Virus record (IMG/VR): IMGVR_UViG_3300040816_000786
Location: 1 to 49,801 of that record
Strand: one strand, 5' to 3'
DNA length: 49,801 nucleotides
Source of the DNA: a virus
In this document: one piece after another, positions 1-49,801 of the stretch
How positions within the stretch are numbered: the stretch's first letter is position 1
Layout: the number at the start of each line of letters is the position of its first letter
Notes under the pieces: generated by a model
The model's database searches: none
What the model was told of the DNA's origin: nothing
The model's input: only the letters and a program-made list of their open reading frames with translations
Program-made: the position numbers and the translations under genes

Positions 1-10
1 AAAAAAATGG

Positions 11-38
11 TTGACATTTGCTTAGCAGGTGTTATATT
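11..38 (+). promoter_or_regulatory. sigma70-type early promoter
   Basis: TTGACA at 11-16 and TATATT at 33-38 are separated by 16 bp. ATGG precedes the -35 and AATAGTATAA follows the -10. The same extended pattern recurs at several other early genes in this window, which supports a real promoter. It would drive the two small genes at 69-574. Confidence 0.75.
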
Positions 39-68
39 AATAGTATAAGGTAAATAAAGGAAAACCAA

Positions 69-344
69 ATGTCAAGAATTACTCATTTAAACGACGGCTC
101 AATGATCAAAGCAGATGTTGTGGAATCTTTCGACCGTGCGGTTGACAACCCCGAGAACATCAATACCGATGGTTCTATCAATTGGAACTTTGTAGATGCT
201 GATATGAACCTTGACTGTGGTTACTATTCAGCTTCATATATTGCCGAATGCCTTGACAAACTGGCTGACGATTATGATCTAAACATTGCTTGGGATCGCT
301 TGCAAGTTCTTAAAACTGATTATCTTGGAATGGAGGCAGTATAA
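69..344 (+). CDS. small early protein of unknown function (91 aa)
   Basis: I do not recognise this protein. It is acidic, soluble in appearance, without signal peptide or membrane segment. An AAAGGA ribosome site lies just before the ATG, and a strong sigma70-type promoter ends 30 bases upstream, so expression early in infection is expected. Its stop overlaps the ATG of the following gene, indicating translational coupling. Small genes like this behind host-type promoters are commonly host-takeover proteins in T4-like phages, but that role is only an inference here. Confidence 0.7.
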   Translation: MSRITHLNDGSMIKADVVESFDRAVDNPENINTDGSINWNFVDADMNLDCGYYSASYIAECLDKLADDYDLNIAWDRLQVLKTDYLGMEAV

Positions 345-574
345 TGAAACGTCAGTGGGTAGCAGATATGATCCTTGTGGAAGAAGAACAGCGCCGTATT
401 GAACCATATGTATGCGAAGGCGACATGCAAGCTGAAGTTAAATCAGACATGGGCAAGTGGGCAAAAGCTACTGGTGTTTGGGGGAGCATGCACTACAGTC
501 ATATAGTTGAAGCTTATGCTGAGGCTCGTGGCTGGACTCAAGAAGGCTTTACTGGGCTGGAGGTCTACGAATAG
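344..574 (+). CDS. small early protein of unknown function (76 aa)
   Basis: Unrecognised 76-residue acidic protein, second gene of the early transcript that starts near position 45. The ATG overlaps the stop of the gene before it. The C-terminal half is rich in aromatic residues (Trp, Tyr). Its last 26 bases overlap the 3' end of the convergent lipoprotein gene on the - strand, so transcription of the two may interfere. No domain can be named. Confidence 0.65.
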   Translation: MKRQWVADMILVEEEQRRIEPYVCEGDMQAEVKSDMGKWAKATGVWGSMHYSHIVEAYAEARGWTQEGFTGLEVYE

Positions 575-1043
575 ACAAGGCCCTGGCCGAGGGATAGAGT
601 TCGTAACTCACCTTATCATCCTGATTACCACCTAAAATAACATAATACTCTATACCAGTGACTGAATATGTTGAAATATAAAACCCTACATGGCCTTGCC
701 ATTCTGAATTGCCTCTTGGAAACACAATGATGTCTCCTCGTTCTGGTTCAGATACTTTTTCACCCCAGAGCAAGAAACTTCTTGCCATCAAGGGATGTTC
801 ACTAACAGATTCAGATCCTGGTATATTGTTAACCTCTAGTACAGAATTTACAAATGCAGCACACCATTCATATCGGACTGGATCTAAACCAAGAAATTGC
901 TTTAACTCTGCTCGGTCCTTAGTTTCGCTAGAGTGTAAAAACTCTCGAGCTGTTTTGATTGAGTCCGTAGTAGGATTCTCCAGCTCTAATTGCTCACAAC
1001 CGGAAACTACAAAGAGAAATGGGATTAATAAATGAAGACGCAT
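549..1043 (-). CDS. lipoprotein with NlpC/P60-like (TIGR02594-type) cysteine hydrolase domain
   Basis: The product begins with a short hydrophobic signal ending in a lipobox (VSGC, Cys16), so it should be lipid-anchored. The body carries the WCAAF motif with candidate nucleophile Cys61 and a GHVGF motif with candidate His118, the arrangement of the TIGR02594 branch of the CHAP/NlpC-P60 superfamily of peptidoglycan amidases and peptidases. A TTG six codons upstream also opens the frame, but the ATG at 1043 places the signal peptide correctly. It is one of only two - strand genes. An AATAAATA element on the same strand about 50 bp upstream resembles a weak late promoter. Likely role is cell-wall cleavage at entry or lysis (inference). 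Confidence 0.7.
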   Translation of the reverse strand: MRLHLLIPFLFVVSGCEQLELENPTTDSIKTAREFLHSSETKDRAELKQFLGLDPVRYEWCAAFVNSVLEVNNIPGSESVSEHPLMARSFLLWGEKVSEPERGDIIVFPRGNSEWQGHVGFYISTYSVTGIEYYVILGGNQDDKVSYELYPSARALSIRRPPAQ

Positions 1044-1049
1044 TTTTTG

Positions 1050-1078
1050 TTGACATACCAATCATAATGGGTTATAGT
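1050..1078 (+). promoter_or_regulatory. sigma70-type early promoter
   Basis: TTGACA at 1050-1055 and TATAGT at 1073-1078 with 17 bp spacing, followed by AATATTAATG. It overlaps the 5' end of the divergent lipoprotein gene and reads into the glycine-zipper gene at 1135. Confidence 0.65.
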
Positions 1079-1134
1079 AATATTAATGTGCAACTTTATT
1101 TATTGGTCCGAGAAGGATTACAGAGGAAGAAAAA

Positions 1135-1596
1135 ATGAAAAATAAATTAATTGCTTTTGCCTTGGCAGGATCCATATGTACACCTGCATTTGCGGATACC
1201 GTTGCCAAGGTTCGTGATGTCTATATTGACATTGAGCAGAGTACTCCTTTACAGGAAAGACGTTGTCGAAAAGTTGAGGTGCCTGTGTATGAGAGACAGC
1301 AAACAGAAGGTGACGCAGCCGGTGGTGCATTGCTAGGTATGATCCTTGGTGGTGTAATTGGCAAAAGTGTTACAGGTGACGACGGTGGTGCCGCAGCAGG
1401 AGCAGTAATGGGTGGCCTTATTGGTGCTGATAAAGGTTCACAACAAGGTAAAAATGTTATCGTTGGCTATAAGGAAAGCACACATTGTGATTATGTGACT
1501 ACATGGAAAACTTCTACTGTAACAGAATATAGCCACAGTGAGGTTACTTTTAAAACTGATGGAAAGGTATATACTCTGCGATTTTTAAAAGATTAG
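1135..1596 (+). CDS. exported glycine-zipper protein (153 aa)
   Basis: A classic Sec signal peptide occupies residues 1-20, with predicted cleavage after the TPAFA stretch. The middle (about 62-105) is a glycine-zipper region with repeated GGxxxG and GxxxG spacing, as in the 17 kDa surface antigen and other glycine-zipper 2TM families that insert into or span membranes. The last third is beta-rich and polar with one Cys. A promoter ends 57 bases upstream and an AGAGGAAG ribosome site precedes the ATG. A membrane or periplasmic role during infection, such as envelope change or superinfection exclusion, is inferred. No closer family is recognised. Confidence 0.7.
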   Translation: MKNKLIAFALAGSICTPAFADTVAKVRDVYIDIEQSTPLQERRCRKVEVPVYERQQTEGDAAGGALLGMILGGVIGKSVTGDDGGAAAGAVMGGLIGADKGSQQGKNVIVGYKESTHCDYVTTWKTSTVTEYSHSEVTFKTDGKVYTLRFLKD

Positions 1597-1640
1597 CAGG
1601 CTTCTAAATAGATTTGTTATTAATAAAGTGAGGAAAAAAT

Positions 1641-2453
1641 ATGAAAACAATTGCAGTATTTGGTTGTGGCTTTGTTGGCGGCACAACAGCTGAGTTTTTG
1701 GAAATGACTGGCTCTAAGGTAATTAGAGTTGATCCCGTAAAATATCCTGATACAATACCAGAGATTGCTATCAGCAAGGCAGACGGAATTATAATTGCAG
1801 TCCCTACTCCTATGGGAGATGATGGTCGTTGTGATGATTCCATTGTTCGAAGTCTCTTTAAAAAGATGGGCCCGAAAAAGCGTATTCTCTTAAAAAGCAC
1901 AGTAACGATGGATAATATTGCAGACTATCCAAAGAACGTAGTTTACAATCCTGAGTTTCTTCGTGAACGGTGTGCAATGGAAGACTTTAAGGCAGCAGAG
2001 TTTCAAATTTTTGGATCAGCCGATAAAGGCAACAGCCTTGCGGATACAATGTGGTGGGCTGATTTGTTTGAAGACTCTTATAAAGTCTTAGGTAGGTTTA
2101 TCGAATCTGTATTTACAGATAGAGCAACCGCAAGTATGATTAAATATGTACACAATTCATGGTTGGCAACAAAGGTTGCATGGTTTCATGAACTCTATGC
2201 AAATTTGCCAGAGGGCATTGACTATAAGTCACTGACTGCTACTCTTGGTATGTTTGAGCGTATTGGTCCTGATATGATGGCAGCACCTAATCATGAAGGA
2301 AGTCTGGGTTATGGTGGAGCTTGTTTCCCTAAGGATGTGAGTGCTCTATTGCAGATACTACCTCATTCAATTTTGGAAAAGGTTCACTCAACTAATTCTG
2401 AATTAAATAAATTCAGAGCAGAGCATAAGGAAACTGTATTGGAGGTAGCATGA
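1641..2453 (+). CDS. short UDP-glucose/GDP-mannose dehydrogenase family protein
   Basis: An N-terminal Rossmann motif (GCGFVG, residues 8-13) binds NAD. YNPEFLRE (102-109) and the catalytic-Cys block GGACFPKD (225-232, Cys228) are the signatures of nucleotide-sugar 6-dehydrogenases, which oxidise UDP-glucose or GDP-mannose to the uronic acid. At 270 residues it lacks the C-terminal UDP-binding domain of the usual roughly 400-450 residue enzymes. It may use an unusual substrate or partner, or be a minimal phage version. Ribosome site TGAGGA precedes the ATG. It fits with the sugar-modifying genes elsewhere in the window. Confidence 0.8.
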   Translation: MKTIAVFGCGFVGGTTAEFLEMTGSKVIRVDPVKYPDTIPEIAISKADGIIIAVPTPMGDDGRCDDSIVRSLFKKMGPKKRILLKSTVTMDNIADYPKNVVYNPEFLRERCAMEDFKAAEFQIFGSADKGNSLADTMWWADLFEDSYKVLGRFIESVFTDRATASMIKYVHNSWLATKVAWFHELYANLPEGIDYKSLTATLGMFERIGPDMMAAPNHEGSLGYGGACFPKDVSALLQILPHSILEKVHSTNSELNKFRAEHKETVLEVA

Positions 2454-2563
2454 ATCTAATAAAAGTTTTATTTTACAGAATGCTATTCTGGAATCATTCT
2501 TTTTTGGAAAACATCGTGATTGCATTCATGCTGTTAGCAATGATAGGGTTGGCTTATATTTAA
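2450..2563 (+). CDS. small membrane protein (37 aa)
   Basis: A 37-codon frame whose ATG overlaps the stop of the dehydrogenase gene (ATGA), with a strong GGAGG ribosome site. It encodes a basic N-terminus followed by a hydrophobic helix over about the last 20 residues, so a single-pass membrane peptide. The stop codon lies inside the 11-bp terminator stem that follows. Function unknown. Confidence 0.55.
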   Translation: MNLIKVLFYRMLFWNHSFLENIVIAFMLLAMIGLAYI

Positions 2564-2589
2564 GCCAACCCTTCCAATACTTATTTTTT
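2546..2589. terminator. bidirectional terminator between convergent genes
   Basis: A perfect 11-bp stem, GGGTTGGCTTA (2546-2556) and TAAGCCAACCC (2561-2571), with a TATT loop. It sits between the + strand small membrane gene and the - strand EF-hand gene. TTATTTTTT follows at 2581-2589, slightly far for a classical U-tract. Confidence 0.65.
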
Positions 2590-2913
2590 GGCAGAATATG
2601 CATTCGCACCAAAGAATACTGATACCAAGGCAGAAATAGCAACAAAGTATGTTGGCGCAATATCACCCACAATACCTGCGGCTCCGTCTAGTCCTAGATA
2701 AGCTGTAAACATAATGGTAGCTGGATAGAGCAACATTCCAAACAATGCAAACCATGTCATTTTACGCATGGCATCCCTTTGAGCATCTTGATCTTCTAGT
2801 TCTCTCCGTTTGAATTCTAGATGCATGTTCATTTCTTCTTTTGAAATGTGTCCGTCACCGTTTGCGTCAACTCCTTCTACAGCATCCGCATCAATCGTTT
2901 TCTTTGCAGCCAT
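2581..2913 (-). CDS. EF-hand membrane protein (110 aa)
   Basis: Residues 16-27 (DANGDGHISKEE) form a canonical EF-hand calcium loop. A charged helix follows, then two hydrophobic membrane segments at about 52-72 and 86-105. The protein is therefore a small membrane protein with a calcium-binding N-terminal domain. It is encoded on the - strand. An exact late-promoter box (TATAAATA on this strand, 2961-2968) lies about 48 bases upstream of the ATG, with an AGGAGG ribosome site between. Late expression suggests a lysis, virion or envelope role, which is unproven. Confidence 0.75.
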   Translation of the reverse strand: MAAKKTIDADAVEGVDANGDGHISKEEMNMHLEFKRRELEDQDAQRDAMRKMTWFALFGMLLYPATIMFTAYLGLDGAAGIVGDIAPTYFVAISALVSVFFGANAYSAKK

Positions 2914-2960
2914 TGTGCAACCTCCTTTTTATTATGTTTTTTATGCACTTGCACAAATTT

Positions 2961-2968
2961 TATTTATA
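2961..2968 (-). promoter_or_regulatory. T4-type late promoter box on the - strand
   Basis: Reads TATAAATA on the - strand, about 48 bases upstream of the EF-hand gene start at 2913. It matches the T4 late promoter sequence recognised through gp55/gp33. No separate -35 element is needed in that system. Confidence 0.55.
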
Positions 2969-2986
2969 AAAAAATTAAAATAATGG

Positions 2987-3014
2987 TTGACATTCGCTCT
3001 GGATGGTATATATT
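2987..3014 (+). promoter_or_regulatory. sigma70-type early promoter
   Basis: TTGACA 2987-2992, 16-bp spacer, TATATT 3009-3014, with ATGG before the -35 and AGTACTATAA after the -10. It reads into the small gene at 3041 and lies back-to-back with the late box for the - strand gene. Confidence 0.75.
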
Positions 3015-3040
3015 AGTACTATAAACAGAAAGGATACACA

Positions 3041-3214
3041 ATGGAAATGTTTAAAAGATTCTATGAAATCACAGTCACATCTCCTGAAGGAAAACTTCTA
3101 CATAAGTCAGAAGAATATTCTGGTTATTCAACATCTGAAGAACTAATGTATCTTGATAGAAAATATCCTGATTGTAAAGTTGAAGCTGAATTCAAAGAAC
3201 TTCAAATCTCATAG
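3041..3214 (+). CDS. small early protein (57 aa)
   Basis: A 57-codon frame starting MEMFKRFYEI and ending KELQIS, with an AAAGGA ribosome site and its own strong promoter immediately upstream. It is charged, with no membrane segment. Followed by another promoter rather than a terminator. Unrecognised; probably an early host-interaction gene by position. Confidence 0.65.
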   Translation: MEMFKRFYEITVTSPEGKLLHKSEEYSGYSTSEELMYLDRKYPDCKVEAEFKELQIS

Positions 3215-3245
3215 GAAAAAAATGAAAATAAATGCAAATAAATGG

Positions 3246-3273
3246 TTGACATTTGCTATAGATGGTGTATATT
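3246..3273 (+). promoter_or_regulatory. sigma70-type early promoter
   Basis: TTGACA 3246-3251, 16-bp spacer, TATATT 3268-3273, ATGG upstream and AATACTATAAGG downstream. Nearly identical to the promoters at 11 and 2987. It drives the gene at 3305 and probably the tRNA. Confidence 0.75.
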
Positions 3274-3304
3274 AATACTATAAGGTGAAAACAAAGGAAC
3301 TAAC

Positions 3305-3562
3305 ATGTCTATTCAGAAACTTATCGATCAAACTCACAGCTACTTTGTAGAAGCACAAGGTACAGACCTTGCTGATCTATATAAAGGTGATCTATCTGAT
3401 TTCCAAGCAGTACAATGGATGATTAATTCGGATGACATTGATGATGCCGTCGCAAAAATCGATAATATGGATACGGAACCACGTGAGCAGATCATGTTGG
3501 CTATTGCGGATGAGTATGGTAATGGATATGTAGAAACTGTAATAGGCTATGAGGTAGCATAA
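3305..3562 (+). CDS. small acidic early protein (85 aa)
   Basis: Unrecognised 85-residue protein rich in Asp, Glu and Ile, predicted mostly helical, no signal or membrane segment. It follows a strong early promoter and a CAAAGGA ribosome site. The tRNA-Pro gene begins 13 bases after its stop and is likely co-transcribed. Confidence 0.65.
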   Translation: MSIQKLIDQTHSYFVEAQGTDLADLYKGDLSDFQAVQWMINSDDIDDAVAKIDNMDTEPREQIMLAIADEYGNGYVETVIGYEVA

Positions 3563-3575
3563 ATTAAAATGATTA

Positions 3576-3652
3576 CTCGGTGTAGCGCAGTCTGGTAGCG
3601 CATTTGGTTTGGGACCAAAGGGTCGGGAGTTCGAATCTCTCCACCGAGACCA
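3576..3652 (+). tRNA. tRNA-Pro (UGG anticodon)
   Basis: CTCGGTG (3576-3582) pairs perfectly with CACCGAG (3642-3648). A standard D-arm, a TTTGGGA anticodon loop giving anticodon TGG, and a T-arm with GTTCGAATC follow. The discriminator A and CCA are encoded (3649-3652), so no CCA addition is needed. Phage tRNAs usually match codons used more by the phage than by the host. Confidence 0.95.
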
Positions 3653-3680
3653 CTGACACAACTCTTTTGGAGACTTTATT

Positions 3681-3845
3681 ATGACTGAACTTATGACTGA
3701 TATTGATGTTATTGAATCTGCATTAATCGCCTTTAACGAAGGTGCCAGCGATGAGAAATATGCGGCACTTTACTCTTTGGAAAAACTTCTGTTGGAAAAG
3801 AAGGACATGGTTGCAAAATTTGAAGCAACTGCATGTGACTTATAG
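3681..3845 (+). CDS. small protein between tRNA and tmRNA (54 aa)
   Basis: A 54-codon frame beginning MTELMTDIDV, with a TTGGAGA ribosome site. It is acidic and helical, with leucine-rich heptad-like spacing near the C-terminus. It lies 29 bases after the tRNA and 9 bases before a palindrome that covers the tmRNA promoter. Function unknown. Confidence 0.6.
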   Translation: MTELMTDIDVIESALIAFNEGASDEKYAALYSLEKLLLEKKDMVAKFEATACDL

Positions 3846-3853
3846 GTCACATA

Positions 3854-3890
3854 ATGATGTTATATATTGACTTTTGATGTATAACATCAT
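3854..3890. repeat. 11-bp inverted repeat over the tmRNA promoter
   Basis: ATGATGTTATA (3854-3864) and its exact reverse complement TATAACATCAT (3880-3890) flank 15 bases that contain the TTGACT -35 element. The right arm reaches the -10 element. The symmetry suggests an operator for a repressor, or a terminator-like hairpin for the gene ending at 3845. Confidence 0.6.
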
Positions 3891-3895
3891 AAATA
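3867..3895 (+). promoter_or_regulatory. promoter of the tmRNA gene
   Basis: TTGACT at 3867-3872 and TAAATA at 3890-3895 with 17 bp spacing. It sits inside the palindrome at 3854-3890 and would start the tmRNA precursor just before its acceptor piece. Confidence 0.55.
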
Positions 3896-3902
3896 CTATG
3901 TA

Positions 3903-4212
3903 ATCGTTGATACGATTCAACGCATGGACTGGACTCGGGTGCAATTCCCGACAGCTCCACCATAAACACACTGAGAACGTGCAAGCGTCAGTAAGTCTAT
4001 AAAGGGTCGCAACCTTGAGCAACAGTGTGTTTATGATGGGGCTGAACTAGGATCGACAGGTGTGTAGAGATGAGAGTAGATTACCGTGGTGGCTTACGAC
4101 ATTCGGCCAAACAAACTAAATGCAAACGATAATGTTGCACCTTCAGGTTACGCACTAGCGGCATAAGCTGACGGGCTGGTCACTTGCCTCGGAACAGAAA
4201 AGTGACACTTTA
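3903..4212 (+). ncRNA. ssrA: circularly permuted (two-piece) tmRNA with tag ANDNVAPSGYALAA
   Basis: The 3' half of the tRNA-like domain comes first. A hairpin near 3906-3921 leads to a T-arm (TCGGG, TGCAATT, CCCGA), CAGCTCC (3952-3958), discriminator A and CCA at 3960-3962. An intervening segment with a perfect 13-bp stem (3961-3973 with 4023-4035) follows. Then GGGGCTG (4038-4044) supplies the 5' acceptor strand, pairing with CAGCTCC with one G-U. The coding piece carries the resume codon GCA at 4122 and a frame of 14 codons to TAA at 4164-4166: ANDNVAPSGYALAA. Permuted tmRNA with an ANDN tag is the alphaproteobacterial form. It would rescue stalled ribosomes with SmpB and mark peptides for proteolysis. 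The ends (3903, 4212) are approximate. A terminator follows. Confidence 0.9.
3961..4035 (+). repeat. intervening-segment stem of the permuted tmRNA precursor
   Basis: CATAAACACACTG (3961-3973) and CAGTGTGTTTATG (4023-4035) are perfect reverse complements. They stack on the acceptor stem and present both tmRNA ends for processing by host tRNA-maturation enzymes. This segment should be removed from the mature two-piece RNA. Confidence 0.7.
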
Positions 4213-4219
4213 TTCTAAT

Positions 4220-4250
4220 GACTCGTCAGTACTGACGGGTCTTTATTTTT
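4220..4250 (+). terminator. intrinsic terminator after the tmRNA
   Basis: A 10-bp stem with one G-T pair (4220-4229 with 4232-4241, arms partly forming the loop) is followed by TTTATTTTT. It ends the tmRNA precursor 29 bases before the porin ATG. Confidence 0.8.
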
Positions 4251-4278
4251 CTTAATACACACAAGGAGATTTTCAAGG

Positions 4279-5064
4279 ATGAAAAATCTATTTTTAACTA
4301 CAGCAGCGATGGCTTTGATGACCTCAGCTGCCTTTGCCGCAGATGTCACTGGTGAAATTCAATTGGACTTTACACAAAACGCAGCTGATGATATTGTTGC
4401 CAACCAAACACTAGAACTTGGTGTTGATGCAATGGCAGGAAATGCCGGCATTGGATTTGCAATGAACGGAGATACTGTAGAGGTTGATTCGTGGCATGTG
4501 GGAATGTCAACAGGAGATATTGCCTTCTCATTTGGTGATCAGGGTGACTTGCTAGGTGACTTTGGTGGAATCACAGAAAACGCAGGCGGGACAACTTTGG
4601 CCAATCCAGCTGATGATGGTGAAAGTCTAATCGCAAGTGCATATGGCGCAAGCATTATGGTTGGTCTTACTGATATGACAGCTGATGTGACTGACGTAAA
4701 AAATGTACAAGCTACATATGGCATGGATGCAGGCGGGATTGACATCGGTGTAGGTTTGGACTATAACCTAGATTCAGAGGAATTTATCTACATGGGCTTT
4801 GGCGGAGCAACTCGTTCCATCGCAGGTACTGAGGCTAGCATCGGAACTACTTTTACTTATGGTGCCGAAACCTTTGCTTATGAAACAGATGTAACTGTAT
4901 TTGGTGTTACAGGTTTTGTCAACGGCGATGAAAACGACAGCTTACAAAATGTAGGTGGTGGTTACTACACCAATGTACAAGGTTTGGATGTGTATGCTGA
5001 AACTGCATATAACCTTGATAGCGAAGAGTGGACCCCATCCACGGGTGTTGCGTTCTCGTTCTAA
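4279..5064 (+). CDS. outer-membrane porin-like protein (261 aa)
   Basis: A clear Sec signal peptide (residues 1-20, cleavage after AAFA) precedes a mature chain beginning ADVTGEIQLDF. The chain is made of short alternating beta strands rich in Gly, Asp and Thr and poor in Cys. It ends in VAFSF; a C-terminal Phe is the BamA recognition signal of outer-membrane barrels. Size and composition fit a small general-porin or alphaproteobacterial porin barrel of about 12-16 strands. It follows the tmRNA terminator with an AAGGAG ribosome site and no obvious promoter, so it may need readthrough. A phage porin could replace or mask host porins that serve as receptors, as the Lc porin of phage PA-2 does, or raise nutrient uptake. 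Confidence 0.8.
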   Translation: MKNLFLTTAAMALMTSAAFAADVTGEIQLDFTQNAADDIVANQTLELGVDAMAGNAGIGFAMNGDTVEVDSWHVGMSTGDIAFSFGDQGDLLGDFGGITENAGGTTLANPADDGESLIASAYGASIMVGLTDMTADVTDVKNVQATYGMDAGGIDIGVGLDYNLDSEEFIYMGFGGATRSIAGTEASIGTTFTYGAETFAYETDVTVFGVTGFVNGDENDSLQNVGGGYYTNVQGLDVYAETAYNLDSEEWTPSTGVAFSF

Positions 5065-5079
5065 AGAATAAATACACAC

Positions 5080-5109
5080 ACAAGGTGGGCAGGATTCTTG
5101 CCCCCTTGT
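5080..5109 (+). terminator. stem-loop after the porin gene
   Basis: ACAAGG-GGGCA pairs with TGCCC-CCTTGT (5080-5091 with 5099-5109) with one bulged T. There is no long U-tract, so it may be a weak terminator or an mRNA-stabilising hairpin. Confidence 0.5.
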
Positions 5110-5113
5110 ACCT

Positions 5114-5121
5114 TATAAATA
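5114..5121 (+). promoter_or_regulatory. T4-type late promoter box before heme oxygenase
   Basis: Exact TATAAATA, about 64 bases upstream of the heme oxygenase ATG and directly after the porin stem-loop. It implies late expression of the bilin genes if functional. Confidence 0.45.
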
Positions 5122-5184
5122 AGTTCAAAAGTTGCACGAGCGAACTTTGTAATTAACACTCACAATTTGGAGGAATTAGATTTT

Positions 5185-5802
5185 ATGGCAAACAACTTAA
5201 AAGAACTTACCTGGGAACATCACAAATCAGCAGAACGTACTGAATTTACTCAAATTTTGCTAGGTGGTGAAATTAGCCCAGAACTTTATCACAAATATCT
5301 TTGCAGCCAATTAATTTGTTATACTGCACTTGAAGAGGCGGTGACATTGCCAACAGAATTTCAATCTGTATTCAGACAAACTGGATTAGAGGAAGATATT
5401 GCGGAATTAGAAAGCATTTATGGTATTGAACCATGGGATGAACCTTTACCAGCGGTAATTGAATATGTTGAGCATATAGGTTATCTTGCGAAAAATAACG
5501 ACAACAATGGTCTTTTGGCTCACCTATATGTTCGCCATTTTGGTGATATGAGCGGTGGACAAATTATCAGAACCAAGGTTCCAGGCGATGGTACATTCTA
5601 TGATTTTGATGACATTGATACATTAAAATCTGGTATTAGAGAATTGTTGAATAATGATATGGCTGTAGAAGCTGGCATTTGTTTCCAATATGCTGAGCAA
5701 ATGTTTGGTGAATTGCTGGATTGCACTCCATATTATTTTAATACTGAATATGCAATGGCGGAAGGCTTACCATATGATGTCGCTGATGGTGAAGAAGAAT
5801 AG
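5185..5802 (+). CDS. ho1: heme oxygenase
   Basis: This 205-residue enzyme should cleave heme to biliverdin IXalpha, CO and iron using reduced ferredoxin and O2. HKSAE near the N-terminus supplies the proximal heme-ligand His13. GDMSGGQ (120-126) is the glycine-rich distal-helix motif. Length is right for cyanobacterial-type HO1 (about 240) with a shortened tail. A TTG at 5167 opens the frame, but it overlaps the GGAGG ribosome site (5169-5173), so the ATG at 5185 is the better start. The bilin reductase gene begins 3 bases after its stop, making a two-gene operon that converts heme to a reduced bilin. Confidence 0.92.
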   Translation: MANNLKELTWEHHKSAERTEFTQILLGGEISPELYHKYLCSQLICYTALEEAVTLPTEFQSVFRQTGLEEDIAELESIYGIEPWDEPLPAVIEYVEHIGYLAKNNDNNGLLAHLYVRHFGDMSGGQIIRTKVPGDGTFYDFDDIDTLKSGIRELLNNDMAVEAGICFQYAEQMFGELLDCTPYYFNTEYAMAEGLPYDVADGEEE

Positions 5803-5805
5803 CAT

Positions 5806-6483
5806 ATGGAAATAGTAAAAAAATTAAATAAATTTACGGCCGACACAAAGACACTTTTTTCCAATAATATGGAAAGAACTATGCCCGATTATAGAGTCGA
5901 GCAATTCCCTGGATGGTCGGATCAGTTTTGGAAAAAGCCAGGATTGATTAGAAAATGTCATTTAAAAACAATAGATCTAATTGAAGAACGAAACCTTTGG
6001 CTTCTGCATATTAATATCTTTCCAGAGTTCGGGCTTGATTTGCCTATATTAGGATGTGATGTAGTTGCAGGGCCGAATAAAATTAGCGGTTCGTTCTTTG
6101 ATTTCTCACCTATTATCAAACAACACCATCCAATGATTAAGCACTTTGCAGAACAAACTGGTGGGGTGTCTTGGAAACGAGAAAGAAAATTGCCACCGTG
6201 GGCCACAAAAATCTTTTCAAACCATATGGTCGCTGCTGGTGCGGTTCGTAATGAAGAGGTGGATCAGTTCACACAGTTGACATATTCTCTTATGGAATAC
6301 TATCTCTTACAGATGGAAACTCTTGCCGAGAATACTAAATTGGATACAAAGGCGGTCCAGAATAACTATTGCAAAAATCAGAAAAAGAATCCTAAGCTAC
6401 ACAGTTCAATTGCTGCAATGGGGATTCCAGAGCATAAGAAAGATTATTATGTAGATCGAATTCTTTTTGAAGAAATTGGTTGA
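5806..6483 (+). CDS. pcyX: ferredoxin-dependent bilin reductase, PcyX-like
   Basis: The fold signature is the block LPILGCD (residues 79-85) followed by a beta-turn and FDFSP (98-102), characteristic of the PcyA/PebA/PebB/PebS/PcyX family. Asp85 aligns by eye with the conserved substrate-pocket Asp. Members reduce biliverdin with electrons from ferredoxin. PcyX enzymes, known from uncultured marine phages of non-cyanobacterial hosts next to heme oxygenase, make phycoerythrobilin. The gene order and likely alphaproteobacterial host favour PcyX over cyanophage PebS or PcyA, but sequence alone here cannot fix the product. The TGA stop lies within the TTGACA of the next promoter. Confidence 0.85.
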   Translation: MEIVKKLNKFTADTKTLFSNNMERTMPDYRVEQFPGWSDQFWKKPGLIRKCHLKTIDLIEERNLWLLHINIFPEFGLDLPILGCDVVAGPNKISGSFFDFSPIIKQHHPMIKHFAEQTGGVSWKRERKLPPWATKIFSNHMVAAGAVRNEEVDQFTQLTYSLMEYYLLQMETLAENTKLDTKAVQNNYCKNQKKNPKLHSSIAAMGIPEHKKDYYVDRILFEEIG

Positions 6484-6508
6484 CATTTCTTATAGTACGT
6501 GATATAGT
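6480..6508 (+). promoter_or_regulatory. sigma70-type promoter overlapping the pcyX stop
   Basis: TTGACA 6480-6485 and TATAGT 6503-6508, 17 bp apart, followed by AATAGTATT. The stop codon of pcyX is embedded in the -35. It drives the gp33-gp59 operon. Confidence 0.7.
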
Positions 6509-6543
6509 AATAGTATTACCAATCAAATAGGAGATAGGTTTTT

Positions 6544-6780
6544 ATGGTCGTTACTATGACACCTGAAAAAATACATCATGCAATATCGACAATGGTTTCT
6601 CAAGGTGTTCCTTATATTGACGCGCTAGTGACATACGCAGAAAATAATGGACTTGAAATTGAAACTATTGCTGCTATAATAAAGAAATCCTCTATACTTA
6701 AGGAAAAAGTACGTTCAGAGGCAGTTCAGTTGAGAATGGTGAAAAAAGATGAAAATGACCTCACCGACATTTGCGAATGA
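6544..6780 (+). CDS. 33: gp33-like late transcription coactivator
   Basis: The 78-residue product resembles the core of T4 gp33: a helix with MVSxGVPYIDALVTYAENN, like the T4 segment FGMSYLEATTAFLEEN, then a region ending in EKVRSEAV (T4 IEKIQSEA). gp33 bridges the sliding clamp and RNA polymerase to activate late promoters together with gp55. It is shorter than T4 gp33 (112), lacking the N-terminal part. The presence of TATAAATA boxes in this window fits. The ribosome site TAGGAG is 10 bases before the ATG. Its 3' end overlaps gp59 by 32 bases, as the two genes are adjacent in T4 too. Confidence 0.8.
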   Translation: MVVTMTPEKIHHAISTMVSQGVPYIDALVTYAENNGLEIETIAAIIKKSSILKEKVRSEAVQLRMVKKDENDLTDICE

Positions 6781-7351
6781 GGAATCATTCAGTGCTTATG
6801 TAAAATATCTTGCTTTTAAAAGACATTTTACTACAGACTCGTATGATTATTTCAAATACAATGGAAAAGTTAGAGCTTCGATTGATTCGTTTCAGTCGAG
6901 AAATGATTCGTTTTTCTTTCTGAAACTGGCAAGAAAAGACGATTATGAAAATATAATTCTGGCTAATATGATTGAAAAGCCAGATATATGGGTACGTGAT
7001 ATACTGGAGCAGGAGGGACACAATCGCTATATAAAATGGAAAAAAAGAATGGACTCGTTAGGATATATCTTCAAGAGTGATATAAATACTATGTTGGATG
7101 AATATGAAGATAATTTTGTAGTTCGTGATGGGCAACACCCACATATAATGACTATGATGCTACAGAAAAAAATATCCTTAGAAACATTCACCATCATGAC
7201 ACACTTGGCAAATATTTTTCCTTATTGGGACAAAAAAATTGTTGACAAAGTTGTGTCACGTGATATAATGAAAAAATCAAGGAAGTATAAACCTTTCTTG
7301 GATCTTGATTGGAATAGGTACAAGACATATGTCAAAGATCAATTCCTTTAA
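6749..7351 (+). CDS. 59: gp59-like loader of the replicative helicase
   Basis: The 200-residue protein matches T4 gp59 (217) in pattern: YDYFKYNGKVR near residue 33, then RNDSFFFLKLARK and an all-helical C-terminal half with SLETFTIMTHL (T4 ISFETFILLDS). gp59 binds fork DNA and gp32 and loads gp41 onto the lagging strand. It sits between gp33 and gp32, the T4 order 33-59-32. The start overlaps the end of gp33, implying coupling; ATG at 6755 is an alternative start. A TATAAATA inside the gene (7081) is probably chance. Confidence 0.8.
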   Translation: MKMTSPTFANEESFSAYVKYLAFKRHFTTDSYDYFKYNGKVRASIDSFQSRNDSFFFLKLARKDDYENIILANMIEKPDIWVRDILEQEGHNRYIKWKKRMDSLGYIFKSDINTMLDEYEDNFVVRDGQHPHIMTMMLQKKISLETFTIMTHLANIFPYWDKKIVDKVVSRDIMKKSRKYKPFLDLDWNRYKTYVKDQFL

Positions 7352-7408
7352 TGAAGATATAAACCGCAATAAAATACTATATAACGCAAAATTAGGAGAA
7401 ATAAAACC

Positions 7409-8338
7409 ATGACTATGGATTTCAACGCACTAAAAAAGAACCGTTCTTCGTCACTAGACAAACTGAACGCTCAACTCGATAAAATCACCACAAAATCTTA
7501 CTCCGACCCGAACGAGGGTAAATTCTGGAAACCGACCCGTGATAAGGCCGGTAACGGTTTTGCAATTATTCGTTTCCTTCCACCTCCTCAAGGTGAGGAA
7601 ATGCCATTCGTACGTATCTGGGATCACGGTTTCCAAGGACCTAACGGTCAATGGTACATTGAGAACTCACTGACAACTCTTGGTCAGGATGATCCAGTCT
7701 CCGAGTACAATTCCAAATTATGGAACTCTGGCCTGGAATCAGACAAGGACCTTGCACGTAAACAAAAACGTCGACTGAAATATGTGGCAAACATTTATGT
7801 GGTCAAGGATTCTGCTAACCCAGAAAACGATGGTAAAGTATTCCTTTATCAGTTTGGTAAAAAAATCTTTGATAAACTCAATGATCTAATGAACCCATCA
7901 TTTGAGGATGAGAAACCAGTCAACCCATTTGATCTATGGGAAGGTGCTAACTTCCGTCTGAAAATTCGTCAGTTCGAAGGTTATCCTAACTATGACAAAT
8001 CAGAGTTTGATGGACCGACATCATTATTTGATGATGATGACAAACTAGAGGCTACTTGGAAATCTCAGCATTCTCTCCAGGAATTACTAGATCCTAAAAA
8101 CTTCAAATCATATTCTGAACTCAAAACAAAATTGTACCGAGTTCTTGATCTTTCAGAAGATGCAGGACCAACTGCATCTAGTCGGATGGAAGAGTCCACT
8201 ACGGACAATGATTTGGACTTGAGCAATATGGGTAACACACAGGCTTCAGCTGAAGCCGCACCGGCACCCGTGAATATGTCCATGAACGATGACGATGATG
8301 ACGATTTGTCAATCTTCAAAGAACTTGCACGCTCATAA
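7409..8338 (+). CDS. 32: gp32-like single-stranded DNA-binding protein
   Basis: The 309-residue protein has the gp32 plan: a basic N-terminal LKKNRSSSLDKL segment (cooperativity domain), the core beginning GKFWKPTRDKAGNGFAIIRF, and a very acidic C-terminal tail with DDDDDDLSIFKEL for partner binding. It coats ssDNA in replication and recombination. The T4 zinc-binding Cys residues are absent: the equivalent stretch is YIENSLTTLGQDDPV, so this is a zinc-free version. Ribosome site AGGAG lies upstream; M3 is an alternative start. A strong terminator follows. Confidence 0.93.
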   Translation: MTMDFNALKKNRSSSLDKLNAQLDKITTKSYSDPNEGKFWKPTRDKAGNGFAIIRFLPPPQGEEMPFVRIWDHGFQGPNGQWYIENSLTTLGQDDPVSEYNSKLWNSGLESDKDLARKQKRRLKYVANIYVVKDSANPENDGKVFLYQFGKKIFDKLNDLMNPSFEDEKPVNPFDLWEGANFRLKIRQFEGYPNYDKSEFDGPTSLFDDDDKLEATWKSQHSLQELLDPKNFKSYSELKTKLYRVLDLSEDAGPTASSRMEESTTDNDLDLSNMGNTQASAEAAPAPVNMSMNDDDDDDLSIFKELARS

Positions 8339-8352
8339 TTAAGTAATCACCT

Positions 8353-8388
8353 AAGAGGGCTCAAATAGTTGGGCCCTCTTATTTTTAT
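8353..8388 (+). terminator. intrinsic terminator after gp32
   Basis: AAGAGGGC (8353-8360) pairs with GCCCTCTT (8373-8380), followed by ATTTTTATT. It ends the gp33-gp59-gp32 transcript 15 bases after the gp32 stop. Confidence 0.88.
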
Positions 8389-8399
8389 TGGAGAAAAAC

Positions 8400-8681
8400 A
8401 TGTCAACAGTATCAGAAGATATTTTAGATTTTGATTTTGGATTTACTGCAGTAGATGCTGATGAGCTTGAGGTTGTACGAACTGCAACTGAAAAATCAGA
8501 GGAACTATCTGCTCAGGTAGAATCCACAAGCGCAAAAGCAGAACTTGTTTATAATGCAATTATTCCACTTCTTAATAATCTAAAGGCAAATCCTGAAAAG
8601 GATTATATTTACTGGCCTAATCGCCACGAAAAGATTGATGCTTTTGCCGACAAGCTTTATGAAATTATGAATGGGAGTTAA
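8400..8681 (+). CDS. conserved-type small acidic protein between gp32 and UvsX (93 aa)
   Basis: An unrecognised 93-residue acidic protein. The N-terminal third is Asp/Phe-rich, the middle is a likely coiled coil (ATEKSEELSAQVESTSAKAE), and the end contains YIYWPNRHEKIDAFADKL. A TTG at 8388 overlaps the TTGGAG ribosome site, so the ATG at 8400 is chosen. The gene is 2 bases from uvsX, suggesting a role in replication or recombination, without direct evidence. Confidence 0.75.
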   Translation: MSTVSEDILDFDFGFTAVDADELEVVRTATEKSEELSAQVESTSAKAELVYNAIIPLLNNLKANPEKDYIYWPNRHEKIDAFADKLYEIMNGS

Positions 8682-8683
8682 CT

Positions 8684-9745
8684 ATGAGTCTACTAGACAA
8701 ACTTGTCAAAAACAGCACAATTAAAATGACGGCTCAACTTACTGAGTCGACGGTTTTTGGTAAAAAAGAAATGGCAACAACACCGGTCCCTATGGTGAAT
8801 GTTGCCCTATCAGGTGATCCTGATGGTGGTTTAAGCCCAGGTTTGCTGGTGCTTGCTGGACCATCAAAACATTTTAAATCAGCATTTGCACTCTTAACTG
8901 CATCAGCATACATGAAAAAATATGACGATGCGGTTTTGTTATTTTATGATTCAGAATTTGGAACACCTCAAGCCTATTTTGAAACATTTGGTATTGATAT
9001 GGACCGTGTCGTGCATACACCAATTACTAATGTTGAGGAACTTAAATTTGATATTAGTAATCAATTAGATCAGATTGAGAAAAAAGATCATGTAATTGTT
9101 ATTATTGATTCTGTGGGTAACCTTGCCTCTAAGAAAGAGGTTGAGGATGCAATGAACGAAAAGAGTGTCGCCGATATGTCTCGGGCTAAGTCACTCAAAT
9201 CATTGTTCCGTATTGTTACACCACATCTTAATCTTAAGGATATTCCACTCATTGCCGTAAACCACACATACCAAGAGATTGGCTTGTTCCCTAAGGCAAT
9301 CGTTTCAGGCGGCACAGGGATTTATTACTCAGCAGATGCCATTTGGATTATTGGTCGCCAACAGGACAAGGTTGGTACGGAAATTCAAGGTTATCATTTT
9401 GTAATTAATATTGAAAAATCTCGCCATGTAAAAGAGAAATCCAAGATCCCAATTTCAGTATCCTGGGAAGGTGGTATCGTCAAATGGTCAGGTCTTATGG
9501 ATGTGGCCGAAAAAGGTGGATACCTTCGTAAACCAAAAGTTGGTTGGTATGAAGCGGTGGATCCCTCCACTGGTGAAATTATATCAGACAAACTAATGAG
9601 AGCAAAAGATGTAAATAATAATGAAGAGTTCTGGCAGATGATGTTTGCAAAAACTGATTTTAAAGAATATATTAGAAAATTATTTACAATAGGTGCCTCG
9701 GGCAGTATCATGGGTGAAGATGATATTGTTGAGGTTGTTGAATAA
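8684..9745 (+). CDS. uvsX: UvsX RecA-like recombinase
   Basis: A 353-residue strand-exchange protein. Walker A is GPSKHFKS (59-66), very close to the T4 UvsX form, and HVIVIIDSVGN is the Walker B strand. VNHTYQEIG and the GGTGIYYSAD segment match the UvsX/RecA core and DNA-binding loop region. It promotes homologous pairing for recombination-dependent replication together with gp32. Normal length (T4 UvsX 391) with a shorter C-terminus. It is followed by a promoter and a terminator hairpin before gp41. Confidence 0.93.
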   Translation: MSLLDKLVKNSTIKMTAQLTESTVFGKKEMATTPVPMVNVALSGDPDGGLSPGLLVLAGPSKHFKSAFALLTASAYMKKYDDAVLLFYDSEFGTPQAYFETFGIDMDRVVHTPITNVEELKFDISNQLDQIEKKDHVIVIIDSVGNLASKKEVEDAMNEKSVADMSRAKSLKSLFRIVTPHLNLKDIPLIAVNHTYQEIGLFPKAIVSGGTGIYYSADAIWIIGRQQDKVGTEIQGYHFVINIEKSRHVKEKSKIPISVSWEGGIVKWSGLMDVAEKGGYLRKPKVGWYEAVDPSTGEIISDKLMRAKDVNNNEEFWQMMFAKTDFKEYIRKLFTIGASGSIMGEDDIVEVVE

Positions 9746-9750
9746 ACCTG

Positions 9751-9779
9751 TTGACTTTTCCTATAATTAATGATATTAT
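9751..9779 (+). promoter_or_regulatory. promoter between uvsX and gp41
   Basis: TTGACT 9751-9756, 17-bp spacer, TATTAT 9774-9779, followed by AGGTACTATAA. A terminator-like hairpin lies only 20 bases downstream of the -10. Confidence 0.6.
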
Positions 9780-9798
9780 AGGTACTATAAAACAAACC

Positions 9799-9830
9799 GG
9801 TGGTGGCTTTTGTCACCACCTATCTTTTTA
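9799..9830 (+). terminator. terminator or attenuator hairpin before gp41
   Basis: GGTGGTG (9799-9805) pairs with CACCACC (9814-9820), followed by TATCTTTTTA. It may end the uvsX transcript, but it also falls inside the leader of RNA started at the promoter at 9751. Confidence 0.7.
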
Positions 9831-9845
9831 TAATATAGGGACAAC

Positions 9846-11285
9846 ATGCTAGAAAAGTCTATTTTATCAAATTTAATCTTCAACGAGGAATATTACCGAA
9901 AGGTTTATCCTTATGTAAAGGGCGAGTATTTTGACGACTCGAACCATGAGCGTATTTTTTCTACCTTTAGTGAATATGTAGAAAATTACAAGGAGGCTCC
10001 TTCGATTGAGGCTCTTAAATTATCACTTGACAAACGTAAGGATCTCAACGAAGACTCATATAAAAATGTAATGTCTGCGGTTGATGACTTTCGTGTTGAT
10101 GAGGAAACAAATACTGAGTTCCTTATTGATGAAACAGAAAAATTCTGTCAAGATAAAGATCTCTATAATTCAATCCGCAAGGCTATTCTTATTCTGGATG
10201 GTGAGGATAAGCAAAACGATAAGGGATCCATTCCTAAAATCTTATCGGATTCTCTAGGTATTACATTTGACCAAAGTGTGGGTCATGATTTTCTTGAGGA
10301 TTATGAAGGACGATACGAATATTATCACAAAAAAGAAGAGCGGCTGCCATTTGATATTGATCTTTTAAACAAGGTTACCAAGGGTGGCTTACCTCGTAAA
10401 TCAATGACAGTTCTGTTGGCAACAACCGGTGGTGGTAAATCTTTGGTAAAATGTCACATGGCTGCAAATTATTTGATGTACGGTAAGAATGTCTTATATA
10501 TAACCATGGAGCTTGCTGAGGAAGAGGTTGGTCGTCGAATTGATGCCAACATTATGGATGTTACTCTGGATGAGGTTTCAATTACACCACGTGATGTTTT
10601 TGAAAAACGAATGAACAGATACAGATCCAAGACTCCTGGTAAACTCATTGTCAAGGAATATCCAACTGGTTCTGCTCACGTAGGACATTTCCGACATCTA
10701 TTAAACGAATTGGAAATGAAAAAAGGCTTTAAGCCGGATGTGGTCTTTGTTGACTATATTAACATCTGCGCGTCTGCACGGGTCAAAGGTGCGGCCGCAG
10801 CAAACTCTTACACACTTGTCAAATCTATTGCGGAGGAAATTCGTGGTCTGGCTATGGAATTTAATTGTGCCGTTGTTACTAGTTCTCAGTTTAATAGGGA
10901 CGGTTACGGCAACTCTGATGTTGATCTCACCAACACCTCTGAGTCTATGGGTATTACTCACACTGCTGATTGTATCCTTGGACTTATAACGTCGGAAGAC
11001 CTAGACAGTCTAGGCCAGTTGATGTTCAAACAACTTAAAAATCGTTGGGGCGATTTAGGATATTATCGTAGATTCCTTGTAGGCATTGAACGTGCCAAAA
11101 TGAAAATCTATGATCTTGAGGAATCAGCCCAACAAAACGTACAAAATACTGATGGTAATAATCAATCGGCATCAAACAATGATACCCCTTCGTTTGATAA
11201 GACCTCATTTGGTCAGGTTGTTACCATGAACAGTAGAGGCAAAAGTCGTAAAAATGTATTCGAGGACATGGAAGGATTCAAATAA
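9846..11285 (+). CDS. 41: gp41-like replicative DNA helicase
   Basis: A 479-residue DnaB-family hexameric helicase. The N-terminal part (1-150) is helical. The RecA-like motor begins about residue 165 with LPFDIDLLNKVTKGGLP, Walker A ATTGGGKS (192-199), an LYITMELAEEEVGRR motif and VVFVDYINIC as Walker B. It unwinds the fork 5'-3' on the lagging strand and pairs with the gp61 primase encoded at 33591. T4 gp41 is 475 residues. The C-terminal 60 residues are polar and Asn/Ser-rich. The next small gene begins directly at the stop codon. Confidence 0.93.
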   Translation: MLEKSILSNLIFNEEYYRKVYPYVKGEYFDDSNHERIFSTFSEYVENYKEAPSIEALKLSLDKRKDLNEDSYKNVMSAVDDFRVDEETNTEFLIDETEKFCQDKDLYNSIRKAILILDGEDKQNDKGSIPKILSDSLGITFDQSVGHDFLEDYEGRYEYYHKKEERLPFDIDLLNKVTKGGLPRKSMTVLLATTGGGKSLVKCHMAANYLMYGKNVLYITMELAEEEVGRRIDANIMDVTLDEVSITPRDVFEKRMNRYRSKTPGKLIVKEYPTGSAHVGHFRHLLNELEMKKGFKPDVVFVDYINICASARVKGAAAANSYTLVKSIAEEIRGLAMEFNCAVVTSSQFNRDGYGNSDVDLTNTSESMGITHTADCILGLITSEDLDSLGQLMFKQLKNRWGDLGYYRRFLVGIERAKMKIYDLEESAQQNVQNTDGNNQSASNNDTPSFDKTSFGQVVTMNSRGKSRKNVFEDMEGFK

Positions 11286-11489
11286 ATGAAATACGAAATA
11301 GCATTATCACGGACCGGGGTATACGGAATTTTGGAGAACACATCTGGTACTTTTATAAATATGTCAAACACCAAAAAAAGTACCATAGAGTCAGTCTGTG
11401 ATAATTTAAACTGGGGCACTGGGTTTCAAGGACATACCCCCAATTTTATTGCTAACTTTTCTCCTTTGGTAAGAACAAAAAGAGAATGA
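11286..11489 (+). CDS. small protein after gp41 (67 aa)
   Basis: An unrecognised 67-residue basic protein starting immediately after the gp41 stop, without a good separate ribosome site, so coupled translation is likely. It contains a TATAAATA late box in its coding sequence (11354-11361) that may serve the following virion genes. Confidence 0.6.
   Translation: MKYEIALSRTGVYGILENTSGTFINMSNTKKSTIESVCDNLNWGTGFQGHTPNFIANFSPLVRTKRE
11354..11361 (+). promoter_or_regulatory. T4-type late promoter box inside a small gene
   Basis: Exact TATAAATA, 133 bases upstream of the putative internal head protein gene at 11494. It marks the change from replication genes to virion genes. Confidence 0.5.
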
Positions 11490-11493
11490 AAAA

Positions 11494-12936
11494 ATGCCTC
11501 GTAATTTTAGAAACTATTTAAATGAAGCTTCTATATTAAAACCTGATTATGTAGAAGGGCATAAATTTGCCTGGAACGGTAAAGGTGTAAAGGAATTTGA
11601 AACCGCCGGTTATAAGCGCAATAATATATTTACTGTAGTTACTGGTTCAGAAGGTGCTGTACTCATTGGAAGCCAAGATGCTGAGAATGAAAAATACCTA
11701 CAAGGACCTGACGGAAAGGTATGGCACTTTAAAGGTGGTCTAAGTTTTAAGGCATCTTCTTTTACCCATGTTAAGGAATCTGGTGGGACACCCAGTGGCG
11801 CCGAATGGGAAAACCTTATTGTATTTGCCTATAATAATCTTAAAGGTACTGCTACAGATGAGGAAACAAAGGAAGTTGCTCTCAAATATTGGGAGCGTTA
11901 TGGTAATATTTCGGATGAAATTGCTAAAAACTTTGATACCAATCTTAAGGCAAAGCAGTTAGTACAAACAGGGCGTGGTTTGGGTAATGTCAAACTTGGA
12001 AAGTTTTGGAAAGCAGCTGGTGCGACAAACAAGACACCAAAAACTGATATCGCATCATCTAATTTTGTGGAAAAGATTTCACTTAAAAAAGGTGGTGGAT
12101 CTCAGCTCATTTCAGCAGAGAAAAAAGAAGCACTTGCAATCGTCAATGCTGCCCTATACGAAATGGGTGGTAACGCACCATTTGCCAAAAAGTTAACTAA
12201 GGCTATTGAAGATAAAATGACCAGACTTGTTACAACTGAGGCGGTCACAACCCTACAGAAACGCTCAATGATGGGTGATAAGGACGCTGGTGTGATTGAT
12301 TATCAGAAAAAGGATAATGATCATAAGGAATTGTCTGCAATGCTCAAGGAGGCCATTAGAGGGGCATCCGAAAGCAATAACTTATTCGCTCGACATATTG
12401 TACTAGAGGCAGCCACTGGTAATAATAAATTTGGTGGTGCCAATTCAAAGGCAGCCGCAAATGTTTTAGGAAAATTTGATATTAGAACATTTGAGGTGGT
12501 TGTACAACCCATTTCATCTATTGATGATCCTATTATTATAGAGTATGCACAAAAGGTACGGCCATATGTTGCATTTAAAAAAGGTTCAGCGGGTTCTGCT
12601 GCTTATTCGGCAATGCGGATGGGTTTATCCGAAGGCTATACATTCCAAAAACTAGTCACCGAAGAACTTTCAAACATTCAAGGTTTCTATCTTACAGAGG
12701 ATATTCTAAACGAAGGTCCTATGGGTATGCTTAGACGTGCTGGCACATTTGCCAAACGTGCAGGTGCCGCAGCTAAAAAAGCATTGGATGCAGCAGTTAA
12801 AAAGATCATTTTAAAATTAAAAAAGGTATTTGCAGCCATTGCCAAAAAAGGTAAAAACATGATGGCAGCCCTTATGAAGTTCTTAGGGGTTGAGGTAAGT
12901 ACTGCATCAGGAATTCCAGCAGAGGTAGGTCTATAA
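11494..12936 (+). CDS. putative internal head protein with nuclease-like core (480 aa)
   Basis: The N-terminus FRNYLNE (residues 5-11) followed by A12 matches the capsid-targeting pattern of T4 internal proteins, with a [LI]-x-E prohead-protease site after E11. The core has E104/E106, KTDI (D185) and KISLKKGGGSQL (about 194-205), an arrangement reminiscent of PD-(D/E)XK nucleases, with Ser in place of the usual acidic residue before K198; this is a pattern match only. Residues 415-465 are Ala/Lys-rich amphipathic helices with few acidic residues, suited to DNA binding or membrane contact. The gene begins a late operon with the ligase-like gene. Alternative reading: an ordinary structural protein. 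Confidence 0.6.
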   Translation: MPRNFRNYLNEASILKPDYVEGHKFAWNGKGVKEFETAGYKRNNIFTVVTGSEGAVLIGSQDAENEKYLQGPDGKVWHFKGGLSFKASSFTHVKESGGTPSGAEWENLIVFAYNNLKGTATDEETKEVALKYWERYGNISDEIAKNFDTNLKAKQLVQTGRGLGNVKLGKFWKAAGATNKTPKTDIASSNFVEKISLKKGGGSQLISAEKKEALAIVNAALYEMGGNAPFAKKLTKAIEDKMTRLVTTEAVTTLQKRSMMGDKDAGVIDYQKKDNDHKELSAMLKEAIRGASESNNLFARHIVLEAATGNNKFGGANSKAAANVLGKFDIRTFEVVVQPISSIDDPIIIEYAQKVRPYVAFKKGSAGSAAYSAMRMGLSEGYTFQKLVTEELSNIQGFYLTEDILNEGPMGMLRRAGTFAKRAGAAAKKALDAAVKKIILKLKKVFAAIAKKGKNMMAALMKFLGVEVSTASGIPAEVGL

Positions 12937-14189
12937 TGAAAAGATTTAAAAACTATATTGCAGAGGAGGTCCTTACAGAGGATAAGAATTTGCATATGAC
13001 GCACCTTGAGGATGCGGTCCTTGATGGGGGTGTGGTTGGTACTCGGAATGTTATTAACTATCTTCGTGCATTGAGAGACATGTTAGGTGGCAACACCAAG
13101 GCACCAGTAAATGTCTCTGTAAAATGGGATGGGGCACCGGCAATTTTTGCTGGGAAAGATCCATCCGATGGCAAATTCTTTATTGCCAAAAAAGGTGTTT
13201 TTAATAAGAATCCCAAAATATATAAAACAGAAGCTGAAATTGACAATGATATATCAGGTGACCTTGCGTCAAAGTTTAAGGTTGCTTTAAAAGAGTTTAG
13301 TAAGCTCGGCATTGAAGGAGTGGTACAGGGTGATTTCCTATATACGAATGATGATTTACAAACGACGGCTATTGATGGAGAATCGTATATTACTTTCCAT
13401 CCTAATACGATTGTTTACGCGGTACCAACAAAAAGCAAACTTGCAAAAACAATTTCAGGATCCTCGATCGGCGTGGTCTTCCATACAACATACCGAGGAG
13501 ATTCATTTGAAACAATGTCAGCAAGTTTTGGAAAGGAGATTGTACCTTCTCTCAAAAAAGTCAAATCGGTCTGGGCGGTAGATGCAGTATTTGAAGATAA
13601 GTCGGGCAATGCCACATTTACAGCTGCAGAGACAAAAGCATTAAATTCTATTCTAACCAAGGTAGGCACACTGTTCAGAACAATTAAAAAGGAAACCCTA
13701 AACGGTCTTTCAAAGGCAAATAATGAGGAACTTAATACACGCGTAAATGTATATGTAAATCAAAAGGTCCGAGCTGGAGAACGTATTGGAAACCCTAAAC
13801 AGTTTGTGGCTGGTCTCACAAAATACATCAATGACTATTACGGCAAAGAGGCAGATAAAAAGAAAACCCAGCGCGGTAAAGACACACAGACCGCAAAGCG
13901 TGACTCGGCTCTAGCCTATTTTGCAAACAATAATAAAAAAGAAATAGAACGCTTATTTGAAATGTATAACCTATTAGTTGATGCTAAACTTATGGTTATT
14001 TCAAAATTAAACCATGTCGATGGTCTACAAACATTTCTTAAAACCAATAAAGGTTTTGAGGTTACTGGACAGGAAGGCTTTGTCGCCATTGATCATATGG
14101 GTAAAAATTCACTTAAACTTGTAGATAGACTACAATTTAGTAAGGCGAACTTTAGTACAGAATATATTAAAGGCTGGGAGAAAAAGTAA
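12936..14189 (+). CDS. putative internal head protein with DNA/RNA ligase-like nucleotidyltransferase core (417 aa)
   Basis: FKNYIAE at residues 4-10 is a capsid-targeting-like start with an I-A-E cleavage site. The core shows SVKWDG (61-66), like the K-x-D-G motif I whose Lys63 would carry AMP. Next come EGVVQGDFLY (127-136), then EGFV (380-383) and LKLV (393-396), which resemble motifs III, IV and V of ATP-dependent ligases and capping enzymes. The order is right but the long gap before motif IV is unusual, so activity is uncertain. If packaged and injected, it could repair incoming DNA or modify host RNA. The ATG overlaps the stop of the gene before it. Confidence 0.6.
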   Translation: MKRFKNYIAEEVLTEDKNLHMTHLEDAVLDGGVVGTRNVINYLRALRDMLGGNTKAPVNVSVKWDGAPAIFAGKDPSDGKFFIAKKGVFNKNPKIYKTEAEIDNDISGDLASKFKVALKEFSKLGIEGVVQGDFLYTNDDLQTTAIDGESYITFHPNTIVYAVPTKSKLAKTISGSSIGVVFHTTYRGDSFETMSASFGKEIVPSLKKVKSVWAVDAVFEDKSGNATFTAAETKALNSILTKVGTLFRTIKKETLNGLSKANNEELNTRVNVYVNQKVRAGERIGNPKQFVAGLTKYINDYYGKEADKKKTQRGKDTQTAKRDSALAYFANNNKKEIERLFEMYNLLVDAKLMVISKLNHVDGLQTFLKTNKGFEVTGQEGFVAIDHMGKNSLKLVDRLQFSKANFSTEYIKGWEKK

Positions 14190-14419
14190 TGGCTTGGGTA
14201 GCAGTACCAGGATCTAATGGAATTTGGGAATATGATAATGCGGCCAGCACAGCTGATGCTGATACATATGATGATGCAAATGGTACTGTTACTGGAGGAA
14301 TTAGATCATTTACACCTCCGGGCGGTTCTGCTCAATTCACCTATATCAAGACAAGAAAAGTAGGTGAGACAATCGTTCGCGGAGAACTCAATAAAAACTA
14401 TTATGACGGCAAAATTTAA
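14189..14419 (+). CDS. small probable virion protein (76 aa)
   Basis: A 76-residue Gly/Thr/Asp-rich protein beginning MAWVAVPGSNGIWEYD. Composition and position directly before a large structural gene suggest a virion component. It starts at the stop of the ligase-like gene. No family recognised. Confidence 0.6.
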   Translation: MAWVAVPGSNGIWEYDNAASTADADTYDDANGTVTGGIRSFTPPGGSAQFTYIKTRKVGETIVRGELNKNYYDGKI

Positions 14420-14435
14420 GAGATAGGTAAGAGCA

Positions 14436-15743
14436 ATGGCACAATTTAACAAAGATACAGGTGAATTTCTCAATAATAATAAAACACTATATGAAGTTGT
14501 TATGGTTGCTGGCCAAGCCGGGCCCTCAACATATGTTAATACAGGCAATCTAAACACATCTTCTGATTCTTTTGGCAGAATGAGAGTCTCAGAACCACTT
14601 ACTTTGTTTGATAGTAGTCATAGATACGCCGACAATGGACTTTTTTCAGAGAGCATAACAGGAACGGCATCATCAACATTTAACGGTGATGCAGGACTTA
14701 TTGACTTAGATGTTGGTTCAAGTTCCGGTGATGAAATTCTCAGAGAAACCAATAAGACATTTGCATATCAGCCCGGCAAAAGTCTATTGATTCTTTCAAG
14801 TTTTATGCTTGCTGCAGCAAAAACTAATCTAAGACAGCGAGTTGGTTATTTTGGTTCTGAAAATGGTATCTTCTTAGAACAAGACGACAGTAATATATTA
14901 GTGGTATTGCGAAGTAAAGTAACTGGTAGTGTAGTTGACACAAAAATTGCAAAGGCAAACTGGAACGTTGACTCGTTAGATGGTACAGGCCCAAGTGGAG
15001 TGACTTTAGATTTGACTAAGGTTCAACTTATGTGGTTGGACGTTGAGTGGCTTGGTGTTGGTAGTGTGCGTTTTGGTTTTGTGGTCAATGGACAGTTTAT
15101 TCCATGTCATGTATTCCATCATGCAAATTTAATTGATTCCACATACATGACAACTGCATCTCTACCATTAAGACAAGAACTTACAAATACTGGTGCAACT
15201 TCTGGTGCAAGTCAGGCAAAACAAATTTGTAGCACTGTTATTAGTGAAGGTGGATATGAACTAAGAGGTAGACAACACGCCATTGGAACTCCAATTACCA
15301 GTGCATATCAATTGGCCGATGCCGGAACATATTATCCTGTAGTTTCAATTAGACTGAAATCTGCAAGACAAGATGCAATTGTTATTTTGACTGCATTGTC
15401 TCTATTGGGGGTTGGTAATGGTGTAAACTTCTCATGGAAAATTGTTGCAGGCGGAACAGTGACAACAGCTTCTTGGACAAGTGCTGGTTCCGATTCTTCA
15501 GTCGAATACACCTTATCTGGAACTGCGCATGATGGCGGTGGTAGAGTTCTTGCACAGGGGTATTTGAATTCCTCTAATCAAGGTTCGCCCACAATGGATA
15601 TTCTAAAAGAGGCACTATTCAAGTTTCAGTTAGAGAGAAATTCATTTGCTGATGTTATGGAACCACTCTCGTTTTTGGTTGCTCCGGCAACTGATGATGA
15701 AGATATTTTTGCCTCGCTGGATTGGGAAGAGGTTACACGATAA
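14436..15743 (+). CDS. virion structural protein, possibly fibre or receptor-binding (435 aa)
   Basis: The segment DSFGRMRVSEPLTLFDS (about residues 44-60) is a recurring motif in structural proteins of many tailed phages, usually in tail-fibre or head-decoration-like proteins. The rest is beta-rich with many Gly, Ser and Thr and few Cys, with no signal or membrane segment. A virion surface protein is the best guess; the exact part cannot be assigned. It precedes the glycan-modification island, so it could be a target of glycosylation or sulfation (speculative). Confidence 0.65.
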   Translation: MAQFNKDTGEFLNNNKTLYEVVMVAGQAGPSTYVNTGNLNTSSDSFGRMRVSEPLTLFDSSHRYADNGLFSESITGTASSTFNGDAGLIDLDVGSSSGDEILRETNKTFAYQPGKSLLILSSFMLAAAKTNLRQRVGYFGSENGIFLEQDDSNILVVLRSKVTGSVVDTKIAKANWNVDSLDGTGPSGVTLDLTKVQLMWLDVEWLGVGSVRFGFVVNGQFIPCHVFHHANLIDSTYMTTASLPLRQELTNTGATSGASQAKQICSTVISEGGYELRGRQHAIGTPITSAYQLADAGTYYPVVSIRLKSARQDAIVILTALSLLGVGNGVNFSWKIVAGGTVTTASWTSAGSDSSVEYTLSGTAHDGGGRVLAQGYLNSSNQGSPTMDILKEALFKFQLERNSFADVMEPLSFLVAPATDDEDIFASLDWEEVTR

Positions 15744-15761
15744 TTTATTATAGGTTATATT

Positions 15762-16475
15762 ATGAAAAATTTAATTTATCAGTATTACAGTAGTCCAGAT
15801 AAAGATCGAGTGAAAAAAGATAGGCCCGGTGTATATATAAATGCCGGTAATTATCACGAGTACTCTAAACAATCCATATCAGCATATGCCAAAAAGCATG
15901 GTGTTTTATATAAATTTATGGACCACAAATTACCTGACGACATCCCTTTATTCTATGGTATTTTTCTACCATTTCTAGAGGGCTGGTGTTGGGATTATGA
16001 TAATATTTGTTTTATTGATAGTGATATTATGGCTACCGTAAATAGTGGAAATGTATTCGACTATGCTGGCAAACAAGGTCTTACATTACATAAAATGGAT
16101 GCTTCAAAACATCGATTTGATTCCAAGCGAGCATTTAAATTCTTTAATGAAATTAACGGCTTCTTTAATAGTGGTGTAGTGATCTTTCCAAGATCCGAAT
16201 ATGAAAATTTCATACATTTTGCATCCACATTAAAACAAAGAGACTTAAACAGAACCTCTGTCGAGAATAGTCTTGGCGGTTTTGATCAAGGTTTATTAAA
16301 TACCTGGATAGCAAATCATAAACGCTATAACGAATTGCCAAAGCAATATAATTATCATATGGGTAGATATCAAAAGCCCGAAAGATGGTACGATGGCGTG
16401 AGCCTAATACACTACCATCGAGAGGACAAAGCATTAATGGAACCAGAGTTTCAGGATGAGAGAATACTTAAATGA
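15762..16475 (+). CDS. glycosyltransferase, GT8-like GT-A fold (237 aa)
   Basis: FIDSDIMA supplies the DxD metal and nucleotide-sugar motif. FNSGVVIF, GGFDQGLLN and LIHYHRE follow in the order seen in GT8-like enzymes (DxD, NxG, FDQ, HxxG-type). It should transfer a sugar from a UDP-sugar to a glycan or protein. It is the first gene of a tightly packed seven-gene + strand run of transferases with ATGA overlaps. No signal or membrane segment, so cytoplasmic. Confidence 0.7.
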   Translation: MKNLIYQYYSSPDKDRVKKDRPGVYINAGNYHEYSKQSISAYAKKHGVLYKFMDHKLPDDIPLFYGIFLPFLEGWCWDYDNICFIDSDIMATVNSGNVFDYAGKQGLTLHKMDASKHRFDSKRAFKFFNEINGFFNSGVVIFPRSEYENFIHFASTLKQRDLNRTSVENSLGGFDQGLLNTWIANHKRYNELPKQYNYHMGRYQKPERWYDGVSLIHYHREDKALMEPEFQDERILK

Positions 16476-17053
16476 TGGGTGATTTAAAATTTACAACTTG
16501 TGGGGATTTTATGCAAGAGCAAGATACTTATATTGACCAGTATAAAGAATTTTACAATAACGGCGGTTACGAAAATAATGATCCCGTGATGAGAGCAAAA
16601 GATGACATTAAAAAGATGCTAAAAAAGTTCGACTGTAAATCATTATTAGATTATGGATGTGGACATGGACTACAATATTCTCAGCACAAATTAGATCAGT
16701 ATTGGGATATTAAAAAACTTACGAAATATGATCCAGGTGTACAAGAATTTGAAATAAAGCCTACTGGGACATTTGATGCAGTCATTAATACTGATGTTTT
16801 AGAGCATATTCCTGAGGATTATGTATATGATGTGATTGCAGACATTTTTAGTTATGCTGGTAAGTTTGTATACTTTAGTATTGCCACAGATCTGGCAAAG
16901 GCAGTATTACCGAACGGGGAAAACGCTCATTGCACATTAAAACCACATTCTGAATGGGTTACCATTATTGATGAAATGCGTGGGGATATTCCTACATTGG
17001 TAAAATGTACTGGCCGTAATCGCTCAAAGATAGGGAGCACGTTACTGGAATGA
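16472..17053 (+). CDS. SAM-dependent methyltransferase (193 aa)
   Basis: LLDYGCGHG (about residues 59-67) is motif I of class I methyltransferases, and FDAVINTDVLEHIPEDYV carries the post-motif D and the DVLEHI block typical of the Methyltransf_11/23 families. It overlaps the gene before (ATGATG around a TGA) and the one after. Within the glycan island it probably methylates a sugar or lipid-linked intermediate. Confidence 0.75.
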   Translation: MMGDLKFTTCGDFMQEQDTYIDQYKEFYNNGGYENNDPVMRAKDDIKKMLKKFDCKSLLDYGCGHGLQYSQHKLDQYWDIKKLTKYDPGVQEFEIKPTGTFDAVINTDVLEHIPEDYVYDVIADIFSYAGKFVYFSIATDLAKAVLPNGENAHCTLKPHSEWVTIIDEMRGDIPTLVKCTGRNRSKIGSTLLE

Positions 17054-17568
17054 TTAGAAAGGTTATACTCATTGGTAATGGTCCGTCAAGTAAATTTTAT
17101 TCACAATTAAATCATTTAGATGGCGGAATGACAGCTGGGTTTAACCTTACTGAACACAATGTAGATATTATTTTTGTAAGCGATAAAAAAGTTATTAATA
17201 AACTTGAAGGCAATCCAAAGGTACATGTATTAAAAAAGCCTTTCATGACAAAAAAAGGTGGGCTTAATCTTGCATGGAATACAGGCCATAATGCATATAA
17301 CTACCTAAGAAAAATGGGTTATACTCATTTTGAAATGTATGGTTTTGATTTGCTCTTTTCAGACAATTGGAGTTCGTCGACAGATCGAGTATTTAATAAG
17401 GATCTGTGGGTTCAACAGGCGATTGAGGTTGACATTAATAACGAATGGATTCAATACTGGAATGAGATAATTGACACACCTACAATCATTCATGCTCCTG
17501 TCGGGGCAAAACTTTATGTAAACTCTAAACATGCACAAATAGAACACCATGAAAACTTTAATTATTAG
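17050..17568 (+). CDS. putative DUF115/sialyltransferase-like glycosyltransferase (172 aa)
   Basis: The N-terminus RKVILIGNGPSSKFY carries the GNGPS loop shared by GT42 sialyltransferases and DUF115/MptE-like proteins. FNLTEHNVDIIFVSD resembles their second nucleotide-binding strand, and FEMYGFDLLFSD a later core strand. The likely role is transfer of a charged or acidic sugar, but the donor cannot be told. It overlaps the next gene by 20 bases. Confidence 0.5.
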   Translation: MIRKVILIGNGPSSKFYSQLNHLDGGMTAGFNLTEHNVDIIFVSDKKVINKLEGNPKVHVLKKPFMTKKGGLNLAWNTGHNAYNYLRKMGYTHFEMYGFDLLFSDNWSSSTDRVFNKDLWVQQAIEVDINNEWIQYWNEIIDTPTIIHAPVGAKLYVNSKHAQIEHHENFNY

Positions 17569-18097
17569 TATGCCTAAATCAGGCACATATCTATGTAGTA
17601 ATTTACTTTTAGAGTTTGGAATCAGACAAACCTTACTACATTTAAACACAGGTACCTACCAGCAATATACATCTGATATAAACGATACCAGAAAAAATCC
17701 CCAAAAATACACACACCAGTTGAACTTTGAAAAGTCAATAGAGTTATTTGGTGATAATGAGTTTGCGGTCACCCACGTACCATATAATAAGAAAAGAGCT
17801 CAATTGCTGAAGAACACAAAGAAAATACTTTTGGTGAGAGACGAAAAGGAAATTGTAGAATCATATCAAAGATGGAATGAAAAAACTGATAGACCTATGC
17901 CAGCGTTAAATTTAGGTGATATAAAGAGATGGGAGCAAGAAACTAATATTTTTAAGCTTTCATTTAATGATATGATAAATAAAAATGTAGAACAGATTGA
18001 TAGGTTACAGAACTATCTTTTTAATAGTATAAAGTTTGATAGTCTGATGTGTATTAAGAATGCAATTGAATTGCCATCAATGACAAAAATGAGGTAA
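17549..18097 (+). CDS. sulfotransferase family protein (182 aa)
   Basis: SMPKSGTY (residues 7-14) is the 5'-phosphosulfate loop that binds PAPS, with the catalytic Lys. KILLVRDEKEIVESYQRW matches the 3'-phosphate binding strand and helix (RxxxxxxxSxY). It is shorter than typical enzymes (about 250-300) and may be a minimal version. It would move sulfate from PAPS to a sugar hydroxyl. First of three adjacent sulfotransferase-like genes. Confidence 0.7.
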   Translation: MKTLIISMPKSGTYLCSNLLLEFGIRQTLLHLNTGTYQQYTSDINDTRKNPQKYTHQLNFEKSIELFGDNEFAVTHVPYNKKRAQLLKNTKKILLVRDEKEIVESYQRWNEKTDRPMPALNLGDIKRWEQETNIFKLSFNDMINKNVEQIDRLQNYLFNSIKFDSLMCIKNAIELPSMTKMR

Positions 18098-18101
18098 TAT
18101 T

Positions 18102-18773
18102 ATGGTAATATGTGATAAACATAATTTTATATTTCTGAGAATTCCGAAGAATGCAAGCTCTAGTCTTGCAGATTTTTTCGTGAGAAACTTTTGTGATCAG
18201 AATGATATATGGACAGAGGTAAACGATTGTGGTATTAGAGACAATAATGTAAACCCAGAGTTGATTAGAAAATATAGACATCAGTACAGGTTTATCCACC
18301 TAATGCTTCAGGAACTAGTGGATAATAATGTCGTGACCCCGACTACGTTGGCTGATAAGGAAATCATAAGTGTACTTAGAAACCCACATAGGCGCCAATT
18401 ATCACTTTATTTCTTTTTAAAGCGAGGACAAAGAAAATCGCCTGAGGAATTTAGACATATTTTTAGAGATGGTTATCATGAAACGGATACTTCAAATAGG
18501 ATTCTCCAAACAGATTATCCTAAATTAAAAGGTGTTGACAAAGGGACATGGTGGATATATAATAGACTTAATGAACACTTGCAAGAGTTTTGCTCCTCCA
18601 AGGGCATGACAGGAAAGTTAGAATTAAAACAATATAAAAACGGATATACACCGAAACAACAAGAAATCTTTGAACAGTATTATGACCAAAAAACACTTGA
18701 TGCTGTTAAAAAATATTATGAAAAGGATTTTGACAAACTTATGGAATTAGGAACGGGATTGGAACTAGCATGA
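18102..18773 (+). CDS. sulfotransferase, family 2-like (223 aa)
   Basis: FLRIPKNASSSLADFF (residues 11-26) is the PAPS loop in the IPKNASSS form of carbohydrate sulfotransferase family 2. ISVLRNPHRRQLSLYFF is the 3'-phosphate motif (RNPxxRxxS). Length is close to normal for phage and bacterial forms. The next gene overlaps by ATGA. Together with its neighbours it suggests sulfated glycan synthesis during infection. Confidence 0.75.
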   Translation: MVICDKHNFIFLRIPKNASSSLADFFVRNFCDQNDIWTEVNDCGIRDNNVNPELIRKYRHQYRFIHLMLQELVDNNVVTPTTLADKEIISVLRNPHRRQLSLYFFLKRGQRKSPEEFRHIFRDGYHETDTSNRILQTDYPKLKGVDKGTWWIYNRLNEHLQEFCSSKGMTGKLELKQYKNGYTPKQQEIFEQYYDQKTLDAVKKYYEKDFDKLMELGTGLELA

Positions 18774-19450
18774 ACGAAATACAAAAAGCTTATATTTTAA
18801 GAATTGACACCGATCTATCACGAGAGTATGCTCAAATTACCGCTGATTCTTGTGATACAATAGGACTACCTTACGAATATCACGAGGGCTTCTATAACAT
18901 GGATCCAAATGACGCCTGGAATACCATAGGCTTGAGTAGACATATCAAGCGTAATAACTGGGTTCCAGCTGCACAACTTTGTACGGCTGGTCATGCAGCT
19001 ATTTGGAAAAAGATTGCAGACAATAATGAAACTGCAATTATTCTTGAGCATGATGCTGTAATGCTACACGATCCTCGGAATGTTAAAATTGGTGATAATA
19101 GAATTGTATGTCTAGGATACAAGTTAAAGGATCCAACTAGATATGACCATGAAGCCGCAGGTGGTCCTAGAGGACTTAGACAAATATCTGGCCACGAAGG
19201 TGCTCATGCTTATGCCATCTCGGCGGCTACCGCTAGGTCGATGCTCAAGGAAATTGAGGAAAATGGTGTAAGGTCAGCGGTTGACAATCTATACTTTCTC
19301 ATCCAACGTGCAAATTATACAAAGATTCCTTTGGCTATTATGGACCCAACAGCTGCAATTGGTTGGCTGCGAGACTCTACAATTTGGGAGGAACCAGCAG
19401 AAAATAATTATGCCTTTGTAGCATCATTTGAAAGAAATCTGGTAAATTAA
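18770..19450 (+). CDS. glycosyltransferase family 25-like (LPS type, 226 aa)
   Basis: The block AAQLCTAGHAAIWKKI, then ETAIILEHDAVML with the ExD motif, is the signature of GT25 LPS-biosynthesis galactosyltransferases. GHEGAHAYAISAATARSML also fits this family. It would add a hexose to lipopolysaccharide or a related glycan. It lies between two sulfotransferase genes, consistent with building and then sulfating one glycan. Confidence 0.75.
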   Translation: MNEIQKAYILRIDTDLSREYAQITADSCDTIGLPYEYHEGFYNMDPNDAWNTIGLSRHIKRNNWVPAAQLCTAGHAAIWKKIADNNETAIILEHDAVMLHDPRNVKIGDNRIVCLGYKLKDPTRYDHEAAGGPRGLRQISGHEGAHAYAISAATARSMLKEIEENGVRSAVDNLYFLIQRANYTKIPLAIMDPTAAIGWLRDSTIWEEPAENNYAFVASFERNLVN

Positions 19451-19453
19451 ACC

Positions 19454-20113
19454 ATGTCGTTTCTGTTAAAGAATGATGTTATATCATTACACGTACCAAA
19501 GACGGGTGGTAAGGCATTTGAGCAGTGGATTACATATGGTGCCAGGGTGGTTAAGGAACGAATTGTCAATCAACATTATTCATATTCTGAACTAATAAAT
19601 GTTCACCCTGAGTATACTGATAACGACTATATTATGATTATCAGAAATCCATATGCAAGAATTGTAAGTTGGTACCACCACAGTAGAGATGTGTATACAT
19701 ATAGTATTAATAGACCAGCACAAAAGGACAAGAACCATCCACCAGAATCACCTAGGTTTAGCCCATCATTTGAAGATTGGGTACGAAAGGAGGACCTAAG
19801 AGATTTTCCAGCATTTACAAAAAACAGAACGGCTGGATCTTTTGGAACAATGAAATCATATTTACACCCATCTGGTAGGATGCCAACATATCTATTACAC
19901 CAGGAAACATTAGCAGATGATCTAAAACCATTGAGAGAACTATGGGAAACAGACGCACCATTAACAACTGAAAATAAATCGTCTGTTTCCTTTTCAGGTA
20001 ATAATAATTGGAAAAATGAGTTTAAATCGGATTATACAAAGGACTTTATATACGAATACTTCAAGGAAGACTTTGAAACCTTTGGATATGATAGAAAGTT
20101 CCCCACCGATTAA
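19454..20113 (+). CDS. sulfotransferase family protein (219 aa)
   Basis: ISLHVPKTGGKAFEQW (residues 10-25) is the PAPS-binding loop in the VPKTGG form. IMIIRNPYARIVSWYHH is the 3'-phosphate motif (RNPxxRxxSxY). The C-terminal part has NYTKDF-like YTKDFIYEYFKEDFETFGY, the helix with Y-x-x-D-F found at the end of many sulfotransferases. Last gene of the island; followed by a TATAAATA late box that restarts transcription. Confidence 0.78.
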   Translation: MSFLLKNDVISLHVPKTGGKAFEQWITYGARVVKERIVNQHYSYSELINVHPEYTDNDYIMIIRNPYARIVSWYHHSRDVYTYSINRPAQKDKNHPPESPRFSPSFEDWVRKEDLRDFPAFTKNRTAGSFGTMKSYLHPSGRMPTYLLHQETLADDLKPLRELWETDAPLTTENKSSVSFSGNNNWKNEFKSDYTKDFIYEYFKEDFETFGYDRKFPTD

Positions 20114-20119
20114 GTAAGT

Positions 20120-20127
20120 TATAAATA
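20120..20127 (+). promoter_or_regulatory. T4-type late promoter box
   Basis: Exact TATAAATA 35 bases before the ATG of the 769-residue head-associated protein, directly after the glycan island. Confidence 0.6.
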
Positions 20128-20161
20128 TATCTATAAAGTAGCATAGGAATCGAGACATATA

Positions 20162-22471
20162 ATGGCCGATAAAAAGAAGAAAAAGCCCCCAGTCAAAAAC
20201 TTTAAAGAATTTGACCCGGCCCAATTCATTGAAACTGAACCAAAATTAACAGAAGCCGTTAAAAAAGACACGGTCGTTATTAGTTTCGGCAGAATGAATC
20301 CTATTACAGTAGGACATGAAAAGCTTGTTGGTAAGGTTTTAAATGTTGCTCAAAGCCAAAAGGCGGATCCTGCTATTTTTCTTTCTCACACAACTGATCC
20401 TAAAAAGAACCCTTTAACATATGAGGAAAAACTATTTTTTGCTCAAAAGGCCTTTGGCAAAGTAATTAAGAAATCACCTGCAAGGACAATTATTGAGGTG
20501 GCAAAACAACTACAGAATATGTATAAGAATATGACTGTGGTAGTTGGTTCTGACAGAGTAAAGGAATTTGAAACCTTATTAAATAAATACAATGGAAAAG
20601 ATTATAAATTTAATACTATTAATGTAGTTTCAGCTGGTGAAAGAGACCCAGACTCGGAAGGTGTTTCCGGCATGAGTGCATCCAAGATGAGATCGGCTGC
20701 TGCCGATGATGACTTTAAAAGTTTTAAACAAGGTCTTCCTAAAAAATTACAATCAACCGCAAAAAAGATTTTTGATACAACGAGGCAAGGTATGGCATTA
20801 GATGAAGAAACTTTAGAAGAAGCAGTTCTATCGAGAGCCGCACGACGGAAAAGAGCTCGACTCCTTAGAAGATATAAAGGTAAAATTGCTCTTGCACGCA
20901 AAAAGGCAATGCGTAGACGTGCCACATTAGACACTCTAAAGAAAAGAGCTCGGAAAACTGCACGTACTATGATCAAGGATAAATTGGCAAAGTCCAAAAG
21001 ATTTGCTGATCTTGATCCTACTGCAAAAATTGCTATTGAAAAGAGACTTGAGAAAATGCCATCGGCGCGTCTTGAAAGATTGGCTCGACGGATTCTCCCT
21101 TCAATTAAACGTAAGGAAACGGACCGTATGCAACAAAGAAAAAAGAATGAGTCCTTAAATATTGATGAACAATTTGAAATGTTTATGGAAGAAAGAACAC
21201 CGTCAGGTCGTTTTGGAAAGAATACCCATGATATCAAGGTAAAGGTACCAGGTAGAATTAATAAAGCTATTAAAAAGGGAAGCCCGGTTTGGGACCAACG
21301 TGAGAACAAACCTCACCAGGAAACCAAGAAACACCTTTCCGATATAATGAAAAAGCATGGTGTAAAACCATCTAAGGCAAAACATTATCATAATGACATG
21401 ACAGGTCATTATATGATGGCACATCCAAGTAATGATCCAGCAAAAGTTCATGCCGCGGCAACTGAATTTGAAAAAACAGTAGGTAAGGCGGTTCGTACAG
21501 AAGCCAAAGATGGTGATGGTGTCAATATCGTAAGGGACCGTGAATTTAAGGGTAAACCTATGAAGAAAGAGCCTGGTACAATAGGCATTAAATTCTCTGA
21601 TATGAGAAAGTCTAAGTGGGCCAAGGACTCTGATACCAATCCAAAAAGATCCAAAGCTATGGGTGAAGCCACAGATCTTGAGGAAAAGCTAAAAGCCTCC
21701 GATGATATGGGCACTTGGATTAAGGATTTCCAGGATTCTGATGCACCACAGTTTAAAGACAAATCAAAAGAAAAGCGTAGACAAATGGCTATTGCTGCTA
21801 AATTGGATGCCGAGGATGATGTTAAAAAGGAATCGGTTCAAAAGGGAACTCATATTTCAGACGATCCAAAGGCTATGGCTAGAATAGAAAAATTCTTCAA
21901 AGGTTTGAAGCATCAGCCCAAAGGCAAAGATATGAAAGATATGTTCGGGTTCATGATGAAACAAATGGGCTATAACCCTAAAACCGGCCTTAAAGAATAT
22001 AATGAAGATGTAGATCTTGATGAAGCAGCTCATGATCCTAAACATGTAAAAATGGCTATAGGCATTGCATCTGATAAAAGATATAAAGGTGGTGACATGA
22101 CTGGTGCAGTCAAGTCCATCGAAAAGATCAAAAAGGGACTATCTGATCATCCACAAGTTTCTGCTGTACTAAGAAGACAGAACGAAGAAACCAAAACGGA
22201 ATCGTTGGACGAAATGTGGGGAACATATGTTTCAAAACGACCTCACATGCTATTGGATAAGAACAATAAGGTTAAATTTGACAAGCGCTTTAAAATGTTT
22301 AAAAAGCAAAATGAACTTGAAGAAGAATTTACACTTAATGAAGAAATGGATTTGGTAAATGATCTTGAGAATTCAGTAAATGAGTTTGTAGAATCTAATG
22401 AATTCAAGGAAGCAACTGAACCAAAACTTTCGTTTAAGGATATCCAAAAAAGAATGGGAAAGGCAAAGTAA
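20162..22471 (+). CDS. cytidylyltransferase-like, polyprotein-like head protein (769 aa)
   Basis: A lysine-rich start and FKEFDPAQFIE (14-24) with LTE (29-31) resemble a longer targeting peptide with a protease site. Residues 35-210 form a nucleotidyltransferase domain: GRMNPITVGH (43-52, HxGH-type), GSDR (129-132) and SGMSASKMR (169-177, ISSTxxR-type), as in NMN adenylyltransferases and cytidylyltransferases. Residues 222-320 are extremely basic helices. The rest is small Lys-rich modules separated by acidic linkers such as LDEETLEEA, NEDVDLDEAA and ESLDEMW that offer many [LI]-x-E sites. This suggests processing into several internal proteins in the prohead (inference). Substrate unknown. 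Confidence 0.65.
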   Translation: MADKKKKKPPVKNFKEFDPAQFIETEPKLTEAVKKDTVVISFGRMNPITVGHEKLVGKVLNVAQSQKADPAIFLSHTTDPKKNPLTYEEKLFFAQKAFGKVIKKSPARTIIEVAKQLQNMYKNMTVVVGSDRVKEFETLLNKYNGKDYKFNTINVVSAGERDPDSEGVSGMSASKMRSAAADDDFKSFKQGLPKKLQSTAKKIFDTTRQGMALDEETLEEAVLSRAARRKRARLLRRYKGKIALARKKAMRRRATLDTLKKRARKTARTMIKDKLAKSKRFADLDPTAKIAIEKRLEKMPSARLERLARRILPSIKRKETDRMQQRKKNESLNIDEQFEMFMEERTPSGRFGKNTHDIKVKVPGRINKAIKKGSPVWDQRENKPHQETKKHLSDIMKKHGVKPSKAKHYHNDMTGHYMMAHPSNDPAKVHAAATEFEKTVGKAVRTEAKDGDGVNIVRDREFKGKPMKKEPGTIGIKFSDMRKSKWAKDSDTNPKRSKAMGEATDLEEKLKASDDMGTWIKDFQDSDAPQFKDKSKEKRRQMAIAAKLDAEDDVKKESVQKGTHISDDPKAMARIEKFFKGLKHQPKGKDMKDMFGFMMKQMGYNPKTGLKEYNEDVDLDEAAHDPKHVKMAIGIASDKRYKGGDMTGAVKSIEKIKKGLSDHPQVSAVLRRQNEETKTESLDEMWGTYVSKRPHMLLDKNNKVKFDKRFKMFKKQNELEEEFTLNEEMDLVNDLENSVNEFVESNEFKEATEPKLSFKDIQKRMGKAK

Positions 22472-22965
22472 TGAATAGCTTTAAAGATCATCTTGCAGAA
22501 AAGAAAAATGCAGAAGATCCGGATATCGGAGACCGAAAAGGATCACAACCTTCCGAATATCATAAAGGAATTAAGTCTGTTTCCACCAAGGTCGCTCGTG
22601 ATCAACACTTTAAAAAGTATGCCAAAAAAGGTGAAGATGGCGAGGCGGACAGTCAAGCAAATTATAAACCTGCACCAGGTGACGCCACTGCTACAACAAA
22701 ACCTTCAAAGCACACAAAACGCTATAAGGCTATGTTTGGAGAAGATGCAACAGAAGGCTTAAAGAAAAAGGCCGAGAAAAGCGGTATGCCTCTTGGAGTA
22801 CTTAGGCAGGTTTACAACCGTGGTGTTGCTGCATGGAAATCTGGTCATCGCCCTGGCACTACTCCTCAGCAATGGGGCTTTGCAAGAGTTAATAGCTTTG
22901 TGACCAAATCAAAAGGGACTTGGGGCAAGGCAGATAAGGATTTAGCAGCCAAGGTGGGGGGCTAA
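22471..22965 (+). CDS. putative internal head protein with GHRPGT domain (164 aa)
   Basis: FKDHLAE at residues 4-10 is a targeting-like start with an L-A-E cleavage site. The first 85 residues are polar, Lys-rich and low in complexity. The C-terminal 60 form a compact domain with VYNRGVAAWKSGHRPGTTP and WGFARVNSF, a domain I believe recurs in many phage and environmental proteins without known function. The start overlaps the stop of the previous gene. Predicted to be packaged and cleaved, then injected. Confidence 0.6.
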   Translation: MNSFKDHLAEKKNAEDPDIGDRKGSQPSEYHKGIKSVSTKVARDQHFKKYAKKGEDGEADSQANYKPAPGDATATTKPSKHTKRYKAMFGEDATEGLKKKAEKSGMPLGVLRQVYNRGVAAWKSGHRPGTTPQQWGFARVNSFVTKSKGTWGKADKDLAAKVGG

Positions 22966-22967
22966 AA

Positions 22968-23600
22968 ATGCAAAACTTTAAATCGTTTATTTCTGAAGCC
23001 GGTGGTGCTGGTGAGTGGGGAGCAAAGAAACTCACAAAGAAATATAAAAAAGACACCCCAGGCGAATCCTCTGATTTAAATGAAAGCGCATTAAAAGCAC
23101 TTAGGGTTGCGACCAAAGCTCATGCAGGACAAACACGTAAAAGTGGTGGCAAGTATATTGAGCACCCAAAAGAGGTTGCTCGATTTGTAAAGCAATTTAA
23201 AAAGTCAAATAATCTTTCGGCGTTAGTACAGGCAGCCTATCTACACGATACTATTGAAGATACTGATACAACATATGATGATTTGGTTAAACAGTTTGGT
23301 GCTCTTGTAGCTGATATGGTTCAGGAATTAACAACTGATAAAGCTGCCTCTGATGCTATTGGTAAAGGTGAATACATCGCTGGTAAGATGGCTAAAATGT
23401 CAAGTTGGTCATTAGTTATTAAACTTGCGGATAGATTAGCAAATGTACAAGACATTGATACTCGGCCTGCAGATTTCCAAAAGAAATATGCTGCACAGAC
23501 TGCACTTGCCATTAAACGTCTCCGTAGTGATAGGTTCTTGAGCAAAACACATAATAAAATCATCTCGGCAATTGAGAAAAAGATTAAAGAGTATGTTTAA
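22968..23600 (+). CDS. SpoT/MESH1-like (p)ppGpp hydrolase with capsid-targeting-like N-terminus (210 aa)
   Basis: Residues 4-10 (FKSFISE) plus A11 match the targeting pattern with an I-S-E site. From about 40 on the protein is a small alarmone hydrolase: KAHAGQTRKSGGKYIEHP (50-67, with H52 and H66), AAYLHDTIEDT (89-99) holding the full HDxxED motif (93-98), and KLADRLANV (152-160, D155). HDxxED is kept in hydrolase-active Rel/SpoT proteins. There is no synthetase domain. It should remove pyrophosphate from ppGpp in a Mn-dependent way. Packaging in the head would deliver it with the DNA and blunt the stringent response or an alarmone-based defence (inference). Confidence 0.8.
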   Translation: MQNFKSFISEAGGAGEWGAKKLTKKYKKDTPGESSDLNESALKALRVATKAHAGQTRKSGGKYIEHPKEVARFVKQFKKSNNLSALVQAAYLHDTIEDTDTTYDDLVKQFGALVADMVQELTTDKAASDAIGKGEYIAGKMAKMSSWSLVIKLADRLANVQDIDTRPADFQKKYAAQTALAIKRLRSDRFLSKTHNKIISAIEKKIKEYV

Positions 23601-23976
23601 GTTTAAAAAATATGTATCTGAAGGCCTCAAGCTTAAACTCATTAGAGGTAAAGGCGAAGACGTCTTAAAAATAAAAGATAGTAAAGAGAAGTCTTGGGTT
23701 GAAGTGCGTGGAAAACCTAACTTCGAAACTAAGTTTGATCCAAAAGATCCTCTACATAAAGCAATTGCAGCTTTAAGAAAATCTGTTAATGTGTCTGAGC
23801 TTGTGAATGGAGAGCCTGTAGGCATTAATCCAAACCATCCTGACGGTAAAAAAGCTCTGGCAGCAATAAAGAAGTTGATGAATGAAACTAACGGCTTTCA
23901 ACCAGCAATGATGTTACATGAGCCAACCAAAAAGAAAATATTGTCTAAACAAAAAAAGAATAGAGAAGAAAAATGA
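23593..23976 (+). CDS. putative internal head protein (127 aa)
   Basis: FKKYVSE at residues 4-10 and G11 fit the targeting pattern, with V in place of I/L. A TTG 21 bases upstream opens the frame, but ATG 23593 aligns the motif with its paralogues and overlaps the previous stop as is usual here. The body is very basic (pI high) with SWVEVRGKPNFETKFDPKDPL and a Lys-rich tail. No fold recognised; DNA binding is plausible. Confidence 0.55.
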   Translation: MFKFKKYVSEGLKLKLIRGKGEDVLKIKDSKEKSWVEVRGKPNFETKFDPKDPLHKAIAALRKSVNVSELVNGEPVGINPNHPDGKKALAAIKKLMNETNGFQPAMMLHEPTKKKILSKQKKNREEK

Positions 23977-24668
23977 AAAGATTTAAGCATTATATTTCAG
24001 AAGGTAATGCTAAAGGTGGTTACCATTATGAAGATCAGGTTAATAGTAATCTGAAAAAGCATGGAATGCAGAAAAAGGACCAAAAGAGTGCTGGAGCATC
24101 AAAGGATGCACCTGATGGAACAATTCGGTCCAAGGATGGTAAACATCACAATCTTGAAATTAAACAGAATAAAAATGCTATGTATGGACAAATTGGTATG
24201 CACCACGATGGCAAAACATGGAAGGTAAAGGATAAATCCAAAAAGGATTATCCTGAAACTGCAAAACATATTGAAAAACATGTAGTACCTCATATGAATA
24301 AACATATGGGAAAGCCATCCGGTGATTATCACAAGGATAAAGAAGTACACGGTAACCATTATATCCCACATAAGGGCACTCAGCCCATCCGTGATCATTA
24401 TGCAAAAGATAGAAACACACATTATATTCAGATTGGCAAATCCGGTCTCCACCATATGTCAAAGGATCATGGTAAACTTGGTACTCATGAATTAAACGGA
24501 GATACTCGTTTCCGTGTACGTGTTAAATACCATGGAACAAATAAAAAGACCAACAAGGTAAGTTATAGCCATACTGTTACGATGGAATTAAAGAACCATA
24601 AAGCATCACATATAGATCTGGACCATCATTCAGAACATTTAGGTAAAATACACGGCAAACATGAATAG
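23973..24668 (+). CDS. putative packaged PD-(D/E)XK nuclease-like protein (231 aa)
   Basis: FKHYISE (4-10) plus G11 is a targeting-like start. The core shows E20 (GYHYEDQVNSNL), D48 in APDG and E62-x-K64 in LEIKQNKNAMYGQ (61-73). The E...PDG...ExKQ order is that of restriction-endonuclease-like (PD-(D/E)XK) enzymes. The remaining chain is unusually rich in His, Lys and Gly (many HH, KH, HM pairs), which could bind metal or DNA. If packaged, it would reach the host cytoplasm at injection and could cut host DNA or a rival element. The nuclease call rests on motif pattern only. Confidence 0.6.
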   Translation: MKRFKHYISEGNAKGGYHYEDQVNSNLKKHGMQKKDQKSAGASKDAPDGTIRSKDGKHHNLEIKQNKNAMYGQIGMHHDGKTWKVKDKSKKDYPETAKHIEKHVVPHMNKHMGKPSGDYHKDKEVHGNHYIPHKGTQPIRDHYAKDRNTHYIQIGKSGLHHMSKDHGKLGTHELNGDTRFRVRVKYHGTNKKTNKVSYSHTVTMELKNHKASHIDLDHHSEHLGKIHGKHE

Positions 24669-24945
24669 TTTTAAAACATATATTCTTGAAGCAAAGACAC
24701 CCAAATGGAAAAAGGCAGGGCCGGATGGTGAGCAGGAAATTACCTTTCCTACAGGTAGAAGGTTTAAAATAGAAAAACAACTTGATCAAAATGAGCGACA
24801 TCAACGTGGCGAATATAAGGTCATGGAATGGGATTCCAAAACTCGGGATTGGGAATGGCATGAAACATATAGTCCAAAATGGTATGCTAAAGAGAAGGTA
24901 ATGGAACTAGGCAAGTATGACCAAAAGGGAAAAAAGGTAGGATGA
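24661..24945 (+). CDS. putative internal head protein (94 aa)
   Basis: FKTYILE (4-10) plus A11 fits the targeting pattern (I-L-E site). The rest is Lys/Glu/Trp-rich with repeated WDSKTRDWEWHETYSPKW-like aromatic pairs, probably a small beta domain. It overlaps its neighbours on both sides, part of one translationally coupled late operon. Function unknown. Confidence 0.55.
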   Translation: MNSFKTYILEAKTPKWKKAGPDGEQEITFPTGRRFKIEKQLDQNERHQRGEYKVMEWDSKTRDWEWHETYSPKWYAKEKVMELGKYDQKGKKVG

Positions 24946-25316
24946 AAAAGTTTAAACAACATTTACATGAATCTAACTTTGGTCTATATGAAGGAACCAC
25001 AGTACCACTTGATCAGCCGATGATTGAAATTGATGAGGAACAGGAACCAGAACTTAATTCACCAAAACGTGGCGGCAAGAAAAAGTACATTGTATATGTC
25101 CGGGATCCTAATACAAAGAATATAAAAAAGATCCAATTCGGAGACGACACGGGATTGTCTGCAAAGATTAATGACCCAGGTGCTCGGAAGAATTTTGCAG
25201 CCAGACATAATTGTGCTGATAAAACAGATAAAACCAAGGCTGGCTATTGGGCATGTAGATTACCAAAATATGCCAAACAATTAGGTCTTAAAGGCGGAGG
25301 TGATTTCTTTTGGTAG
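24942..25316 (+). CDS. putative internal head protein with Cys-containing DUF5872-like domain (124 aa)
   Basis: FKQHLHE (4-10) plus S11 fits the targeting pattern (L-H-E site). The C-terminal half carries YIVYVRDPNTKNIKKIQFGD and ARHNCADKTDKTKAGYWACR, a domain I recognise from phages and giant viruses (DUF5872-like). The two Cys and nearby His may form a small metal or disulfide site. Function unknown. It sits 6 bases over the next frame and shares the coupled operon. Confidence 0.6.
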   Translation: MKKFKQHLHESNFGLYEGTTVPLDQPMIEIDEEQEPELNSPKRGGKKKYIVYVRDPNTKNIKKIQFGDDTGLSAKINDPGARKNFAARHNCADKTDKTKAGYWACRLPKYAKQLGLKGGGDFFW

Positions 25317-25336
25317 TCCCGTATAACGACACCAAC

Positions 25337-25570
25337 ATGGGGCTCAGAATATTTGACGTACTAGCCGAGAGCTCAGAGTACGTATGGCACCGTGATAAGG
25401 AAAGTAGAGAAATAGAAGTTATTTCTGGTGAGGGTTGGCAGTTTCAAGTTGAGGATTGCTTACCTTGGTTATTAACTAAAGGGATGAAGTTTACAATAGA
25501 GTCAGGTGTTTACCATAGGCTTTTAAAGGGTGTAGATAATCTTGAAATAAGAATAAAAGAAATAACTTAG
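25337..25570 (+). CDS. small cupin-like protein with targeting-like start (77 aa)
   Basis: A TTG at 25310 opens the frame, but ATG 25337 is a better start and places IFDVLAES at residues 4-11, another L-A-E site close to the targeting pattern. The rest looks like a single small cupin barrel: GWQFQVEDCLPWLLTKGMKF and SGVYHRLLKGVDNLEIRI. A single His suggests no catalytic metal site. Possibly a binding or structural module. Confidence 0.5.
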   Translation: MGLRIFDVLAESSEYVWHRDKESREIEVISGEGWQFQVEDCLPWLLTKGMKFTIESGVYHRLLKGVDNLEIRIKEIT

Positions 25571-25573
25571 CAA

Positions 25574-25581
25574 TATAAATA
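25574..25581 (+). promoter_or_regulatory. T4-type late promoter box
   Basis: Exact TATAAATA 40 bases upstream of the 592-residue polyprotein-like gene, in a 50-base gap between genes. Confidence 0.65.
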
Positions 25582-25620
25582 TCAAAAATAACCACATTAA
25601 ATTTTTAAGGATCTAATAAA

Positions 25621-27399
25621 ATGGCTTTTACAGACAGAATTAAACAGTTAATGTCGTCTCATCTCGAGGCGGAACTAATGGAAGGTCTGAAACACGACCG
25701 TTATATGCGTGCTCACGGTAAAAAAGCTAAAGGCACCGCAACATGGATGTTTACCACCAAAAAAGATGGTGAAGTAAACTACGATAACGATAAGGAAGTT
25801 TTCCAATCCGGTCCATCTATGAAACTTGCAGATGCTGCCAAAAAAGCAATGGATGCTCTTAAATCAAAAACAATTTATGTAATGGAAGCTAAATTAGATC
25901 CAGTTGGCAAAGAAGATGATGATGTGGACAATGACGGTGATGTAGATAAATCCGATAAGTATCTTAAAAAGCGCCGGGCCGCAATCAAAAAGGCTATTAA
26001 TACAAAACCAGCAATGAAAGAGGCAGCTAAAAAGCAAAAAGCAAAACTACTGCCCGTCAAAGGTTCTGTAGATGATGCAAATGATGTGGCACAAAAGGCA
26101 ACTGGCGAATCTGTTAATGAAGCGGCAACACCTCAAATGATGAAAGCCGCAAAAGAACTTGAAATGTACGCAAAGAAACACGGTGGGATTGATAAAACAG
26201 ACTTTATGAAAGCCTCAAAGATGTTGGCATCCGGTAAAGCCGGAACAAACCTTGTTAAATTTGTAGACGGACTTGACACAGATCCTCGTGAAAAGGTTAT
26301 TACAGTTATGGGAACCCACATGGGTAATAAAACTGTTGGAAAAATGTTTGGTGTTAACATCCGTGAAGAAGTAGAATTAGACGAAGATCGTAGAACGGAA
26401 CTTAGTCATCAATCAATGATGTTTACTCATGCAATGAAACAAGCTGAATTTAAAAAGAAAGATCCGAGACTCGCAAAACAGCATGATATGGCTGGCAAGT
26501 TGCATGCTAAAGCGGCAGATATGCACGCTGATAACCATCCAGATGCAAAAAAGCATTCAGATAAAGCAAATAAAGCATCAAAGCTATTAGGCGAAGAAGT
26601 AGAACTTGATGAAACTTTATCACCATCTGAAAAGAAACTTGTCAATCAAATGTATGATAAGAAAGGTAACCTGACACCACTTGGTAAAAAGGTTATGAAC
26701 CACGGTAAAAAGCCTGGTGATAACATCCGTGAGGAAACTGAACAGCTTGATGAATCAACTCAAATGATGGAAAATCTAGCTGATGCGATTGATAATACAG
26801 ATTTGGCTAAACTCACAGTAGAAGAGTTATCTGAAATCGAAGAAGGTATTATTAAGGCGCTAGGTGTTGCCGCCAAAAAGACTGTAGGTGGTGTCGCTAA
26901 GGGTGTAGGTGCTGTCGCTAAGGGTGTTGGTAAGGCAGCTAAATCCGCAGTCATTAATAAACAAGGTAATATCCGTGGTACACAAGCGGCTAAAACTGAC
27001 GCACAGACTAACAAGGCTAATAAAATTGCTGATAAATTGCAACGAAATAAAGATGCGGCCGATAGATTAAAAGCGGCTCAGGACAGAATTAAATCTCTTT
27101 CCTCTAAGCCTAAGAAACCATTAGCGGCAAGTTATAATGAGGACCTAAACGAAATCGGAAGTAACTTTGAAACAAAACCGAATGAAAAGAAACTTGCTGA
27201 CCTAGGCCGTAAAATGATGGATATGGGTCAAAAGGAAAAGAATGATACTCTTTCAAATGCATATGCCAGACTTGGTGACGCGTTGACAAGATATGGTACC
27301 ACATTTGGTGCCAGAAATATAAAAGATTTGGAAAAGAAAACTGGCATGAAACAAGCCATTATTATGGATCTTATGAAAAGAGCTGCGAAGCATAAGTAA
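25621..27399 (+). CDS. polyprotein-like head protein with repeated acidic linkers (592 aa)
   Basis: The N-terminus runs FTDRIKQLMSSHLEAELMEG, offering an L-M-E site at 19-21. The chain then alternates Lys/Ala/His-rich modules with near-identical acidic linkers: NIREEVELDED, LLGEEVELDET and NIREETEQLDES. There is also an EF-hand-like DNDGDVDKSD at about 102-111 and a glycine-zipper stretch near 420-445 (VGGVAKGVGAVAKGVGKAA). The linkers contain [LI]-x-E sites for the prohead protease, so the product may be cut into several internal peptides. It has no enzyme motif I recognise. Own late promoter. A scaffold or DNA-condensing role is possible. Confidence 0.6.
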   Translation: MAFTDRIKQLMSSHLEAELMEGLKHDRYMRAHGKKAKGTATWMFTTKKDGEVNYDNDKEVFQSGPSMKLADAAKKAMDALKSKTIYVMEAKLDPVGKEDDDVDNDGDVDKSDKYLKKRRAAIKKAINTKPAMKEAAKKQKAKLLPVKGSVDDANDVAQKATGESVNEAATPQMMKAAKELEMYAKKHGGIDKTDFMKASKMLASGKAGTNLVKFVDGLDTDPREKVITVMGTHMGNKTVGKMFGVNIREEVELDEDRRTELSHQSMMFTHAMKQAEFKKKDPRLAKQHDMAGKLHAKAADMHADNHPDAKKHSDKANKASKLLGEEVELDETLSPSEKKLVNQMYDKKGNLTPLGKKVMNHGKKPGDNIREETEQLDESTQMMENLADAIDNTDLAKLTVEELSEIEEGIIKALGVAAKKTVGGVAKGVGAVAKGVGKAAKSAVINKQGNIRGTQAAKTDAQTNKANKIADKLQRNKDAADRLKAAQDRIKSLSSKPKKPLAASYNEDLNEIGSNFETKPNEKKLADLGRKMMDMGQKEKNDTLSNAYARLGDALTRYGTTFGARNIKDLEKKTGMKQAIIMDLMKRAAKHK

Positions 27400-27438
27400 T
27401 AAATAATAGTAGTCATTACAAAATATAGGAGAACTAAA

Positions 27439-27726
27439 ATGGCTTTATGGGGAAAAACAGACGCCACGGGATCAATCCCAAAATGGCTAGAGGACGATGT
27501 AAATAACACAAACAAGTCAAATGATAAAGACTTGTGTGTATTTTTGGACCTTGACGAAGCTCAGGTTGCAGGAAACAGAGACATTGGTTTGAAAACACCA
27601 GGTTGGAATATCTATACAACCTATGTGAATGCCAATGGTGACACTCGTCGGATCATCGAGCCATTAGTTGCAATGAAAGTTTCTGCAGCTGATGCGGGTG
27701 ATAACGACGCCATCGCAAATAGCTAA
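27439..27726 (+). CDS. probable virion protein (95 aa)
   Basis: Begins MALWGKTDATGSIPKW, an opening typical of small structural proteins in T4-like marine phages. The body is polar and beta-rich (NIYTTYVNANGDTRR). An AATAAATA variant of the late box lies about 35 bases upstream, and TAGGAG precedes the ATG. Exact position in the virion unknown. Confidence 0.6.
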   Translation: MALWGKTDATGSIPKWLEDDVNNTNKSNDKDLCVFLDLDEAQVAGNRDIGLKTPGWNIYTTYVNANGDTRRIIEPLVAMKVSAADAGDNDAIANS

Positions 27727-27742
27727 TAACAGTTAATATATA

Positions 27743-28117
27743 ATGAAATTGACAGAATCAACTTTCGTAATGTTCGCTATGAAGTATTATGATAATCCTC
27801 AATGCTCAGATATTTCAGAGTTTGAGGAGGACCTAAAAAGATTTCAATATTTAAGAAAGCTTTTCGGGCGTTATCGTCAAGACGGAGATTTGAAAGAAAG
27901 GTTGATTATTAATCATTTGATAGTTATATACAACGTATTTGGTCCCTCCGCAACCAATATGTTGTTCATGAAGCTACACGAATACCATGAGTATTTATTG
28001 CCATTCGTCTCGTATTTAAATTTTATGCCAACGGTAGTATTGTACGAGGATACTGTTCTCCACAAGGACAGTATTGTTGGTGACGAATCGATTGTTGAAA
28101 CACTTAAGGAACTCTAA
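27743..28117 (+). CDS. conserved T4-like protein of unknown function (124 aa)
   Basis: An all-helical protein with FEEDLKRFQYLRKLFGRY and LIINHLIVIYNVFGPSATNML, blocks I associate with a protein conserved across T4-like phages without assigned function. No signal or membrane segment. It abuts the next gene at the stop codon, and the two seem to travel as a pair. Confidence 0.65.
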   Translation: MKLTESTFVMFAMKYYDNPQCSDISEFEEDLKRFQYLRKLFGRYRQDGDLKERLIINHLIVIYNVFGPSATNMLFMKLHEYHEYLLPFVSYLNFMPTVVLYEDTVLHKDSIVGDESIVETLKEL

Positions 28118-28498
28118 ATGGTAGTTGATCTATTTTTAGTCTATCAGTTTATCAGAAGACTTGTAACTCCCTTCAATAAATGGGAGGCGTATGAGCTTGG
28201 GATAATTGATGATAAGGGAAACATCCTTCGAAAGAAAAGAGACCGCACTCCAGAAGAAAGAAGAAAATTCGGCGTGTTTGATATTATGATTTTAAAACTT
28301 AAAAAACTATTGGCAAAAATTCCAGGAGGTACTACCAAGTTAGCTTCCTATGCCACAGCCCTTTGGCTGATTAGAGAATGGAATCATTTCTCAAGCGAAT
28401 CACTTCTTACAGAGGACGTATCCGAGGATCAGATGGACGAATCAATTGATAACTTTATCAACGAGCGCCTGATCCCACTCTTAAATAAGGATACCTAG
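28118..28498 (+). CDS. conserved T4-like protein of unknown function (126 aa)
   Basis: The first 20 residues (MVVDLFLVYQFIRRLVTPF) are a hydrophobic-basic helix. ERRKFGVFDIMILKLKKLL and KLASYATALWLIREW follow, then an acidic tail. The pattern is shared with uncharacterised proteins of other T4-like phages and is found next to the partner gene before it. A membrane-associated or virion assembly role is possible but not shown. Confidence 0.65.
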   Translation: MVVDLFLVYQFIRRLVTPFNKWEAYELGIIDDKGNILRKKRDRTPEERRKFGVFDIMILKLKKLLAKIPGGTTKLASYATALWLIREWNHFSSESLLTEDVSEDQMDESIDNFINERLIPLLNKDT

Positions 28499-28500
28499 TT

Positions 28501-30438
28501 ATGCCATTACCAAGAAATAATTGGGGTAACTCATGGCCGCTTGCAGTCGAAGCATGGGTACAAGAAGTCCTTGCAAATATTGTTGGTAACCCTTCATCTA
28601 ACCAAAACATTCCTGAAACCAACCGAGGAAAACTCGACACTAATGGTGATGGTAACGTGAACCTCACTGATGTCATTACTCTGCTTAGAGTACAAACCGG
28701 ACTGACTGAACCTAGCGATAATGTTGTTAGTGGTGAATTTTTAGCAAGACATGGCTATAATGTTCTTAGAAGAGGAAGATATTATAATACTGAGGTTGCA
28801 AACCAAACATATAATTTAGGATTTGAAGAAATTAACAACCCTGGCAATCCAGGCGTAGACGATCATCTAAGTACGGTTCATGGTGGAACAGCTATGAGTA
28901 TGAATATGGTCCGAAAGGAATTTAAACTTAGGGATACGGATGTTGCAACTACCTCATCAGTAAGTGAATTCCGAGGTGCAGACCCCGGTATTCCAGCAAG
29001 TGGACAAGGATCATTTAAAGACTATTATGGTACATCTGGTAATGTTCTTGGTCTTATTGCATATGAAATTACCAGATCAGATAAGCAAAATAATGGCTAC
29101 CAGACAGTTGTAATTGATAGCCCGTCCGAGTTTGTACCTGGGAACCCCAGTACCATGATGTGGAAAGGTGGGCAGGAAGTAGGATGGGGATATAGAATCT
29201 ATATTGGTTATAAGAATGGTGATAGTGGTACCGCCTGGAGAGGCGATTTTCAGATAGATGATATTAACCTACGTGCCAGCAACAACAACCGTGTAAAAAC
29301 TTGGAACTTCTCCAGTTCTAGCGAAGGCTGGACACAATTAGATGGCAGCGCGGATATTGGGCAAGCTTATAATGCCAGAGGTTTTAATGATGACATATAT
29401 GATGTAATTAATGAACCAAATTGGATTAGTATCGGCAACGGCACTACTGCAGCACGATGGAATAGAGATTCTGGTGGTACTCCGTCAAACAGTACTGGTG
29501 TGGCCTCTGATGCTAATGATGCTGGTTCATATTATTTGTATGCTGAAACAACCTCTCCAACTAACTATAGTGATAATTTCTGGATGAAATCTCCACTGCT
29601 TACTTATGATACTGGTGAATGGTCTAAACTTGCTTGGCAGTGGGCTTGTTACTCACCAATCAGTGTAGGTCAGGACAATCAAGGAGCATATGCTGTTTAT
29701 ATAGTCGCCGAACCAGTGGTTTTTAAGCAACCCATAGCCCAACAAATTGCTACTGGTGGATCATCGAACAGTACCACCGCAAGGCGCGCCAGATTCCCAA
29801 TTGGATGGACATATCCTTCTGGTAGCTATCACGTAGGTACTGGACCGACTGGTGTCTATAATTTTGGAAGAGTACCAGAAGGAACCGATTTTAGATTATA
29901 TCTTAGATACCAAAATGGTGACGCTGGGACCAGCTACCGTGGTGATTTTCAGGTAGGACAGATTCAGCTTTTGGATGGGACTGGTTCCAGTAAATATAAT
30001 ATAGGCTTTGGATCAGTTTGGTCTGGAAGTTCTCCAAAAGGTGGCCCATGGTATACATTTAGCAATAATACCTATCCAAATATTGTGAACTGGGAAGATA
30101 CATTAGGTAAATGGTCGGCAATGGCTGATGGAATTAGCAATACAACTAATTATCAATGGAATAAGAAAAGCGGTGGCACCCCATCTAGCCAAACCGGCGT
30201 AGACCCGCCTACTGGTTCATATGAACCTTACATATATGCAGAAACTTCAGGTACTGGTGTGAGTCTTAATTATTATTGGACAAGATCAAGAGTATATACT
30301 GTGCCTACTGGAACCCAAAATGGGCAAGGTATTACCAATATGGACATTTGGTATTTTGCTTATGGTGATAATATCAAAAATGGGGCACTTGATGTTTTTG
30401 TAGAATTTGATAATCAATACAAACAGGATACATTCTAA
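28501..30438 (+). CDS. large adhesin-like virion protein with dockerin-type motif and two MAM-like domains (645 aa)
   Basis: Residues 46-58 (DTNGDGNVNLTDV) are a dockerin/EF-hand-type calcium loop. Two related beta domains follow, at about 255-385 and 440-610. Each has a W-x-x-x-SGGTPS-(N/S)-x-TGV block, a YxYAETS strand and the motif NGDxGTxxRGDFQ. This resembles MAM adhesion domains. No signal peptide, so a virion protein rather than an exported one is likely, for example a fibre or accessory adhesin contacting the host surface. The internal duplication suggests growth by domain repetition. Confidence 0.65.
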   Translation: MPLPRNNWGNSWPLAVEAWVQEVLANIVGNPSSNQNIPETNRGKLDTNGDGNVNLTDVITLLRVQTGLTEPSDNVVSGEFLARHGYNVLRRGRYYNTEVANQTYNLGFEEINNPGNPGVDDHLSTVHGGTAMSMNMVRKEFKLRDTDVATTSSVSEFRGADPGIPASGQGSFKDYYGTSGNVLGLIAYEITRSDKQNNGYQTVVIDSPSEFVPGNPSTMMWKGGQEVGWGYRIYIGYKNGDSGTAWRGDFQIDDINLRASNNNRVKTWNFSSSSEGWTQLDGSADIGQAYNARGFNDDIYDVINEPNWISIGNGTTAARWNRDSGGTPSNSTGVASDANDAGSYYLYAETTSPTNYSDNFWMKSPLLTYDTGEWSKLAWQWACYSPISVGQDNQGAYAVYIVAEPVVFKQPIAQQIATGGSSNSTTARRARFPIGWTYPSGSYHVGTGPTGVYNFGRVPEGTDFRLYLRYQNGDAGTSYRGDFQVGQIQLLDGTGSSKYNIGFGSVWSGSSPKGGPWYTFSNNTYPNIVNWEDTLGKWSAMADGISNTTNYQWNKKSGGTPSSQTGVDPPTGSYEPYIYAETSGTGVSLNYYWTRSRVYTVPTGTQNGQGITNMDIWYFAYGDNIKNGALDVFVEFDNQYKQDTF

Positions 30439-30608
30439 TGAAAAAGATTAAAGTAGAAGAACCAGTAAATAATGTAGGCGGTGGAAATATTGCTGGTCTC
30501 GGTGTGGGTCCTCAAGGTGAACCTGGGGTAACACCAAAGCAACAGAAAAAATATAAAAAGAAAAATATTTTAAAATTTAAAGATTATTTGGAAGGAGATA
30601 AACCATGA
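30438..30608 (+). CDS. micro-protein with Gly-rich motif and FKDYLEG end (56 aa)
   Basis: A 56-codon frame whose ATG overlaps the adhesin stop and whose TGA overlaps the endolysin ATG. It contains NNVGGGNIAGLGVGPQGEPG, a motif I recall from other marine T4-like phages, then a Lys-rich stretch and LKFKDYLEGD at the C-terminus, close to the targeting element of the internal proteins but at the wrong end. Its last codons carry the GGAAGGAG ribosome site of endolysin. Function unknown. Confidence 0.6.
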   Translation: MKKIKVEEPVNNVGGGNIAGLGVGPQGEPGVTPKQQKKYKKKNILKFKDYLEGDKP

Positions 30609-31462
30609 TCACATTAGAGCAATTCCAAGCAATGATTCCCAGAAATAAAGAGGCGGATGCTTGGTTTGAGGCAGCAACAGAACTTTTTGAGGCCTATGAT
30701 ATTAATACACCAAATAGAATCGCAGGGTTTATGGCACAATGTGCTCACGAATCCGCAGATTTTACTAGATTGGAAGAGAATCTTAATTATAGTGAAAAAG
30801 CACTCAATGGTGTCTTTGGTCGCTATTTTGGAAAAGGGAAAAGAGATGCTGCTGAGTATGCGCGCAATCCTGAAAAAATTGCAAACTATGTTTACCAAGA
30901 TGAGTTCCGATCTAAGCGAGGAGCAATGGGTAATGTTAATGACGGCGACGGCTGGAGGTTCCGCGGACGCGGTATCAAGCAGCTCACTGGCCGTAACAAT
31001 TACACGGCATTTGGAAAAACGGTCGGAATGTCAGCAGAAGAAGCAGCCGATTATGTAGCAACACCAAAAGGTGCTATTGAATCCGCATGCTGGTTCTGGA
31101 AAACAAACAAACTTGAAAAATGGGCTGATAAAGGTGACAATGTAGGGTTGACAAAAAAGATCAATGGTGGTACTATTGGATTAGATGATCGTAACCGTCG
31201 TTGGGAGGAAGCACTGGCAATTCTAGGAGGAGAAGTTCCTATTCCTACTCCTACCGCAGCACCAAAGGCTACAGGTGCAAGAACTCTCCGTAAAGGTATG
31301 AAAGGTGATGATGTCGCCAAAATGCAAAAGGCTATTGGTGTAGGTGCTGATGGTGATTTTGGCTTTGGTACACTAACTGCAGTTAAAAAATGGCAGTCAT
31401 CTAATGGACTTACGGCTGATGGTATTGTAGGACCGGCAACACAAGCTAAAATGTTCAGTTGA
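30605..31462 (+). CDS. endolysin: GH19 chitinase-like lysozyme with peptidoglycan-binding domain
   Basis: Residues 1-205 are a GH19-type muralytic domain: AQCAHESADFTRLEENL (44-60) includes catalytic Glu49 and a second acidic residue, and GWRFRGRGIKQLTGRNNY is the family core. A Pro/Ala-rich linker leads to a PG_binding_1 domain (about 227-285) with RKGMKGDDVAKMQKAIG and GADGDFGFGTLTAVKKWQ. It should cut the glycan strands of peptidoglycan at lysis. There is no signal peptide, so release needs a holin. Spanin and holin candidates follow within 2 kb. Confidence 0.92.
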   Translation: MITLEQFQAMIPRNKEADAWFEAATELFEAYDINTPNRIAGFMAQCAHESADFTRLEENLNYSEKALNGVFGRYFGKGKRDAAEYARNPEKIANYVYQDEFRSKRGAMGNVNDGDGWRFRGRGIKQLTGRNNYTAFGKTVGMSAEEAADYVATPKGAIESACWFWKTNKLEKWADKGDNVGLTKKINGGTIGLDDRNRRWEEALAILGGEVPIPTPTAAPKATGARTLRKGMKGDDVAKMQKAIGVGADGDFGFGTLTAVKKWQSSNGLTADGIVGPATQAKMFS

Positions 31463-31470
31463 TATAAATA
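31463..31470 (+). promoter_or_regulatory. T4-type late promoter box
   Basis: Exact TATAAATA directly after the endolysin stop and 28 bases before the prohead-core-like gene. Confidence 0.65.
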
Positions 31471-31497
31471 GTTTTGATAAAAAAATAGGAGACATCG

Positions 31498-31947
31498 ATG
31501 TCGGTTGAAAAAATTATTAGATCCGCAATAGAGGAAAAACCATTAGAGATGAAGGAAGCACTTGATTTAGAAATGAATCAACGTGTACATCTTGCTCTCG
31601 AGGGTTATAAAAAGAAAAAAATGGCCGAAAACGATGATGAGGCTGAAGGTGACAATGATACATGTGATCATTGTAACGGAACTGGCTATCATGAGAATGA
31701 TGGTGAAAAGGTTAAATGCAAACCCTGTAAAGGGACCGGCAAAGTTTCAGATGACGACGATGATGACGATGATGACGATGATGATGAGCAAGATGTACAG
31801 GAATCAGACGAGTATGAAGCTGATAAAGTACATATGTCCAGAGAATTGGCTAAAAGAGCTCGTGAACGTGGTGACTATAAAGTCGCACAAAAACATGACC
31901 GTGAACAGGAAAAGCATGCTATCCGCCAACACGGCATACAAAAATAA
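31498..31947 (+). CDS. prohead-core-like protein with DnaJ-type zinc motif and poly-Asp tract (149 aa)
   Basis: The N-terminal 40 residues (MSVEKIIRSAIEEKP...) are similar to the start of the next gene and to small prohead core proteins. Residues 56-81 hold two CxxCxGxG units (C56, C59, C74, C77) as in DnaJ zinc fingers, enough for one zinc site. A run of 12 Asp (85-96) follows, then a charged helix with Lys, Arg and His. The zinc unit and acidic run could bind proteins or mimic DNA. No J-domain is present, so it is not DnaJ itself. Confidence 0.6.
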   Translation: MSVEKIIRSAIEEKPLEMKEALDLEMNQRVHLALEGYKKKKMAENDDEAEGDNDTCDHCNGTGYHENDGEKVKCKPCKGTGKVSDDDDDDDDDDDDEQDVQESDEYEADKVHMSRELAKRARERGDYKVAQKHDREQEKHAIRQHGIQK

Positions 31948-31959
31948 AAGGAAAATATT

Positions 31960-32184
31960 ATGTCAGTAGAAAATATGATTAAATCGGCGATTGACAGTAG
32001 CCCAGTTGATTTTCAAGATCAATTCGGTACAATTATGGCAGATCGAGTAAAAGATGCTTTATCTGCTAAATATAATGAAATGTCTGCTGGTGCGGTAGAA
32101 ATTGAACCAGAAGTTGAGGCGCCAGAAATGGAAGCCTCAGCTGAAGTAGAGACCTCAAGCGATGAGGTGAACTCGGAGGTATAA
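31960..32184 (+). CDS. prohead-core-like acidic protein (74 aa)
   Basis: Starts MSVENMIKSAIDSSPVDFQ, paralogous to the gene before it, followed by a helical segment and an acidic tail rich in Glu, Ala and Val (VEAPEMEASAEVETS). Size and composition fit a gp67/gp68-like scaffolding-core protein, whose fragments are made by the prohead protease. Assignment is tentative. Confidence 0.5.
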   Translation: MSVENMIKSAIDSSPVDFQDQFGTIMADRVKDALSAKYNEMSAGAVEIEPEVEAPEMEASAEVETSSDEVNSEV

Positions 32185-32694
32185 ATGTTTAGCGGTGTTA
32201 AAATCGCTTTTGTTTTTGTAATTTTGGCAACAGCTGGAAGTGGTTACTTATACATTACAAAGCTTCAATCTGATTTACAAACAGCTAGAGCAAATGTGGC
32301 TAAAATGGAGGTTGCTGTGGCGACCGCAGAATCTAGTGTGAAGGCACTACAGGAAGATGCGGTCAAAATGGCAACTTTAAATCAAAAGCTAAATGCTGAT
32401 CTTCAACAGGCTGAGGCCTATGGTGATGACCTCAGATCAAAATTGAGTCGGCACAATCTTACAACTCTGGCATTGAAAGAGCCAGGTCAACTTGAAGGAA
32501 AGATGAATGGTGCGACAGCAAAATTATGGCGTAGGCTCGAAAAGGACACTGGCGGTCCTGGCGATACTCCTCTTCCTCCCTGGCTGCAGCGCCCTACTGC
32601 TGGGGAAACCGGAACCGGAAGTACAGGTAGTAACCCAAATCCAGAAAACGACAGTGCCGACGGTAGCGCGGCCGAAACCGATACGTCTAACTGA
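32185..32694 (+). CDS. inner-membrane spanin (Rz-like, 169 aa)
   Basis: A single N-terminal membrane helix (about 5-22, VKIAFVFVILATAGSGYLYI) is followed by a long coiled coil (28-100) and a Pro/Gly/Ser-rich, low-complexity tail. This is the layout of an i-spanin, which spans the periplasm and joins the o-spanin to fuse inner and outer membranes at the end of lysis. The o-spanin gene lies inside its 3' part in another frame, as in the classic embedded Rz/Rz1 arrangement. Near the endolysin and the holin candidate. Confidence 0.8.
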   Translation: MFSGVKIAFVFVILATAGSGYLYITKLQSDLQTARANVAKMEVAVATAESSVKALQEDAVKMATLNQKLNADLQQAEAYGDDLRSKLSRHNLTTLALKEPGQLEGKMNGATAKLWRRLEKDTGGPGDTPLPPWLQRPTAGETGTGSTGSNPNPENDSADGSAAETDTSN

Positions 32695-32911
32695 TACACA
32701 ATTATATGTAGTCAATAAAGATAACCTCGAGGAATTCTTAAAAGAGTTCGAAGAAAAAAATGGTAATGTAGCCTTTGTGGCATTTAGTGTAAAGGACTAT
32801 GAGAATCTTTCATTAAATATTGCTGAGTTACGCCGATATATTGGTCAACAAAAAGAAATTATAATTTATTATGAAAATGCAACCAGGCCAGAGCCTTCAA
32901 CAAATAAATAG
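32507..32911 (+). CDS. outer-membrane lipoprotein spanin (Rz1-like, 134 aa)
   Basis: A basic stretch then a hydrophobic signal ends in lipobox LPGC (24-27), so Cys27 becomes the lipid anchor. The mature N-terminus contains Pro and Lys pairs. The gene starts inside the i-spanin gene in a different frame and runs 217 bases beyond it. It is larger than typical Rz1 (about 60-100) because of an extra C-terminal domain (KDNLEEFLKEFEEKNG...) of unknown purpose. Together with the i-spanin it should disrupt the outer membrane. Confidence 0.8.
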   Translation: MVRQQNYGVGSKRTLAVLAILLFLPGCSALLLGKPEPEVQVVTQIQKTTVPTVARPKPIRLTDTQLYVVNKDNLEEFLKEFEEKNGNVAFVAFSVKDYENLSLNIAELRRYIGQQKEIIIYYENATRPEPSTNK

Positions 32912-32941
32912 TAATATTAACCAGTATGAGGTATCATCCCG

Positions 32942-33439
32942 GTGGCAGAAGATAATAAAGACTTAAAAACGGACATTGCGCTGATTAAATCAGACATCAA
33001 ACAGATTGAAAAATTTTTTAATAGGTTTGAAGCAGCAATCGAAACTATGTCAAATATCGGGCAGAAAGTGGCAGTTCAAAGTGAGATACTTAAAAATACT
33101 GCTGATAAGCTTGACGATATGGAAGATAGGATTGAGAATCACAAGAAGGAAGATATTGCTCGTGCCGCCGTCATGACTGATAGGCTGGAACAATATAGAC
33201 TTTCATCAAAAGAAGACCACCAACGATTATCAGATCTGAGTGCACAAAACAGAGAAAAACGTAATCAAGAAATTATGACTGAATTATCTAAATTAAATGG
33301 CAATTTAGAAAGAAAAATGGATAGTCTTTCTTCAAGGATTGGTAAACTTGAGAATTGGAAATACTATATGATGGGACTTGGAGCAGCCGTTTTGTTTATA
33401 GTAATTAAATTTATTGTTCCTACAATAACTATTACTTAA
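32942..33439 (+). CDS. coiled-coil protein with C-terminal membrane segment, holin candidate (165 aa)
   Basis: Begins with GTG. A long charged coiled coil (about 1-135) is followed by KLENWKYYMMGLGAAVLF and a single membrane helix near the C-terminus. The plan resembles XhlA-type haemolysin/holin proteins and it lies directly after endolysin and spanins, so a holin or lysis regulator is the best guess. A membrane tether of unrelated role cannot be excluded. No intergenic gene follows for 150 bases. Confidence 0.5.
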   Translation: MAEDNKDLKTDIALIKSDIKQIEKFFNRFEAAIETMSNIGQKVAVQSEILKNTADKLDDMEDRIENHKKEDIARAAVMTDRLEQYRLSSKEDHQRLSDLSAQNREKRNQEIMTELSKLNGNLERKMDSLSSRIGKLENWKYYMMGLGAAVLFIVIKFIVPTITIT

Positions 33440-33524
33440 TATTACCTTAAGGACATAGTCCTATTATATCAAACACCCAACCAACTGTCAACAACTAATT
33501 TGTAAAAAAATATAAAAAAAATGG

Positions 33525-33553
33525 TTGACTTTTTAGTCAGCCTGTTTTATTAT
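33525..33553 (+). promoter_or_regulatory. sigma70-type promoter before primase
   Basis: ATGG-TTGACT (33525-33530), 17-bp spacer, TATTAT (33548-33553), then GTATAGTAT. The first ATG of the long frame (33552) overlaps the -10, which argues for a later start at 33591. Confidence 0.7.
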
Positions 33554-33590
33554 GTATAGTATCCTCGATGAAAAAAGGTATTATTTGAAT

Positions 33591-34598
33591 ATGGTAGACT
33601 TTGTAGACCTACAATACGCCCAACTACTTTCCGGTAGACTTGAGCAATTTAAGATTAGACACACTAGTCCTTATAAAATTAACTTCAGATGTCCTATCTG
33701 TGGTGATTCTCAGAAATCAAGGTCGAAGGCCCGCGGTTGGCTGTTGGAGAGAGACAATAAGTTCTTTTATTATTGCCACAATTGTGGTGAGAGTCAAACG
33801 TTCTCTACGTTTCTCAAGACGGTTGACAACGTTGCCTATAAGGATTGGGTGGCGGACAAATATGTAAAAAAAGATAAACCAAATACAACATCTAGTATAC
33901 TAAATAAATTTTCGGCACCGGTCTTTGATACCAAAAATCCTTTGAAAAAATTAAAAAAGATCAGTCAACTACGGTTTGACCACCCTATTAAAAGATATAT
34001 AGAGAGTAGGGCAATTCCTACTGATTCACATTGGCGTTTATATTATGCTCCCAAATTCAAAACATGGGTCAATGAGATCATACCTAATAAGTTTGAGAAT
34101 ATAGAAAAAGACGAACCAAGATTGGTTATGCCATTTTTTGATGAGAATGGCAAGATGTTTGGTGTCTCAGCCAGAGGATTTAATCCAAAGGGTGTGCGAT
34201 ACCTGACCATTATGTTTGATGAAAGGCCAAAAATATTTGGACTTGATACTGTGGACTTTGATAAACAATATTATGTGATGGAAGGTGCTATTGATAGTTT
34301 CTTTGTGACCAATGCTCTTGCTATGGCAGGCGCCGATGGTACAGTTAAGGGGTTGAAAAATTTTGATAATGCTGTATTTGTATTTGATGCTGAACCTCGA
34401 AACCGGGAAATAGTAAAACGAATGGAAAAGGTCATATCTGGTGGATACAGAATCTGTATATGGCCTAGTGATATAATTGGTAAAGATGTAAACGAAATGA
34501 TTTTAAATGGAACAGAAAATGTCAACAGGGTAATTCAGGATAATATCTATAAAGGATTACAGGCTAAGTTGAGATTGCATGAATGGAGAAAAGTATGA
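33591..34598 (+). CDS. 61: gp61-like DNA primase
   Basis: The zinc finger CPICGDS...YCHNCGES (C34, C37, C62, C65) is followed by a TOPRIM core: EGAIDSFFVTNALAMAGADG and VFVFDAEPRNREIV with the metal-binding acids. It makes RNA primers for lagging-strand synthesis with gp41. Length 335 is close to T4 gp61 (342). The frame opens at 33552, but that ATG lies in the promoter -10, so the ATG at 33591 (MVDFVDLQYA) is chosen. Its stop overlaps the thyX start. Confidence 0.92.
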   Translation: MVDFVDLQYAQLLSGRLEQFKIRHTSPYKINFRCPICGDSQKSRSKARGWLLERDNKFFYYCHNCGESQTFSTFLKTVDNVAYKDWVADKYVKKDKPNTTSSILNKFSAPVFDTKNPLKKLKKISQLRFDHPIKRYIESRAIPTDSHWRLYYAPKFKTWVNEIIPNKFENIEKDEPRLVMPFFDENGKMFGVSARGFNPKGVRYLTIMFDERPKIFGLDTVDFDKQYYVMEGAIDSFFVTNALAMAGADGTVKGLKNFDNAVFVFDAEPRNREIVKRMEKVISGGYRICIWPSDIIGKDVNEMILNGTENVNRVIQDNIYKGLQAKLRLHEWRKV

Positions 34599-35269
34599 AT
34601 GTGAATTTAATTAGTTACTCACAGCCAACCGAAAACTTTATCGGTATTGAGGATGTGCAGGATTTAATTGCCTATGCGGCAAGGGTTTCAAATCCAAGTA
34701 ACCAAATAAATAAGGAGACAGCCCCAAAGCTATTAAGTTATTTAATTAAACATAAGCATTGGTCACCGTTTGAAATGGCTTCAGCATGTATGGAAATTGA
34801 AACTACACGTGATATTGCTAGACAGCTTTTACGTCATAGATCATTTTCGTTTCAAGAGTTTAGTCAACGTTATGCAGACCCTACTACAGATTTAGATTTT
34901 GAAATTAGAGACGCAAGACTGCAAGACCCTAAGAATAGACAGAACAGTATCGCACTTGATATGTCTGATGAATACGACGGTGGTTTACAAGATCGTTGGG
35001 GACAAATGCAACAACGTGTTATAAACGAAGCCAAGATTGCTTACAACTGGGCCATCGATAACGGTATTGCTAAAGAACAAGCAAGGGCAGTACTACCAGA
35101 AGGAAACACACGTTCAAGATTATATGTGAATGGAACTATTCGTTCTTGGATCCATTATATCGAGTTACGTAGTGCAAATGGTACTCAAAAAGAACATATG
35201 GATTTAGCAGTTGAATGTGCTAAGGCAATTTCCAGCATCTTTCCGCACACGGATGAATATCTAAAATAG
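34595..35269 (+). CDS. thyX: flavin-dependent thymidylate synthase
   Basis: RHRSFSFQEFSQRY at residues 80-93 is the ThyX signature (RHRxxSxxxxSxRY). EQARAVLPEGNTRSRLYVNG and the later SWIHYIELR fit the substrate-binding half. It makes dTMP from dUMP using FAD, NADPH and methylene-tetrahydrofolate. A start at 34583 exists, but its GGAG is the ribosome site of the ATG at 34595, which overlaps the primase stop. It provides thymidylate for phage DNA, next to nrdA and nrdB. Confidence 0.95.
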   Translation: MNVNLISYSQPTENFIGIEDVQDLIAYAARVSNPSNQINKETAPKLLSYLIKHKHWSPFEMASACMEIETTRDIARQLLRHRSFSFQEFSQRYADPTTDLDFEIRDARLQDPKNRQNSIALDMSDEYDGGLQDRWGQMQQRVINEAKIAYNWAIDNGIAKEQARAVLPEGNTRSRLYVNGTIRSWIHYIELRSANGTQKEHMDLAVECAKAISSIFPHTDEYLK

Positions 35270-35287
35270 TAAGAGACAAAAATAGAG

Positions 35288-35314
35288 CAGGGGTTCAAGC
35301 CCCTGTTTTCTATT
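35288..35314 (+). terminator. intrinsic terminator after thyX
   Basis: CAGGGG (35288-35293) pairs with CCCCTG (35300-35305) around a TTCAAG loop, followed by TTTTCTATT. It ends the primase-thyX transcript. Confidence 0.85.
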
Positions 35315-35329
35315 GAACTAGGAGAAAAT

Positions 35330-37627
35330 ATGATACAAGTAACAAAAAGGGACGGTTCAAAGGAACCACTGGACATTGAAAAGTTGCATAAGGTTGTTTT
35401 TCACGCATGTCGGGATATTACTGGTGTGAGCCCTAGTGAAGTTGAGATCAATAGTCAGATTCAGTTTTACAATGGGATTACATCACAGGAAATCCAGGAA
35501 ACATTAATCAAAGCTGCGGCTGATCTTATCAGTGAGGAAACACCTAACTATCAATTTGTTGGTGGTCGTATGATTAACTATGCTCTGCGTAAAGAAGTAT
35601 ATGGTCATTATGAGCCTTGCTCAATTAAGGAACTTGTAGAGCGTAATACTGAAATTGGTTTTTATGATCCAGAATTAATTACAAAATATAATGATGATGA
35701 ATGGGCCAAGCTCGACTCCTATGTTAAACATGGACGTGATGAAGATCTGACATATGTTGCTATGGAACAACTTCGTGGCAAATATCTATGCCAAAATCGT
35801 GTGACGGGTGAAATTTTTGAAACACCTCAGATGTGTTATATCCTTATTGCCGCTACTCTTTTTCAGGACTATCCCACAGACATACGAATGGAATGGGTAA
35901 AGGAATATTATGATGCTATTTCTCTACACGACATTAGCCTTCCTACTCCTGTTATGGCCGGTGTTCGTACTCCTCAGAGACAATTCAGTTCGTGTGTCCT
36001 TATTGAAACTGGTGATAGTCTTGATTCCATTAATGCTACTTCTTCCTCTATTGTCAAATACGTCAGTCAGAAGGCTGGTATTGGAATTGGTGGCGGAAGC
36101 ATTCGAGCTATTGGTACTCCTATCCGTAAGGGTGATGCGTTTCATACTGGTATCATACCATTCTATAAGATGTTTCAGTCGGCTACAAAATCTTGCTCGC
36201 AGGGTGGTGTACGAGGTGGTGCCGCTACCATTTATTACCCAATTTGGCACTTGGAAGTAGAAGAATTGCTAGTGCTCAAGAATAATAAAGGTACTGAAGA
36301 GAATCGTGTACGTCATATGGATTATGGTGTACAATTTAATAAGCTGATGTATGAGCGACTTATCTCCGGTGGTGATATAACCCTATTCTCACCATCAGAT
36401 GTGCCTGGATTGTATGAAGCTTTCTTTGCAGACCAAGATAAGTTCCGTGAACTATATGAACGTGCCGAACGTAATACACGGCTTCGTAAAAAGACGATGA
36501 AGGCATCTGAACTGTTCTCTATGTTTATGGAGGAGAGAAAGAACACTGGAAGGATCTATTTGCAGAATGTTGATAACGCTAATGACCACGGTTCATTTTT
36601 GCCAGATGTCGCACCGATTCGTCAATCAAATCTTTGCGCTGAAATTGATTTGCCAACCAAACCGCTGAACGATGTAAATGATCCTGAAGGTGAAATCAGT
36701 CTTTGTACATTGAGTGCTATTAACTGGGGTAACATAAGGCAACCAAGCGACTTTGAACGAATTTGCAAGTTGGCAGTAAGAGGTTTGGATGCTCTATTGA
36801 GCTATCAGAATTATCCTATTTTGGCTGCTCAACTCTCTACTGAAAAGCGGCGGCCTATTGGAATTGGAATTATTAACTTTGCATATTGGTTGGCAAAACA
36901 CGACCTCACATATCAAGATATTACATCAGAAGGGTTGGAATTAATTGATGAATATGCAGAGGCATGGTCCTATTATCTTATCAAAGCCTCTGCTGACCTA
37001 GCAGTAGAACAGGGACCTATTCCTGGGCTGATGGAGACCAAATACGGACACGGCATTACTCCTAACCAGACATATAAGAAAGACTTAGATGAGTTGGTTA
37101 AGCACAAAGAGCGTATGGATTGGAAGGGACTTCGTAAACAGCTCAAGCATACTGGTATTCGTAACTCTACACTCATGGCTCTAATGCCATCCGAAACATC
37201 AGCTCAAATTGCAAATGCGACTAACGGTATTGAGCCACCTCGGTCACTTATTTCAGTTAAACAATCAAAGCATGGAGTATTAAAACAGGTCGTTCCTGAA
37301 TTTAAGCGACTAAAAAATAAATATGATCTACTGTGGGACCAAAAGTCTCCAGAAGGTTACTTGAAAATTATGGCGGTTCTACAAAAGTACATTGACCAAG
37401 GTATCAGTATCAATACTAGTTACAATCCAGTATATTCAGAAGATGAAAAGATTCCTATGAGTACAATGTTGCAGCACCTATTGATGTTCTACAAATATGG
37501 TGGGAAGCAGTTATATTACTTTAATACCTACGATGGTCAAGGTGAGGTTGATGTTGACAAGTTGGCACAAGAGCCTCTTGCACAATCAGATGTAGATGAT
37601 GAGGATTGCGAATCCTGCACAATATAA
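35330..37627 (+). CDS. nrdA: class Ia ribonucleotide reductase large subunit
   Basis: The 765-residue protein (T4 NrdA 754) starts with an ATP-cone (MIQVTKRDGSKEPLDIEKLHK...). The core includes TPVMAGVRTPQRQFSSCVLIE with an active-site Cys, SNLCAEI with the radical-site Cys and Glu, and a tail with CESC for re-reduction by glutaredoxin. It reduces ribonucleoside diphosphates to deoxy forms with NrdB. Ribosome site AGGAG is present. A promoter after its stop separates it from nrdB. Confidence 0.96.
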   Translation: MIQVTKRDGSKEPLDIEKLHKVVFHACRDITGVSPSEVEINSQIQFYNGITSQEIQETLIKAAADLISEETPNYQFVGGRMINYALRKEVYGHYEPCSIKELVERNTEIGFYDPELITKYNDDEWAKLDSYVKHGRDEDLTYVAMEQLRGKYLCQNRVTGEIFETPQMCYILIAATLFQDYPTDIRMEWVKEYYDAISLHDISLPTPVMAGVRTPQRQFSSCVLIETGDSLDSINATSSSIVKYVSQKAGIGIGGGSIRAIGTPIRKGDAFHTGIIPFYKMFQSATKSCSQGGVRGGAATIYYPIWHLEVEELLVLKNNKGTEENRVRHMDYGVQFNKLMYERLISGGDITLFSPSDVPGLYEAFFADQDKFRELYERAERNTRLRKKTMKASELFSMFMEERKNTGRIYLQNVDNANDHGSFLPDVAPIRQSNLCAEIDLPTKPLNDVNDPEGEISLCTLSAINWGNIRQPSDFERICKLAVRGLDALLSYQNYPILAAQLSTEKRRPIGIGIINFAYWLAKHDLTYQDITSEGLELIDEYAEAWSYYLIKASADLAVEQGPIPGLMETKYGHGITPNQTYKKDLDELVKHKERMDWKGLRKQLKHTGIRNSTLMALMPSETSAQIANATNGIEPPRSLISVKQSKHGVLKQVVPEFKRLKNKYDLLWDQKSPEGYLKIMAVLQKYIDQGISINTSYNPVYSEDEKIPMSTMLQHLLMFYKYGGKQLYYFNTYDGQGEVDVDKLAQEPLAQSDVDDEDCESCTI

Positions 37628-37636
37628 AAAAATTAG

Positions 37637-37665
37637 TTGACATTACATCGGTATTATGTTATATT
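37637..37665 (+). promoter_or_regulatory. sigma70-type promoter between nrdA and nrdB
   Basis: TTGACA 37637-37642, 17-bp spacer, TATATT 37660-37665. It gives nrdB a separate, probably stronger, transcript and overlaps a spurious upstream ATG at 37656. Confidence 0.7.
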
Positions 37666-37700
37666 GGTTTAATGTGGCTACAATATCAAAGAGGGCAAGA

Positions 37701-38828
37701 ATGAGCGTTTTTAACACCGCAAACAAAGCGGATCACACAAAGGTAACAATGTTTTTGGATCCAACTGGTGGTCCAACAATTCAGCGTTACGACACATTAA
37801 AATATAAATCATTTGATAAGTTGACTGATAGTCAACTCGGGTTTTTCTGGCGACCAGAAGAGGTTGACATTTACCAGGATGCAAAGGACTTTAAAAGTCT
37901 AACTGAACATGAACAACACATCTTTACGAGTAATTTGAAGCGTCAAATTTTACTTGATTCTGTGCAAGGTCGAGCTCCAGTAGAAGCATTTGCTCCTATT
38001 GTAAGTTTGCCAGAGATTGAGAATTGGATCCAAACATGGACATTCTCAGAGACAATTCATAGCCGTTCGTACACACATATTATTCGTAACATTTATTCTA
38101 ATCCATCTAAAATCTTTGATGAAATGATGGACATTGAAGAAATTGTTGATTGTGCTGGCGACATCTCCAAGTATTATGATGACCTGATTAGAATGAGTTC
38201 ATATTACAATCTACTGGGTGTTGGTCGTCATGCAATCAATGGTGATATTGTACCTGTTGACCTATATGAGTTGAAGAAGCTATTATGGCTTACACTGATG
38301 AGTGTTAACATTCTTGAAGGTGTTCGTTTCTATGTTTCGTTTGCATGTTCTTGGGCATTTGCAGAACTGAAGAAGATGGAAGGTAATGCTAAGATCATCA
38401 AGTTGATTGCACGTGATGAGAATTTGCACCTTGCTTCGACTCAACTAATGCTTCGTACACTACAAAAGGACGACCCAGATTTTGTAAAAATTGCAAAAGA
38501 AACTGAAGCAGAATGCATTCAAATGTTTGTAGATGCTGTAGACCAAGAAAAGGCCTGGGCTGAATATCTATTTAAAGACGGGTCAATGATTGGTTTGAAT
38601 ACTGAGTTGCTTGGGCAATATATTGAGTTTATTTGTACACGCCGAATGAAGAATGTAAATTTGACCTCTCCTTATGATGTCAAAACAAATCCACTTCCGT
38701 GGACTCAAAAATGGATTTCTGGTGCTGATGTTCAGGTAGCACCTCAGGAAACAGAAATTACAAGTTATGTATCAGGTGGGACTAAACAAGACGTATCAAC
38801 AGACACATTTAAGGGGTTCTCACTATGA
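37701..38828 (+). CDS. nrdB: class Ia ribonucleotide reductase small subunit
   Basis: The 375-residue protein has all di-iron and radical residues by motif: LLDS (D86), SETIHSRSYTHI (E117, H120 and radical Tyr124) and ARDENLHLAS (E and H ligands). It makes the tyrosyl radical for NrdA. The frame opens at 37656, but that ATG lies in the promoter; ATG 37701 with GAGGG is the real start. Its stop overlaps the glutaredoxin start. Confidence 0.95.
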   Translation: MSVFNTANKADHTKVTMFLDPTGGPTIQRYDTLKYKSFDKLTDSQLGFFWRPEEVDIYQDAKDFKSLTEHEQHIFTSNLKRQILLDSVQGRAPVEAFAPIVSLPEIENWIQTWTFSETIHSRSYTHIIRNIYSNPSKIFDEMMDIEEIVDCAGDISKYYDDLIRMSSYYNLLGVGRHAINGDIVPVDLYELKKLLWLTLMSVNILEGVRFYVSFACSWAFAELKKMEGNAKIIKLIARDENLHLASTQLMLRTLQKDDPDFVKIAKETEAECIQMFVDAVDQEKAWAEYLFKDGSMIGLNTELLGQYIEFICTRRMKNVNLTSPYDVKTNPLPWTQKWISGADVQVAPQETEITSYVSGGTKQDVSTDTFKGFSL

Positions 38829-39046
38829 CGGTAGAAATTTGGGGCAAGGACAATTGTCCTTATTGTGTAAAAGCAAAGGCATTATGCGAACAGAAGGAAT
38901 TGGAATATACATATAAACAACTGGGTATAGACTTTACCCGCGAGGAAATATTAGAAACGTTTCCAGGTGCAAGAACATTTCCACAGATTAAGGTAGACGA
39001 GTCTCCTATTGGTGGTTACGAACAATTATGGCATTTATACTCATAA
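38825..39046 (+). CDS. glutaredoxin (NrdC-like, 73 aa)
   Basis: CPYC at 11-14 is the redox active site; the thioredoxin-like fold continues with TFPQIKVDESPIGGY (cis-Pro and GG motif). It should reduce the NrdA C-terminal cysteines. Overlap with nrdB (ATGA) supports this partnership. Confidence 0.9.
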   Translation: MTVEIWGKDNCPYCVKAKALCEQKELEYTYKQLGIDFTREEILETFPGARTFPQIKVDESPIGGYEQLWHLYS

Positions 39047-39110
39047 ATCAGTATGCTAAAATAACATAAATAAGCTTGTAAGTTCACCCACTAAGAGGAA
39101 TGTAAATAAA

Positions 39111-39590
39111 ATGAACACAAACGAATATGACATTGTCGTGATTAAGGTCGTCGACGGTGATACAGTAGATGTAGATATTGATCTTGGATTCGGTATTTGC
39201 TTGAAGGATGAGAGGGTCCGTATTATGGGCATCGATACTCCTGAATCACGTACATCAGATAGAGTAGAAAAGTTATTTGGTAAGGCATCTAGCAAACGGC
39301 TAGGTGAGTTGCTTGCAAATGGTGCTAAACTTATTACTACTGAGGACAAATCTGGTGAGGATATGAAGGGAAAGTTTGGTCGTATTCTTGGTGACTTTCG
39401 TGCTGCGGATGGACGTTTGGTTACTGAAATCATGATTTCAGAAGGGCATTGTGTTCCATATTTTGGTGGATCAAAGGAAGAGGTCCAAGCACAACATATG
39501 AAAAATAGGGAAAAGCTATTAGCCGAAGGTGTAGTAGACCGTGCAGAATTTGATAAAATGACAATCGCTGAGGCTAACGAAAAGAAATAA
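39111..39590 (+). CDS. thermonuclease-like (SNase family) protein (159 aa)
   Basis: [13 protein letters not shown] and [13 protein letters not shown] are the first calcium-binding and catalytic strands of staphylococcal nuclease-like proteins, and [17 protein letters not shown] contains the conserved FGRxL block. These enzymes cut DNA or RNA with calcium. No signal peptide is present, so it acts in the cytoplasm, perhaps in host nucleic acid turnover. A CATAAATA near-match to the late box lies upstream. ALA synthase follows 16 bases later. Confidence 0.8.
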
Positions 39591-39606
39591 TGCAAGGTTT
39601 TTTGCT

Positions 39607-40800
39607 ATGATTGAAACTTCATATTTTGAAAAGATAGTTGAAACTTTAAAACTTGATGGCAATTATCGGGTTTTTAATGATATCCTTAGAGAGCGGGGAG
39701 ACTTTCCCCGCTCTATTTGGTATGGCCCATATGCACCAAAGCAAATTGTAAATTGGTGTTCTAATGATTATCTTGGTATGGGGCAAAATAAAATCGTTAT
39801 AGATGCAATGCACACCGCATTGGATCAGACAGGTTCCGGATCTGGTGGTACCCGTAATATTGGAGGAACCTCGCATTATCATGTTACACTTGAACGAGAA
39901 TTAGCATCCCTACATAAAAAGGAATCTGCCCTTTTATTTACTAGTGCATATGTCGCCAACGAGTGGTCGTTGATTGCACTTACAAGAATAATTCCTGATC
40001 TTATTTTTCTGTCTGACAATAAAAATCATGCCTCTCTTATTATGGGCATAAAACACAGTCGAGCACCCAAAATTGTTTGGGAACATAATAATATGCAAGA
40101 GCTTGAGTTAGCACTTCAAACTGCTCAGTTGTCAAACAAGACACCAATAATTGTTTTTGAATCTGTATATTCAATGGATGGTGATGTGGCACCGATTAAA
40201 GAGATATGTGATCTTGCTGATAAGTATAATGCAATGACGTATATTGATGAGGTTCATGCGGTCGGGCTCTATGGTCATTTGGGGGCTGGATATTTAGAAA
40301 AGCTAGGATTAACAGATAGGGTTGATATTATAAATGGGACGATGGGAAAAGCCTTTGGAGTTCAGGGAGGTTATATTTCTTCTAGCTCTATTGTTATTGA
40401 TGCAATTCGTTCTGTGGCTTCTGGATTTATCTTCACCACCTCACTCAGCCCAGTCATTTGCGCCGGCGCTCTCGCGTCCATCAGATATCTTAAGGATCAC
40501 AACGAATTAAGAGAACAGCACCAGGAACGTGCGGCAAAACTGACATCAATGTTAAAAGATAATAATATTGAGATACACGAATCAGCCTGTACTCATATTG
40601 TTCCTGTAATGATTAGAGATGCCAAAAAGTGTAAAAAGTTAAGTGATATCTTATTGCAACAATTTGGCATATATATTCAACCAATCAACTATCCTACGGT
40701 AGATGAAGGGCAGGAAAGGTTGCGCATTGCGCCGACACCATTACATGATGACACTATGATGCTAGACCTGGTAAATTCACTAAAGAAAGTTTTAGAGTGA
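39607..40800 (+). CDS. hemA: 5-aminolevulinate synthase (C4/Shemin pathway)
   Basis: This 397-residue PLP enzyme should condense glycine and succinyl-CoA to 5-aminolevulinate, the first step of tetrapyrrole synthesis. Signatures: [10 protein letters not shown] (50-59), [17 protein letters not shown] (76-92), [11 protein letters not shown] (186-196), YIDEVHAVG (212-220) and [14 protein letters not shown] (243-256) with PLP Lys248. The GTxGKAFGxxGGY form separates ALA synthase from related KBL and BioF enzymes. Full length for alphaproteobacterial HemA (about 400). A strong hairpin lies inside the early coding region. In context it supplies precursor for heme, which the phage heme oxygenase and PcyX can turn into bilin. 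Confidence 0.9.
39691..39713 (+). promoter_or_regulatory. strong hairpin inside the hemA coding region
   Basis: GAGCGGGGA (39691-39699) pairs perfectly with TCCCCGCTC (39705-39713) around five bases, then TATTT. It resembles a terminator within codons 29-36 and could attenuate hemA transcription or slow translation. Confidence 0.55.
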
Positions 40801-40954
40801 ATAATAAAAACAATAATGTGTTAACAGTCAAACTTATGCTATTTTTATGTGTGTTTTTGCATTTTATAGTAATACCAATATGGATGTGGAGTTTAGGATT
40901 ATGAATCAACTTGAATCGGCATTCTTTGGCAAACGACTGTGGAAGGAAAATAAA

Positions 40955-41374
40955 ATGAATAAAATTAAAAAAGCTTTTTGGTTTACACTTGGGATTTTAC
41001 TGGTTGGCGTAGCCTACTTGGGTGTTATTCTTCCAGGCTTGCCGTGGAGTACGCCAATCCTTGGGGCCGCCTTTTGCTTTGCAAAATCGAGCAAGAGGTT
41101 TCACGATTGGATCATGAATCATAAGACCTTTGGGCCATTTATTACTGAATGGCAGACGTATAAAGTCTACCCACAAAAAGCTAAATACCTTATGATGGTT
41201 GTAATGGCTACATCGCTAGGGTTTATGTACTGGGGCACTGGTAACCTTATGGCAACATTTTATCTCTTTATCTTATTTGTGTTAATCGTAACATGGGCAT
41301 GGAGATACCCAGGTTCAAAAGAGGAATCAAAAAGACGTAAAAAGGCAGGCAAAAGACTTGGCTGGCTTAAATAA
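40955..41374 (+). CDS. DUF454/YbaN-family inner-membrane protein (139 aa)
   Basis: LGVILPGLPWSTPILGAAFCFAKSSKRFHDW is split here only for naming: the key blocks are GVILPGLPWSTP and AKSSKRFHDW, diagnostic of DUF454 (YbaN). It has about three membrane helices and a basic C-terminal tail. ATG 40955 with GGAAGG fits the usual 125-residue family length; ATGs at 40901 and 40847 extend the frame, and 40901 also has a usable GGAG. Function of the family is not established. Adjacent to ALA synthase, so a link to heme is possible but unproven. Confidence 0.75.
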   Translation: MNKIKKAFWFTLGILLVGVAYLGVILPGLPWSTPILGAAFCFAKSSKRFHDWIMNHKTFGPFITEWQTYKVYPQKAKYLMMVVMATSLGFMYWGTGNLMATFYLFILFVLIVTWAWRYPGSKEESKRRKKAGKRLGWLK

Positions 41375-41441
41375 ATAAACATAACAACGCTTGGTGGTAA
41401 TTCTGCCAAGCACTTTACAATGTTATTGATGAGGAGATATA

Positions 41442-42467
41442 ATGACAAAACGAATTCTTATTACCGGTGGCGGTGGTTTTATTGCTCACCATCTGATCAA
41501 TCAAGTACTTATCCGTACCGATTGGGAAATTGTTACATTAGATCGGTTGGACTATAGCGGTAATCTTAATCGCTTACATGATCTACTTCAAGACCGAACA
41601 CCGGCAGAACGCAAACGCGTACGAACAATCTTTCACGATTTAAAGGCTGAAATCAATCCAATGCTCGAAGCTGACATTGGACCTGTAGATATTGTGGCTC
41701 ATCTTGCGGCTGGATCTCATGTCGATAGATCAATTGATAGGCCTATGGAATTCGTAATGGATAATGTTGTTGGTACTGGCAACCTATTGGAATATGCTCG
41801 TAGGCAAGAAAACCTTGAGCGGTTCCTGTACTTCTCCACAGATGAGGTTTTTGGCCCAGCGCCAGAAGGTATAAAATATGACGAGTATGATCGTTATAAT
41901 AGTACAAACCCATATTCTGCTTCAAAGGCCGGTGGTGAAGAATTAGCTGTTGCATATCAAAACACATATAATATGCCAATTTACATTACGCACACAATGA
42001 ATGTATTTGGCCAACGACAGCACCCAGAAAAATTTATTCCTATGACTATTCGGAATGTCCGTGATGGTAATACCGTTACGATCCATTCTGATGCTTCAAA
42101 AACAATCCCAGGTTCCCGTCATTATATCCATGCTGAGGATGTAGCAGATGCTACACTATTTTTGTTACAGCATGAAGGTACCTTGGATATGTCAAACAAT
42201 ACAGGAATTAAATGTCCTAAATTTAATATCTGCGGTGCTACGGAATTAAACAACTTGGAACTTGCACAACTTATTGCAAAGGCCCAAGGAAAGGAATTAA
42301 AATATGAGTTTATGGACTTTCATAGTTCTCGGCCTGGCCACGACCTTCGGTATGCTCTTAGCGGTGACCGTATGGCGGCTATGGGTTGGCTTCCACAACC
42401 AGTTGAACAGCGACTTGAAGAAGTTGTGCGATGGACTTTAGATAATACGAGGTGGTTAGACATATGA
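41442..42467 (+). CDS. NAD-dependent sugar dehydratase/epimerase (RmlB-like)
   Basis: An extended-SDR enzyme of 341 residues: GGGGFI Rossmann loop near residue 9, LAAGSHVDRSI, STDEVFG and the catalytic YSASKAGGEE (YxxxK). STDEVFG with DRS is the pattern of dTDP-glucose 4,6-dehydratases, so 4-keto-6-deoxy sugar synthesis is likely. Ribosome site GAGGAG is upstream. The following methyltransferase overlaps by ATGA, so the two may modify the same sugar. Confidence 0.85.
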   Translation: MTKRILITGGGGFIAHHLINQVLIRTDWEIVTLDRLDYSGNLNRLHDLLQDRTPAERKRVRTIFHDLKAEINPMLEADIGPVDIVAHLAAGSHVDRSIDRPMEFVMDNVVGTGNLLEYARRQENLERFLYFSTDEVFGPAPEGIKYDEYDRYNSTNPYSASKAGGEELAVAYQNTYNMPIYITHTMNVFGQRQHPEKFIPMTIRNVRDGNTVTIHSDASKTIPGSRHYIHAEDVADATLFLLQHEGTLDMSNNTGIKCPKFNICGATELNNLELAQLIAKAQGKELKYEFMDFHSSRPGHDLRYALSGDRMAAMGWLPQPVEQRLEEVVRWTLDNTRWLDI

Positions 42468-43030
42468 GTTGGAATCAATTAATTGATAATGCATATAATT
42501 TTGCAAGATATCAGAAGAGTGACATTCATGAGCACATTCCGGTTCTGTATGAGCTAGGTTTGGAGTGTGACCATGTAACAGAAATGGGTGTGCGGACAGG
42601 TAACAGCACCAGAGCATTTCTTAAAACTGATGCTGTATTGAGATCATATGATTTAAAATTGGATAAACGTATGGTTGAAATTTTTAATGAGGCTGTAAAG
42701 GCAGATAAAGATGTAGAGTATATTGCAGGAGATGTTCTCACATTGGACATTGAGGAAACTGATCTGTTATTCATTGACACCTGGCATTGTTATGCTCAAC
42801 TTTGTAAGGAATTAGAACTTCATGGTAATATGGCTCGGAAATATTTGGTGTTTCATGATACATTTACATATGGCCTACGAAATGAAAGTGGGCAAGATCC
42901 TGAGCCAGGATCCGAGCCATACCAAGGTTTGTTGCCAGCTATCATTCAATTTATTATAAAGAATCCTCACTGGCGATTTAAAGAGTTTTATATGAACAAT
43001 AATGGTTTAACGGTATTGGAACGAGTATAA
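42464..43030 (+). CDS. class I SAM-dependent methyltransferase-like protein (188 aa)
   Basis: VTEMGVRTGNSTRAFL resembles motif I of CmcI/Methyltransf_24-type enzymes, LRSYDLKLD the acidic loop that binds SAM ribose, and DLLFIDTWHCYAQL the motif with catalytic acids. The frame opens with GTG at 42452, but ATG 42464 overlaps the previous stop in the usual way here. Possible substrate: a sugar of the glycan pathway. Confidence 0.7.
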   Translation: MSWNQLIDNAYNFARYQKSDIHEHIPVLYELGLECDHVTEMGVRTGNSTRAFLKTDAVLRSYDLKLDKRMVEIFNEAVKADKDVEYIAGDVLTLDIEETDLLFIDTWHCYAQLCKELELHGNMARKYLVFHDTFTYGLRNESGQDPEPGSEPYQGLLPAIIQFIIKNPHWRFKEFYMNNNGLTVLERV

Positions 43031-44598
43031 TGATTGTAGATTGTTTTCCGTGGTTCGCACCATATGGTGAGGAAGTATTACGCTTAAGAGTAAATCTTTT
43101 AAAGGATTACGTTGACAAATTTATTATTGTAGAATCAAACAAGACTCACAGTGGCAAGCCCGTTGAGAGAAAATTTCTGGAAATTGCCAAACGTAATGAT
43201 CTTCCAATGGATAAAATTATATACGTCGAGCATGACATTCCAGAACCCGATGAGTTTGAAATACTTGATATTGATTATCAAAACGCTGGGTTGAATAGAA
43301 AAAGAAAACATTCGGTAAATGCTAGAGTCCGTGAACGACTACAAAAAGATGCTGTTATGGAAGGTATGAAAGATTTACCAGACGATGCCGTGTTTATCTA
43401 TGGTGATGCTGATGAGGTTATAAATCCAATCAATATTCCTTGGGTGGCTAATATCACCAGAAACAACCCTAATGTAATCATTAAGATACCATTGGTATAT
43501 TTACAAGGCCGAGCAGATCTTCGTATCCACCATGAAGAAGGAAAACCAGTTGTTTGGTGGCGCGCGATGTTCTTTGCTACAAAAAAGCAAATTATGGAAA
43601 ATAAAATCAGCAATATTCGCTGTGGTAACATAAAACTACCAGTACAGTGGCCTACTCATAATAATGCTGTTATTCAGGACATGGGGTGGCATTTTGCCTG
43701 GATGGGTAATAACGAACAACGAAATACAAAGGCCACTTCTTTTGCGCATGCGTTTGATAAATTCGCCTGGCAGATAAAACAAGGCGCTGGCGACTATTCT
43801 AAATATGACCAGTTTATGAAAAGTACACCCCCAGTTGCTGGTGAGGTAGCCCCAGATGGCCACCCAGATCACATATTACGAGAGTATGCACTGGAAAAAC
43901 TACCACCTATGGTCCTAGAGGATTCATTCATTAGAGAGTTTCTCTTGCCAGAGACTGATCTTGATAAACCAGAAGAGTTTATGTTCAATAGGTGTACTTG
44001 TAGTTGGTGTGAATCAATTAAATGGCCATTACTGTTTGATCTGGATGGTGAAAAGACTTGGTTTGAAATACCTAGAAGCTGTTCGGTCACCATTAAGGAA
44101 ACGTATCCCAACCGAAAAAGAATTGAAAAGGATGCTCAGTTGGTGAAGGGCAAATGGCTAAAATACAGTGCAGTTAAGAGTAAACCTATTGTAATATTTA
44201 CTGATCCTATTGATAGATTTATTTCCTGTATTAATGTGTATCTTGTGCCTGGTCAGAGATATTACAATTATGGGCAAAATATTTTTCAAGCACTTGGTAA
44301 GAATCTTGATGAGTGTACGAAGGAAGAAAAAATTGATCTGTTTTTTAAAAACCTGCAAAAGATTGGTAGTCTCCACCAGGTCCATCATTTTCACCCACAA
44401 TGTATGTTTGTGGACACTCAATCGTTTGATGAGTTCGAGGTCGTTCCTCGGAAGAGTGTGAATAAGTTCTTTGGTATATCAACTGTATATAATAGAACAA
44501 AGAAAGAGATAACAAAGAATGATCTGAGCCCACAACAGCTTAATTTTATTACAAAAATTTATCAGTCAGATTATGACTTTTTTGAAAAATATGGTTGA
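43030..44598 (+). CDS. fusion of GT17-like glycosyltransferase and sulfotransferase-like domain (522 aa)
   Basis: Residues 1-270 resemble GT17 enzymes: DCFPWFAPYGEEVLRLRVNLL at the start (long block, named here in two parts: DCFPWF and EEVLRLRVNLL), FIIVESNKTHSGKP, and VFIYGDADEVINP with the DxD. From about 335 the chain changes: WFEIPRSCSVTIKETYP is like a PAPS loop, KPIVIFTDPIDRFISCINVY is like the 3'-phosphate strand, and HFHPQCMFVD follows, as in sulfotransferase family 2. One protein may add and sulfate a sugar. The PAPS loop is degenerate (PRSCSVTI), so activity is less sure. The stop lies inside the next promoter. Confidence 0.65.
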   Translation: MIVDCFPWFAPYGEEVLRLRVNLLKDYVDKFIIVESNKTHSGKPVERKFLEIAKRNDLPMDKIIYVEHDIPEPDEFEILDIDYQNAGLNRKRKHSVNARVRERLQKDAVMEGMKDLPDDAVFIYGDADEVINPINIPWVANITRNNPNVIIKIPLVYLQGRADLRIHHEEGKPVVWWRAMFFATKKQIMENKISNIRCGNIKLPVQWPTHNNAVIQDMGWHFAWMGNNEQRNTKATSFAHAFDKFAWQIKQGAGDYSKYDQFMKSTPPVAGEVAPDGHPDHILREYALEKLPPMVLEDSFIREFLLPETDLDKPEEFMFNRCTCSWCESIKWPLLFDLDGEKTWFEIPRSCSVTIKETYPNRKRIEKDAQLVKGKWLKYSAVKSKPIVIFTDPIDRFISCINVYLVPGQRYYNYGQNIFQALGKNLDECTKEEKIDLFFKNLQKIGSLHQVHHFHPQCMFVDTQSFDEFEVVPRKSVNKFFGISTVYNRTKKEITKNDLSPQQLNFITKIYQSDYDFFEKYG

Positions 44599-44623
44599 CA
44601 TTTGGTCCAAAATGTATTATATT
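44595..44623 (+). promoter_or_regulatory. sigma70-type promoter overlapping a stop codon
   Basis: ATGG-TTGACA (44595-44600), 17-bp spacer, TATATT (44618-44623), then AATAGTATG. The stop of the fusion gene is inside the -35, as for pcyX. Confidence 0.75.
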
Positions 44624-44656
44624 AATAGTATGTATTTAATAAAGAGAGTATGAAAT

Positions 44657-44974
44657 ATGAAATATGCGGTAGCAACTGTAACATCAACATTCCGAATGCG
44701 ATATGTTCTTTCTGAAGAAGAGCTTCAATCTTTAAATACGGATGTGAAATTGGATGATCAAAAAATGGTTGAATGGTTGGAAGATACCGTCACCTGCGAA
44801 GAGGTCAATGAGTTTTCACAGAAGTTTCTTGGCGAACAAATTATTAGTACTGAGATCATGGATGAAGATCAGACATTAAAGCTCTTTGACACAGACAATG
44901 ATTATCTTGCTGACTGGTCCAAGGAACAAAAACTTGACTACCTCCAAAAAAGGTTAATTCAAAAAGATTCTTAA
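44657..44974 (+). CDS. small acidic early protein (105 aa)
   Basis: An unrecognised acidic protein with EEELQSLNTDVKLDDQKMVEW-like helices (named in part: EEELQSLN and KMVEWLED). No signal or membrane segment. It follows a strong promoter and AGAGAG ribosome site; the glutaredoxin-like gene begins two bases after its stop. Confidence 0.65.
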   Translation: MKYAVATVTSTFRMRYVLSEEELQSLNTDVKLDDQKMVEWLEDTVTCEEVNEFSQKFLGEQIISTEIMDEDQTLKLFDTDNDYLADWSKEQKLDYLQKRLIQKDS

Positions 44975-44976
44975 AC

Positions 44977-45255
44977 ATGATTGTAATATATGGGCGTACA
45001 CAATGTGAGTTCTGCAATGCTGCACAGCAGATGTGCAAAAAGTGGAACCTTGAATATGAATACAAAAACATTGAATATGTAATGTATTTAAATGAACTTT
45101 TTGAAACTTATGGAAAGGACATTGGAAGCGAAAGCGCAAATGGTTTGCTTGACTGTCCTTACATTATTTGGAATAATAGATACATCGGACACTATAATGA
45201 TCTTCTTAGAGAAATAGAAAATACTATTGGTGGATACGGTGAAGGGGCTTTTTAG
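44977..45255 (+). CDS. glutaredoxin-like protein (92 aa)
   Basis: CEFC at residues 11-14 in the context YGRTQCEFCNAAQQMC is a glutaredoxin active site with an uncommon central pair. DCPYIIWNNRYIGHYNDL contains the cis-Pro and GxY features of the fold. It differs from the NrdC-like protein at 38825 and may serve another substrate. Confidence 0.75.
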   Translation: MIVIYGRTQCEFCNAAQQMCKKWNLEYEYKNIEYVMYLNELFETYGKDIGSESANGLLDCPYIIWNNRYIGHYNDLLREIENTIGGYGEGAF

Positions 45256-45257
45256 TT

Positions 45258-45503
45258 TTGGCTATAAGAAAACCTAATGACTTAACAGTCGAAAAATTAC
45301 AATACGAATTAAAAGCAATAAAATCTGAGCGTGATCAATACCGTAGAGATAATGATTCTCTTCGAAATGAATCCATGATGCTCATGGAAACACTGGATGA
45401 TCTCACTTCAAATATGGATTACTGGTCCGAAAAGAGCATCAAATCAGGGGTTGTTTTTAGATTAAAGAATGTTTTAACTCAACTTAGGCAAATGGGAGAA
45501 TAG
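45258..45503 (+). CDS. small coiled-coil protein (81 aa)
   Basis: The frame begins with TTG, directly after the glutaredoxin stop, with a GGGG-containing ribosome site. Charged heptads over residues 10-60 (VEKLQYELKAIKSERDQYRR) predict a coiled coil. Unrecognised. The TTG start is the only in-frame option near the ribosome site. Confidence 0.6.
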   Translation: MAIRKPNDLTVEKLQYELKAIKSERDQYRRDNDSLRNESMMLMETLDDLTSNMDYWSEKSIKSGVVFRLKNVLTQLRQMGE

Positions 45504-45506
45504 TGA

Positions 45507-45644
45507 ATGGCTAAAGTTGTAAATCTAGGTGGTTCATCTTTGCATCGAATCAAAAAGGTAACATCAATTGGTAAATCAGTTCGATCACGACCAAAGAATA
45601 AATCGGCAAAGCGTGGGTGGAAAAAATACCGAGGACAGGGCTAA
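45507..45644 (+). CDS. tiny basic protein (45 aa)
   Basis: A 45-codon frame with a GGGAG ribosome site, starting MAKVVNLGGSS and ending KKYRGQG. About a third of residues are Lys or Arg (HRIKKVTSIG, RSRPKNKSAKRGWKKY). I recall similar tiny basic proteins in other marine T4-like phages. Nucleic-acid binding is likely from charge alone. Confidence 0.65.
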   Translation: MAKVVNLGGSSLHRIKKVTSIGKSVRSRPKNKSAKRGWKKYRGQG

Positions 45645-45647
45645 AAT

Positions 45648-46385
45648 ATGGCACGCAAGTTTATTTTTGATGTGGATGGAACTCTCACACCCAGTAGAGG
45701 AAAAATGGATCCAGAGTTCAAGGAATTCTTTTTGGATTTTATGAACCGCGAGCCATGCTTTCTGGTGACTGGTAGTGATTATCCCAAAACTGTAGAACAG
45801 ATTGGAGCAGAGGTTACTGAAAATGTTGCCTGTGTTTATAACTGTAGTGGTAATGATATATTCTTTAAGGGTAAACGAGTAAATTCTAATGAGTTTACTT
45901 TGCCTTCTGACCTAAAAGCATTTCTTCAGGGATGGCTAATTTCTAGTAAATTTTATTTGCGTACTGGAAACCATATTGAGGAACGGAAGGGACTGGTAAA
46001 CTTTAGTGTCGTTGGCCGAAATGCCAAGCCAAAACAAAGGGGGGAATATGTTAAACACGACAAAGAGTTCCGTGAAAGAGAAACAATTGCATATCTAATC
46101 AACACACAATGGCCTGAAATTCAAGCGTCTGTTGGTGGTGAAACTGGAATTGATATTCACCGTCGAGGTTCTGACAAGTCTCAAATTCTGGAAGACTTCG
46201 ACAAGGATGCCGAAATCCATTTCTTTGGTGATGCGATGGATCCAGGTGGAAATGACTATCCTTTATACGCTGCTTTGCAACAGGTTAACACTAATCATAG
46301 GACTAGATGTTATCATATAAAAGATTGGCAAGAAACATATAATAATTTGAAAAAAATGGTTGACATTCCTTTAGGAGTGTGGTAA
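45648..46385 (+). CDS. eukaryotic-type phosphomannomutase-like HAD protein (245 aa)
   Basis: FDVDGTLTPSR (residues 7-17) is the HAD nucleophile motif with D8 and D10, in the form seen in alpha-PMM. CFLVTGSDYPKTVEQIG, NCSGNDIFFKG and FFGDAMDPGGNDY match the PMM core and metal-binding motifs. It should interconvert mannose-6- and mannose-1-phosphate for GDP-mannose synthesis. This fits the sugar-nucleotide genes in the window. A promoter lies inside its 3' end. Confidence 0.8.
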   Translation: MARKFIFDVDGTLTPSRGKMDPEFKEFFLDFMNREPCFLVTGSDYPKTVEQIGAEVTENVACVYNCSGNDIFFKGKRVNSNEFTLPSDLKAFLQGWLISSKFYLRTGNHIEERKGLVNFSVVGRNAKPKQRGEYVKHDKEFRERETIAYLINTQWPEIQASVGGETGIDIHRRGSDKSQILEDFDKDAEIHFFGDAMDPGGNDYPLYAALQQVNTNHRTRCYHIKDWQETYNNLKKMVDIPLGVW

Positions 46386-46388
46386 TAT
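46360..46388 (+). promoter_or_regulatory. sigma70-type promoter inside the 3' end of the phosphomannomutase gene
   Basis: ATGG-TTGACA (46360-46365), 17-bp spacer, TAATAT (46383-46388). It reads into the small gene at 46401-46649, whose ATG would lie only about 6 bases from the transcription start. Confidence 0.65.
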
Positions 46389-46400
46389 GGTATATATCAA

Positions 46401-46649
46401 ATGAAAGGAAACCGATTGTATTATTCAGCCAAATTCCATCTACCGAAGAATACTACAGATAATCAGATCTTCGTATTCGCCCTAGAACATGGGTGTGTAT
46501 CATATCTTTTATCTGAAAACGAAAAAAGTAACGTATATGGATTTATGAGCAGAAACTACGATCATATATTAGAGTTGTGTGACCAACTCTGCGATCACGA
46601 CGAAAACGCACAATCTAAAATAAGTACTGAATCTATAACCATACATTGA
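46401..46649 (+). CDS. small protein of unknown function (82 aa)
   Basis: Unrecognised 82-residue protein with two Cys near the C-terminus (ELCDQLCDHDE). The ATG at 46401 would give a nearly leaderless mRNA from the promoter at 46360. A TTG at 46416 has AAAGGA 6 bases upstream and is a plausible alternative, giving 77 residues. Function unknown. Confidence 0.6.
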   Translation: MKGNRLYYSAKFHLPKNTTDNQIFVFALEHGCVSYLLSENEKSNVYGFMSRNYDHILELCDQLCDHDENAQSKISTESITIH

Positions 46650-46659
46650 GGTTTACATT

Positions 46660-47100
46660 ATGACTATGCATCTAGTAGGTCCATATATGACCACTACTAA
46701 TCATAAAAAGCGAAAGAGCAAAGCTCTCACCGAAAAGCAACTCCAAGCAAAAAGAGTTGAATGGAGTCAATATAATAAGAGCTGTCGCAAGAAAAACATG
46801 CACAGTGCTCAGTTCCAAGAGTTCGAGGATTACCTCTCGTACATCCGCGGCGAGTATAAACCTAAAAAAGAGTTTAAAACTTATGAACCGAAACCATCGA
46901 ATGCGCCACAACGCTCGACGAAGAGCTATCCAAGCATCAAGACGTCGAACACAGTACCTGGATACGCACCAAGAAAAGAACGAAATCAATATACAGGAGA
47001 CCTCATCGTTGGCATCGGCACGATGCACAAGTCTAACCTCGTCCCAATTATGCGAGGAACAAACGAAGCAAAAGACATAGCAAACATGCGCCGAGGCTAA
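46660..47100 (+). CDS. basic protein of unknown function (146 aa)
   Basis: A very basic protein. It has a Lys/Arg-rich N-terminal helix, a Pro/Ser/Thr-rich middle (EPKPSNAPQRSTKSYPS) and an end I recall from other marine T4-like phages (MHKSNLVPIMRGTNEAKD). No enzyme motif. Its use of TCG and CGA codons is higher than in its neighbours. Possibly nucleic-acid binding. Confidence 0.6.
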   Translation: MTMHLVGPYMTTTNHKKRKSKALTEKQLQAKRVEWSQYNKSCRKKNMHSAQFQEFEDYLSYIRGEYKPKKEFKTYEPKPSNAPQRSTKSYPSIKTSNTVPGYAPRKERNQYTGDLIVGIGTMHKSNLVPIMRGTNEAKDIANMRRG

Positions 47101-47101
47101 A

Positions 47102-47602
47102 ATGAATAAATTTATTACTATGATGGCAGCTATGGCTGTAGCATTTTCGTTCCCTGCACAGGCAGAAAATACCGGAATGGATGCCGAAACACGAGAAGAC
47201 TATCAATGTCTTGCTCTTAATATTTACTATGAAGCACGTGGGTCAAGTCTAGCGGATATGGCAGGTGTTGCTGATGTTGTTCTGAACCGAGTACTTGATA
47301 TTCGATACCCCGGAACAATTTGTGGTGTTGTGAAGGATGCTAAACTTGATAGCAATGGAAATCCTATTAGAAACAAATGTCAGTTTTCTTGGTATTGTGA
47401 TGGTAAGAGCGATCGCCCTACAGACAGAGATTCGTTTGAAAAGTCTCTATTGATTGCTGGTCAAATGTTATTCCAGGGTCGCTACCGTGGCATATCAGAA
47501 GGTGCCACACATTATCATGCTGATTATGTAAAACCCAGATGGGCCAAAAAGATCACCCACGTAGGGCGTATAGGAGACCATATCTTTTATCGCTGGGACT
47601 AA
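47102..47602 (+). CDS. secreted SleB-like cell wall hydrolase (166 aa)
   Basis: A Sec signal peptide (1-21, cleavage after PAQA) precedes a Hydrolase_2/SleB domain: CLALNIYYEARGSS with catalytic Glu44, VADVVLNRVLDIRYPGTICGVV (named in part: VVLNRV and YPGTICGVV), CQFSWYCDGKSD and GATHYHADYVKPRWAK. It cuts peptidoglycan glycan strands from the periplasmic side. This is a second lysin beside the GH19 endolysin; an exported form does not need a holin. The gene starts one base after the previous stop. Confidence 0.88.
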   Translation: MNKFITMMAAMAVAFSFPAQAENTGMDAETREDYQCLALNIYYEARGSSLADMAGVADVVLNRVLDIRYPGTICGVVKDAKLDSNGNPIRNKCQFSWYCDGKSDRPTDRDSFEKSLLIAGQMLFQGRYRGISEGATHYHADYVKPRWAKKITHVGRIGDHIFYRWD

Positions 47603-47610
47603 TATAAATA
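47603..47610 (+). promoter_or_regulatory. T4-type late promoter box before the RuvC-like gene
   Basis: Exact TATAAATA just after the SleB gene stop and 28 bases before the resolvase ATG. Confidence 0.55.
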
Positions 47611-47637
47611 TCTCCATGAATGAATGGAGATGTTTTT

Positions 47638-48204
47638 ATGATTGTTGCAGGAATTGATTATAGTTTAAGTAGCCCGGCAATTTGTGTACACGAAGGTGAC
47701 ACTTGGGACTATAAGAATTGCCACTTTTACTATTTGGTTAAACGTGAAAAATTATTGGAGGCAGAAATGCCATTTTTACCTAATATGTATCCGGATGGAT
47801 ATACTAATGATCTTGAAAGATATGAAAGTCTTTCAACCTGGTCCCTTAATATTCTCAAAAAACACAATGTAGAAAAAGTATTCATCGAAGGCTATGCTTT
47901 TGGTGCTGTCGGTCGAGTCTTTCAGATTGCAGAAAATGCAGGCCTGCTAAAATATATGATATGGAAGGCTGGTATGAGTATCGGCACGATTCCTCCTACG
48001 GCAATTAAAAAATTTGCAACTGGTAAAGGAAACGCTAACAAAGAAAAGATGTATGATTCATTTTTTTCTGAAAATATGGTTGACATTCGAGATAAGTGTG
48101 GTATTATGAATAATGGATGGAATCCTGTGAGTGACATTGTCGACTCATATTATATTGCTAAATTTGGTTTAGACCAGGAGAACGAAAATGCAAATCAAGC
48201 GTAA
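47638..48204 (+). CDS. RuvC-like Holliday junction resolvase (188 aa)
   Basis: AGIDYSLSSPAICVH holds the first catalytic Asp (D7), FIEGYAFGAVGRVFQIAEN the Glu strand, and PPTAIKKFATGKGNANKEKM the RuvC/A22-like loop; VSDIVDSYYIAK carries the final Asp pair. It should resolve branched DNA before packaging, in the role of T4 gp49. An ATG at 47620 exists, but its GGAG serves as ribosome site for 47638. An internal early promoter lies at 48080. Confidence 0.8.
   Translation: MIVAGIDYSLSSPAICVHEGDTWDYKNCHFYYLVKREKLLEAEMPFLPNMYPDGYTNDLERYESLSTWSLNILKKHNVEKVFIEGYAFGAVGRVFQIAENAGLLKYMIWKAGMSIGTIPPTAIKKFATGKGNANKEKMYDSFFSENMVDIRDKCGIMNNGWNPVSDIVDSYYIAKFGLDQENENANQA
48080..48107 (+). promoter_or_regulatory. 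sigma70-type promoter inside the RuvC-like gene
   Basis: ATGG-TTGACA (48080-48085), 16-bp spacer, TATTAT (48102-48107). It shares the extended upstream motif of the other early promoters and would serve the small genes and kinase at 48188-49512. Confidence 0.55.
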
Positions 48205-48415
48205 AAGTGTAATTTCCGGAGTTTGGAGAACTCGTGAGATTAGAGTTAAACCTGAGGACTATGCTTCTTGGGAAAAAGGATTTGTATCCGTAATGGATGC
48301 AATGCCTTATCTAAATGAGGATGATCGTACGTTCATCTTAGCAGGCATTACAAATAACGAGTGGAAAGAAGCCTTTTCCGACCAGATTAGGTCGATTATT
48401 AACGATCGCTTTTAA
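48188..48415 (+). CDS. small protein of unknown function (75 aa)
   Basis: A 75-residue protein with WRTREIRVKPEDYASWEKG and a helical C-terminal half (DDRTFILAGITNNEW). GGAGAACG ribosome site. It overlaps the resolvase end. It may be a structural helper conserved in related phages, but no function is known. Confidence 0.6.
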   Translation: MQIKRKSVISGVWRTREIRVKPEDYASWEKGFVSVMDAMPYLNEDDRTFILAGITNNEWKEAFSDQIRSIINDRF

Positions 48416-48424
48416 GGGAAGCAA

Positions 48425-48640
48425 ATGATAGAATTTAGCGCAAATTACCTATGGTTGGCCCTTGCTTACGTGGCAGGGTCTGGTATCGGTTGGCACATAG
48501 GAAACAAAAAACGAATTGAGGATATAGTCGAAAGTGTAATCGACGACCTCATTGATCAAGGATATATTAAAGTCGATCGAAAGGACAGCGACAATATTCA
48601 ACTTTTAAAACACTGGGAAAATAATGATAGTGATCTTTAA
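48425..48640 (+). CDS. small membrane-anchored protein (71 aa)
   Basis: One N-terminal membrane helix (about 8-27, with AYVAGSGIGWHIG) and a charged cytoplasmic tail (KKRIEDIVESVIDDLIDQGY). AGGGAAG ribosome site. It overlaps the kinase gene by 17 bases. Unknown function. Confidence 0.6.
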   Translation: MIEFSANYLWLALAYVAGSGIGWHIGNKKRIEDIVESVIDDLIDQGYIKVDRKDSDNIQLLKHWENNDSDL

Positions 48641-49238
48641 CGGACCTCCTGCCTCTGGTAAGGATGCAGGAACCGCTTATTTTAAAAATAATTTTGGTTA
48701 TGAGCATCTCAGCTTTAAGTATCAATTGTTTAAGGAATGCTTTAAACTATTTGATGTGACAAAGGAATGGTTTATGGAAGGCTATGATAATCGCCAAATC
48801 AAGGAAGCACCTAGTGTACATCTTGGTGGTCTTTCGCGTAGAGAGGCAATGATTTATACCTCCGAAAACCATATCAAACCCAAATACGGTAAATCGTTTT
48901 TTGGTGATAAAGTTGCCGAAGAGATTGATATTACCAAGAATTATGCAGTCTCTGATGGCGGTTTTATGGAAGAACTGTATCCGATTATAAATAAAGTTGG
49001 ATACGATAATATGGTATTGGTTCAATTGGTTCGTGATGATTGTTCATACAGTTCAGATTCTCGGCGATACTTTAACGGTAAGCCACTTGAGAAATTTGTA
49101 ATCTCTCACGAAACTCCTATTGTTCAAGAGGATATCCTTCCCGAGGAAATTCCTATTCTGACATATAGGATTTACAATAATGGAACTCTACCAGATTTTA
49201 ATTCAACATTAACTGAAATATATAATAAACTAAACTGA
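48624..49238 (+). CDS. deoxynucleoside monophosphate kinase-like (gp1-like, 204 aa)
   Basis: Walker A GPPASGKD (7-14) begins a P-loop kinase fold. SRREAMIYTSENHIKP, YAVSDGGFMEEL and LVQLVRDDCSYSSDSRRY fit the lid and substrate regions of phage dNMP kinases such as T4 gp1 (241). It would phosphorylate dNMPs to feed DNA synthesis with NrdA/B and ThyX. The gp1 assignment is probable rather than certain. Confidence 0.75.
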   Translation: MIVIFNGPPASGKDAGTAYFKNNFGYEHLSFKYQLFKECFKLFDVTKEWFMEGYDNRQIKEAPSVHLGGLSRREAMIYTSENHIKPKYGKSFFGDKVAEEIDITKNYAVSDGGFMEELYPIINKVGYDNMVLVQLVRDDCSYSSDSRRYFNGKPLEKFVISHETPIVQEDILPEEIPILTYRIYNNGTLPDFNSTLTEIYNKLN

Positions 49239-49248
49239 GGAATATATT

Positions 49249-49512
49249 ATGAAAACTAGAAGCGAAATTTTAACAGCACTGAACGAAGGTGTGTGTATTG
49301 TAAACTTCACCAAGCAAAATGGTGAGTCACGCGTAATGCAATGTACCCTTAACGAGGCCATTGTTCCCCCAGCCGAAAAAGCAGATCCTTTAACTCAGAA
49401 AAAAGTTCGTTCTGTTTCTGAGGAAGTCGTTGTCTGTTGGGACATCGAAAAGGAAGGTTGGAGATCTTTCCGGATGGATAGTGTAAATGCTTTTGATTCA
49501 GTAGCAATCTAA
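49249..49512 (+). CDS. small beta-barrel protein, WYL_2/Sm-like (87 aa)
   Basis: The N-terminal helix is followed by VNFTKQNGESRVMQCTLNEA and VVCWDIEKEGWRSFRMDSV, which resemble the small SH3/Sm-like beta domain found in many T4-like phages (DUF2693/WYL_2). Such domains may bind RNA or nucleotides. GAGGAA ribosome site. Function not established. Confidence 0.6.
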   Translation: MKTRSEILTALNEGVCIVNFTKQNGESRVMQCTLNEAIVPPAEKADPLTQKKVRSVSEEVVVCWDIEKEGWRSFRMDSVNAFDSVAI

Positions 49513-49533
49513 ACATAAAAAGGTAATAAAAAT

Positions 49534-49801
49534 ATGAGTTGTTTGTACAAAGGGAAAGTTGTAGAATCTGAACTATCCAAGAATGCTCGTGGTGGAAGTG
49601 AAATGATGAGAGACCGTCTGCTTAATAGCGCGGATCCCATCCTTTTAGATAAGGTAGCAATTCATCTTTCCAGACCACGGGAATTGTACGAGGATGTCCC
49701 TAATATTCTATGGTGTCATGATCTAGCCGAAGATCCTGAAAACGAAATCCTCAAGGATGGTGGTTGGAAAAAATTTGACCACTTTATATTTGTCACCGCT
49801 T
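49534..49801 (+). CDS. glycosyltransferase, 5' part only (cut by window end)
   Basis: Starts at ATG 49534 with an AAAGG ribosome site and remains open to the last base. The 89 visible residues contain RGGSEMMRDRL, a GGSE loop typical of the start of GT4-type enzymes, and NILWCHDLAEDPEN and FDHFIFVTA, the next strands of the GT-B N-domain. It probably joins the glycan-modification set. The acceptor and donor cannot be told from this part. Confidence 0.65.
   Translation, partial: MSCLYKGKVVESELSKNARGGSEMMRDRLLNSADPILLDKVAIHLSRPRELYEDVPNILWCHDLAEDPENEILKDGGWKKFDHFIFVTA

What the first reader, a model, noticed from the sequence alone, without database searches (positions are those of the whole stretch)
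11494..25570. Battery of paralogous-start proteins that look like head-packaged, injected effectors
Nine genes (11494, 12936, 22471, 22968, 23593, 23973, 24661, 24942, 25337) start with nearly the same element, F-[KR]-x-[YFH]-[ILV]-x-E followed by A, G, S, E or K, although the rest of the proteins are unrelated. T4 internal proteins IPII and IPIII start with a similar capsid-targeting sequence (YQEFIAEA). It is cut by the gp21 prohead protease at [LI]-x-E. The inference is that this phage packs a whole set of enzymes and small proteins in its head and injects them with its DNA. The set appears to include an alarmone hydrolase, a nuclease-like and a ligase-like protein. Such a diverse cargo controlled by one tag would be an exciting system.
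Basis: partly seen in the sequence, partly recalled or inferred. Interest (0 to 1): 0.93.

Follow-up and report, generated by a model that had tools for sequence, protein, structure and literature searches.

The report
Address-tagged cargo set for phage heads
A marine T4-like phage puts the same roughly ten-residue address label, matching the one that loads proteins into T4's head, on eight otherwise unrelated proteins including a likely stress-signal (ppGpp) hydrolase, a ligase-like enzyme and a nuclease-like enzyme, so it probably carries them into the host with its DNA; published virion data from related phages support the loading step.

Summary
They begin M-x-x-F-[KR]-x-[YFH]-[ILV]-x-E; 0.06 such starts are expected by chance, and the bodies are unrelated. 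The ninth (25337) is a coincidence: its homologues lack the element. The conserved positions (4, 7, 8, 10) are those mapped by mutation in the T4 IPIII capsid-targeting sequence, where 4 and 7 target and 8 and 10 permit gp21 cleavage. The same rule over all T4 ORFs finds IPII, IPIII and gp61.1. In published virion proteomes of three T4-like cyanophages, five of eight rule-positive proteins were detected, including an NMNAT, a SAM lyase and an APH-like kinase (P = 0.009). Homologues of the window's cargo carry the tag across dozens of marine contigs. Cargo domains also sit inside longer proteins behind an [LIVMF]xE site at the same junction. A relative has a tagged protein between portal and gp21 protease, with late-promoter-like boxes shared by head and cargo genes. 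Best reading: CTS-tagged internal proteins, cut by gp21, injected with DNA; predicted activities are alarmone hydrolysis, nucleotidyl transfer and PD-(D/E)XK cleavage. Packaging is supported through relatives; cleavage and injection are inferred. New variant of a known kind.

The parts
11494..12936 (+). Tagged protein of 480 aa, function unknown; tag MPRNFRNYLNE|A at 11494-11526. C-terminal amphipathic cationic helix after a second LxE site (LTEDILNE|GPMGM)
   Evidence: F5, Y8, E11, A12 invariant in 7 homologues; model of low confidence
12936..14189 (+). Tagged DUF6267 protein, covalent-nucleotidyltransferase (ligase-like) fold; tag MKRFKNYIAE|E at 12936-12965
   Evidence: E10 invariant in 28 of 28; KWDG motif (K63, D65, G66) invariant; best structural matches RNA and DNA ligases, Z up to 6.8
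22471..22965 (+). Tagged DUF5824 protein; tag MNSFKDHLAE|K at 22471-22500
   Evidence: same domain inside longer proteins behind an LxE-type site in relatives
22968..23600 (+). Tagged MESH1/SpoT-type HD hydrolase; tag MQNFKSFISE|A at 22968-22997
23076..23084 (+). Second predicted gp21 site LNE|SA (residues 37-39 of the HD protein), directly before the HD domain, conserved across homologues
23593..23976 (+). Tagged small protein of 127 aa; tag MFKFKKYVSE|G at 23593-23622
23973..24668 (+). Tagged PD-(D/E)XK-nuclease-like protein of 231 aa; tag MKRFKHYISE|G at 23973-24002
   Evidence: E20 and E62-x-K64 conserved in 23 to 24 of 25 family members, several of them tagged
24661..24945 (+). Tagged small basic protein of 94 aa; tag MNSFKTYILE|A at 24661-24690
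   Evidence: same domain inside longer proteins in 17 distinct junctions, all with an LxE-type site
24942..25316 (+). Tagged protein of 124 aa (phrog_7595); tag MKKFKQHLHE|S at 24942-24971
20162..22471 (+). NMNAT/cytidyltransferase-type long protein of 769 aa heading the second cargo operon; no canonical tag here (FKEFDPAQFIETEPKLTE|A), tagged in relatives; homologues found in cyanophage virions
25621..27399 (+). Long protein of 592 aa with repeated E[EV]xLDE-type predicted gp21 sites; similar to virion protein SSCSM1_92 and, by shared phrog hits, to the tagged protein next to gp21 in G002
20121..20127 (+). T4-late-promoter-like ATAAATA, 41 nt before 20162
25575..25581 (+). T4-late-promoter-like ATAAATA, 46 nt before 25621

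Best explanation
The eight leaders are capsid-targeting sequences of the T4 internal-protein type. Made late in infection, the tagged proteins bind the prohead core through Phe4 and the aromatic residue 7. The gp21-family protease of this phage then cuts after Glu10 of [ILV]xE, and often again at inner [LIVMF]xE sites, releasing the mature proteins inside the head. They leave with the DNA and act at once in the host. The predicted cargo includes a (p)ppGpp hydrolase, a ligase-like nucleotidyltransferase, a PD-(D/E)XK-type nuclease and several small proteins. Shown here: the motif, its specificity, its conservation, its association with virion proteins in relatives, and the enzyme signatures. 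Inferred: packaging in this phage, cleavage, injection and the function of each cargo.
For: Enrichment: 8 observed against 0.06 expected. T4 control: the rule finds only IPII, IPIII and gp61.1 in 281 ORFs; lambda and pelagiphage HTVC010P give none. Positions 4 and 7 for targeting and 8 and 10 for processing were mapped by mutation in IPIII (PMC9026906); alignment A1, whose members were chosen by the whole protein, shows F/L at 4, F/Y/H at 7, I/L at 8 and E in 28 of 28 at 10, while other positions vary. Virion data: S-CREM2 4 of 4 rule-positive ORFs detected (SAM lyase, APH-like kinase, cytidylyltransferase, gp136), none among 167 undetected ORFs, Fisher 0.003, or 0.0003 without structural genes; S-SCSM1 NMNAT MKSFLQFLKEA annotated as virion protein; over three proteomes 5 of 8, P = 0.009. 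Junction test: [LIVMF]xE at 17 of 17 (24661 domain), 9 of 9 (DUF5824) and 3 of 5 (HD) junctions inside longer proteins, against 0.11 to 0.25 background. Relatives G001, G002 and C48C1 encode gp21; in G002 a tagged 559-aa protein lies between portal and gp21. ATAAATA boxes stand before head genes and cargo operons, 29 observed against 2.2 expected in G002.
Against: No virion proteome of this phage or a close relative. Tagged S-SZBM1_191 and _192 and S-SCSM1_30 were not detected in virions, though they are small and the S-SZBM1 list is short. S-SZBM1_140 is detected but has the Phe one residue early, so it was not counted. Allowing F at position 8 was decided after seeing S-CREM2; without it that phage gives 3 of 3. 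Authors of the S-CREM2 study could not exclude co-purified contaminants. The S-CREM2 tags have D or S at position 5 and do not meet the window's strict [KR] form. The window is a 50-kb fragment without its own gp21 gene. No late box is well placed before 11494.
Confidence: 0.84

Rival explanations
1. The leader is a true head-targeting sequence, but the cargo serves head assembly or DNA condensation inside the capsid and is not an injected set of host-acting effectors.
For: T4 IPIII affects head morphogenesis and IPs associate with gp22 (PMC9026906). Several cargo proteins are small and basic (24661, 22471). The tagged 559-aa G002 protein lies in the head core module.
Against: Enzyme signatures are conserved: HD residues, KWDG in DUF6267, E and ExK in the nuclease family. 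T4 IPs act in the host as anti-restriction proteins (PMC12373910). Such enzymes have no evident use in a capsid.
Confidence: 0.1
2. The shared leader serves something else, such as a docking or degradation signal in the infected cell, and resembles the T4 CTS by convergence.
For: No direct experiment on this phage; the leader is only about ten residues.
Against: Agreement at four experimentally mapped positions with fixed spacing from Met, association with virion proteins in relatives, and matching protease sites inside fused forms.
Confidence: 0.04
3. The likeness is chance or only reflects recent copying of one 5' gene end without function.
For: Identical residues in the eight tags often share a codon (85 of 102 pairs), as expected also in an AT-rich genome.
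Against: 0.06 expected; the leader stays in homologues down to about 50% body identity, with variable residues 2, 3, 5, 6 and 9.
Confidence: 0.02

Closest known systems
T4 internal proteins IPI, IPII, IPIII and their capsid-targeting sequence
   Same: About ten-residue leader, aromatic residues at 4 and 7, aliphatic at 8, Glu at 10, unrelated mature bodies, gp21-family protease in relatives
   Different: Eight tagged genes in one 50-kb stretch, cargo with enzyme domains, inner protease sites and fused multi-domain forms; T4 has three small IPs, now known as inhibitors of GmrSD restriction enzymes
T4 Alt ADP-ribosyltransferase
   Same: An enzyme packed in the head, cut by gp21 and injected
   Different: Its leader (MELITELFDE) is of another type; no relation of sequence
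Virion-associated enzymes of T4-like cyanophages (NMNAT, SAM hydrolase, APH-like kinase in S-CREM2, S-SCSM1, S-CRM01)
   Same: Several carry the same four-position leader; the NMNAT is homologous to 20162
   Different: Reported without a targeting signal, and with contamination left open by the authors; different cargo, and DUF6267 is untagged in S-SZBM1 and S-CRM01
Ejection proteins of giant phages such as SPN3US
   Same: Proteins packed with DNA and cut by a prohead protease
   Different: Propeptides mostly over 100 residues, no such short shared tag

Membership tests
T4-type internal proteins with CTS | Short N-terminal leader with aromatic residues at 4 and 7 | tested here: met
   in 11494 shifted by one residue; His at 7 in 22471 and 24942
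T4-type internal proteins with CTS | gp21-type cleavage site: aliphatic at 8, Glu at 10 | tested here: met
   Sequence only. Actual cleavage not tested
T4-type internal proteins with CTS | Unrelated mature bodies behind a shared leader | tested here: met
T4-type internal proteins with CTS | Phage encodes a gp21-family (Peptidase_S77) protease | tested here: inconclusive
   found in G001, G002 and C48C1, not in the 50-kb window fragment
T4-type internal proteins with CTS | Protein present in the virion | not testable with these tools
   Not for this phage; homologues or like-tagged proteins in virions of S-CREM2, S-SCSM1, S-SZBM1
T4-type internal proteins with CTS | New N-terminus just after Glu10 in the virion, and injection into the host | not testable with these tools
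   Needs N-terminal proteomics and infection experiments
MESH1/SpoT-type HD (p)ppGpp hydrolase (22968) | HD-domain family with the H...HD...ED...D metal and catalytic motifs | tested here: met
   PF13328 over cut-off; YIEHP, LHDTIED, KLADRL aligned with human HDDC3 (3nr1); activity not tested
Covalent nucleotidyltransferase / ligase superfamily (12936) | Motif I KxDG | tested here: met
   K63, D65, G66 invariant in 28 sequences
Covalent nucleotidyltransferase / ligase superfamily (12936) | Ligase fold | tested here: inconclusive
   the 18 best VIA-align rows are RNA or DNA ligases, Z 5.1 to 6.8, under the level that is clear alone; Foldseek E 0.3 or worse for ligases
PD-(D/E)XK nuclease superfamily (23973) | E...D...ExK catalytic pattern | tested here: inconclusive
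   E20, E62 and K64 conserved; the middle Asp not aligned reliably; fold not modelled

The most novel reading that the evidence does not exclude
Marine T4-like phages run a general, exchangeable protein-delivery system: any domain gains entry to the head by a ten-residue tag or by fusion behind a gp21 site in a tagged chain, and domains move between stand-alone and fused forms. Through it they bring enzymes, among them a ppGpp hydrolase, into starved ocean bacteria before any phage gene is read.
Probability: 0.6. Interest if true: 0.9.

Novelty: new variant of a known kind. Interest (0 to 1): 0.8.

Why it matters
Which proteins phages inject, and how virion-associated enzymes of marine phages get into the head, are open questions. 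A simple rule reads the likely cargo from sequence, agrees with published virion lists whose authors could not tell packaging from contamination, and points to first-minute takeover of slow-growing marine bacteria, including removal of the starvation alarmone. It also gives a natural catalogue of tags and cargo for the existing T4 packaging technology.

Tried and rejected
The ninth gene (25337) was dropped: homologues lack the element. The strict window motif finds nothing in S-CREM2 because position 5 is D or S; the four-position rule was used instead. S-SZBM1 taken alone gives no support from the rule (0 of 2; the detected NMNAT has the Phe at 3). A structure model of 11494 was too poor to search (mean pLDDT 49); a weak PADLOC hit to JetC over its helical part was taken as coiled-coil noise. 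PDB sequence search with the DUF6267 profile found no relative. The scan for 23973 in viral contigs found nothing with short patterns, and its family was found among loci already held. Total ATAAATA count in the window is not above chance (21 against 21.7); only its placement before genes is. Codon comparison of tags was not decisive. ACP17, a cultured relative by UvsX, shows no tag in the 50 kb examined. No paper held links a capsid-targeting sequence to cyanophage or Synechococcus phage cargo; only open-licence papers were searched.
Full report
Observation. The window is a 49.8-kb IMG/VR record of a T4-like marine myovirus: its UvsX is 65% identical to that of phage C48C1, filed under Kyanoviridae. 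Eight of its 76 called proteins begin M-x(2-3)-F-[KR]-x-[YFH]-[ILV]-x-E. No internal position matches among 14,607, and shuffled starts reach at most two. By the position-based rule used below, 8 are seen and 0.06 expected. The bodies are unrelated to each other.

Match to the T4 targeting sequence. In T4 IPIII the first ten residues suffice for packaging; changes at residues 4 and 7 affect targeting, and 8 and 10 affect processing by gp21 (PMC9026906). The window leaders place Phe at 4, Tyr/Phe/His at 7, Ile/Leu/Val at 8 and Glu at 10, with 11494 shifted by one. In 28 DUF6267 homologues chosen by the whole protein, position 10 is Glu in all, 4 is F or L where present, 7 is F, Y or H, 8 is I or L, and the positions between vary. 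The rule M-x(2-3)-[FY]-x-x-[FYHW]-[ILVMF]-x-E applied to T4 gives IPII, IPIII and gp61.1 only. Lambda, pelagiphage HTVC010P and 50 kb of Acidovorax phage ACP17 give none.

Virion evidence from relatives. The S-CREM2 study lists 52 virion proteins (PMC10665884). Four S-CREM2 ORFs obey the rule: gp6 SAM hydrolase (Pfam S-AdoMet_lyase), gp14 APH-like kinase, gp136 and gp154 cytidylyltransferase. All four are in the virion list; none of the 167 undetected ORFs obeys it. In S-SCSM1 (PMC9602691) the virion NMNAT starts MKSFLQFLKEA, while the other rule-positive gene was not reported. In S-SZBM1 (PMC9146016) the detected cytidylyltransferase starts MRFRQFIIEA, one residue short of the rule, and two rule-positive small proteins were not detected. 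Over the three lists 5 of 8 rule-positive proteins are detected, P = 0.009. The S-CRM01 virion kinase, cited in PMC10665884, starts MISFDQFLSEK. In S-SZBM1 the DUF6267 gene next to the detected cytidylyltransferase has no tag and was not detected.

Conservation and exchange of cargo. Of 74 HD-domain loci from IMG/VR, most begin with the tag, and nearly all have [LMF]NE[SN]A directly before the HD domain. Among DUF6267 homologues, 66 of 80 starts obey a slightly wider rule (it also allows Leu at position 4 and other offsets), and many of the rest look like start-calling errors. Three cargo domains occur both as tag plus domain and inside longer proteins. At the junction inside the longer proteins an [LIVMF]xE site is present in 17 of 17 cases for the 24661 domain, 9 of 9 for DUF5824 and 3 of 5 for HD, against 0.11 to 0.25 at random places in the same proteins. 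In L037 and L021 a tag is followed by another domain, then LNE|SAL and the HD domain. This is the pattern expected if the prohead protease separates the parts.

Head context. Three longer relatives encode a gp21-family protease. In G002, which shares the cargo order of the window, a 559-aa protein starting MKTFKNLIAEV lies between the portal and gp21 genes, in the place of the T4 core genes 67 and 68; it carries many ELDE-type sites and shares phrog matches with window 25621. ATAAATA, the core of the T4 late promoter, stands 30 to 60 nt before 29 G002 genes (2.2 expected), including gp21, gp22, gp23, the tagged core protein and both cargo operons, and before 9 window genes (0.8 expected), including 20162 and 25621.

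Cargo. 22968 is an HD hydrolase closest to human MESH1 (HDDC3) and RelA/SpoT hydrolase domains, with the metal and catalytic motifs present. 12936 (DUF6267) has an invariant KxDG motif; the best structural matches of its model are RNA and DNA ligases over residues 63-219, Z up to 6.8, and its first 21 residues are of very low confidence in the model. 23973 belongs to a family with conserved Glu and ExK of PD-(D/E)XK type, many members tagged. 20162 is an NMNAT-like long protein without a canonical tag here but tagged in relatives. 11494 is unknown; the others are small.

Judgement. That the leader is a T4-type capsid-targeting sequence is well supported. That the cargo is cut after Glu10 and injected follows from T4 and is not shown here. 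Internal proteins with a shared leader are known, and about ten are reported in T-even phages (PMC12373910). What differs is the number of tagged genes, the enzymatic cargo, the fused forms with inner sites and the link to virion enzymes of marine phages, for which no targeting signal was found in the papers searched. Hence a new variant of a known kind.

Noticed in passing
T4 (L103) 18966-19130, minus strand: T4 gp61.1 (54 aa, MKTFKEFIKEDMVAGDSGG) obeys the rule and may be an undescribed T4 internal protein.
   Followed up: partly
L107 (S-CREM2) 7704-10313, minus strand: Virion protein annotated as Cas9 nuclease has a tag-like LRFASFMAEA at residue 17; no Pfam match supports the Cas9 label.
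   Followed up: partly
window 30438-30608; L020, L055, L056: A small conserved protein carries a tag-like element at its C-terminus (LKFKDYLEG); in three loci this end is fused in frame ahead of the HD domain. Virion protein SSCSM1_93 also ends in FKEFLEYIE.
   Followed up: partly
window 5185-5802 and 39607-40800: Heme oxygenase and an aminolevulinate-synthase-like PLP enzyme in the same phage.
   Followed up: no
window 4279-5064: Secreted porin-like protein with signal peptide, no Pfam match.
   Followed up: no
window 11494-12936, residues 402-463: Conserved amphipathic cationic helix behind a predicted protease site, possibly released as a peptide.
   Followed up: no
window 15762-20113: Block of glycosyltransferase-, methyltransferase- and sulfotransferase-like genes between the two cargo groups.
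   Followed up: no

Follow-up and report, generated by a model that had tools for sequence, protein, structure and literature searches.

The locus analysed here raises the question of whether an enzyme of the (p)ppGpp-destroying type is carried in a phage head and delivered to the next host together with the DNA. In the window (the whole 49,801-nt stretch of viral DNA analysed, a fragment), ORF 22968-23600 joins a hydrolase domain to a start of the kind found on T4 internal proteins. We consider it probable that its product is an internal head protein of T4 type carrying a small alarmone hydrolase (SAH) as cargo, and widespread uncultured marine T4-like bacterial viruses appear to pack this type of enzyme in the head under the T4 injection tag. 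The features of the ORF, whose start and stop agree with those originally predicted, are as follows (ORFs are named below by their first or by both positions).

22968..23600, plus strand: small alarmone hydrolase with a capsid-targeting start, 210 aa (profile matches, predicted fold)
22968..22997, plus strand: capsid-targeting sequence MQNFKSFISE, residues 1-10, with a possible gp21 cut after E10 (register of T4 IPII/IPIII)
22998..23075, plus strand: low-confidence linker, taken as disordered, residues 11-36 (pLDDT below 50 at 12-31)
23076..23084, plus strand: LNE, residues 37-39, candidate gp21 cleavage site abutting the HD domain (LNE, FNE or MNE in 40/40 N-termini)
23085..23597, plus strand: HD hydrolase domain, residues 40-210 (pLDDT about 94-98; invariant residues)
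23244..23261, plus strand: catalytic motif HDxxED (HDTIED), H93-D98 (sequence, alignment)
23421..23438, plus strand: KLADRL block, residues 152-157, with D155 as a putative metal ligand (sequence, alignment)

Enzyme class, fold and substrate

By every sequence and fold test run, ORF 22968-23600 encodes a small alarmone hydrolase. The RelA/SpoT model TIGR00691 matches at 2.2e-25, and the match is limited to model positions 1-137 of 687, i.e., to the hydrolase part; HD_4 (PF13328) matches at 2.8e-16, and a PDB search retrieved MESH1 (3nr1, 1.6e-16). Only HD families were found above the cut-off in the 210-aa product, with no synthetase, TGS or ACT domain. The view that this is a synthetase-free, SpoT/MESH1-type hydrolase with HDxxED at residues 93-98 and a KLADRL block was therefore borne out by the motifs, the restricted profile match and the predicted fold. 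In an alignment of 61 sequences, comprising the protein's own family, other phage hydrolases and bacterial Rel proteins, H52, H66, H93, D94, E97, D98, D155 and N159 are invariant, R57 and K152 nearly so, and the window hydrolase retains every invariant residue.

The AlphaFold (AF2) model reached a mean pLDDT of 88.3 after bacterial Rel sequences had been added to the close family, which alone gave an unusable model (46.6). The values are near 97 at residues 37-210 and below 50 at residues 12-31, preceded by a short helix at residues 4-11. The predicted domain shows the all-helical SAH fold and superimposes on human MESH1 (5vxa) with Z 23.1 and 2.0 A over 168 residues; in the structure ranking, stand-alone hydrolases stood above most HD domains of long Rel proteins.

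Since the class ranges from (p)ppGpp-only to (p)ppApp-only enzymes, and some members act on NADPH (PMC7644958, PMC9765508), the substrate of the window hydrolase cannot be read from its sequence. It might be packaged and yet act on NADPH, CoA or PAPS-type nucleotides, as a 3'(2')-phosphatase like the reported MESH1 activities. The closest folds include complexes of MESH1 with NADPH and with PAPS (5vxa, 9chy), MESH1 is reported to be active on NADPH and CoA (PMC9765508, PMC13221220), and a Sulfotransfer_2 gene lies nearby (18102-18773). However, both the fold and the residues fit alarmone hydrolases just as well, and XccSAH, a bacterial SAH, turns over alarmones more efficiently than NADPH (PMC9765508). 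We estimate such a specificity to be unlikely.

The domain is also under strong purifying selection (median pN/pS 0.107 among IMG/VR relatives), and the catalytic residues are all invariant among 34 family members. Poor conservation and diversity between related phages are features of the T4 internal proteins (PMC9026906) and would suit a packaged inert filler or scaffold with a relic of enzyme activity, but the selection on this domain and its invariant active site leave that reading with hardly any probability.

An exchangeable capsid-targeting start

In T4, a ten-residue propeptide directs the internal proteins to the head, and mutagenesis of IPIII indicated that residues 4 and 7 matter for targeting, whereas residues 8 and 10 matter for gp21 processing (PMC9026906). 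MQNFKSFISE has aromatic residues at positions 4 and 7, Ile at 8 and Glu at 10 (the element FKSFISE spans residues 4-10), in a register identical to that of MKTYQEFIAE, with which IPII and IPIII of T4 (NC_000866) begin. On this sequence comparison, the start of the hydrolase is a T4-type capsid-targeting sequence. T4 IPI (NC_000866) starts with MKTFKEFTS and its residues 1-19 end in TITE, which fits the 76-residue mature form (PMC3012670). The hydrolase itself has two candidate gp21 sites of the [LI]xE type: ISE in the tag and LNE before the domain. In the linker between them, GAGEWGAKKLTKKYKKDTPGES resembles a polyprotein segment, GAGEQGTNELTKKYKKDTPMES being found near the end of the polyprotein of two relatives (L011/L012).

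A scan of IMG/VR gave 76 related loci, from 72 of which the HD ORF was extracted; aligned family members are 77-94% identical to the window protein. The N-terminus has been exchanged repeatedly between these relatives, whereas the HD domain is strongly conserved. Counting complete starts only, 37 of 40 distinct N-termini carry a tag of the form M-x(1-3)-[FYW]-x-x-[FYWH], and in one of the three non-matching ones (L008) the tag stands behind a GTG codon. The tag in L016-L019 is MKRFKEFTSHDLNE, nearly the IPI start, and some copies lose tag position 8 or 10 (FKEFTSHD, FKSHINQ). All 40 distinct N-termini end in [LFM]NE (LNE, FNE or MNE) directly before the HD domain, and N38 and E39 are invariant in the family; L144 has LDE there. 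The stretch between tag and domain varies from almost nothing to more than 100 residues: L021 and L037 have an extra 84-118 residues in this place, and in L144 the hydrolase, preceded by VDLDE, lies inside a 1197-residue ORF together with counterparts of the window ORFs 20162, 22471 and 24942.

The simplest competing view is that of an ordinary cytosolic phage SAH, which keeps alarmones low during infection, is not packaged and has an incidental N-terminal element. Phage SAHs proposed to counter alarmone signalling are known (PMC7824862, PMC12846349), and the homologues from phages of Vibrio, Burkholderia and Erwinia are untagged, with the first helix of the domain as their start. Against this stands the retention of the tag in nearly all distinct N-termini despite the variable stretch behind it, together with the late promoter and operon shared with other tagged proteins and the virion proteins made from the counterpart cluster in cyanophages (see below). 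We judge the cytosolic view quite improbable.

A more distant relative of the HD domain (53% identity) sits at positions 1991-2194 within an ORF that exceeds 2,800 residues (L147:1-8433; IMGVR_UViG_3300031857_000478). The phage contig is of a different kind, and giant proteins of this sort may be virion components in their own right.

A predicted late operon, tagged neighbours and virion proteins

The hydrolase gene lies inside an operon, a run of overlapping or touching ORFs starting from ORF 20162. This operon, the further tagged ORFs of the window and the next late promoter word with the ORF behind it are as follows:

11494..12936, plus strand: tagged ORF, MPRNFRNYLNEA, with no family match (tag pattern)
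12936..14189, plus strand: DUF6267 ORF with tag MKRFKNYIAEE and a ligase-like KWDGAP motif (PF19782, 4.9e-108; phrog_455)
20120..20127, plus strand: T4-type late promoter word TATAAATA, 35 nt upstream of ORF 20162 (promoter-position enrichment)
20162..22471, plus strand: cytidylyltransferase/NMNAT-like putative internal protein, first gene of the operon (phrog_3041, 3.8e-70; counterparts in the cyanophage clusters detected in virions)
22471..22965, plus strand: DUF5824 protein with tag MNSFKDHLAEK (PF19141, 2e-20)
23593..23976, plus strand: tagged ORF, MFKFKKYVSEG, overlapping the hydrolase stop (tag pattern)
23973..24668, plus strand: tagged ORF, MKRFKHYISEG (phrog_26930, tag pattern)
24661..24945, plus strand: tagged ORF, MNSFKTYILEA (tag pattern), a domain of another ORF in contig G002
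24942..25316, plus strand: tagged ORF, MKKFKQHLHES (phrog_7595), fused with the HD domain in one L144 ORF
25574..25581, plus strand: next late promoter word TATAAATA, 40 nt before ORF 25621 (promoter-position enrichment)
25621..27399, plus strand: 592-aa internal polyprotein-like ORF (49% identity over 87 aa to the G002 ORF between portal and gp21)

The original prediction that the hydrolase begins with the same element as other putative internal proteins was confirmed, as seven further window ORFs (11494, 12936, 22471, 23593, 23973, 24661 and 24942) start alike. The strict pattern M..[FY]..[FYH][ILV].E, whose positions were taken from the T4 mutagenesis (PMC9026906) but which was written after inspection of the window sequences, is present in 7 of the 68 window ORFs, against 0.009 expected from shuffles (p <= 5e-5), and six of these seven fall in one consecutive run (22471-25316).

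Promoter-position occurrences of the word TATAAATA number 5 in the window, 14 in G001 (151 kb) and 18 in G002 (183 kb), the two long contigs that carry the gene, against 0.5, 1.3 and 2.9, respectively, for its anagrams; in G001 the word stands before the portal gene, in G002 before gp23. Its raw window count is raised only slightly (9 against 5.4), and the signal is thus one of position. The shorter word ATAAATA showed no enrichment, and a sigma-70 promoter scan gave fewer hits than in shuffles. Of 43 distinct upstream stretches, 3 have TATAAATA no more than 120 nt from the start of the hydrolase gene, a figure that says little because the hydrolase gene of the window lies inside the operon. 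The presence of this word before the operon and before head genes suggests that the hydrolase is probably made late, as heads are built.

Both G001 and G002 encode a T4-type gp21 prohead protease and gp23 capsid protein. The capsid proteins share a T4-like cleavage region, reading SLTE-AAPTN and LLQE-APTN at the place of FLTE-AEIGG in T4. Between portal and protease, G002 has a tagged ORF of 559 residues that is related to window ORF 25621. Neither gp21 nor gp23 was found in the window, a 49.8-kb fragment, and the prohead protease was not found in six further contigs, all of them fragments.

Sites of the [LIMF]xE type are enriched in ORF 20162 (8 against 3.3, p = 0.016). In ORF 25621 the enrichment is not significant (p = 0.11), and the polyprotein idea therefore rests mainly on the fusions in L021, L037 and L144. 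A single ORF of 353 residues, L096:1313-2374 (G002:121313-122374), unites pieces of window ORFs 24661, 28118 and 20162, which shows that such pieces are shuffled between genes.

Several other genes of the window are worth mentioning. The KWDGAP motif of ORF 12936-14189 resembles an RNA/DNA ligase active site, and a packaged ligase-like protein is possible. The Sulfotransfer_2 gene (PF03567, 7.7e-8) belongs to a putative transferase run (15762-20113) just before the predicted late operon, two other scanned genes of which had no Pfam match. ORF 39607-40800 is a 5-aminolevulinate synthase (TIGR01821, 5.9e-171, above the cut-off), the first haem-synthesis enzyme as in alphaproteobacteria, which gives a hint at the host group; a haem oxygenase gene (5167-5802; PF01126, 5.4e-25) is present in the same window.

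Virion data come from two cyanophages, S-CREM2 and S-SCSM1, in both of which the cluster is placed as in the window, upstream of primase-nrdA-nrdB. In S-CREM2, mass spectrometry detected 52 proteins in virions (PMC10665884). Outside a stretch of about 7 kb (100001-106999) left out of the tag scan, four of the five annotated tagged genes are among those detected, compared with 52 of 219 genes overall (p = 0.012): the SAM hydrolase gp6 (MKDFDSFLEE), the kinase gp14 (VKRFDAFLTE), gp136 (MQTFSMFFSE) and the cytidylyltransferase gp154 (MKNFSSFLTE), the last belonging to the cluster equivalent to that of the window. Related elements occur in the detected gp13 (MKDLHSFLTE) and, near the start, in the Cas9-like gp12 (FASFMAE). 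In S-CREM2 (L159 and L162; OR473000), T4-like tags thus stand at or near the starts of the SAM hydrolase, the kinase, the Cas9-like nuclease and the cytidylyltransferase detected in virions, and they would explain how these enzymes enter the head. In S-SCSM1 (PMC9602691), the NMNAT detected in virions starts with MKSFLQFLKEA; it is the one of four tagged gene starts labelled there as a virion protein, the other three not being so labelled. Such enzymes are hence already present in published cyanophage virion proteomes, whose authors could not tell packaged from co-purified proteins and cautioned that enzymes of high abundance may accompany virions through purification (PMC10665884). No alarmone hydrolase is among the virion proteins detected in S-CREM2 or S-SCSM1.

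The original prediction of delivery with the DNA thus gained support from several independent lines of sequence evidence, namely the swapping of the tag, the late promoter, gp21 and gp23 in relatives, the tagged cyanophage virion proteins and the untagged homologues elsewhere, while the presence of the hydrolase in the virion is what we infer from them.

Proposed action and known systems

We propose that the hydrolase would be transcribed late from TATAAATA at 20120, together with the other tagged proteins, and that the first ten residues would bind the precursor to the prohead core. The prohead protease gp21 could then cleave behind E10, E39 or both, so that the HD enzyme (residues 40-210) would lie free among the packaged DNA. 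Having entered the next host with this DNA, the enzyme might remove the 3'-pyrophosphate from (p)ppGpp, (p)ppApp or pyrophosphorylated tRNA before phage gene expression, and thereby act on the stringent response or on abortive defence.

Many ocean bacteria live near starvation, with raised alarmones and slow growth. If the proposal is true, a virion-delivered alarmone hydrolase would be a direct reset of starved hosts, acting from the first moment of infection, and it could counter defences that use alarmone-type chemistry. A packaged, alarmone-directed enzyme might also be aimed not at starvation but at toxic synthetases (toxSAS/CapRel, (p)ppApp toxins), a sub-case of the preferred reading that does not exclude the rest of it. 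The SAH PaSpo of phage SSU5 reverses tRNA modification by FaRel2 (PMC11559606) and was co-expressed to produce CapRel SJ46 (PMC9712102), and there are (p)ppApp toxins linked to MuF domains of phage heads (PMC12226406). However, the trigger of CapRel SJ46 is newly made capsid protein, which appears later than injection (PMC9712102), so that a freshly made enzyme would serve equally. No synthetase family, as in a toxSAS pair of the ATfaRel type, was found in the adjacent ORFs scanned. We put this aim forward only tentatively.

In its broadest form, the proposal is that marine T4-like phages inject a set of gp21-processed enzymes derived from tagged proteins and polyproteins, in which the alarmone hydrolase clears (p)ppGpp-type signals or tRNA pyrophosphorylation at infection, as a pre-emptive attack on starvation or abortive-defence signalling; we give this wider scenario slightly less than an even chance. 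The tag, in turn, offers a simple criterion by which injected enzymes of T4-like phages could be recognised from sequence. In the literature searched, we found no report of virion delivery of an alarmone hydrolase, and nothing that treats an internal head protein and alarmones together.

What is described here is probably a T4-type internal protein with an already known enzyme as its cargo. With IPI, IPII and IPIII of T4 it shares an N-terminal tag with aromatic residues 4 and 7, a hydrophobic residue 8 and Glu 10, an [LI]xE site before the mature part, and the arrangement of unrelated cargo behind a common tag. Unlike them, it carries a conserved signal-nucleotide hydrolase, whereas IPI is a small restriction inhibitor; it has two candidate cleavage sites, and its domain is also found inside a long polyprotein (L144).

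The stand-alone HD domain, the active-site residues and the fold are those of MESH1, the Pseudomonas SAH and PaSpo of SSU5, to which the window ORF adds 39 residues of capsid tag and flexible linker (9-20 residues in most copies); in contrast to these enzymes, its gene is placed in a predicted late head-protein operon, and no toxic synthetase is encoded in the adjacent ORFs scanned. Equally phage-borne, and related in sequence (29-46% identity), are the HD-alarmone phosphodiesterases of jumbo phages, proposed to counter alarmone-based systems (PMC7824862), and the SAHs of Vibrio, Burkholderia and Erwinia phages, but the copies of the latter three groups are untagged, while the window hydrolase is tagged. 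The virion enzymes of S-CREM2 and S-SCSM1 (SAM hydrolase, kinase, cytidylyltransferase/NMNAT) resemble it in the start motif and in the position of the cluster before primase-nrdA-nrdB; no alarmone hydrolase is reported there, and the accessible passages do not describe the capsid tag.
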